Shown: positions 1-30,458 of the stretch, piece after piece
Numbering within the stretch: the first letter of the stretch is position 1
Layout of the letters: each line of letters starts with the position of its first letter
Assembly (NCBI RefSeq): GCF_014297285.1
Contig: NZ_JACOQI010000028.1
Span: 1-30,458, forward strand
Reading direction: 5' to 3'
From: Dysosmobacter segnis
GTDB taxonomy: Bacteria > Bacillota > Clostridia > Oscillospirales > Oscillospiraceae
Length of the DNA: 30,458 nt
Position numbers and translations under genes: made by a program
Notes under the pieces: generated by a model
Database searches by the model: none
The model's input: the letters and a program-made list of their open reading frames with translations, nothing else
What the model was told of the DNA's origin: nothing

Positions 1-53
1 AACACCCATACATCCTTGAAAGCAGCGATATCAGCACTATTGAAATTAGACAT
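1..53 (-). CDS. etfA: Electron transfer flavoprotein alpha subunit, N-terminal fragment
   Basis: Only the first 17 codons are inside the window (reading MSNFNSADIAAFKDVWV). The end is cut by the left edge. The start ATG lies 18 nt after the etfB stop codon, behind an AAGGGGA ribosome binding site. The short 'YKDVWVF'-like opening is typical of EtfA proteins of butyrate producers, and position directly after etfB supports the call strongly. EtfA carries the electron-shuttling FAD and, with EtfB, couples NADH oxidation to crotonyl-CoA and ferredoxin reduction (known for the family). It is the sixth gene of the minus-strand operon. The identification depends more on context than on the few visible residues. 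Confidence 0.85.
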   Translation of the reverse strand, partial: MSNFNSADIAAFKDVWV

Positions 54-71
54 GATTTTCTATCCCCTTTC

Positions 72-872
72 TTAGATGATGTGCTTAGCGGCCAGAATAC
101 CGGCCAGCTTCTCGCAGGTTTCCTTACCGTCGCCCTCCAGCATCATGCCGACGCCCTTCTGAGGAGGCGTAAAGCTCTTGAAGATGTTGGTGGGAGAGCC
201 CTTCAGGCCGATGGTGGTAGCGTCGATCAGGGGATGATCCTTCAGGTCCTCATAGCCCAGAGTGGTCAGGGGCTTGCTGTAGGTAGACAGGATGCCGCCG
301 ATGGACATATAGCGGGGGTTGTTCAGCTCCTTGATGCAGGTCAGCAGGCAGGGAGTCTGGACCTTGATGGTCATGTAGCCATCCTCCAGCATGCGCTGGA
401 CAGTGATGGTGTCGCCGTCCTTCTTGATGTCGGCGGCATAGGTGACCTGGGGCAGGTGCAGCTTCTCAGCGATCTGGGGACCGACCTGAGCGGTATCGCC
501 ATCGATAGCCTGACGGCCGCACATCACGATATCGTCCTTCTCAACACCCAGGGTGCTCAGAGCGGCGGCCAGGATCTGGGAGGTAGCGTAGGTATCGGAA
601 CCGCCGAACTCACGGGCGGAAACCAGCACGCCCTCGTCAGCGCCCATGGCCATCAGCTCACGCAGCATACCGGCAGCGGGAGGGGGGCCCATGGTGACAA
701 CGGTGACCTTGCAGCCGGTGGCGTCCTTCAGCTTCAGGGCGGCCTCAACAGCGTTCATATCATCGGGGTTGGTGATGGTCTGCATGGAAGCACGGTTCAG
801 AGTACCATCGGGATTGACAGCCACCTTGCCGGAGGTATCGGGTACCTGCTTGACACAAACATAAATCTTCAT
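72..872 (-). CDS. etfB: Electron transfer flavoprotein beta subunit
   Basis: 266 residues, the usual EtfB length. It opens MKIYVCVKQVPDT, the classic EtfB start, followed by the AAEAALKLKD-like segment of the adenine nucleotide-binding fold (here NAVEAALKLKD, about residues 41-51), GRQAIDGDTAQVGPQIAE (about 119-136) and a conserved 'LLTCIKELNNPRYMS' region. EtfB binds the second nucleotide or FAD and forms the heterodimer with EtfA that feeds electrons to the acyl-CoA dehydrogenase encoded just upstream. The start is fixed by AAGGAGGAG, whose first bases overlap the stop of the preceding gene. The 15-nt gap implies translational linkage. In clostridial butyrate pathways this EtfAB-Bcd unit is normally electron-bifurcating. 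That it bifurcates here is inferred, not visible. Confidence 0.97.
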   Translation of the reverse strand: MKIYVCVKQVPDTSGKVAVNPDGTLNRASMQTITNPDDMNAVEAALKLKDATGCKVTVVTMGPPPAAGMLRELMAMGADEGVLVSAREFGGSDTYATSQILAAALSTLGVEKDDIVMCGRQAIDGDTAQVGPQIAEKLHLPQVTYAADIKKDGDTITVQRMLEDGYMTIKVQTPCLLTCIKELNNPRYMSIGGILSTYSKPLTTLGYEDLKDHPLIDATTIGLKGSPTNIFKSFTPPQKGVGMMLEGDGKETCEKLAGILAAKHII

Positions 873-887
873 TTCGACTTCTCCTCC

Positions 888-2027
<1,140 letters not shown>

Positions 2028-2106
2028 AATGCTTTCTCCTTTTATGTAAATTTTGGAAAGGCTATATTGATATGTCGCAGGGACAGATATCACAGTTTAT
2101 CATTTG

Positions 2107-2133
2107 TTCTGACCGGGCGCTGCCCGGTCAGAA
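2107..2133 (-). other. Intercistronic hairpin without U-tract
   Basis: A perfect 12-bp inverted repeat (arms TTCTGACCGGGC and GCCCGGTCAGAA, 3-nt loop) lies between the dehydratase and acyl-CoA dehydrogenase genes. In the direction of transcription it is followed by CAAATGATAA rather than a run of T, so it does not look like a classical intrinsic terminator. It may stabilise upstream mRNA ends or attenuate downstream expression (inference). Confidence 0.7.
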
Positions 2134-2214
2134 CGCTGCTGCCCGCGGGACGGCATGCCCACCGCTGGGCGCGTCAGGGGCAGCGTGTCCGAGGGGGATC
2201 AACCCGTCTCAGAA

Positions 2215-3693
2215 TCAGTCCACAATGCCGGCGATGTCCTTAGCAAGCTGCTTCTTACCCTGGATGTTGCCCTGACGGGCGATCATGATGCGCTGGGCCT
2301 GAGGAGAACCGGCGCCGTGCATGGACTCGGTGCGGTAGCCGACAGCGGCTGCGCCCAGGCACAGGTTCTCGATGAAGCGCATGATGCGCTGACGGTTCTC
2401 GGTGGAGACACCCTCGCGGGCGGCAAAGAACTTGTTGCAGATCTGGCCGATGGTCTCGCCGTTCCGGCCAACAACCATATCGCTGTGGAAGTCCACCTGA
2501 GAGGGCATGGTGACCATCAGGCCGCCGGCAATGTCCTCTGCCAGACGCACGATCTCATAGGGGAAGCGGGTGACGTTCTGCTTGCAGACGTTGGCCAGCA
2601 GCAGGTCGATCTGATAGTTGCCCGCCTTGGTCTTAAAGCCCTGGGCGGAACAGGCGATGCCGCAGCAGAACAGGGTCTCGTTCAGGTGGGTCATCTCGAT
2701 GAGCTTGTCCTTGACGGCGGAGGCCTTCTCCACGCCGTTGTACTCAGCGGCCAGAGCAGCGGCGCCGATCAGGGTGTCGCCCACGCCCACCTTGCAGCCG
2801 CCGTAGGACTGACGGTGATAACCGGCGAAGCGCTCCACGATCATGCCGGCGAACTCATACTCGCCGTTGAGGAAGATGTACTCGTTGGGGATGAACACGT
2901 GATCCAGAACCACCAGAGCCTCCTGACCGCCGAACTTGGCGTTGCCCACGTCGATAGAGGCGTCCTCCTCCATCTTCCGGGTGTCGCAGGACTGACGGCC
3001 GTAGATCATGTACATGCCCTCGGCGTCGGTGGGGCAGGCAAAGCTGACGGCCCAATCCTTATCGGCCTCACCCATGGAGATGGTGGGCATGAAGATGTGC
3101 CAGTGGGAGTTGATGGAGCCGGTCTGGTGGCACTTGGCACCACAGACCACGATGCCGTCGGGACGGCGCTCCACAACATGAACGTACATGTCGGGATCAG
3201 CCTGCTGGCTGGGGGCCTTGGAGCGGTCGCCCTTGGGGTCGGTCATAGCGCCGTCCACGGTGAGGTCGTTGTCCTGAACGTAGGTCAGGAACTTCTTGAA
3301 GTTCTCGTGATAGTGGGTGCCGTACTTCTCGTCGATCTCATAGGTGGTGGAGAAGACGGAGTTAAAGGCGTCCATGCCCACGCAGCGCTGGAAGCAGGAA
3401 GCGGTCTTCTGGCCCAGCAGACGCTGCATCTTCACCTTGTTCATCAGGTCCTCAGTGGACTGATGCAGGTGGGTGAAGCGGTTGATGGTGTGACCGGTGA
3501 GGCTGGACTTCACGGTCATCAGCTCAGCGTACTGGGGATCCTGAGCCAGAGCGTAGGTCATGGCCACGCAGTTGATGGAGGGGCGGATCATGGGGTGGTC
3601 CACCCAGTTCTCGATCTTCTCGCCGAACATGTAGACGCGGGTGTTCAGCTTCCGCAGGGACTCAATGTATTCTTGGGGGGTCATCAATGCCAT
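2215..3693 (-). CDS. abfD: 4-hydroxybutyryl-CoA dehydratase / vinylacetyl-CoA delta-isomerase
   Basis: 492 residues, close to the about 490 of Clostridium aminobutyricum AbfD. The fold is that of the 4-hydroxyphenylacetate 3-hydroxylase flavoprotein family, but all four [4Fe-4S] ligands of AbfD are present with one-residue offset: C100 and C104 in ASCFQRCVG, and H293 and C300 in AGYHRQSYGGC. The Glu corresponding to E257 is at 258 (GGQEAL). These residues are diagnostic of the oxygen-sensitive radical dehydratase that converts 4-hydroxybutyryl-CoA to crotonyl-CoA. The start MALMTPQEY has AGGAGG 10 nt upstream. It sits between a CoA-transferase that could make its substrate and an acyl-CoA dehydrogenase that would consume its product. 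No 4-hydroxybutyrate dehydrogenase or GABA transaminase is in the window, so the source of 4-hydroxybutyrate is not shown. Confidence 0.95.
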   Translation of the reverse strand: MALMTPQEYIESLRKLNTRVYMFGEKIENWVDHPMIRPSINCVAMTYALAQDPQYAELMTVKSSLTGHTINRFTHLHQSTEDLMNKVKMQRLLGQKTASCFQRCVGMDAFNSVFSTTYEIDEKYGTHYHENFKKFLTYVQDNDLTVDGAMTDPKGDRSKAPSQQADPDMYVHVVERRPDGIVVCGAKCHQTGSINSHWHIFMPTISMGEADKDWAVSFACPTDAEGMYMIYGRQSCDTRKMEEDASIDVGNAKFGGQEALVVLDHVFIPNEYIFLNGEYEFAGMIVERFAGYHRQSYGGCKVGVGDTLIGAAALAAEYNGVEKASAVKDKLIEMTHLNETLFCCGIACSAQGFKTKAGNYQIDLLLANVCKQNVTRFPYEIVRLAEDIAGGLMVTMPSQVDFHSDMVVGRNGETIGQICNKFFAAREGVSTENRQRIMRFIENLCLGAAAVGYRTESMHGAGSPQAQRIMIARQGNIQGKKQLAKDIAGIVD

Positions 3694-3723
3694 TTTTTGT
3701 TATCCTCCTAATTAATTTGGGGA

Positions 3724-3749
3724 CTAAGGGGGGATCGCTCCCCCCTTAG
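3724..3749 (-). other. Intercistronic hairpin without U-tract
   Basis: Perfect 10-bp inverted repeat, CTAAGGGGGG and CCCCCCTTAG around a 6-nt loop, between the CoA-transferase stop and the ribosome binding site of the dehydratase gene. On the transcribed strand it is followed by TCCCCAAATT, not a U-run. It is the second of three such hairpins in this operon. Confidence 0.65.
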
Positions 3750-3757
3750 AGGGATGT

Positions 3758-5314
3758 TTAATCGTTAGCCAGACCCATCAGTTCCTCACGGAAGATGCGC
3801 TCATCCATGAGCTTCAGGTCATCGGCGATTTTGGGCATGAACTCCATCTGATCCAAAACCTGGGTCTGGAGGTCAATGCCGGGGGCGATCTCCACCAGCG
3901 TCACGCCCTCGGGCCGCAGCTCGAACACGGCGCGCTCGGTGATGTACAGAACGGGCTGGTGCACCTTGTTGGCGTAATCGCCGGAGAAGGTGATCTGCTC
4001 TACCTTGTTGACGAACTTCTTCTTGGCACCCTCCTGGGTGATGACCAGCTTGCCGTCCTTGCACTCGGTCTTGAGGCCCTTGGCGGTAAAGGTGCCGCAG
4101 TAAACGACCTTCTTGGCGTTCTGGGTAATGTCGATGAAGCCACCGGCGCCGGCCAGACGGGTGCCGAACTTGGAGACGTTCAGGTCGCCGTTGGGAGCGG
4201 TCTCGGCCAGGCCCAGGAAGGCCACGTCCAGGCCGCCGCCCTGATAGAAGTCGAACTGGACGTTGTGGTCCAGAATGGCCATGGAGTTGGCTGCGCCGCC
4301 GAACTGGGTGCCGCCGTAGGGCACACCGGCGATGGAGCCGGCTTCCACGGTCAGAGTCATCTTGTTGGAGATGCCCTCCTCAGCGCAGACGTTGGCGATC
4401 TTCTCGGGAGCGCCGGTGCCCAGGTTCACGATGGCGTCCTGAGGCAGCTCCATAGCGGCCCGGCGGGCGATGATCTTCTTGGCGTCCATGGGGATGGGGG
4501 GGATATCGTCCACGGGGATGCGGAACTCACCGGAGAGAGCTCCGTCATAGGGCATGCCCAGGCACTGGTTGTTTTCCTCGGGAGAACCCACCACGATGGC
4601 ATCCACATAGATGCCGGGGATCTTCACCAGACGGGGGTCCAGGGTGCCGCCCTGGACGATCTTTTCCACCTGGACGATGACGATACCGCCGGAGTTCTTG
4701 GTGGCCTGGCACTGGGCGGTGACGTCCAGAGGGCCGATCTCGCGGTGGACGGTGCAGTTGCCGTATTCATCGGCGTAGGAGCCGCGGACCAGGCACACAT
4801 TGATGGGGATGGGCTTGTAGAGCAGGCGCTCCTCACCGTCAATGTTCACTAGCTTCACCAGGTCTTCCTTGGTGCACTCGTTGAGCTTGCCACCCTCGTG
4901 ACGGGGGTCTACGAAGGTGTTCAGGCCAACGTGGGTGATGGTGCCGATGTTGTGGGCGGCGATGTCGCGGTACATGTGGGTGATGACGCCCTGAGGCAGG
5001 TTATAGGCCTCCAGCTTGTTGGCCAGAGCCAACTCGCCCAGCTTGGCGGCGCGGTCCCAGTGACCGCCGACTACCCGCTTGCACATACCCTCGTGGCCGA
5101 AGTGGTCGCCGCCGGTGCCGTCCCGGTGGCCCTGACCGGCTGCAAAGAACAGAGTCAGGTCGCGGGGATGGCCGGTTTCCACGAAACGGTTTTCCAGAGC
5201 CTTGGTCAGCGCCTCGGGGCAGGCGCAGCTAACGAAGCCGCCGGTGGAGACGGTGTCGCCGTCCTTGACCATCAGGGCCGCTTCCTCAGCGGTAATGACA
5301 CGTACTTTCTTCAT
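3758..5314 (-). CDS. Class I acyl-CoA:carboxylate CoA-transferase (Pct/YdiF type)
   Basis: 518 residues with fused alpha and beta halves, the size of propionate CoA-transferase (Pct) and E. coli YdiF. The alpha half opens MKKVRVITAEEAALMVKDGDTVSTGGF and has the GAGQGHRDGTG-like glycine-rich loop at about 58-67 (AAGQGHRDGTG). The beta half has NLGTGAPEKIANVCAEEG, then TVEAGSIAGVPYGGTQFG, whose Glu is the expected thioester-forming nucleophile. Class I transferases move CoA from acetyl-CoA or another acyl-CoA onto a carboxylate. Context suggests 4-hydroxybutyrate as acceptor, so that it feeds the dehydratase encoded next. This differs from C. aminobutyricum, whose 4-hydroxybutyrate CoA-transferase is a shorter Cat2/AbfT-type protein. 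Propionate, lactate or acetate cannot be excluded. Confidence 0.88.
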   Translation of the reverse strand: MKKVRVITAEEAALMVKDGDTVSTGGFVSCACPEALTKALENRFVETGHPRDLTLFFAAGQGHRDGTGGDHFGHEGMCKRVVGGHWDRAAKLGELALANKLEAYNLPQGVITHMYRDIAAHNIGTITHVGLNTFVDPRHEGGKLNECTKEDLVKLVNIDGEERLLYKPIPINVCLVRGSYADEYGNCTVHREIGPLDVTAQCQATKNSGGIVIVQVEKIVQGGTLDPRLVKIPGIYVDAIVVGSPEENNQCLGMPYDGALSGEFRIPVDDIPPIPMDAKKIIARRAAMELPQDAIVNLGTGAPEKIANVCAEEGISNKMTLTVEAGSIAGVPYGGTQFGGAANSMAILDHNVQFDFYQGGGLDVAFLGLAETAPNGDLNVSKFGTRLAGAGGFIDITQNAKKVVYCGTFTAKGLKTECKDGKLVITQEGAKKKFVNKVEQITFSGDYANKVHQPVLYITERAVFELRPEGVTLVEIAPGIDLQTQVLDQMEFMPKIADDLKLMDERIFREELMGLAND

Positions 5315-5350
5315 ATCCTAAATCCTCTATTTAAATAAGAATTTTGAACA

Positions 5351-5365
5351 GCCGGTAAGACCGGC
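5351..5365 (-). other. Small intercistronic hairpin
   Basis: GCCGGT-AAG-ACCGGC, a 6-bp stem with 3-nt loop, lies in the 69-nt gap between the crotonase stop and the CoA-transferase start. There is no U-run after it. It is the weakest of the three hairpins in this operon. Confidence 0.45.
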
Positions 5366-5383
5366 GGGAATCGCGCGGGATAA

Positions 5384-6184
5384 TTACTTGTTCTGGAAGT
5401 GCTTTTCCTTGCGCTTTTCAACGAAGGCGCTCATGCCTTCCTTCTGGTCGGCGGTGGCGAAGCACATGGCGAACAGCTCGTTCTCCAGAGCGATGCCGTC
5501 GGCAATGTCCATCTGCATGCCGCGGTCGATACAGGCCTTGGAATACTTCACGGCGATGGGAGCGTTGGCGGTGAAGGACTTGGCCATGGCGATGGCACCG
5601 GGGATCAGCTCCTCGGGAGCATACACGGCGTTGACCAGGCCGATCTTCTCAGCCTCAGCGGCGCCGATGACCTTGCCGGAGAAGATCAGCTCCTTGGCCT
5701 TGGCGATGCCCACGCGGCGGGGCAGGCGCTGGGTGCCGGAGAAGCCGGGGGTGATGCCCAGGCCAACCTCGGGCTGGCCGAACTTGGCGCCGCCCTTGCC
5801 CTCAGCGTTGGGGCCGGCAGCCAGGATGATGTCGCAGCTCATGGCCAGCTCGCAGCCGCCGCCCAGAGCGAAGCCGTTGACAGCAGCGATGGTGGGGATC
5901 TCCAGCTTCTCAATGCGGCGCATCAGGGCGCTGCCCCGCTGGCCCCACTTGCGGCCGCCGGCCACATCCAGGGGGAGCTGCTCGCCGATGTCGGCACCGG
6001 CCACAAAGGAACGGCCCTCGCCGGTGATGATGAGAGCGCCCAGCTCGGCGTCCTTCTCCACCTCGGTGATGGCCTGCTCCAGGTCGCCGATGACGGTGGA
6101 GTTCAGTGCGTTCAGCGCCTCGGGACGGTTGATGGTGAGAATGCCGATGTTTTCCTGCTTTTCATAACGAAGGGTCTGATACAT
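5384..6184 (-). CDS. crt: Enoyl-CoA hydratase (crotonase)
   Basis: 266 residues from MYQTLRYEKQENIGILTINRPEALNALN, the standard crotonase length and opening. The oxyanion-hole segments are SFVAGADI (about 59-66) and NGFALGGGCELA (103-114). Both catalytic glutamates are present: E112 in GGGCELAM and E139 in FGQPEVGLG, with a short insertion (PNAEGKGG) between them. It should interconvert crotonyl-CoA and 3-hydroxybutyryl-CoA, linking the 4-hydroxybutyrate branch to the acetoacetyl-CoA route. The start at 6184 has GGAGG 9 nt upstream. An upstream in-frame TTG at 6202 precedes that site and is unlikely. This is the first gene of the minus-strand operon and follows the sigma-54 promoter by about 105 nt. 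Confidence 0.93.
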   Translation of the reverse strand: MYQTLRYEKQENIGILTINRPEALNALNSTVIGDLEQAITEVEKDAELGALIITGEGRSFVAGADIGEQLPLDVAGGRKWGQRGSALMRRIEKLEIPTIAAVNGFALGGGCELAMSCDIILAAGPNAEGKGGAKFGQPEVGLGITPGFSGTQRLPRRVGIAKAKELIFSGKVIGAAEAEKIGLVNAVYAPEELIPGAIAMAKSFTANAPIAVKYSKACIDRGMQMDIADGIALENELFAMCFATADQKEGMSAFVEKRKEKHFQNK

Positions 6185-6288
6185 AAGTAGATTCCTCCTC
6201 AAAAATAATATGTAAGCGTCTGTGCTGACGGAGATGTGGGTCCAGCTGCACCCGTCAGCCTATCCATGGTTGTACAGTGAGTAATATA

Positions 6289-6303
6289 GCAATTTATGTG
6301 CCA
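6289..6303 (-). promoter_or_regulatory. Sigma-54 (-24/-12) promoter of the 4-hydroxybutyrate operon
   Basis: Read on the minus strand the sequence is TTGGCAC-ATAAA-TTGCT, an exact match to the TGGCAC-N5-TTGC core with the flanking bases usually favoured. It lies about 105 nt before the crotonase start, with no gene in between and a sigma-54 activator gene divergent on the other side. Transcription should start near 6277. The match and its location make this the firmest promoter call in the region. Confidence 0.9.
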
Positions 6304-6415
6304 AGATTGGCAAGCTGTTTTTCACAAAAATAGGGCTGACAACTGTGCGGGTTCGACAAAAAAACCGGGGTATTTCGGCGGTGTTTTCCTTTTTTCAGCG
6401 ACCTCATTCGGGAAT

Positions 6416-6431
6416 TATTCAAAAATGAATA
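6416..6431. promoter_or_regulatory. Candidate activator-binding inverted repeat (UAS)
   Basis: TATTCA-AAAA-TGAATA is a perfect inverted repeat, 113 bp upstream of the -24 box of the sigma-54 promoter, the distance expected of an enhancer site. Its right part, TCAAAAATGAATAG (6419-6432), recurs exactly at 6570-6583, next to the -10 box of the activator's own promoter. That fits one protein activating the operon from 6416 and repressing itself at 6570 (inference). Confidence 0.55.
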
Positions 6432-6456
6432 GGCTGGATGCGCATATATCTTTCCC
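6425..6456 (+). repeat. Short dispersed repeat, copy 1
   Basis: ATGAAT, GGCTGG, ATGCGCAT and CTTTCCC occur in this order here. A similar series (ATGAAT, AGCTGAT, ATGCGCAT, TCTTTATCCC) is found at 21678-21717, also in a non-coding stretch and in the same orientation upstream of another operon. The longest exact shared word is short, so this may be a regulatory motif, a decayed repeat, or chance. Confidence 0.35.
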
Positions 6457-6561
6457 TGCGCAGGACATCCTTTCGGCAAGAACCACGAAAGCCGGCGGTT
6501 ATTTTTTTACAAAAGATACAGAAGAAACTTGGCACTGGCCCTTTCTATTCGCTTTTGAATA

Positions 6562-6570
6562 TGCTATAAT
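6562..6570 (+). promoter_or_regulatory. Extended -10 sigma-70-type promoter of the activator-rpoN operon
   Basis: TGCTATAAT is a perfect extended -10 element, 36 nt before the activator start codon. The -35 region (TTTCTA at a 17-bp spacing) is poor, as is common with extended -10 promoters. The repeat TCAAAAATGAATAG begins at the last base of the -10 box, so a protein bound there would block initiation. Confidence 0.6.
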
Positions 6571-6605
6571 CAAAAATGAATAGATCACACGCGGGAGGTA
6601 CTCTC

Positions 6606-8036
6606 ATGGCGCATACACCTGACCTTCCTCATTTCTTTGAGGAAAATATCAATCTGGAGGGACTTTTCGATATCCTCAGCCCCAAAAACAATCTGGTCCT
6701 GGCAGACGATATGATGCTCTCTGACGCAGACGGCATCATTCTCCGAGTCAGTGAGAACTATGAGCGGAACTTTGGCTTTACCCACGATTCCATCGTGGGT
6801 AAGTCGGCTTTTGATCTGGAAGCGAACGGGACCTTCCGGCCCTGTATCACTGCGGAGGTCATCCGGCAGAAGAAAAAGATCACCGCCACCCAGACCATCA
6901 ACCACACCCATAAAAATGTCATGACGGTGGGAATTCCGCTGTTTGACCAAAACGGTGTGCTGAAATATGCCGTGTGCTTCAACACGGTGTCCATGGAGCA
7001 AATCAACACCATTCAGCAGAACTACCGGCATTTACAGGACTCCTTGCAGCAGTATACGCAGGAGATCGCGGAACTGCGGCTCCGGGCCACCGCCACGGAT
7101 CTGGTGGTGAAGAGCCCTGCCATGCAGCGGTTATGGACACTGATCCTGAATACCGCCAACACGAAGGCCAATATTCTCATCACCGGGGAGACCGGCGTGG
7201 GCAAAAGCGCAGTGGCCAAGGCCATCCACGCCATCAGCAACCGGGCCAACGGCCCCTTTATCGAGGTCAACTGCGCGGTGCTCCATGAAAACCTCATTGA
7301 ATCCGAGCTGTTCGGCTATGAAAAGGGAGCCTTTACCGGCGCGGCCTCTGCCGGTAAGATTGGTAAGATCGAACTGGCCAACCACGGCACCCTGTTTCTG
7401 GATGAGATCGGAGAGCTGCCGCCTCATATTCAATCTAAGCTGTTGCAGCTCATTCAGGAAAAGACCATCGAGCGGGTGTCCGGTACCAAGCGCATTGAGT
7501 TGGATTTCCGTCTGTTGGTGGCCACTAACCGCAATCTGGAGGAGGAGGTGCAGCGGGGGCTGTTCCGTTCGGACCTTTTCTACCGGCTGAACGTCATCCG
7601 GGTCCACATTCCCCCTCTGCGGCAGCGCCCTGAGGATATCCTGCCTATGGCGCATCAGTTTTTGGAGCGGTTCTGCAAGGAATACGGCAAGCAGCTGGCG
7701 TTAAGTCCCCGGTTTGTGGCCTTTCTGGAGCAATATCCCTGGCCCGGCAATGTGCGTCAGCTGGAAAACCTGATGGAACGGCTGGTCATCACCGCCCAGA
7801 ATCCGATTTTGGACATTACGGCCCTGCCGCTGGAATACAACAGCGGCGGCAGCGCACCGGACCTCCCCTCTCAGGAGGGGACTCTGGCGGAGCGGATGGA
7901 TGCCTTCGAGGGACAGATCATCCGGGATTCCTACCGCCGCTGCGGCACCACGGTGGCTGTGGCGAAGGAACTGGGCATCTCTCAGGCCACCGCTGTCCGG
8001 AAAATCGCCAAATATGTGAAGGACCGGAAGGAATGA
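6606..8036 (+). CDS. Sigma-54-dependent transcriptional activator with PAS sensor domain
   Basis: 476 residues from MAHTPDLPHF, chosen because GGGAGGT stands 6 nt upstream. An earlier in-frame ATG at 6576 lies at the predicted transcription start. Domains in order: PAS-like sensor (about 30-130, DADGIILRVSENYERNFGF), a short coiled linker (about 132-160), the AAA+ domain with Walker A GETGVGKS (194-201), the sigma-54 contact loop GAFTGA (241-246) and Walker B GTLFLDEIGE (261-270), then a C-terminal Fis-type helix-turn-helix (about 440-470, VAVAKELGISQATAVRKIAKY). It is divergent from the operon carrying a sigma-54 promoter and is its obvious activator. The PAS domain probably senses a small metabolite. 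4-hydroxybutyrate or an acyl-CoA is a guess from context. It is cotranscribed with rpoN. Confidence 0.93.
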   Translation: MAHTPDLPHFFEENINLEGLFDILSPKNNLVLADDMMLSDADGIILRVSENYERNFGFTHDSIVGKSAFDLEANGTFRPCITAEVIRQKKKITATQTINHTHKNVMTVGIPLFDQNGVLKYAVCFNTVSMEQINTIQQNYRHLQDSLQQYTQEIAELRLRATATDLVVKSPAMQRLWTLILNTANTKANILITGETGVGKSAVAKAIHAISNRANGPFIEVNCAVLHENLIESELFGYEKGAFTGAASAGKIGKIELANHGTLFLDEIGELPPHIQSKLLQLIQEKTIERVSGTKRIELDFRLLVATNRNLEEEVQRGLFRSDLFYRLNVIRVHIPPLRQRPEDILPMAHQFLERFCKEYGKQLALSPRFVAFLEQYPWPGNVRQLENLMERLVITAQNPILDITALPLEYNSGGSAPDLPSQEGTLAERMDAFEGQIIRDSYRRCGTTVAVAKELGISQATAVRKIAKYVKDRKE

Positions 8037-8043
8037 AGCTGTT

Positions 8044-9399
8044 ATGAATCTCATTTCTTTAAAAACAGAACTGCGGCAGGAGCTGAAGCTGACGCCGCAG
8101 CTACTGCAATCCATGGAAGTCTTGCAGATGAATTCTCAGGAGTTGCTGGACTATCTGGGGAATCTCTCCGAGGAGAATCCCACCTTGGAACTTTCGGAGG
8201 CCTCGGAGCTTCGCTCTGCCTATGCGGAGCTGCGGCAGAAAGCCAGTTGGCTGGACGCGGGGACCTTTGGGACCTCCTTTGCCCATGAGGAGGATGCCCC
8301 ACCGGAGCCGGGAGCGACTGATAAGGAGCTGGACAGCCTGTCTGCGTTTCTCTGCGATCAGTTGGAACGGAAACGACTGCCGAAGCCCATGCTGGCCCTG
8401 TGTAAATATATGGCGGAGCTGGTGGACGAGGACGGATATCTGACGCAGGAGGATCTGGACGGCCTGACAGAAATGAAGATCCCCCAGACGATGGTAGATC
8501 AGGCGCTGGATGCGATTCAGTCCTTGGAGCCTGCCGGTGTGGGTGCCCGGGATCTGTCGGAGTGTCTGGTGCTTCAGCTGAGCCGCCGGAAGGACAACGT
8601 TCCCTACGCTATGGACATTGCCGCACGGTTCCTCACGGAACTGAGCCGCAGCCACTATGGGCCCATCACCAAGGCCCTTGGGGCCAGTATCTCTGAAATT
8701 CAGGCGGCGGAGAAGGCCATCGCTGCCTTGGATCCTCACCCCGGTCAGGCGTTTCAGCCGGCAGAGCCGACCCTCTATGTCCGGCCGGATGTGTTCATTG
8801 TGGAGTTGGAAGGGGAATTGCAGGTGCTGCTGAACGAATACTATCTTCCAAAGGTCACTGTGAACCCTTATTACAGCAGTATGGCCAAGGAGAGTGACGA
8901 TCCGGAGGCCCGCACTTATTTAAAGGAGAAGCTGCGGCAGACCAAATGGCTGCTGGACAGTCTGGAACGCCGGGGCAGCACCCTGCGCCGCTGCGCGCAG
9001 GCCATTCTGGACGCGCAGAGACCATTCTTTTCCGGGCAGACTGCGGAACTGTCACCCATGAAGCTGTCCTCCCTGGCGGAGACACTGGACCTGCACCCTT
9101 CCACCGTTTCCCGGGCCGTGCGGGATAAATACCTGCAATGCCGTCAGGGAATCTATCCGCTGCGATACTTTTTCAGTCGGGCGGTGGGACAGCAAGGACT
9201 GTCCCGTCAGGCGGTGAAGCAGCGGATGCTGCTTCGCTTCAAGGATGAGGATTCCAGCCATCCTCTCAGTGATCAGGCACTTTGCGACCTGCTGGCGGAG
9301 GAGGGGATTTTTCTGGCCCGCCGCACTGTGGCAAAATATCGGATCGAGCTGGGAATCGGTTCCTCCACGGCCCGCCGGGCCCGGAACCGTGGAAAATAA
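8044..9399 (+). CDS. rpoN: RNA polymerase sigma-54 factor
   Basis: 451 residues, typical of clostridial sigma-54. Region I at the N-terminus (LKTELRQELKLTPQLLQSMEVLQMNSQELLDYL) binds core and activator. The core-binding part follows, then the DNA-binding helix-turn-helix (LSSLAETLDLHPSTVSRAVRDKYL, about 340-363). The C-terminus carries the RpoN box as ARRTVAKYR (about 426-434), which reads the -24 element. The gene starts 7 nt after the activator stop codon, so the two are almost certainly cotranscribed. rpoN is more often found apart from its activators. Placing it directly behind one activator suggests a small, dedicated sigma-54 regulon. A strong intrinsic terminator follows. Confidence 0.96.
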   Translation: MNLISLKTELRQELKLTPQLLQSMEVLQMNSQELLDYLGNLSEENPTLELSEASELRSAYAELRQKASWLDAGTFGTSFAHEEDAPPEPGATDKELDSLSAFLCDQLERKRLPKPMLALCKYMAELVDEDGYLTQEDLDGLTEMKIPQTMVDQALDAIQSLEPAGVGARDLSECLVLQLSRRKDNVPYAMDIAARFLTELSRSHYGPITKALGASISEIQAAEKAIAALDPHPGQAFQPAEPTLYVRPDVFIVELEGELQVLLNEYYLPKVTVNPYYSSMAKESDDPEARTYLKEKLRQTKWLLDSLERRGSTLRRCAQAILDAQRPFFSGQTAELSPMKLSSLAETLDLHPSTVSRAVRDKYLQCRQGIYPLRYFFSRAVGQQGLSRQAVKQRMLLRFKDEDSSHPLSDQALCDLLAEEGIFLARRTVAKYRIELGIGSSTARRARNRGK

Positions 9400-9466
9400 G
9401 GCATGATGAGTTAAGATCAAAAGACGGAAGGCCCTGATTAGCTTCCGCTGACACCTATTTAATTTT

Positions 9467-9504
9467 AGAGGTATGCGTTGATTTGATGCATACCTCTGTT
9501 TTTT
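9467..9504 (+). terminator. Intrinsic terminator after rpoN
   Basis: AGAGGTATGC and GCATACCTCT form a 10-bp stem with an 11-nt loop, followed by GTTTTTT. It closes the activator-rpoN transcript. Confidence 0.9.
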
Positions 9505-9591
9505 GCAATGACGGGCGTATGACCGGCAAGACAGCCGAAGAGAATTTGGAGTTTTTTGCAAGAGCCTTGTAAAACGGGAATCGAAATGAAT

Positions 9592-9614
9592 TTACGTTGC
9601 GTAAGGTGACGTAA
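9592..9614. promoter_or_regulatory. Candidate operator of the GntR-type regulator
   Basis: TTACG-TTG-CGTAA is a perfect inverted repeat, and a third half-site CGTAA follows 5 bp later (9610-9614). The cluster sits 28 bp upstream of the -35 box of the regulator gene. GntR-family proteins bind such palindromes. Assignment to this regulator is by position only. Confidence 0.45.
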
Positions 9615-9641
9615 AAATTTTGTAAAAACTAAAAACTTTTC

Positions 9642-9670
9642 TTGCAATCAAGGTTGTCAGTTTGTATAAT
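9642..9670 (+). promoter_or_regulatory. Sigma-70-type promoter of the regulator-symporter pair
   Basis: TTGCAA, a 17-bp spacer and TATAAT. The start codon of the regulator lies 28 nt after the -10 box, giving a very short leader with AAAGGGGTGAG as the ribosome binding site. Confidence 0.8.
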
Positions 9671-9697
9671 AGGCGTATGAATAAAGGGGTGAGCTTT

Positions 9698-10348
9698 ATG
9701 GACAATGACGGATTGACCCAGTATATGCGGATTGCAATCTCTGTGGCTGAGCGGATCGCGGCGGGAGAACTGCGGGAAGGGGAAAAAATTTCCGGTCGGT
9801 CCAAGCTCTCGTCGGAATATGAGGTGTCGCCGGAGACTGTCCGGCGGGCCATCCAGCTTCTCAGTGATATGCGGGTGGTGGCGGTGAAGGAACAGAGCGG
9901 CGTATATGTGCTCTCTGCGGACAATGCCAAGCGCTATCTGCAAAACTTTGAGAACAGGGCAGATCTGATGAGCAAACGCCGGAAACTGCGGGAACTGATC
10001 GAGGAAAAGGAGGCGCTGAACCGCCGCATGGGGGAACTGTGCCAGAGTATTCTGGAGGATACCCTTTATCCTGTTCAACCGGCGGAGACGCTGCCTACGT
10101 TTAGCTGCCGGGTGCCGGATGGCTGGTACGGCATCGGAAAAAATTTGGGTGACCTGCGATTCTGGCAGGCTACCGGCGCTACGGTGGCTGCCATCCGCCG
10201 GGGCACCACGGATATTCTTTCCCCCGGCCCTTACGCGGAGCTGTACGCCGGGGATACCGTTATTTTTGTGGGCGAAAAGAAAGCGAAGGAGGCGGTAGAA
10301 CGCTTCCTGAACACAGAGCAGGAAACCGGATCCGGCAAGGGTCCTTAA
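9698..10348 (+). CDS. GntR-family regulator with RCK_C (TrkA-C) domain, BusR-like
   Basis: 216 residues from MDNDGLTQYMRIAIS. A GntR winged helix-turn-helix occupies about residues 5-75 (KLSSEYEVSPETVRRAIQLLSD is the recognition part). A charged coiled coil follows (about 85-118, RKLRELIEEKEALNRRMGEL), and then an RCK_C/TrkA-C domain (about 130-205, GKNLGDLRFWQATGATVAAIRRG and AGDTVIFVGEKKAKEAVERFL). This domain order is that of BusR, a c-di-AMP-responsive repressor of osmolyte uptake in lactic acid bacteria. RCK_C domains commonly bind c-di-AMP. It is followed 17 nt later by a sodium:solute symporter, which fits osmolyte control. The ligand is inferred from architecture. The start was chosen by its ribosome binding site; in-frame ATGs at 9662 and 9677 lie at or near the -10 box. 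Confidence 0.88.
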   Translation: MDNDGLTQYMRIAISVAERIAAGELREGEKISGRSKLSSEYEVSPETVRRAIQLLSDMRVVAVKEQSGVYVLSADNAKRYLQNFENRADLMSKRRKLRELIEEKEALNRRMGELCQSILEDTLYPVQPAETLPTFSCRVPDGWYGIGKNLGDLRFWQATGATVAAIRRGTTDILSPGPYAELYAGDTVIFVGEKKAKEAVERFLNTEQETGSGKGP

Positions 10349-10365
10349 TCGGAAAGGAGCAGCCT

Positions 10366-11820
10366 ATGGTTCACAATCAACTTCACGCAATCGACCTCAT
10401 CATCATCGCAGCCTACCTGATTTCCATGGTTTTGATCGGCGTGGTGGTGGTCAAGAAAGTTCAGAGCATGGACGACTACTATCTGGGCGGCCGGTCCTTC
10501 GGTCCACTGGTGCTGATGGCTACCGTGTGCGCCACCATCATTGGCGGCAGCGGCCTTATGGGCCGGGCGGGCGTGGCCTATTCCAGCGGCTTCAAGGCCA
10601 TTATGACGGCACTGCCCTATCTTCTGGGTATGTTTATTTTCTCCGGCTTTGCCGGGCGGATCTCCGCAGTGGGCACTACGTTCCATGTGACCTCAATCCC
10701 GGACCTTTTTGAGCAGCGCTTCGGCAAGACCACCAAGGTGATCCTGGGCTGTCTCATTGCCTTCACCATGATGGGCACCGTGGCCTCCCAGGTGACGGCC
10801 ACCGCCACCATCATCAATATGCTGGGCAATGAGATCGGAATTTCCTACGAGATGGGCGCGCTCATCGCCTGTGTCGTGTTTATAGTCTATACGGCCACCT
10901 CCGGCCTGTTCGGCGTGATCTATACGGATGTATTTCAGTTTGTCATGCTGATTCTGTTTGTCTACATTCTGATTCCCTCGGCGTCTCTGGTCAAGCTGGG
11001 TGGCTTGTCCGTCTTTTTGGAGGGACTTGCTCCGGAATTGGCAAAGCCCTATCTGGATGGCGGCATCGTGGGCGATATCATTACCTATTTCGTCTTTACT
11101 CTGGCGGGAGCGGAAATGTGGCAGCGGGCCTTCGCTGCCAAGAGCCAGAAAGCGGCCAAGGAGGGCCTGTTCCTGGGGACTCTGGCCTATGGACTTACCA
11201 TTCCACTGGTGTGGTTCATGGGCGTGGTGGCACATCAACTGGTGTCGGCGGAAAAACTGGCCCAGTACGGCTCTACGGACGCGGTGGTCCCGGCTCTGGC
11301 CATTGAGATCCTGCCGGTGGGCCTGACGGGTCTGGCACTGGCGGGGATTCTGTCCGTTATCATGTCTACGGCGGACAGCTACCTGATCGTCTCCGTGCAG
11401 ACCTGCGTCCACGATATTTATAAGGTCTTCAATCCCAATATTTCTGAGAAAAAGGAACTGCGGCTGACCCGCGTGTTTGCGGTGATCCTACCCTTGGGAG
11501 CGCTGGTGATCGCCCTGTACATCAAAAACGCTTACAGCATTCTGATGTTCGCGTGGAGCTTTTACGCGGCGGCGGCAGGACTGCCGGCATTTGCGGCGCT
11601 GTATTGGAAAAAGGCCACCAAGGCCGGCATCATCGCCGGTATGGCGGCGGGTTTCACGGTTTGTGTAGGCTGGAAGCTGGCGGGGGTGCCCTTCGGCCTC
11701 GGGCCTACGGTCCCCGGCGCCATTGCCTGCGCTGCTGCATTGGTTGGAGTCAGTCTGGCTACCTATCGGAAGACACCGACCCCCTTCCTGGACCCTTATC
11801 AGAACGCGGCGGGCCGCTGA
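10366..11820 (+). CDS. Sodium:solute symporter (SSS family)
   Basis: 484 residues with about 12-13 predicted membrane segments, starting LHAIDLIIIAAYLISMVLIGVVVVKK. The SSS family hallmark is seen in SMDDYYLGGRSFGPLVLMATVCATIIGGSGLMGRAG (about 34-69), with the unwound first-core-helix region GGSG. The AGILSVIMSTADSYLIVSVQTCVHDIYK segment (about 325-352) carries the conserved Ser pair of the Na2 site. Homologues carry proline, pantothenate, betaine or similar solutes with Na+. The specific solute cannot be read from sequence. Its gene lies directly downstream of a BusR-like regulator, so an osmolyte such as proline or betaine is plausible (inference). The ribosome binding site is AAAGGAG, and an intrinsic terminator follows. 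Confidence 0.92.
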   Translation: MVHNQLHAIDLIIIAAYLISMVLIGVVVVKKVQSMDDYYLGGRSFGPLVLMATVCATIIGGSGLMGRAGVAYSSGFKAIMTALPYLLGMFIFSGFAGRISAVGTTFHVTSIPDLFEQRFGKTTKVILGCLIAFTMMGTVASQVTATATIINMLGNEIGISYEMGALIACVVFIVYTATSGLFGVIYTDVFQFVMLILFVYILIPSASLVKLGGLSVFLEGLAPELAKPYLDGGIVGDIITYFVFTLAGAEMWQRAFAAKSQKAAKEGLFLGTLAYGLTIPLVWFMGVVAHQLVSAEKLAQYGSTDAVVPALAIEILPVGLTGLALAGILSVIMSTADSYLIVSVQTCVHDIYKVFNPNISEKKELRLTRVFAVILPLGALVIALYIKNAYSILMFAWSFYAAAAGLPAFAALYWKKATKAGIIAGMAAGFTVCVGWKLAGVPFGLGPTVPGAIACAAALVGVSLATYRKTPTPFLDPYQNAAGR

Positions 11821-11854
11821 ATGGTTGATGCCGGTATGAAAATCTGATACCATA

Positions 11855-11886
11855 TTCTCCGGGGAAGATTCCCCGGAGAATTTTTT
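11855..11886 (+). terminator. Intrinsic terminator after the symporter
   Basis: TTCTCCGGGGAA and TTCCCCGGAGAA form a perfect 12-bp stem around GA, followed by TTTTTT. It separates the symporter unit from the sigma-factor operon. Confidence 0.92.
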
Positions 11887-11894
11887 ACTTTTTA

Positions 11895-11923
11895 CGCGAC
11901 GGAACGCACGGATTTCTCGTCTA
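11895..11923 (+). promoter_or_regulatory. Possible ECF-type promoter of the sigma-factor operon
   Basis: CGTCTA at 11918 resembles the -10 element of ECF promoters and lies 17 bp after CGCGAC (11895-11900). ECF sigma genes are often autoregulated from such sites. The match is short and no second copy is available for comparison. Confidence 0.3.
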
Positions 11924-11954
11924 TGTGGGCAGAGAGACAAAAGGAGGCGCGGCT

Positions 11955-12512
11955 ATGGACGATACGCAGATCATTGACCTCTACTGGGACCGGGATCAGG
12001 GAGCCATTACGGCTACCGCCGGGAAGTACGGCAGCTTTCTCCATGCTCTGTCCTGGAATATCCTCCGCAGCCATCACGATGCGGAAGAGTGCGTTAACGA
12101 TACTTATTTCCGGGCCTGGAACGCCATACCGCCGGAGCGACCAGGTGCACTTCGGGCCTGGCTGGGGCGGATCACCCGGAACCTGTCGCTGGACCGCTGG
12201 AAGGCGGGGCGGACCCAAAGCCGGGGCGCGGGTATGGAGACGCTGCTGGGGGAACTGGACGAGTGCATCCCAGACCATCGGGGACCGGAGCAGGCGGCGG
12301 AGGAGCGGGTTTTGGCGGAATGTGTCAGCGCGTTTCTGCGGGGACAGACGACGGATAACCGGTATATCTTCCTGCGGCGCTACTGGTACGGCGAGGATAT
12401 CGCCGCCATCGCAAAGCGTCTGGATTGCGGCGAGAGCCGGGTAAAATCTGCCCTGTTCCGCACGAGAAAGGCCCTGCGGGCATTTTTGGAAAAGGAGGGG
12501 ATCGTGGTATGA
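11955..12512 (+). CDS. ECF-like RNA polymerase sigma factor
   Basis: 185 residues from MDDTQIIDLYWDRDQGAI, with AAGGAGG upstream. Region 2 is at about 20-75 (HDAEECVNDTYFRAWNAIPP, then LRAWLGRITRNLSLDRWKAGR, the usual -10-binding segment). Region 4 is at about 125-180 (YIFLRRYWYGEDIAAIAKRLDCGESRVKSALFRTRKALRAFLEKEG), a helix-turn-helix that reads the -35. There is no sigma-1 or large sigma-3 domain, consistent with an ECF-type factor. Its stop codon overlaps the start of the next gene (ATGA), implying coupled translation with a membrane protein that probably holds it inactive until a signal arrives. The signal is unknown. Confidence 0.93.
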   Translation: MDDTQIIDLYWDRDQGAITATAGKYGSFLHALSWNILRSHHDAEECVNDTYFRAWNAIPPERPGALRAWLGRITRNLSLDRWKAGRTQSRGAGMETLLGELDECIPDHRGPEQAAEERVLAECVSAFLRGQTTDNRYIFLRRYWYGEDIAAIAKRLDCGESRVKSALFRTRKALRAFLEKEGIVV

Positions 12513-14077
12513 AAGCAGAGCGATTGTTCCGGGCCATCGGTTTGGTGGATGAGGGTCTGATCGAGGCGGCCGCTGAGACCCCTGCGAAAAAGCGGCCCGT
12601 CTGGCGGCGGTATGCGGCTGCAGCGGCCTGCTTGATGGTGCTCTGCGGGGCGGGAGCCGTCTATCTGATCACCGGCGGATTTCGCGGCTATGGGGCCAGT
12701 GCGGGGGGCAGCGGGATCAACAACGCGGGCGGCGCTGCAGACGCCGTCACCTTTATGTCGTATGCCGGGCCGGTGTTGCCCCTGACCACAGCAGAAGAAA
12801 ACCCCGGCGTGACGGCGGAACGCCGCACGGATTGGGATTTTACCCCCCGGACAGACCCGGAGGGGTACGATTCTCAGTGGGGCGCTACGGTGACGGACAG
12901 CTATGTTCTCCGCAATCCAACCGATACGGATGTGACGCTGACCCTGCTGTATCCCATTGTGGGCGGGATCAAGGATCTGCTTTCCATAGATCCCAGCGTG
13001 ACGGTGAACGGAGAGAAAGCGGAGACGGAGTTGGTTATCGGCGATTACGCGGGCGGCTTTGGCGGCGCCGGCGGCGGTGACACTTCTACCCTGAATCTGC
13101 GATATCCCAGCCAATGGACGGATTATCAGGCGCTTCTGGACGGCGGTGATTACAGAGAGACGGTTACCGGGACGCAAATACCGGCGGATATGCCGGTCAC
13201 GGTCTATACCTTTACGGATTTTGAAGCGCCCACGGAGCAATATCAGGCGGCTACCCAGGCGGTGACGTTTACGGCAGATGAAACCCGTACCACGGTACTG
13301 TCCTACGGCTTTGAGGGGTACGGCTGGGATGAACGCACCGGAGAGATCACTTACAGCTATTTTGTACCTGACGGTCAGCGGCGGAGTAAAACCGACAAGA
13401 AGCTGATCGTGATCGGGACGGACCTGACGGGCTATACATTACAAGGCTATCAGGATGGCGGCTGCGATTCCGGCGAGGAGATAGAGGGTGTTTCCTGCAC
13501 CGTTACTCGGAGTGAGACCACGCTTCATGAGACGCTGCTGACCCTGTGCCGGGAGATCCTTGACACAATGGAAGAAAATCCTGGCTATTACGGCTGGCTC
13601 AGCGAGGCGGCGGAGATTTTGAACCCGGAAACTTATTGCTTGCTGGCGGAGCGGGCGTTGGAGCAATACGGCCTGTTGTCGGATAAACCGGTGGACCGTT
13701 ATGACAGCGGACGGCTGGATGAGCTGATGGACGAGGTGCTGTCTGTGGATCGGGTACTGTATCTGAAAACGGAGGTTACCGTTCCGACTGGCGGTACGGC
13801 GGAGGTCACGGCGCAGTACTGGAAGGCCCCCAGCTTTGACTTTGCCTGCTCCGGCTCAGAGCATCGGAATTTACAGGGATATGATCTGATGACCACGCTG
13901 GATTCCACTCTGGCCTTCACGGCCCAGACAGCCTCCGTTACCCATGCAGAAAACGTCCAAATCACAGGCCAGAACATCGGTTTTGATCCGGAAAATGGCG
14001 TTACGGAGGTGAAGTTGGACCCAAACCAGCCCCATTATTATTTGGAAATTCAACCGGTTCCCAAGGAGACAGATTGA
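12509..14077 (+). CDS. Membrane-anchored protein with large extracellular domain, probable anti-sigma/sensor partner
   Basis: 522 residues. A short cytoplasmic N-terminus (MKAERLFRAIGLVDEGLIEAA, about 1-32) is followed by one membrane helix (about 33-55, YAAAAACLMVLCGAGAVYLI) after a basic stretch, and then about 465 extracellular residues. The N-terminal pattern 'LFRAIGxVDExLIEEA' is common in clostridial proteins encoded directly after ECF-like sigma factors and thought to bind them. The extracellular part is Thr/Tyr/Glu-rich with many beta-strand-like segments and no motif I recognise. It includes VTLTLLYPIVGGIKDLLSIDPSVTVNG, suggesting an immunoglobulin-like or similar fold. The overlapping start (ATGA) ties it to the sigma gene. 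No catalytic residues for a known enzyme were seen. Its sensor role is inferred. Confidence 0.75.
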   Translation: MKAERLFRAIGLVDEGLIEAAAETPAKKRPVWRRYAAAAACLMVLCGAGAVYLITGGFRGYGASAGGSGINNAGGAADAVTFMSYAGPVLPLTTAEENPGVTAERRTDWDFTPRTDPEGYDSQWGATVTDSYVLRNPTDTDVTLTLLYPIVGGIKDLLSIDPSVTVNGEKAETELVIGDYAGGFGGAGGGDTSTLNLRYPSQWTDYQALLDGGDYRETVTGTQIPADMPVTVYTFTDFEAPTEQYQAATQAVTFTADETRTTVLSYGFEGYGWDERTGEITYSYFVPDGQRRSKTDKKLIVIGTDLTGYTLQGYQDGGCDSGEEIEGVSCTVTRSETTLHETLLTLCREILDTMEENPGYYGWLSEAAEILNPETYCLLAERALEQYGLLSDKPVDRYDSGRLDELMDEVLSVDRVLYLKTEVTVPTGGTAEVTAQYWKAPSFDFACSGSEHRNLQGYDLMTTLDSTLAFTAQTASVTHAENVQITGQNIGFDPENGVTEVKLDPNQPHYYLEIQPVPKETD

Positions 14078-14085
14078 CAGACGGA

Positions 14086-14129
14086 ATGAACAGGAGGCAC
14101 AGCATTGACGCTGTGCCTCCTGCGTTCAT
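14086..14129. terminator. Hairpin between convergent genes, probable bidirectional terminator
   Basis: AGGAGGCACAGC and GCTGTGCCTCCT form a 12-bp stem around ATTGAC, extended by ATGAAC/GTTCAT across a 2-nt bulge. The T-rich sequence TGTTATTTTT follows on the plus strand. It lies between the convergent anti-sigma-like and reductase genes, which fits termination of both. The U-run is not directly adjacent to the stem. Confidence 0.65.
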
Positions 14130-14132
14130 CTG

Positions 14133-14996
14133 TTATTTTTCGTAGAATTTGATCAGAGCCTGAGTGCCCAGATCACCGCAGCCTCGGTCGATCAAGGATT
14201 GACAGTTGGAAAGCGCCTGCTGCAAAACATTCAGATCCAGCCCGGCGTTTTCTGCTTCCTCTTCCGCAAGACGCATATCTTTCACAAAGTGCTTCATGAA
14301 GAAGCCGGGGGCAAAGTCACCTGTCAGGATCTTCTTGCCCTGAAAGTCCAGCTGCTTGCTGCCAGCGGCTCCGGTGGATACGGCGCCCAGCAAAGTATTC
14401 CCGTCTAACCCCTCCGCCTTGGCATAGGCCAGGGCTTCACACACGCCGGAGAGCGCTCCGGCGATCATGATCTGATTGGCCATTTTGGCGTGTTGGCCGC
14501 AGCCTGCGGGACCGAAATAGGTGATGTTAGTGCCCATTGCCTGGAAAATGGGGAGGCAAGCGTCGAAATCTGCCTGATCGCCGCCTACCAGAATGGAAAG
14601 CGTTCCAGCACGGGCCCCGCTGTCACCGCCGGTGACGGGGGCGTCCAGCACTCGCAGTCTCCGGGCGGCGCCCTCTTGGTAGATCCGCTGGGCCAGGGTG
14701 GGGCTGGTGGTGGTCATGTCGATGAGCGTCATACCCTTGGCGGCACTGTCCAGAATATTGCCGGGGGCAAAGTAGACCTCCTCCACATCCTTGGGGAAGC
14801 CCACCATGGTGATGACCACCTCGCTGGCCTTTACGCACTCCGCAATGCTGCCGTGGGGTACGGCACCCTCGGATATCACGTCTGCCACTTTTTCCGGGTG
14901 ACGGGCATAAATGTGGACCTCGTAGCCCGCTTTCATCAGGTTCCGCACCATGGCTTTCCCCATGATGCCTACGCCGATCCAGCTGATCCTCTGCAT
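14133..14996 (-). CDS. NAD(P)-dependent 3-hydroxyisobutyrate dehydrogenase-family reductase
   Basis: 287 residues from MQRISWIGVGIMGKAMVRNLMKAGYEVHIYARHPEK. The Rossmann fingerprint GVGIMGKAM and the beta-2 Arg give a preference hint for NADP(H), though this is not decisive. The substrate-binding signature is DAPVTGGDSGARAGTLSILVGG (about 119-140). The catalytic Lys is in GCGQHAKMANQI (about 166-177), and the C-terminal domain continues to KFYEK. The family reduces beta-hydroxyacid semialdehydes: 3-hydroxyisobutyrate, tartronate semialdehyde, succinic semialdehyde or glyoxylate. Succinic semialdehyde reduction would make 4-hydroxybutyrate and tie this gene to the first region, but nothing in the sequence proves that. 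The start has GGAGGG 5 nt upstream; an in-frame extension to 15035 exists. Confidence 0.9.
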   Translation of the reverse strand: MQRISWIGVGIMGKAMVRNLMKAGYEVHIYARHPEKVADVISEGAVPHGSIAECVKASEVVITMVGFPKDVEEVYFAPGNILDSAAKGMTLIDMTTTSPTLAQRIYQEGAARRLRVLDAPVTGGDSGARAGTLSILVGGDQADFDACLPIFQAMGTNITYFGPAGCGQHAKMANQIMIAGALSGVCEALAYAKAEGLDGNTLLGAVSTGAAGSKQLDFQGKKILTGDFAPGFFMKHFVKDMRLAEEEAENAGLDLNVLQQALSNCQSLIDRGCGDLGTQALIKFYEK

Positions 14997-15009
14997 ATTG
15001 ATCCCTCCT

Positions 15010-15033
15010 GTGTCATTTTTTTCAGCATGACAC
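15010..15033 (-). promoter_or_regulatory. Inverted repeat upstream of the reductase gene
   Basis: GTGTCAT and ATGACAC form a perfect 7-bp inverted repeat around a 10-nt run-rich loop, immediately before the ribosome binding site of the reductase gene. It could be a repressor site or a leader hairpin. TTGACA lies just upstream on the minus strand, but no convincing -10 box follows at the normal distance. Confidence 0.35.
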
Positions 15034-15126
15034 ATTTAAAGAGGAGTGTCAAGAGAAACAACTGTCCTTGTTGCAAATACACATAAAATTGATAGGAAAA
15101 GCACGGAAAATTTGACATCTGAAATC

Positions 15127-15155
15127 TTGACGAATAAACTGCGCGGGACTATAAT
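15127..15155 (+). promoter_or_regulatory. Sigma-70-type promoter of asparagine synthase
   Basis: TTGACG, a 17-bp spacer and TATAAT. Transcription should start near 15162, at the beginning of the T-box leader. Confidence 0.88.
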
Positions 15156-15164
15156 CAGTCCATC

Positions 15165-15474
15165 AATTTCGGAGCGGGCCAACGCTTCGGCCATATTGAA
15201 AATGCGTGGATCGAGACAAGTACCGTGGCCAAACGGTCACAGCGAGCCGGGGGCAGTGGAAGCCCGGTACAACGGGGCGGCGGGAATAACACTCAGGAGC
15301 AGCGATCTGAACGGCGACAGCCCAGTAGGAGAGACGCGGCGTGCGGCGTTAAAGCACAGGGGTTTGTTGGAACCCCGCAAAGGGGCTGATTTTCGATCAG
15401 CAAGTTAGGTGGCACCACGGATGCGGCAGCGATTCGTCCTAAAATTTTAGGATCGTTCGCTGCTTTTATTTTTT
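15165..15474 (+). ncRNA. T-box leader RNA specific for tRNA-Asn
   Basis: A roughly 310-nt leader between promoter and asparagine synthase gene. It has the conserved stem I apical part (GCGAGCCGGGGGCAGTGGAA, 15242-15261) and a specifier region GGGAATAACACTC in which AAC (15288-15290) is an asparagine codon. A stem III-like hairpin is CTGAT...ATCAG (about 15386-15400), and the T-box motif AGGTGGCACCACGG is at 15407-15420. Within it UGGC (15410-15413) would pair with GCCA, the 3' end expected for tRNA-Asn, whose discriminator base is G. Specifier, discriminator and downstream gene therefore agree. Uncharged tRNA-Asn should stabilise the antiterminator and allow synthesis of asparagine synthase. 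Confidence 0.92.
15426..15474 (+). terminator. T-box conditional terminator
   Basis: GCAGCGA...TCGCTGC encloses TCCTAAAA/TTTTAGGA with a few mismatches in the middle, followed by TTTTATTTTTT. It overlaps the region just after the T-box motif and would form when tRNA-Asn is charged. Confidence 0.85.
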
Positions 15475-15490
15475 CCGGAGGTGCTTTTTT

Positions 15491-17074
15491 ATGTGCGCAA
15501 TTATGGGATTTTCCACGAAGAAACTGGACAAGCATGAGATTTGGGAGTATTTCGACCGAACACTCTCCCGGGGACCCGATATGTCCAAGATCATGGACAC
15601 CGGCTCTGGCTGGCTGTGTTTCCACCGGCTGGCCATCATGGGCCTGACCGAGGCCGGCATGCAGCCCTTTGAGCTGGACGGCGACATGGTGGTCTGCAAC
15701 GGCGAGCTGTACGGCTTCCGCCCCCTGAAGCGGCAGCTGACGGAGAAGGGCTACGAATTCAAGAGCGGCAGCGACTGCGAGATCATTCTGCCGTTGTACC
15801 GGGAATACGGCCTTTCTATGTTTGCCAAGCTGGACGCGGAGTTTGCCATGATCATCTATGACCACAAGACGGATTCCCTCATCGCCGCCCGGGACCCCAT
15901 CGGCATCCGGCCGCTGTTCTACGGCTATCTGGATGACGGCGGCATCGTGTTCGCCAGCGAGGCCAAGAACCTTATCGGCCTGTGCAAGGAGGTCTGCCCC
16001 TTCCCGCCGGGGCATTATTACGCAGACGGCAAGTTCGTCCGCTACGCCGACCTGACCACTGTTACGGAGTATTGCCATGATAATCTGGAGACCGTCTGCC
16101 GCACCATCCGCAATAAACTGATCGCCGGTGTGGATAAGCGGCTGGACGCCGATGCCCCGTTGGGCTTCCTGCTCTCCGGCGGCCTGGATTCCTCTCTGGT
16201 GTGCGCCATCAGCGCCCTGGTGCTGGGGAAGAAGATCCGTACTTTCGCCATCGGAATGGACAAGGATGCCATTGATCTGAAATACGCCAGAGAAGTGGCG
16301 GATTACATCGGCGCGGATCACACCGAGGTATATATGACCCGCCAGCAGGTGCTGGATACGCTGGAAGAGGTGATCTCCCTGCTGGGGACCTATGACATCA
16401 CCACCATCCGGGCCAGCATGGGCATGTACCTCTGCTGCAAGGCCATCCACGAGCAGACCGACATCCGGGTGCTGCTGACCGGCGAGATCAGTGACGAGCT
16501 CTTCGGCTACAAGTACACCGACTTCGCCCCCTCTCCCGAGGCCTTCCAGCAGGAGGCCAAGAAGCGGGTGGATGAGCTGTATATGTACGATGTGCTCCGG
16601 GCGGACCGCTGCATCTCCGCCAACTCTCTGGAAGCCCGGGTGCCCTTCGGCGACCTGGATTTCGTGAAGTACGTCATGAACATCGATCCGGCCATGAAGG
16701 TCAACACCTACGACATGGGCAAGTACCTTCTGCGCCACGCCTTTGAAAAGGACCACCTGCTGCCTGACGACATCCTCTGGCGCCAGAAGGCCGCCTTCTC
16801 CGACGCCGTGGGCCACTCCATGGTGGACGACCTGAAGGAGTACGCCGAGACCAAGTACACCGACGCCGAGTTTGAGGAAAAGCGGAAGAAATACGATTTT
16901 GCCCAGCCGTTCACCAAGGAATCCCTGCTGTACCGGGAGATCTTCGAGAAGTACTATCCCGGCCAGGCCCCCATGGTGAAGGACTTCTGGATGCCAAATA
17001 AGAGCTGGAAGGGCTGCGACGTCAACGATCCCTCTGCCCGCGTGCTGAGCAACTACGGCGAGAGCGGAACATAA
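15491..17074 (+). CDS. asnB: Asparagine synthase (glutamine-hydrolysing)
   Basis: 527 residues, slightly shorter than the about 554 of E. coli AsnB. It starts MCAIMGF, leaving Cys2 as the N-terminal nucleophile of the glutaminase domain (about 2-200; NGELYGFRPLKRQLTEKGY is the glutamine-site region). The synthetase domain has the pyrophosphate loop LLSGGLDSSL (about 222-231) and LTGEISDELFGYKYT, followed by SLEARVPFGD near the C-terminus, all typical. It forms asparagine from aspartate, glutamine and ATP. GGAGGTG stands 7 nt before the ATG. Control is by the Asn T-box just upstream, and an intrinsic terminator follows, so the gene is monocistronic. Confidence 0.96.
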   Translation: MCAIMGFSTKKLDKHEIWEYFDRTLSRGPDMSKIMDTGSGWLCFHRLAIMGLTEAGMQPFELDGDMVVCNGELYGFRPLKRQLTEKGYEFKSGSDCEIILPLYREYGLSMFAKLDAEFAMIIYDHKTDSLIAARDPIGIRPLFYGYLDDGGIVFASEAKNLIGLCKEVCPFPPGHYYADGKFVRYADLTTVTEYCHDNLETVCRTIRNKLIAGVDKRLDADAPLGFLLSGGLDSSLVCAISALVLGKKIRTFAIGMDKDAIDLKYAREVADYIGADHTEVYMTRQQVLDTLEEVISLLGTYDITTIRASMGMYLCCKAIHEQTDIRVLLTGEISDELFGYKYTDFAPSPEAFQQEAKKRVDELYMYDVLRADRCISANSLEARVPFGDLDFVKYVMNIDPAMKVNTYDMGKYLLRHAFEKDHLLPDDILWRQKAAFSDAVGHSMVDDLKEYAETKYTDAEFEEKRKKYDFAQPFTKESLLYREIFEKYYPGQAPMVKDFWMPNKSWKGCDVNDPSARVLSNYGESGT

Positions 17075-17077
17075 AGA

Positions 17078-17118
17078 ATCAAATCACCTCCGTCGTTTTC
17101 GGCGGAGGTGATTTTGAT
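17078..17118. terminator. Intrinsic terminator after asnB (possibly bidirectional)
   Basis: ATCAAATCACCTCCG and CGGAGGTGATTTTGAT form a long stem with one G-U-type imperfection around a T-rich loop. It lies between asnB and the convergent regulator gene and is A/T-rich at its base on both strands. Confidence 0.85.
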
Positions 17119-17167
17119 ACACATATAAATTAAGGGGTACACTTCGGCCTTTTCAGTGCTTTCGGGC

Positions 17168-17866
17168 TTAGTCAGAGGGGTTGATCTGGGAGAGGTAGCG
17201 GTAAATGCTGGCGGTGGAACAGCCGAGGGCGGCCGCGGCGCTTTTAATGGCGCCCTTCAGCAGAAAAATGCCGGCGGATTCCAGAGAAGTGATGACCTGA
17301 AGCCGCTCGCTGTGGGTGAGGTGGCCGGGCGTGACCCCCATCCGTTCCAACTCCCGGTTGATGGCGTCCAAAGCCACCGCATCTGCGGAGTTGCGGAATT
17401 TTTCCGGGGAGGATCGGGCGGATATGTCATCTTCACTCTCCGGCAGCGGCTGTGCCAGCACATCGGTTACGAACAGGTCCGGGTGGCACAGCTTCAGGAT
17501 ATGGTCGCTGATGGCCCGATAGCGGCTGTCATCAAAGTTGATGCACAGCAGGCCGATGAGCTTGCCGTTGTCCTTGATGAAAAAGGTGCTGGATCGGAGG
17601 TCTTTTCCGTTGACGTTGATGCTGTAATAGTGGAGATGATAGTCCGTATGCTCATAGCTCTTGTCCCGGAGAATACTCAGGGACATATTGGTCAGAGGCG
17701 CGCCGACCTCCCGGCCGCTGATATAATTATTGGCGATGGCGATGATGGAACGGTCCTTCCGGGTCAGATCGTGGAGGGCCACTTCATAGTCGGGACCCAG
17801 CGCTTTCCCCAAAAATTCGGTCAGCTTGATGTAATGCTGAAGAATCAGGTTGGAAGAGGACGTCAT
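17168..17866 (-). CDS. YheO/DauR-type transcriptional regulator (PAS-like domain plus HTH)
   Basis: 232 residues from MTSSSNLILQHYIKLTEFLG. The N-terminal YheO-like PAS domain spans about 10-120 (ALGPDYEVALHDLTRKDRSIIAIANNYISGREVGAPLTN and LRSSTFFIKDNGKLIGLLCINFD). A C-terminal helix-turn-helix is at about 185-230 (LKGAIKSAAAALGCSTASIYRYLSQIN). Relatives such as DauR respond to amino acids or their breakdown products and control adjacent catabolic genes. The gene is divergent from the beta-eliminating lyase-symporter operon and is its likely regulator. The start at 17866 has GAGGGAA upstream; an in-frame ATG at 17884 precedes that site. A perfect inverted repeat overlaps its own -10 box, suggesting autoregulation. 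Confidence 0.88.
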   Translation of the reverse strand: MTSSSNLILQHYIKLTEFLGKALGPDYEVALHDLTRKDRSIIAIANNYISGREVGAPLTNMSLSILRDKSYEHTDYHLHYYSINVNGKDLRSSTFFIKDNGKLIGLLCINFDDSRYRAISDHILKLCHPDLFVTDVLAQPLPESEDDISARSSPEKFRNSADAVALDAINRELERMGVTPGHLTHSERLQVITSLESAGIFLLKGAIKSAAAALGCSTASIYRYLSQINPSD

Positions 17867-17890
17867 AAGATTCCCTCGTTTCATTTTGCA

Positions 17891-17911
17891 TATTTTCAGG
17901 CTATGAAAATA
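17891..17911. promoter_or_regulatory. Candidate operator overlapping the regulator promoter
   Basis: TATTTTCA-ggcta-TGAAAATA, a perfect 8-bp inverted repeat with 5-bp centre. It begins at the downstream edge of the minus-strand -10 box, so a bound protein would block regulator transcription. Confidence 0.5.
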
Positions 17912-17938
17912 TTATATATGAGAAAGTCATATTGTCAA
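17911..17938 (-). promoter_or_regulatory. Sigma-70-type promoter of the YheO-type regulator
   Basis: On the minus strand: TTGACA (17938-17933), a 16-bp spacer, TATAAT (17916-17911). Both boxes match the consensus exactly. The regulator start codon is about 45 nt downstream. Confidence 0.85.
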
Positions 17939-18059
17939 AGTAAAAAATAATGAGAAAAAATTATTATCCGTCCATCGAGGAAACGTGCAAAATATATAAA
18001 TTTAAACAGCTAAACAGCGTAAAAAATATTGAAGGTATGCAAAAAAATCGCAATAAAAG

Positions 18060-18088
18060 TTGACGACCCTTAAAAAACATGATAAAAT
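18060..18088 (+). promoter_or_regulatory. Sigma-70-type promoter of the lyase-symporter operon
   Basis: TTGACG, a 17-bp spacer and TAAAAT. Transcription should start near 18095, leaving a leader of about 190 nt. The stretch between this promoter and the divergent one (17939-18059) is very A/T-rich and contains no gene. Confidence 0.82.
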
Positions 18089-18105
18089 AATCGCACAACA
18101 GGAAA

Positions 18106-18265
18106 GGGGCGGAGACAGGATCCCTGCTTGGCGTTCAATTCAGGCAGCCTGAAACGAGCCGCTCCACGATTCTTTTGTATCGGATACTGTCCGCTAGGCG
18201 CAAGGCGGTGCGAGAGCCGCTCTTCGACGACCGGGGTATCTCCAAAAAAACAGGCGAAAAACGCC
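18106..18265 (+). ncRNA. Structured 5' leader of the lyase gene, unidentified RNA element
   Basis: The leader is far richer in GC than the promoter region before it and can fold extensively. GGGGCGG (18106-18112) pairs with CCGCTCC (18159-18165), enclosing the hairpin TTCAG-GCAGC-CTGAA (18139-18153). GATAC (18183-18187) pairs with GTATC (18236-18240), enclosing GCGG (18205-18208), which can pair with CCGC on either side (18191-18194 or 18217-18220), giving two exclusive forms. A small hairpin GGCG-AAAAA-CGCC (18253-18265) sits just before the ribosome binding site. No ATG-started leader peptide with Trp codons was found, so it is not a TnaC-type leader. I do not recognise it as a known riboswitch class. 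Confidence 0.5.
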
Positions 18266-18285
18266 AAATTATGGAGGTAAACAAA

Positions 18286-19941
18286 ATGGACAAGAATGCG
18301 AAGCACTATCCCTTGAACGTGACGATGCCTCAGCACTGCGCATATGTGGTGCGCGATCTTCCTCAGGCTACCGTTGAGCAGCGCGAGCGCGCTCTGAACG
18401 CTACGCACTGGAATGAGTTTGCATTCCCCTCCGGCATGCTGACTGTGGATATGCTGTCTGACTCCGGTACCACCGCAATGACCAACCAGCAGTGGGCCAC
18501 CCTGTTCCTGGGCGACGAGGCTTACGGCCGCAACACCGGCTACTATGTGCTGCTGGATACCTTCCGCGACATTTTCGAGCGCGGCGGCGAGAAGAACTGG
18601 AAGAAGGTCATCGACCTGGTCCGCACCGATTGCCGTGACATTGAGAAGATGATGGACGAGGTCTATCTCTGCGAGTATGAGGGCGGCCTGTTCAACGGCG
18701 GCGCTGCTCAGATGGAGCGCCCCAATGCCTTCATCATCCAGCAGGGCCGTGCCGCTGAGTCCGTCCTGATGGAGATCGTGAAGAAGATCCTGGCCCAGCG
18801 TCATCCCGGCAAGGTCTTCACCATCCCCTCCAACGGCCACTTCGACACCACCGAGGGCAACATCAAGCAGATGGGCTCCATCCCCCGCAACCTGTACAAC
18901 AAGGAGCTGCTGTATGAGATCCCCGAGGGCGGCTCTTACGAGAAGAACCCGTTCAAGGGCAACATGGACATCGAGAAGCTGGAGCAGCTGATCCAGGGCG
19001 TTGGTCCCGAGAACGTACCTCTGGTGTTCACCTGCATCACCAACAACCCCATCTGCGGTCAGCCCGTCTCCATGGCCAACATCCGGGAGATCAACCGCGT
19101 GGCGCATAAGTATGACATTCCTCTGGTGTTCGACGTTGCCCGCTGGGCCGAGAACTGCTACTTCATCAAGATGAACGAGGAAGGCTACGCCGACAAGTCC
19201 ATCGCCGAGATCGCCAGTGAGATGTTCTCCTACTGCGACGCCTTCACCATGTCCGCCAAGAAGGACGGCCACGCCAACATGGGCGGTATGCTGGCCTTCC
19301 GCGACCGCGGCCTGTTCTGGCAGAAGTTCTCCGACTTCAACGAGGACGGCACCGTGAAGACCGACGTGGGCGTGCTCATCAAGGTCAAGCAGATCTCCTG
19401 CTACGGCAATGACTCCTACGGCGGCATGTCCGGCCGTGACATCATGGCTCTGGCCTGCGGCCTCTATGAGAGCTGCGACTTCGGCTACATGCATGACCGC
19501 GTGCAGCAGTGCGAGTACCTGGCACAGGGCTTCTACAAGGCCGGCGTCAAGGGCGTCGTTCTCCCCGCCGGCGGCCACGCTGTGTACATCAACATGGATG
19601 AGTTCTTCGACGGCAAGCGCGATCATACCACCTTCGCCGGCACCGGCTTCTCTCTGGAGCTGATCCGCCGCTATGGTATCCGCGTGTCCGAGCTGGGCGA
19701 CTTCTCCATGGAATATGACCTGAAGACTCCCGAGCAGCAGGCTGAGCTGGCCAACGTGGTTCGCTTCGCCATCGACCGCAGCCGTCTGACTCAGGAGCAT
19801 CTGGACTATGTCATCGCCGCTGTCAAGGCGCTGTATGAGGACCGCGAGTCCATCCCCAACATGCGGATCGTCTGGGGCCACAAGCTGCCCATGCGTCACT
19901 TCCACGCCTTCCTGGAGCCCTACGCCAACGAGGAGAAGTAA
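18286..19941 (+). CDS. Beta-eliminating lyase of the tryptophanase / tyrosine phenol-lyase family
   Basis: 551 residues, about 80-95 longer than E. coli TnaA (471) or tyrosine phenol-lyase (456), with about 50 extra residues at roughly 98-148. Conserved PLP features are SDSGTTAM (58-65), GDEAY (76-80), QGR (153-155, phosphate), FDVARWAEN (282-290, Asp283/Arg286) and MSAKKD with the PLP lysine K326. The specificity positions are mixed. D187 (FDTT) and H538 (MRHF) match tryptophanase, while SYGGMSGRD puts R384 where tyrosine phenol-lyase has its substrate-binding Arg. The enzyme should cleave an aromatic (or similar) amino acid to ammonia, pyruvate and a leaving group, but which one is uncertain. 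Start 18286 was chosen because GGAGG lies inside the earlier ATG context at 18271. A sodium symporter gene follows. Confidence 0.88.
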   Translation: MDKNAKHYPLNVTMPQHCAYVVRDLPQATVEQRERALNATHWNEFAFPSGMLTVDMLSDSGTTAMTNQQWATLFLGDEAYGRNTGYYVLLDTFRDIFERGGEKNWKKVIDLVRTDCRDIEKMMDEVYLCEYEGGLFNGGAAQMERPNAFIIQQGRAAESVLMEIVKKILAQRHPGKVFTIPSNGHFDTTEGNIKQMGSIPRNLYNKELLYEIPEGGSYEKNPFKGNMDIEKLEQLIQGVGPENVPLVFTCITNNPICGQPVSMANIREINRVAHKYDIPLVFDVARWAENCYFIKMNEEGYADKSIAEIASEMFSYCDAFTMSAKKDGHANMGGMLAFRDRGLFWQKFSDFNEDGTVKTDVGVLIKVKQISCYGNDSYGGMSGRDIMALACGLYESCDFGYMHDRVQQCEYLAQGFYKAGVKGVVLPAGGHAVYINMDEFFDGKRDHTTFAGTGFSLELIRRYGIRVSELGDFSMEYDLKTPEQQAELANVVRFAIDRSRLTQEHLDYVIAAVKALYEDRESIPNMRIVWGHKLPMRHFHAFLEPYANEEK

Positions 19942-20145
19942 GTCCGGGAAATACAATTAAATAAAAAGATTTCAGCGCAGCATTTCCAGCAAGTTCCTTT
20001 GTCTCAGTTTTCATCGCGCCCGGGCGCTTGAATAGGTTCCGTCCCGTTTGGGTGCGCCGCTTGCGGCCACCCATCGGGCGTGAGCCGATCTGAAAAGCGC
20101 CACATCCGATCATCACACCAATCTGTGTCTTTAGGAGGGCAATCT
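19942..20145 (+). other. 204-nt gap between lyase and symporter genes, with hairpins
   Basis: No gene. It contains the self-complementary GCGCCCGGGCGC (20016-20027) and a hairpin with arms GGGTG/CACCC around CCGC-TT-GCGG (20050-20072). No U-run follows either, and no good promoter was seen, so read-through from the lyase promoter is likely. The ribosome binding site AGGAGG of the symporter gene is at the end. Confidence 0.5.
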
Positions 20146-21567
20146 ATGTCAGACAAACACGCAACTCTGGAAAATCGCGACGGTTTTCAAAGCAAATGGG
20201 GCTTTATTCTGGCCTGCATTGGCTCTGCCGTTGGTATGGGTAATATTTGGCGCTTCCCCATCATGGTGCAGCAGTTCGGGGGCATGACGTTCCTGATCCC
20301 CTACTTCCTGTTCGTACTTCTGATCGGTTCCACCGGTATCATTGAGGAATTCGCACTGGGCCGTTGGGCACAGGGCGGCCCCGTGATCTCCTTCGGCAAG
20401 GCTACCGAGGAACGCACCGGTAATAAGCGGCTGGGCGAGGCCATCGGCGCACTCCCCATCGTCGGCTCTATGATGCTGGCCATTGGCTACACCGTGGTCA
20501 TGAGCTGGATCTTCAAGTACTGCTGGATGGGTATTTCCGGCAGCCTGTACGCTATGGGCACCGATATGGCGACCATCGGCGGCACCTTCGGCGGCACCGC
20601 TCCCGAGGCAGAGACTCTGGGCGAGGCCCTGAGCATGATGTTCGGCAATGGCATCTTCGGCATCGGCAACGGCGTATGGCTGATCGTGGGTCTGGTGGCC
20701 TCTTTGGCCATCATGGCATTCGGCGTGGGCAACGGCATTGAAAAGGCCAATAAGGTCATGATGCCCGCTCTGTTCTTCCTGTTTGTGATCCTGGGCATCT
20801 ATATCTGCACCCTGCCCGGCGCCAGCGAGGGCTACAAGTACATCTTCACCCTCAAGCCCGAGGGCCTGCTGAATCCTCAGGTCTGGGTCTTCGCATTCGG
20901 TCAGGCATTCTTCTCCCTGTCTGTGGCGGGCAACGGCTCCGTGATCTACGGCTCCTATCTGCCCAAGGATGAGGATCTGCCTTCCTCTGCTCGCAACGTG
21001 GCCCTGTTCGACACCATCGCCGCTCTGCTGGCTGCCATCGTCATCATCCCTGCCATGGCAGTCATTCTGGGTGACGGCATCGTTGGAATGAAGGGCGGCC
21101 CCGGATTGATGTTCGTCTATCTGGTCAACGTGTTCAACGCCATGCCCGGCGGCCGGATCGTGGGTATGATCTTCTACATCTGCGTGTTGTTCGCAGGCGT
21201 CAGCTCCATCGTGAACCTGTATGAGGCTCCCGTGGCCTTCCTGCAGGAGAAGCTCCACACCAACCGTGTGCTGTCCGTGGTCATCATCGGCGCAGTGGGC
21301 GGCGTAATCGCACTGTGCATCCAGCCATGGACCTCTCAGTGGATGGACGTTGTCTCCATTTACATCTGCCCGCTGGGCGCTCTGCTGGCCGGTATCATGT
21401 TCTTCTGGGTCATGAAGAAGGACACTGCTCTGGCGGCTGTCCACGAGGGCCGCACCGCCGGCAAGAAGGACATCAGCGGCTGGTTCTATCCTCTGGGCAA
21501 GTGGGTGTATTGCGCAGCCTCTCTGGCGGCCCTGATTTTGGGCGCCATTTACGGCGGCATCGGCTAA
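20146..21567 (+). CDS. Neurotransmitter:sodium symporter (NSS/SNF family), candidate amino-acid importer
   Basis: 473 residues with about 12 predicted membrane helices. The TM1 signature is WGFILACIGSAVGMGNIWRFP (about 15-35), the hallmark of LeuT-fold NSS proteins with the unwound Na+/substrate site. TM6 carries FAFGQAFFSLSVAGNGSVIYGSY. Bacterial NSS members next to tryptophanase or tyrosine phenol-lyase genes include TnaT (tryptophan) and Tyt1 (tyrosine), so this protein probably imports the substrate of the upstream lyase. Its specificity is not readable here. The start MSDKHATLENRDGF has AGGAGG upstream; in-frame codons back to 20080 are discounted. A strong terminator follows the gene. 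Confidence 0.93.
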   Translation: MSDKHATLENRDGFQSKWGFILACIGSAVGMGNIWRFPIMVQQFGGMTFLIPYFLFVLLIGSTGIIEEFALGRWAQGGPVISFGKATEERTGNKRLGEAIGALPIVGSMMLAIGYTVVMSWIFKYCWMGISGSLYAMGTDMATIGGTFGGTAPEAETLGEALSMMFGNGIFGIGNGVWLIVGLVASLAIMAFGVGNGIEKANKVMMPALFFLFVILGIYICTLPGASEGYKYIFTLKPEGLLNPQVWVFAFGQAFFSLSVAGNGSVIYGSYLPKDEDLPSSARNVALFDTIAALLAAIVIIPAMAVILGDGIVGMKGGPGLMFVYLVNVFNAMPGGRIVGMIFYICVLFAGVSSIVNLYEAPVAFLQEKLHTNRVLSVVIIGAVGGVIALCIQPWTSQWMDVVSIYICPLGALLAGIMFFWVMKKDTALAAVHEGRTAGKKDISGWFYPLGKWVYCAASLAALILGAIYGGIG

Positions 21568-21584
21568 GCCTGTATACAATTTAA

Positions 21585-21621
21585 AAATGGAGCACCGGGA
21601 TCGACCGGTGCTCCATTTTTT
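21585..21621 (+). terminator. Intrinsic terminator after the NSS symporter
   Basis: AAATGGAGCACCGG and CCGGTGCTCCATTT form a 14-bp perfect stem around GATCGA, ending in a T-run. Confidence 0.93.
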
Positions 21622-21677
21622 CACTTTTTCGAAAAATATGGCCTTTTGTGGGCTGCACGGGAAGAAAATGGATAGAA

Positions 21678-21717
21678 ATGAATGGGTAGCTGATATGCGC
21701 ATCAGATTCTTTATCCC
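21678..21717 (+). repeat. Short dispersed repeat, copy 2
   Basis: ATGAAT, AGCTGAT, ATGCGCAT and TCTTTATCCC in order, resembling 6425-6456 in the same orientation. The inner part also forms a hairpin, CTGAT-ATGCGC-ATCAG. AAAATGAATAG follows at 21723-21733, again like the word found near the sigma-54 activator gene. Confidence 0.35.
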
Positions 21718-21783
21718 CCAAAATGAATAGAGCGCTCAGCGAGAAAACTGGAGGGGAAATAGGAATAACTCTCATGAAAAGTG

Positions 21784-21796
21784 TCCGTAATACGGA
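21784..21796. promoter_or_regulatory. Candidate operator upstream of the DUF3798 operon
   Basis: TCCGTA-A-TACGGA is a perfect 13-bp inverted repeat, 31 bp upstream of the -35 box. No regulator gene lies adjacent to this operon, so the binding protein is unknown. Confidence 0.45.
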
Positions 21797-21826
21797 AAAA
21801 AGTATCAGTTTTTTGCTTCTGTTCTG

Positions 21827-21855
21827 TTGACAAATGCGAATGATTCAGGTATCAT
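21827..21855 (+). promoter_or_regulatory. Sigma-70-type promoter of the DUF3798 ABC transporter operon
   Basis: TTGACA, a 17-bp spacer and TATCAT (one mismatch to TATAAT). Transcription would start near 21862, about 55 nt before the lipoprotein start codon. Confidence 0.82.
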
Positions 21856-21917
21856 ATATAGCAACTATTTGCAGGTCTCTTGTGAAATGCTTGCAAAAAA
21901 ACGAATTGGAGGCATGT

Positions 21918-23168
21918 ATGAAAAGATTGCTGAGCACACTGCTTGCCCTGACCATGGCCCTGGCCCTGGTTTCCTGCGGCAAAAGCAACCCCACCCCCAA
22001 CACTGGCAGCAACAAAACCGAGACTCCTTCTGAGACCGCTGACACGAAAACCGAGGGCAACGTCCACATCGGCATCGTGACCGGCTCCGTTTCTCAGTCC
22101 GAGGACGACCGCCGCGGCGCCGAGGCTTTCCAGGCCCTGTACGGTGAGGATATGGTCAAGCTGGCCATCTATCCCGATAACTTCACCGAGGAGCTGGAGA
22201 CCACCATCCAGACCATCGTGAACCTGGCTGATGACGCCGACATGAAGGCCATCATCGTCAACCAGTCCGTCCCCGGCACCACCGAGGCGTTCCGTAAGAT
22301 CAAGGAGATCCGCCCCGACATCCTGTGCATCGCCGGCGAGGCCCATGAGGATCTGCTCGAGATCGGCTCCGCTGCCGATCTGGTGTGCAACAACGACTTC
22401 GTGGCCCGCGGCTATCTGATCATCCGCACCGCTCACGAGCTGGGCTGTGACACCTTCGTGCACATCTCCTTCCCCCGTCACCTGGCTTATGAGACCATGA
22501 GCCGTCGTATCGCGGTCATGAAGGCCGCCTGCGAGGAGTTCGGCATGAAGTTCGTTATGGAGACTGCTCCCGATCCCACCTCTGACGTCGGCGTGGCCGG
22601 CGCGCAGGCTTACATTCTGGAGAAGGTCCCCGAGTGGTCCAAGACCTACGGCGAGAAGGCCGCTTACTTCTGCACCAACGACGCTCACACTGAGCCTCTG
22701 CTCAAGCAACTGCTGCAGTACGGCGGTTACTTCATCGAGGCCGACCTGCCCTCTCCTCTGATGGGCTATCCCGGCGCTCTGGGCATCGACCTGACCGCTG
22801 AGGCTGGCGACTTCCAGAAGATTCTGGCCAAGGTCGAGGACGCGATCTGCGAGGCCGGCGGCGCTGGCCGCTTCGGTACCTGGGCTTACTCCTACGGCTA
22901 CACCACCACTGCCGGTCTGGCCCAGCACGCTCTGAATGTCATCAACGGCGAGAGCGAGCTGTGCGACATTGACGATATCGCCAAGGCTTACCACGAGTTC
23001 TCTCCCGAGGCTTCCTGGAACGGCTCCAACTACACCAACGCCACCAGCGGCGTCAAGGCCGACAACACCTTCTTGGTGTATCAGGACACCTACATCATGG
23101 GTGATCCCGGCTGGTTCATGGGCTCCACCGAAGTTGAGGTTCCCGAGAAGTATTTCACCGTGAAATAA
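21918..23168 (+). CDS. DUF3798-family substrate-binding lipoprotein of an ABC importer
   Basis: 416 residues from MKRLLSTLLALTMALALVSCGKSNP, a lipoprotein signal peptide with lipobox LVSC and a Ser/Thr/Asn-rich linker after it. The mature part has the periplasmic-binding-protein fold of the sugar/BMP type (VHIGIVTGSVSQSEDDRRGAEAF near the start, and ADMKAIIVNQSVPGTTEAFRKIKEIRPDILCIAGE). The pattern matches DUF3798, a family of unknown ligand found with the ABC genes that follow here. It should capture a ligand outside the membrane and deliver it to the two permeases. The start has TTGGAGGC close upstream; an in-frame ATG at 21834 lies within the promoter. It is followed by a hairpin that may raise its mRNA level relative to the downstream genes. 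Confidence 0.88.
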   Translation: MKRLLSTLLALTMALALVSCGKSNPTPNTGSNKTETPSETADTKTEGNVHIGIVTGSVSQSEDDRRGAEAFQALYGEDMVKLAIYPDNFTEELETTIQTIVNLADDADMKAIIVNQSVPGTTEAFRKIKEIRPDILCIAGEAHEDLLEIGSAADLVCNNDFVARGYLIIRTAHELGCDTFVHISFPRHLAYETMSRRIAVMKAACEEFGMKFVMETAPDPTSDVGVAGAQAYILEKVPEWSKTYGEKAAYFCTNDAHTEPLLKQLLQYGGYFIEADLPSPLMGYPGALGIDLTAEAGDFQKILAKVEDAICEAGGAGRFGTWAYSYGYTTTAGLAQHALNVINGESELCDIDDIAKAYHEFSPEASWNGSNYTNATSGVKADNTFLVYQDTYIMGDPGWFMGSTEVEVPEKYFTVK

Positions 23169-23197
23169 GCAGCGTTTTTTCTCGCTCATTCAAAACT

Positions 23198-23223
23198 GGG
23201 GAGGAGGGGCGACCCTCCTCCCC
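23198..23223 (+). other. Intercistronic hairpin after the binding-protein gene
   Basis: GGGGAGGAGGG and CCCTCCTCCCC form an 11-bp stem with a 4-nt loop (GCGA), followed by TCTTATTAGG and no true U-run. Such stems after binding-protein genes often protect the upstream mRNA or act as partial terminators, giving excess binding protein. Confidence 0.65.
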
Positions 23224-23246
23224 TCTTATTAGGTAGGGTATCATTT

Positions 23247-24830
23247 ATGGAAAGTAATACGGCTCCCCTGTTGGAGATGCGCGGCATCAAAAAAGACTTC
23301 TTCGGCAACCAGGTCCTGACGGACATCAACTTCACTCTGAAGGCCGGCGAGGTTCTGGGCCTGGCAGGCGAAAACGGCGCGGGTAAATCCACGCTGATGA
23401 AGATCCTGTTCGGTATGGACGTCATCCGGGAAACCGGCGGCTACGGCGGCGACGTCCTCATCAATGGTGAAAAAGTCACCTTTAATACGCCCTTTGACGC
23501 ACTGGAGGCTGGTATCGGCATGGTGCATCAGGAGTTCTCTCTGATCCCTGGCTTTACTGCCACGGAAAACATTCTGCTCAATCGTGAGCCCCAAAAGAAG
23601 AACGTCATTTCCGAGGTGTTCGGCCCCCGGCTGAATACGCTCGATTATAAAAAAATGAAGACCAAGGCCGCAGAGGCCATTGACAAAATGGGCGTGGAGA
23701 TCGACCAGAATATGGTCATCAGCGATATGCCCGTTGGTCATAAACAGTTCACCGAGATCGCCCGTGAGCTGAGCAAGGACCAGCTCAAGCTGTTGATCCT
23801 GGACGAGCCTACCGCCGTTCTGACGGAGAAGGAGGCCGCGGCTCTGCTGGAATCCATCCGGGGCATGGCGTCCCGCGGCATCGCTGTTATCTTCATCACC
23901 CACCGGCTTCAGGAAGTCCTGAATGTATGTGACAAGGTAGTCATCATGCGGGACGGCAAGGTGGTGAAGGACACGCCCGCCTCCGAGACCAGCGTGGATG
24001 AGATCACCAAGTGCATGGTGGGACGCAGCGTGGACCTCAGTGCGGTCCGGGAGATTCGGGATTGTTCCGACGCCCGGACGATCATGTCCATCCGGAAGTT
24101 GTGGGTGGATATGCCTGGCGAGATCGTCCGGAATGTGAATCTGGATGTCAAGGAGGGTGAGATCCTCGGTATCGGCGGTCTGGCAGGTCAGGGCAAGCTG
24201 GGTATTCCAAACGGCGTCATGGGCCTGTATGAGGCCGGCGGCACCGTGGAATTTGACGGCAAGCCCATTCCCCTGAACAATCCCCGGAAGTGCCTGGACG
24301 CGCAGCTTGCCTTCGTGTCTGAGGACCGCCGCGGCGTGGGCCTGCTGCTGGACGAGACGCTGGAATGGAACGTTGCCTTCCCGGCTATGCAGATCCAGAA
24401 CAAGTTCCTGAAGAAATACGGACCCATTACCTGGCGTGATACCAAGGCAATCCATGATGTGACGCAGAAGTATATCGACGAACTGAAGATCAAGTGCACC
24501 AGCTCCAAGCAGAAGGCCAGAGAGCTTTCCGGCGGCAACCAGCAGAAGGTGTGCCTGGCCAAGGCCTTTGCCCTGCAGCCCCGGTTCCTGTTCGTTTCGG
24601 AGCCTACCCGCGGTATCGACGTGGGCGCAAAGGCGCTGGTGCTGGACGCGCTGAAGAAATTTAACCGTGAAAACGGCGTTACTGTGGTGATGATCTCCTC
24701 TGAGCTGGAGGAGCTACGCACCACCTGCGACCGGATCGCCATTGTCTCTGGCGGCAGGATCGTCGGCATCCTCCCGGCCACCGAATCCTCCGAGACGTTC
24801 GGCGCGCTGATGGTCAGCCAGGTCAAATAA
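23247..24830 (+). CDS. ABC transporter ATPase, double nucleotide-binding domain (RbsA/MglA type)
   Basis: 527 residues with two fused ATPase domains. Domain 1 has Walker A GENGAGKST (41-49) and Walker B LLILDEPT (182-189), but in place of the LSGGQ signature it reads MPVGHKQ (161-167). Domain 2 has a degenerate Walker A (GLAGQGKLG, 311-319) and a full signature LSGGNQQ (427-433). Its Walker B reads FVSEPTRGID (449-458), with Ser where Asp is usual and the catalytic Glu kept. Degenerate halves are normal in this family, as one composite site can suffice. It should power the two permeases downstream. The domain organisation is that of the sugar/nucleoside CUT2 group; the actual substrate is unknown. 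Confidence 0.93.
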   Translation: MESNTAPLLEMRGIKKDFFGNQVLTDINFTLKAGEVLGLAGENGAGKSTLMKILFGMDVIRETGGYGGDVLINGEKVTFNTPFDALEAGIGMVHQEFSLIPGFTATENILLNREPQKKNVISEVFGPRLNTLDYKKMKTKAAEAIDKMGVEIDQNMVISDMPVGHKQFTEIARELSKDQLKLLILDEPTAVLTEKEAAALLESIRGMASRGIAVIFITHRLQEVLNVCDKVVIMRDGKVVKDTPASETSVDEITKCMVGRSVDLSAVREIRDCSDARTIMSIRKLWVDMPGEIVRNVNLDVKEGEILGIGGLAGQGKLGIPNGVMGLYEAGGTVEFDGKPIPLNNPRKCLDAQLAFVSEDRRGVGLLLDETLEWNVAFPAMQIQNKFLKKYGPITWRDTKAIHDVTQKYIDELKIKCTSSKQKARELSGGNQQKVCLAKAFALQPRFLFVSEPTRGIDVGAKALVLDALKKFNRENGVTVVMISSELEELRTTCDRIAIVSGGRIVGILPATESSETFGALMVSQVK

Positions 24831-24839
24831 GGAGGAAGT

Positions 24840-25922
24840 ATGGATAACACGACAAATACGCTTGCGGAGCAGAGCAAGCTGCGGCGGCTCGTCAACAGCT
24901 ATGGCGTGCCCCGCCTGATCATCACCGGCTTTTTGCTGCTGATGTTCATTCTGGCGCCGGTGGCCGGCGTGGACTTTGCTACGCAGATCACCAACGTCAT
25001 CAACCGCTTCAGCTGGAACGCCATTATGGTGCTGGCCATGGTCCCCATGATCCACTCCGGCTGCGGCCTGAACTTCGGCCTGCCTCTGGGCATTATCTCC
25101 GGTCTGCTGGGTGCGACTCTTTCCATTGAATTCGGGTTCACCGGCGGCATGAGCTTCCTGATGGCCATTGTCATCGCCACGCCCTTTGCACTGGTGCTGG
25201 GCGGCGGCTACGGCTGGATGCTCAATAAGATCAAGGGCGGCGAAATGATGGTCGCTACCTATGTGGGCTTCTCCTCCGTGTCCTTTATGTGCATGATGTG
25301 GCTGCTGCTGCCCTACAAGAGCCCAACGATGGTTTGGGGCTTTGCCGGTAAGGGCCTGCGTACCACCATCTCTCTGGAGGGCTTTTACGATCAGTTCCTG
25401 GCAAAGTTTTTGCAGATCGACCTGAACCGGTTCGGCATCAATCTGGTGATCCCCACCGGCAGCCTGCTGTTCTTCGCTCTGCTGGCATTCCTGATGTGGG
25501 TCTTCCTGCACACTAAGACTGGTACCGCCATGACGGCTGTGGGCTCCAACCCCACCTTCGCCAAGGCTGCCGGTATCAGCGTGGACAAGACCCGTCTGCT
25601 GTCTGTGGTGCTTTCCACTTGGCTGGGCGCTGTGGGCATCCTGCTGTATGAGCAGGGCTTCGGCTTTGTACAGATCTATATGGCGCCCCTGAACATGGCG
25701 TTCCCCGCCGTGGCGGCTATTCTGATCGGCGGCGCCAGCGTGAACAAGGCCAGCATTACCAACGTTATCATCGGCACGATCCTTTATCAGGGCCTTGTCA
25801 CCATGACACCCACCGTGATGAACGCCATCGTGCACCTGGACATCAGCGAGGTCATCCGGATCATCGTCTCTAACGGTATGATCGTTTACGCTCTGACCCG
25901 TAAGACGGAAGGAGGGAAATGA
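24840..25922 (+). CDS. ABC transporter permease 1 (BPD_transp_2 / RbsC-like)
   Basis: 360 residues with about 8-10 predicted membrane segments, beginning YGVPRLIITGFLLLMFILAPVAG. The cytoplasmic loop GTAMTAVGSNPTFAKAAGISVDKTRLLSVVLSTWLG (about 223-258) corresponds to the ATPase-contacting segment of RbsC/BMP permeases. It starts 9 nt after the ATPase stop, and its own stop overlaps an ATG of the next gene. It would form the transmembrane channel with the second permease as a heterodimer. No signal for a particular substrate was seen. Confidence 0.92.
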   Translation: MDNTTNTLAEQSKLRRLVNSYGVPRLIITGFLLLMFILAPVAGVDFATQITNVINRFSWNAIMVLAMVPMIHSGCGLNFGLPLGIISGLLGATLSIEFGFTGGMSFLMAIVIATPFALVLGGGYGWMLNKIKGGEMMVATYVGFSSVSFMCMMWLLLPYKSPTMVWGFAGKGLRTTISLEGFYDQFLAKFLQIDLNRFGINLVIPTGSLLFFALLAFLMWVFLHTKTGTAMTAVGSNPTFAKAAGISVDKTRLLSVVLSTWLGAVGILLYEQGFGFVQIYMAPLNMAFPAVAAILIGGASVNKASITNVIIGTILYQGLVTMTPTVMNAIVHLDISEVIRIIVSNGMIVYALTRKTEGGK

Positions 25923-25924
25923 GC

Positions 25925-27067
25925 ATGAAAAAGACGAATGTACCCGGTAGCCAGAGCTTCGGGCAGAAGCTTTTGCAGTTCATCCGCAACAACACCGTCC
26001 CCATTATGTTCATCCTGATCTGCGCGTACTGTATTCCGCAGGCGGGCTTTTCCTGGTCCTACCTCTTGAATGAGGTCATGACCCGTCTGGGCCGTAACGC
26101 ATTCTTGATCCTGAGCCTGCTGATCCCTGTTATGGCAGGCATGGGTATGAACTTTGGTATGACGCTGGGCGCCATGGCCGGCGAGATCGGGCTGATCTTC
26201 GCCGCTGACTGGCAGGTTTGGGGCATCCCCGGCATGATCCTGGCCGCCATCGTTTCCATCCCCATTTCTGTGGCATTGGGCGTGATGATCGGCAAGATCC
26301 TGAACCGCTCCAAGGGCCGGGAGATGATCACAAGCTATATGATCTCCTTTACCATGAACGGCGTGTACCAGTTTGTGGTGCTGTTCATGATGGGCCCCAT
26401 CATTCCCATCGTTCATGATTCCCTGAAGCTTCCCCGCGGCTATGGCATCCGCAACACCGTGAGCCTGCTGAGTATGCGCCAGAGTCTGGACAACCTGCTG
26501 GCTGTTCAGGTGGGCGGCGTGAAGATCCCTGTACTGACCCTGCTGATCATCGGTCTGGCCTGCCTGTTCATCGTCTGGTTCCGCAAGACCAAGCTGGGCC
26601 AGGATATGCGGGCTGTGGGTCAGGATATGGAAGTGGCCCGGGACGCCGGCATCAATGTGGAGCGCACCCGCGTGATCTCCATGGTGATCTCCACGGTGTT
26701 CGCCGGCTTCGGCATGATCATCTATCTGCAGAACGTGGGCAACTTCCCCACCTATACAGCTCATACCCAGATCGGTATGTTCGCCATCGCGGCTCTGCTG
26801 GTGGGCGGTGCCTCTGTGGATAGGGCGAGCATCGGCAACGTATTTTTGGGCGTGATCCTGTTCCACACCATGTTCATTGTGGCACCCAAGACCGGTGCTG
26901 CCATTACCGGCGACTCCATGATCGGCGAGTATTTCCGCGTGTTTGTGTCCTATGCGGTCATTACGCTGGCTCTGGTCATGTATGAGTCCAAGAAGCGCAA
27001 GAACAAGAGCCTGGCAGGCCAGCAGTTGGCTGCCGAGCAGGCTGCGGAAGAGGAGGCATCGAAATGA
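25925..27067 (+). CDS. ABC transporter permease 2 (BPD_transp_2 / RbsC-like)
   Basis: 380 residues, homologous in layout to permease 1. The cytoplasmic loop is GQDMRAVGQDMEVARDAGINVERTRVISMVISTVFAGFG (about 226-264). An ATG at 25919 overlaps the previous stop, but GGAGGG ends only 2 nt before it. The next ATG, at 25925, is 8 nt away and is preferred. The C-terminus (SKKRKNKSLAGQQLAAEQAAEEEASK) is a long charged cytoplasmic tail. The gene overlaps the next one by 4 nt, so all four downstream genes look translationally coupled. Confidence 0.9.
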   Translation: MKKTNVPGSQSFGQKLLQFIRNNTVPIMFILICAYCIPQAGFSWSYLLNEVMTRLGRNAFLILSLLIPVMAGMGMNFGMTLGAMAGEIGLIFAADWQVWGIPGMILAAIVSIPISVALGVMIGKILNRSKGREMITSYMISFTMNGVYQFVVLFMMGPIIPIVHDSLKLPRGYGIRNTVSLLSMRQSLDNLLAVQVGGVKIPVLTLLIIGLACLFIVWFRKTKLGQDMRAVGQDMEVARDAGINVERTRVISMVISTVFAGFGMIIYLQNVGNFPTYTAHTQIGMFAIAALLVGGASVDRASIGNVFLGVILFHTMFIVAPKTGAAITGDSMIGEYFRVFVSYAVITLALVMYESKKRKNKSLAGQQLAAEQAAEEEASK

Positions 27068-27558
27068 AAGCAAAGCGGAGACTTCTCTTTCAAATCTTAG
27101 CGGTGGTCCTGCTGGTGGCGATCGGCTATACCATGACCATCATTGGCCGTGGGCATACGATCTATCTGGACAGCAAGACCCTGGAATATGACGGCCAGAC
27201 CTATAAGCCCGCCTATAAGACGGTGGTGTATGTGGATGGTCAGCAGGTAGCCAAGCTCTATGACAAGGAGCGCGGCGTTGCTACCTGCATCGGCCAGACG
27301 CTGACCGTGACGCTGGAGATCACCCAGCAGAAGGGCGGAACGGAAGAGGTTTACGCCTATAACATCCCCGTTCCCCGGAAGATGGACAATGTGATCATCA
27401 ACCTGCCCGGTTTCCTGGCGGGACTCCCCGAAGAGGCGTACCTCAGCGAGTTTATCCCCTCTCCGGACGAGGTGGCGGCAGACGAGACCGATGTTCCCTC
27501 CGACGATGATTTCGGCATGGAGGATATGGGCATGGGCGACGAGTCCGCAGCTCAGTAA
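27064..27558 (+). CDS. Small membrane-anchored protein of the DUF3798 transporter operon (DUF6672-like)
   Basis: 164 residues: a short basic N-terminus, one membrane helix (about 8-27, LLFQILAVVLLVAIGYTMTIIG), an extracellular beta-rich part (about 28-125, containing GRGHTIYLDSKTLEYDGQTY and VVYVDGQQVAKLYDKERG) and an acidic, Met-rich tail (DDDFGMEDMGMGDESAAQ). I believe it corresponds to DUF6672, a family I recall near DUF3798 genes, but this is from memory. No enzymatic motif was seen. Being overlapped by the permease gene suggests an accessory role in assembly or ligand delivery. The length and single helix argue against it being a third permease. Confidence 0.7.
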   Translation: MKAKRRLLFQILAVVLLVAIGYTMTIIGRGHTIYLDSKTLEYDGQTYKPAYKTVVYVDGQQVAKLYDKERGVATCIGQTLTVTLEITQQKGGTEEVYAYNIPVPRKMDNVIINLPGFLAGLPEEAYLSEFIPSPDEVAADETDVPSDDDFGMEDMGMGDESAAQ

Positions 27559-27598
27559 ATCGGCTGAGAACGGCCAAACCAAAATCCAAAATAGAACG

Positions 27599-27635
27599 GC
27601 AGCCCTCACGATGAATCGTGAGGGCTGCGTTTTTG
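27599..27635 (+). terminator. Intrinsic terminator of the DUF3798 transporter operon
   Basis: GCAGCCCTCACGAT and ATCGTGAGGGCTGC form a 14-bp perfect stem around a 2-nt centre (opening to a 4-nt loop), followed by GTTTTT. Confidence 0.92.
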
Positions 27636-27859
27636 CATATAATACCCGCATATACGGCAAGAAGCAGCTGGTACGGTGGAAGGAGGGGTGTGGGCAATAT
27701 AATATAGGAGAGCCTCTGCACTCCGGGGAGCGGGAAGCGAAGCACCTATGCTGACCGGTCCGACTATGCCGCGTTTTTGCATTTCCGACAGCGCTAAGCC
27801 CGGTGTATTCAAGGGGGGATTGGGTGTAGGGTGCAATCAAACGTAGGAAGAGATCGTAA
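27636..27859. other. Non-coding gap between two operons
   Basis: About 220 nt with no convincing gene. GCCGCGTTTTTGCAT (27770-27784 region) nearly repeats the tail of the preceding terminator (GCTGCGTTTTTGCAT), but no matching stem stands before it. An isolated TATAAT lies near 27700 without a good -35 box. Confidence 0.5.
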
Positions 27860-27895
27860 AATCCGTCCCATCGGCTAAGGCCGATGGGACGGATT
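27860..27895. terminator. Bidirectional intrinsic terminator
   Basis: AATCCGTCCCATCGGC and GCCGATGGGACGGATT form a 16-bp perfect stem around TAAG. On the minus strand it is followed by TTTTACG, closing the dapF-transporter transcript. The plus side has TTGTTAT. Confidence 0.88.
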
Positions 27896-27916
27896 GTTAT
27901 CTGATATGGAAACCGA

Positions 27917-29158
27917 TCAGGCGTTGTTAAGCTGCTTCTGGAGCCAATCCTTGCCTTCCACGAAGCGGGAGACGATGTAGCTGACCACATAGTCGCCGGC
28001 GGAGTTGATCATGGTAGCGGGAGGGTCCACCAGATTGCCGATAGCCACCAGAATGGGGAAGGCCAGTTCCATCTGCGTGGGGAAGAAGATGGAGCAGATG
28101 ATGTACTCGCCGATGTAGCCGCCGCCGGGAACGCCGCTCATACCAACAGAGGACAGGACGGCCACCAGAACGATGAAGGGCAGACGGGACCAGGAGAGCT
28201 GCTCGCCGAACACGCCCAGCACGAAGGCAATCTTCAGCACGCAGGAGAAGCAGGAGCCATCCATGTGCATGGTAGCGCCCAGGGGCAGCACCATACCGGC
28301 GATATCCTTGCTGACACCGGTCTCCACGGCTTCCTCCATGTTGGTGGGGATGGTTGCCACGGAAGAGCAGGTGCCCAGAGAAACAACGGCAGGGCGGGCA
28401 ATGTGCTTGAACATGATGCCCACGGCACCCTTGCCGCCGCCGAACCACGCGAACAGGGGGAAGGCTGTGAAGATATAGATGAAGCACAGGGGATAGTAGA
28501 CCAGCAGGGCGCGGCCGTAGCCCTTGGCGACCTCAGAGCCGTAGGTGGCTACCAGATCAGCGAAGATGGCGAAGAACGCGATAGGGGCATAGTAGGTGAT
28601 GATCTGGACGAACTTCATCATCACGTCGGAAAGGCCGGCCAGCCACTTGCCGATGCTGGAATCCTTGCCGCCGGTCATCTGGACGGAGAAGCCGAACAGG
28701 ATAGAGAACACGATGAGAGGCAGCATGGCCCGGCGGCTCAGCAGGCCCACAAAGTCAGAGGAGGTGAAGAAGTTGACGATCATCTCCGTGAAGGAGGCGT
28801 GTTCGCCGATCTCCTCAGCCACCATATCTGCCCAGGGAGTCAGCACTGGGGGGAACAGCTTCATCAGCACGAACATGAGCACAGCTGCGATGGCGCCGGT
28901 GATGACGAAGGTGCCAACGGTGACGCCCATGATCTTGCCCGCCCGCTGACGGCTTTCCATATTGGCAACGGAACCGGCGATGGAAGCAAAGACCAGAGGC
29001 ACCACCACACAGAACATCATGTTGATGAATACGGTGCCCAGGAAGGCGATGTTGTGTCCCCACTTGGGCCTGAACCAGCCCAGCAAAGCGCCGGCGACCA
29101 TGCAGCTCAGCAGGATCGCCAGAAAGCGGTAGTTTTTTGCGACAGATTTCTTATCCAT
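27917..29158 (-). CDS. Dicarboxylate/amino acid:cation symporter (DAACS family), altered substrate site
   Basis: 413 residues from MDKKSVAKNYRFLAILLSCMVAG, about 8 membrane helices plus two re-entrant loops. HP1-like GTCSSVATIPTNMEEA and TM7 GATMHMDGSC (GltPh: NMDGT) are present. The HP2 loop is GVPGGGYIGE. TM8 reads VDPPATMINSAGDYV; by alignment to GltPh (DMGRTMVNVTGD) the Asp and Asn of the site are kept, but the Arg that binds a side-chain carboxylate (R397) is replaced by Ala. Loss of that Arg is typical of carriers for neutral rather than acidic substrates. It follows dapF by 48 nt, so transport of a DAP- or lysine-like compound is possible but unproven. AAGGAGT precedes the ATG. Confidence 0.9.
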   Translation of the reverse strand: MDKKSVAKNYRFLAILLSCMVAGALLGWFRPKWGHNIAFLGTVFINMMFCVVVPLVFASIAGSVANMESRQRAGKIMGVTVGTFVITGAIAAVLMFVLMKLFPPVLTPWADMVAEEIGEHASFTEMIVNFFTSSDFVGLLSRRAMLPLIVFSILFGFSVQMTGGKDSSIGKWLAGLSDVMMKFVQIITYYAPIAFFAIFADLVATYGSEVAKGYGRALLVYYPLCFIYIFTAFPLFAWFGGGKGAVGIMFKHIARPAVVSLGTCSSVATIPTNMEEAVETGVSKDIAGMVLPLGATMHMDGSCFSCVLKIAFVLGVFGEQLSWSRLPFIVLVAVLSSVGMSGVPGGGYIGEYIICSIFFPTQMELAFPILVAIGNLVDPPATMINSAGDYVVSYIVSRFVEGKDWLQKQLNNA

Positions 29159-29206
29159 AAAACACACTCCTTTTGGTTTGAATAACAGATATGTTGGTGC
29201 AATTTA

Positions 29207-30049
29207 TCAGTTCAGAGAAAGCTCCTCATCCGTGACCTCGCCCTTGCAAACAATATTGGTGGGACCTGTGAGATAGAGGTTTTGGACGGTGCTTCCCTGG
29301 AGATCTACGTCTACAATGAGCTGGCCGCCGGTCATATTGACTCGGACCTGCCTGCCGCTGACTTTACCCATCAGGGTCAGGGCGGTGACAACGCAGCCGG
29401 TTCCCGTGCCGCAGGCATAGGTGAAGTCCTCCACACCCCGCTCGAAGGTGCGCTCAAAGACCTCGTCCTCACCGGTGAGCTCGCAGAAGTTGACGTTAGC
29501 GCCCTTGGGGAATTCCGGATAGAAGCGGATCTTGCGTCCCAATTCACGCAGCGCGTTTTCATCGGCCTGCGCCAAATTGGGATACGGGACCACAGCGTGG
29601 GGGAGTCCGGGATCTCCTAATTCTAAATAGGAACATTCATAGCGAACGCCGTCGATCACCACAGGTGCATCCAAACGGACCGTGGTGGGATCATTCAGAC
29701 GAATCCGATAGAGACGCTGGTCGATGCGGTGGCCTGTCACCAAACCGGCGGTGGTTTCTACACGCTGGATCTCGCCGGCCAGACCATTTTCGTAGCCGTA
29801 GCGGCAAATGCAACGGGCGCCGTTGCCGCACATTTCACCGAGGCTGCCGTCAGAATTGAAAAACAGCATCCGATAGTCACCGCCCTGAAGCGGGGCATCT
29901 ACGATCATCAGACCGTCGGCCCCAATGGACAGATGGCGTTCGCACAGAGTGCGGGCCAAAGTGGGAAAGCAGGTTTCGGGAAGATGCTCTACCATATTAT
30001 TTATAATGATAAAGTCATTGCCGGCACCGTTCATTTTCCAGAACCGCAA
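29207..30049 (-). CDS. dapF: Diaminopimelate epimerase (DapF family)
   Basis: 280 residues from a TTG start giving MRFWKMNGAGNDF. GAGGTG stands 6 nt upstream, and the numbering then nearly equals that of Haemophilus DapF. The upstream GTG at 30058 is part of that ribosome binding site. Catalytic cysteines are C74 in MCGNGARC and the Cys of ACGTGTGC near the C-terminus; Asn11 and Asn65 match substrate-binding residues, and FERGVEDF carries the Glu-Arg pair. The usual GNPH motif is replaced by GDPGLPH, so one substrate-contacting Asn is lost or shifted. The enzyme should convert LL- to meso-diaminopimelate for lysine and peptidoglycan synthesis. A related amino acid racemase is possible. It is cotranscribed with a DAACS transporter. 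Confidence 0.88.
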   Translation of the reverse strand: MRFWKMNGAGNDFIIINNMVEHLPETCFPTLARTLCERHLSIGADGLMIVDAPLQGGDYRMLFFNSDGSLGEMCGNGARCICRYGYENGLAGEIQRVETTAGLVTGHRIDQRLYRIRLNDPTTVRLDAPVVIDGVRYECSYLELGDPGLPHAVVPYPNLAQADENALRELGRKIRFYPEFPKGANVNFCELTGEDEVFERTFERGVEDFTYACGTGTGCVVTALTLMGKVSGRQVRVNMTGGQLIVDVDLQGSTVQNLYLTGPTNIVCKGEVTDEELSLN

Positions 30050-30081
30050 GTAAATCACCTCAAAGCTTGGTATGATATTGT

Positions 30082-30087
30082 ATTATA
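30082..30087 (-). promoter_or_regulatory. Possible -10 box of the dapF promoter
   Basis: TATAAT on the minus strand, about 33 nt before the TTG start of dapF. The -35 region at 17 bp (a T-run with TGTTTT) is weak, so the call rests on the -10 box and position. Confidence 0.45.
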
Positions 30088-30181
30088 GTAAAGCAAAGCT
30101 GGAAAAAACACTGGATATTGTGCGAAAAATCATGCAAAAAGTGCTTCTGACAAAAAACTCGAAAAAACTCGAAAAAAATGC

Positions 30182-30210
30182 TTGACATTTCAGGCATGTT
30201 TTGGTATCCT
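30182..30210 (+). promoter_or_regulatory. Tandem strong promoter P1
   Basis: TTGACA, a 17-bp spacer and TATCCT, the first of two tandem promoters with identical CTTGACA contexts. Confidence 0.75.
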
Positions 30211-30307
30211 AATAAAGCTGTTTGACGGCGATGAAGTGAATGAGTCGAGGGCTTGAAAAACTGAGAGGTTCTGAAAGAAAAATCTGAAAAAGATTTGAAA
30301 AAAGTAC

Positions 30308-30336
30308 TTGACAAACGAAACTGAGCCTGATATAAT
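30308..30336 (+). promoter_or_regulatory. Tandem strong promoter P2
   Basis: TTGACA, exactly 17 bp, TATAAT: a full consensus promoter, 126 bp downstream of P1. Tandem consensus promoters are typical of clostridial and bacillar rRNA operons. Confidence 0.88.
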
Positions 30337-30342
30337 AGCGAC

Positions 30343-30458
30343 TGTTCCGCTTGAGGGACGTGCACCTTGTAAATTAAACAACGTGAGAAAAGAAAGCACC
30401 AGCGGAGCGAGCTTTTCACGAGGCTCGCGACGAAGTTGTGGGTGAATAGGCCGTAGTC
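30343..30458 (+). other. Probable 5' leader of a ribosomal RNA operon, cut by window edge
   Basis: After P2 there is a GC-mixed leader with no start codon preceded by a ribosome binding site. It contains GTGCACCTTGTAAATTAAAC (near 30360-30379), resembling the 'ACCTTGAAAACTGAA' phrase seen in many Firmicutes rRNA leaders and spacers. No conserved 16S 5' end (AGAGTTTGAT) is reached, so the RNA gene would begin beyond 30458. A tRNA operon is a possible alternative. Confidence 0.6.

Follow-up and report, generated by a model that had tools for sequence, protein, structure and literature searches.

The window, i.e., the whole stretch of 30,458 bases analysed here, begins inside what appears to be a 4-hydroxybutyrate fermentation operon, making butyrate, of an Oscillibacter-like gut Clostridium. 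Six genes (crt-CoA transferase-abfD-acyl-CoA dehydrogenase-etfB-(etfA)) are arranged behind a sigma-54 promoter, and a bacterial enhancer-binding protein (EBP) gene followed by rpoN runs divergently from them. Three palindromes of the form TATTCA-N4-TGAATA, which we call UAS1-3 and which were absent from the feature list of a preliminary description of this DNA, lie between crt and ebp. The features are as follows:

1..53, minus strand: start of etfA, truncated at the window edge (first codons 53-1; N-terminal residues MSNFNSADIAAFKDVWV)
72..872, minus strand: etfB, electron transfer flavoprotein subunit (NF042971, 508.2 bits, cut-off 475; PF01012)
888..2027, minus strand: acyl-CoA (butyryl-CoA-type) dehydrogenase (acyl-CoA dehydrogenase Pfam domains)
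2215..3693, minus strand: abfD, predicted 4-hydroxybutyryl-CoA dehydratase/vinylacetyl-CoA isomerase (match to PDB 1u8v)
3758..5314, minus strand: CoA transferase, YdiF/FadX-like (PDB 2ahu, YdiF, 454.1 bits)
5384..6184, minus strand: crt, crotonase (enoyl-CoA hydratase), which opens the operon (PF00378, 210.7 bits)
6283..6313, minus strand: sigma-70-like hexamers TTGCCA-N19-TATATT, the second preceded by TGC (10/12 consensus positions)
6288..6303, minus strand: sigma-54 promoter TGGCAC-ATAAA-TTGCT (-24 TGGCAC, -12 TTGC), sole exact match in the window
6416..6431, no strand: UAS3, palindrome TATTCAAAAATGAATA, centred 146.5 bases upstream of the putative crt start
6546..6561, no strand: UAS2, palindrome TATTCGCTTTTGAATA with one mismatch, directly upstream of the ebp extended -10
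6562..6570, plus strand: extended -10 TGCTATAAT, putative sigma-70 promoter of ebp-rpoN, conserved in linked regions
6567..6582, no strand: UAS1, palindrome TAATCAAAAATGAATA with one mismatch, at a base common to the -10
6606..8036, plus strand: ebp, PAS + AAA+ (GAFTGA) + HTH sigma-54 activator, 476 aa (Pfam domains)
8044..9399, plus strand: rpoN, sigma-54, 451 aa (TIGR02395, 380.2 bits, cut-off 277.35)
9466..9498, plus strand: terminator-like hairpin of 15 pairs with a T run behind it, past rpoN (pattern match only)

The product of the abfD gene is assigned by its near full-length alignment (residues 3-490, 918.6 bits) to the solved 4-hydroxybutyryl-CoA dehydratase 1u8v, which predicts its activity, and the adjoining CoA transferase resembles YdiF/FadX. 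Three of the genes score under the cut-offs of more specific families, namely the acyl-CoA dehydrogenase (NF042972, 523 bits, cut-off 640), the CoA transferase (NF052271, 424 bits, cut-off 750) and crt (NF004475, 341.8 bits, cut-off 394). Reading of the sequence corrected the start of the acyl-CoA dehydrogenase to 2027 and placed that of crt at 6184 rather than 6202, the latter from its ribosome site and the alignment of linked regions, and the N-terminal etfA residues MSNFNSADIAAFKDVWV are identical to the beginning of the full gene in a relative (L159). The preliminary description of a 4-hydroxybutyrate-to-butyryl-CoA pathway is incomplete because the first gene encodes a crotonase, which could divert crotonyl-CoA to 3-hydroxybutyryl-CoA. 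A hydroxyacid dehydrogenase gene at 14133-15035 was considered as a further pathway member and had no match in the relatives' loci listed.

The divergent transcript was said to encode both an activator and sigma-54, and profile matches bear this out. The domain content of the first protein (PF13426, PF00158, PF25601 and PF18024, all above their cut-offs) identifies it as a probable EBP with predicted sites and promoter opening: the AAA+ sigma-54 interaction domain scores 220.8 bits (PF00158), the GAFTGA loop is present in the translation and the C-terminal HTH scores 31.6 bits against a cut-off of 27 (PF18024). Its start is most likely 6606 and not 6576, as backed by the ribosome site gggaggt and an identical 476-residue protein in the database. 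An assignment as PrdR, the proline reductase regulator, was discarded (NF041552, 349 bits, cut-off 795). In RpoN, the AID, the core-binding (CBD) and the DNA-binding (DBD) Pfam domains are all above cut-off, and the two genes almost abut, with the ebp stop at 8036 and rpoN beginning at 8044. The hairpin pattern used for the terminator-like element past rpoN is no commoner in the window than in shuffled sequences (5 vs a mean of 4.4). Upstream of ebp, the extended -10 form TGnTA(T/C)A(A/C)T occurs in 14/14 regions in which ebp and operon are linked and in 0/9 unlinked ones. The sigma-70 scan listed neither this element, presumably because its -35 is poor, nor the hexamers at crt. On the plus strand, the site-like TTGGCACTGGCCCTTTC at about position 6529 was rejected as a sigma-54 promoter for ebp since it comes without a -12 TTGC.

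The -24/-12 site before the six-gene operon, previously called near-perfect, is an exact consensus, and the putative transcription start at 6277, obtained by the usual -12 numbering, agrees with the earlier position. TGGCACN5TTGCW has this one exact match in the 30,458 bases, with a shuffle mean of 0.01 and one match in 1/100 shuffles. That the site is a chance match before a constitutive operon might be argued from the tolerance of two mismatches, at which the window shows no more matches than its shuffles would lead one to expect (18 found vs 17.0 expected); the rarity of exact matches and the presence of TGG(C/T)A(C/T)-N5-TTGC, with C or T permitted at two positions for the relatives, at the same place before crt in 23/23 operons (14/14 linked and 9/9 unlinked regions) contradict this idea and leave it a negligible probability.

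The palindromes are equally distinctive. With up to two mismatches, UAS1-3 are the only matches in the whole window (0.53 expected; three found in 1/100 shuffles), and with up to one mismatch the intergenic region gave at least two in 0/5000 shuffles and at least one in 7/5000. They precede the operon in 23/23 cases in a rigid layout: UAS1 and UAS2 are spaced by 21 bp in all 23, the centre of UAS3 lies 145.5-148.5, 156.5-159.5 or 166.5 bp upstream of the putative crt start, and in 14/14 linked regions UAS1 overlaps and UAS2 abuts the ebp extended -10. As a separate observation, helical phasing is weak: for UAS3 a period of 10.5 fits hardly better than 10 or 11, and no phase preference is seen in the spacing of UAS2 and UAS3.

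Relatives allow regulator, sites and operon to be followed through joint presence and absence. The comparison set comprises 27 related genomes, 22 with an EBP ortholog (80-86% identical) and 5 without; the loci were gathered via short peptide patterns of the window's own RpoN, so that close relatives are over-represented. Gene order served to pick the 14 linked regions (the window and 13 genomes) before the palindromes were known, while the 9 unlinked regions were chosen via exact palindrome matches and hence contain at least one site by construction. The 22 genomes with the EBP are the same 22 that have exact palindrome sites, and the 5 without it have none. All 42 exact sites (summed by hand from result tables, as were the EBP counts and the tally of strict -24/-12 sites below) stand before crt, except in G020, where they precede abfD, and form one motif cluster per genome. 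The operon lies apart from the EBP in 9 of the 22 genomes; these nine operons, which form one clade (support 100/100), keep three sites, and upstream of the moved ebp the palindrome is absent in 8/8 readable loci. The counts are not independent, as the sequences are related; the tree is midpoint-rooted, with weakly supported forks separating the window, L009 and L017, and gene absence is less certain where genomes are metagenome bins, as many are, although G007 has a contiguous assembly across the spot where ebp is missing. In a sample of 200 genomes of the family, 14 carry a palindrome site, with paired close sites in G002 and G182 only, of which G182 has the same EBP, -24/-12 site and crt; the operon genes occur in none of the 8 loci read from the other 12.

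Since motif, promoter and EBP are present and missing together, the comparison of relatives supports the earlier proposal that EBP and sigma-54 promoter control the operon, and conservation and co-occurrence point to UAS1-3 as putative EBP sites. Perfect palindromes are typical for many dimeric repressors. Binding of these palindromes by the EBP being a prediction, they might belong to another regulator such as a repressor, which their symmetry would fit, with the EBP acting elsewhere or via other sites. We consider this quite improbable, as the sites track the EBP (22/22 vs 0/5), occur in one place per genome and include UAS3 within the range typical of EBP sites (100-250 bp in Nie et al., 2019, PMC6615313). 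The portions of that study drawn on here describe how EBPs (CrbR, XcgR, YctR, XanR) and sigma-54 control butyrate and abfD operons of Clostridiales. As there, one EBP goes with a -24/-12 promoter, often with several UAS, and with a target operon that is usually close by; however, the abfD operon assigned to XanR in Clostridium consists of different genes, and the inverted repeats of fifteen EBP groups are TGT/ACA with 10-12 bp between the halves (PMC6615313), in contrast to TATTCA-N4-TGAATA here. Neither "Oscillibacter" nor "rpoN" occurs in its main text, where the gene is named sigL (PMC6615313), and the open-licence literature searched (titles, opening abstracts and passages) yielded no description of this locus. 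NorR likewise has three enhancer sites in norR-norVW, but it carries a GAF domain where the EBP here has PAS, it responds to NO, and the text consulted does not mention rpoN beside norR (PMC2941729).

In the window, promoter, EBP and rpoN lie together, as the preliminary description of a self-contained package held; in the 9 genomes with a separate operon they do not. The remark that rpoN usually lies away from activators was accurate, since only 1 of the 60 loci sampled across the class has an EBP near its rpoN (4-5 kb fetched each side; the best-scoring loci of 245 genomes, minus G002 and one second match of G359, several ending at contig edges). This rarity would suit a sigma factor that serves this operon alone, as would G003 and G009, which show just this single EBP, and the conservation of RpoN, lower than that of the EBP in 230/231 pairs (mean 70.1% vs 84.1%), as might follow from few clients. 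Yet both G003 (1.9 Mb) and G009 (1.2 Mb) come from metagenome binning and are possibly incomplete, and the relatives carry 1-10 EBPs (>100 bits; median 3), with 2-10 in 25/27 genomes, among them two in the culturable O. valericigenes An890 (G002). Each of the 27 has one strong rpoN match (a second, weak partial match of 20.0-22.3 bits occurs in three, one of them counted above cut-off with its neighbours), and 62 of their 76 strict -24/-12 sites lie away from the operon, the reversed-pattern control giving 11 in all. In these relatives the claim of a dedicated sigma factor finds no support, and a dedicated package is unlikely: the activator looks dedicated to the operon, sigma-54 does not. The specialised RpoN paralogues of Cereibacter (Rhodobacter) sphaeroides are likewise tied to one activator, but that species has four rpoN copies and the window's relatives have one (PMC11999139, PMC12316311, in the parts available).

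To describe the operon as sigma-54-gated may be too strong, because sigma-70-like hexamers overlap the site. In the window these interleave with the -24/-12 site at a long spacer of 19; by a threshold of 9/12 or more matching positions, 5 or more of them in the -10, such interleaving is found in 20/23 crt promoters (window included) vs 2/21 other strict sigma-54 sites, these 21 being those of the 62 with an available locus and some of them likely chance matches, in a test that ignores relatedness. Three EBP-less genomes, to be explained by two EBP losses under parsimony on the tree, have no palindrome sites and no -24/-12 but TTGAAA-N17/18-TATAAT before crt. Sigma-70 may be the main driver of crt, the sigma-54 site mainly blocking until the EBP acts and EBP loss freeing the sigma-70 promoter, for which both the interleaving and the hexamers present in these genomes speak, together with the competition of sigma-54 and sigma-70 at overlapping promoters in Escherichia coli (PMC4551910, as far as excerpted). 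There, too, -24/-12 lies over -35/-10, and a repressive effect was demonstrated (PMC4551910); in the present case an operon with putative EBP sites follows the overlap, which is conserved and whose activity is predicted. The three conserved UAS in fixed layout point to real activation, however, and with the spacer of 19 in the window and 3/23 promoters under threshold we regard sigma-70 as main driver as somewhat unlikely, though well above the other alternatives.

The comparison directly gives the genes and sites with their conservation, their shared occurrence or loss, and the single motif cluster per genome, and the explanation we derive from them is, taken as a whole, highly probable. EBP from the divergent gene would bind UAS1-3 and, upon sensing of a signal by its PAS domain, would open the sigma-54 promoter of crt-CoA transferase-abfD-acd-etfBA; bound EBP would repress its own gene and, with it, rpoN, probably the cell's sole sigma-54 gene, and the interleaved sigma-70-like hexamers may support a basal level of transcription or may be occluded by polymerase carrying sigma-54. 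Self-repression is likely from the position of UAS1 and UAS2, which flank the ebp extended -10 at 21 bp; the unlinked genomes keep both sites without the ebp promoter, which indicates that they serve at least the operon and that self-repression is not required to explain them. In the cited parts of studies on PspF and on SoxR of Bacillus thuringiensis, the activator reduces its own expression via the enhancer that activates its target, and the gene divergent in the SoxR system has a promoter that is not sigma-54-dependent (PMC3709507, PMC4941409), as is predicted for ebp. Activator sites overlapping the activator's own promoter are found here as well if the UAS are taken as EBP sites; by difference, rpoN sits inside the presumed self-repressed unit, whose repression we infer.

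Tentatively, the locus may form a two-layer switch, in which the EBP would activate one operon while throttling the only sigma-54 gene, and the composite target promoter would be usable by sigma-70 in the absence of sigma-54 or of the activator. Every other sigma-54 operon would then be subject to feedback from 4-hydroxybutyrate use, and lineages losing the activator would revert to sigma-70 without a new promoter. If the proposed control is borne out, butyrate formation by this gut pathway would have a defined switch and a predicted DNA site, so that its inducer can be sought directly, and a single sigma-54 gene under the activator of one pathway would hold an unusual network position. The relatives constitute natural experiments, with the operon apart from its activator, with the activator missing or with the sigma-54 site missing and sigma-70 elements present, and they would show how promoters can change their sigma factor.

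The window derives from an Oscillibacter-like bacterium, and its RpoN (sigma-54) is at most 72% identical to the RpoNs found in the genome collection. Its minus strand carries crt, a CoA transferase gene, abfD, an acyl-CoA dehydrogenase gene, etfB and the start of etfA, an operon with a predicted route from 4-hydroxybutyrate to butyryl-CoA, while ebp, encoding a PAS/AAA+/HTH sigma-54 activator (EBP), and rpoN run divergently:

6288-6303, minus strand: -24/-12 site before crt, the sole exact match in the window to the consensus used
8036, plus strand: stop of ebp
8044, plus strand: start of rpoN
9466-9498, plus strand: hairpin with a T run, 3' of rpoN

The same gene order, with the operon adjoining ebp-rpoN, occurs in 13 related loci, some of which are interrupted by contig ends; in L020 crt and the CoA transferase gene are missing at this place and in L034 the CoA transferase gene. 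The -24/-12 element is present in 14/14 aligned intergenic regions (13 loci and the window) when C or T is permitted at two positions.

Elsewhere in the window, the region 17168-21567 contains a tryptophanase-family gene (NF009709, 625 bits), whose aligned stretch exceeds the profile portion covered by about 80 residues. It is followed by a sodium:neurotransmitter-type symporter candidate recognized by eye, and a regulator-like gene lies on the other strand; the family search gave no match for these two. A hydroxyacid dehydrogenase of the tartronate semialdehyde reductase/3-hydroxyisobutyrate dehydrogenase group (14133-15035), scoring under the cut-offs of the listed families, could be a semialdehyde reductase; no match to it appeared among the related loci listed. 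Moreover, a GntR-type regulator with a TrkA_C domain (9662-10348) is encoded immediately 5' of a sodium:solute symporter gene.

The intergenic region between crt and ebp contains three palindromes TATTCA-N4-TGAATA (UAS1-3), each with at most one mismatch, and at least two such palindromes arose in 0/5000 shuffles of this region. Exact copies were found in 22/27 related genomes, 42 in total, and each precedes crt or, in G020, abfD. As a control, the reversed pattern matched in one genome, G012. Exactly these 22 genomes encode an orthologous EBP (80-86% identical), and in the remaining five the closest EBP reaches 37-46% (Fisher probability 1.2e-5, uncorrected for kinship). In a family-level sample of 200 genomes, two close-set sites occurred in G002 and G182 only, and in G182 they accompany the same EBP, -24/-12 element and crt. 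A distance of 21 bp separates UAS1 from UAS2 in 23/23 operons (the window and 22 genomes, at most two mismatches permitted). The centre of UAS3 lies 145.5-148.5, 156.5-159.5 or 166.5 bp before the putative crt start, steps of about one helical turn, yet neighbouring periods fit nearly equally, and no helical preference was found for the UAS2-UAS3 distances.

The preliminary description had regarded sigma-54 as dedicated to this operon, a view that the relatives do not support. Each of the 27 genomes has one strong rpoN match and 1-10 EBPs above 100 bits (median 3), and only 14 of 76 strict -24/-12 sites are at the operon (reversed pattern, 11 matches); sigma-54 therefore serves other targets. 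Unlike sigma-54, the EBP has a single cluster of exact sites in each genome. The assertion that rpoN usually lies away from its activators was borne out, as an EBP was present within the 4-5 kb fetched on either side in 1/60 rpoN loci of a class sample. In this locus, L268, rpoN (3995-5353) is immediately preceded by a co-oriented 732-aa EBP frame. The same scan was positive in 21/25 Oscillibacter-type loci (missing L007, L012, L013 and L021, the last of which ends at a contig edge), a weak control because the scan was built on these EBPs. In 230/231 locus pairs RpoN showed lower identity than the neighbouring EBP (mean 70.1% vs 84.1%). This lower conservation of RpoN, in the window (8044-9399) and its relatives, is the opposite of what might be expected for a global sigma factor.

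In nine genomes the operon, together with the three sites and the -24/-12 element, is located away from ebp-rpoN, and these form a single group (support 100/100) nested among the linked genomes in the midpoint-rooted RpoN tree. An extended -10 element separates UAS2 from UAS1 in 14/14 linked vs 0/9 unlinked regions. In linked regions UAS1 always mismatches the palindrome at a base common to the -10 element, whereas in unlinked regions this base matches, though mismatches elsewhere occur. No palindrome with up to three mismatches was found upstream of the moved ebp in 8/8 loci read, over at most 400 bases each (about 250 in L022; L021 was unreadable). Because unlinked operons keep the sites and the moved ebp is without them, the palindromes go with the operon; where ebp is linked, they lie on its promoter as well. 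The simplest reading of this placement would be self-repression by the EBP, for which excerpts of PMC4941409 and PMC3709507 provide a precedent in PspF and SoxR; the likeness consists in putative activator sites on the activator's own promoter, and repression here is a prediction.

Three genomes inside the group lack the EBP, G007 singly and G012 together with G013; abfD has no match in G007 and matches at 92% in G012 and G013. The 286-300 bases 5' of crt in these genomes contain neither palindromes nor the -24/-12 element, and TTGAAA-N17/18-TATAAT precedes crt. Furthermore, TGCTATACT is located 77 bases 5' of rpoN in G007. In the EBP-bearing genomes, similar sigma-70-like hexamers are interleaved with the -24/-12 element (window, TTGCCA-N19-TATATT), the strict pattern occurring in 7/23. 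Of the 12 hexamer positions, 9 or more, including no fewer than 5 in the -10, match in 20/23 crt promoters, vs 2/21 other strict sigma-54 sites of the same genomes. For E. coli, the available part of PMC4551910 describes how sigma-54 competes with sigma-70 where their promoters overlap. In L164, L165 and L007, crt operons without EBP (L007 from a genome without an abfD match), a near-consensus putative sigma-70 promoter occupies the position of the sigma-54 promoter of the relatives, possibly a change of sigma factor caught among related genomes.

We infer all regulation at this locus from comparison of mutually related genomes, many of which are metagenome bins. EBP control of butyrate operons in Clostridium, and of an abfD operon by XanR, was published as a prediction, and sigma-54 binding was demonstrated for six promoter fragments (PMC6615313, in excerpt). 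According to portions of PMC12316311, the AbfD family (COG2368) is under sigma-54 control in Clostridia, and in some classes rpoN genes themselves follow sigma-54 promoters. Our search of open-licence papers found no description of this EBP group with its TATTCA-N4-TGAATA site, of rpoN within a self-controlled unit, or of the interleaved promoter and its fate in EBP-less genomes. Control of butyrate and abfD operons by EBPs and sigma-54 has hence been described before, in part as a prediction, while the variant predicted here, with its EBP group, site, rpoN placement and interleaved promoter, appears to be new.
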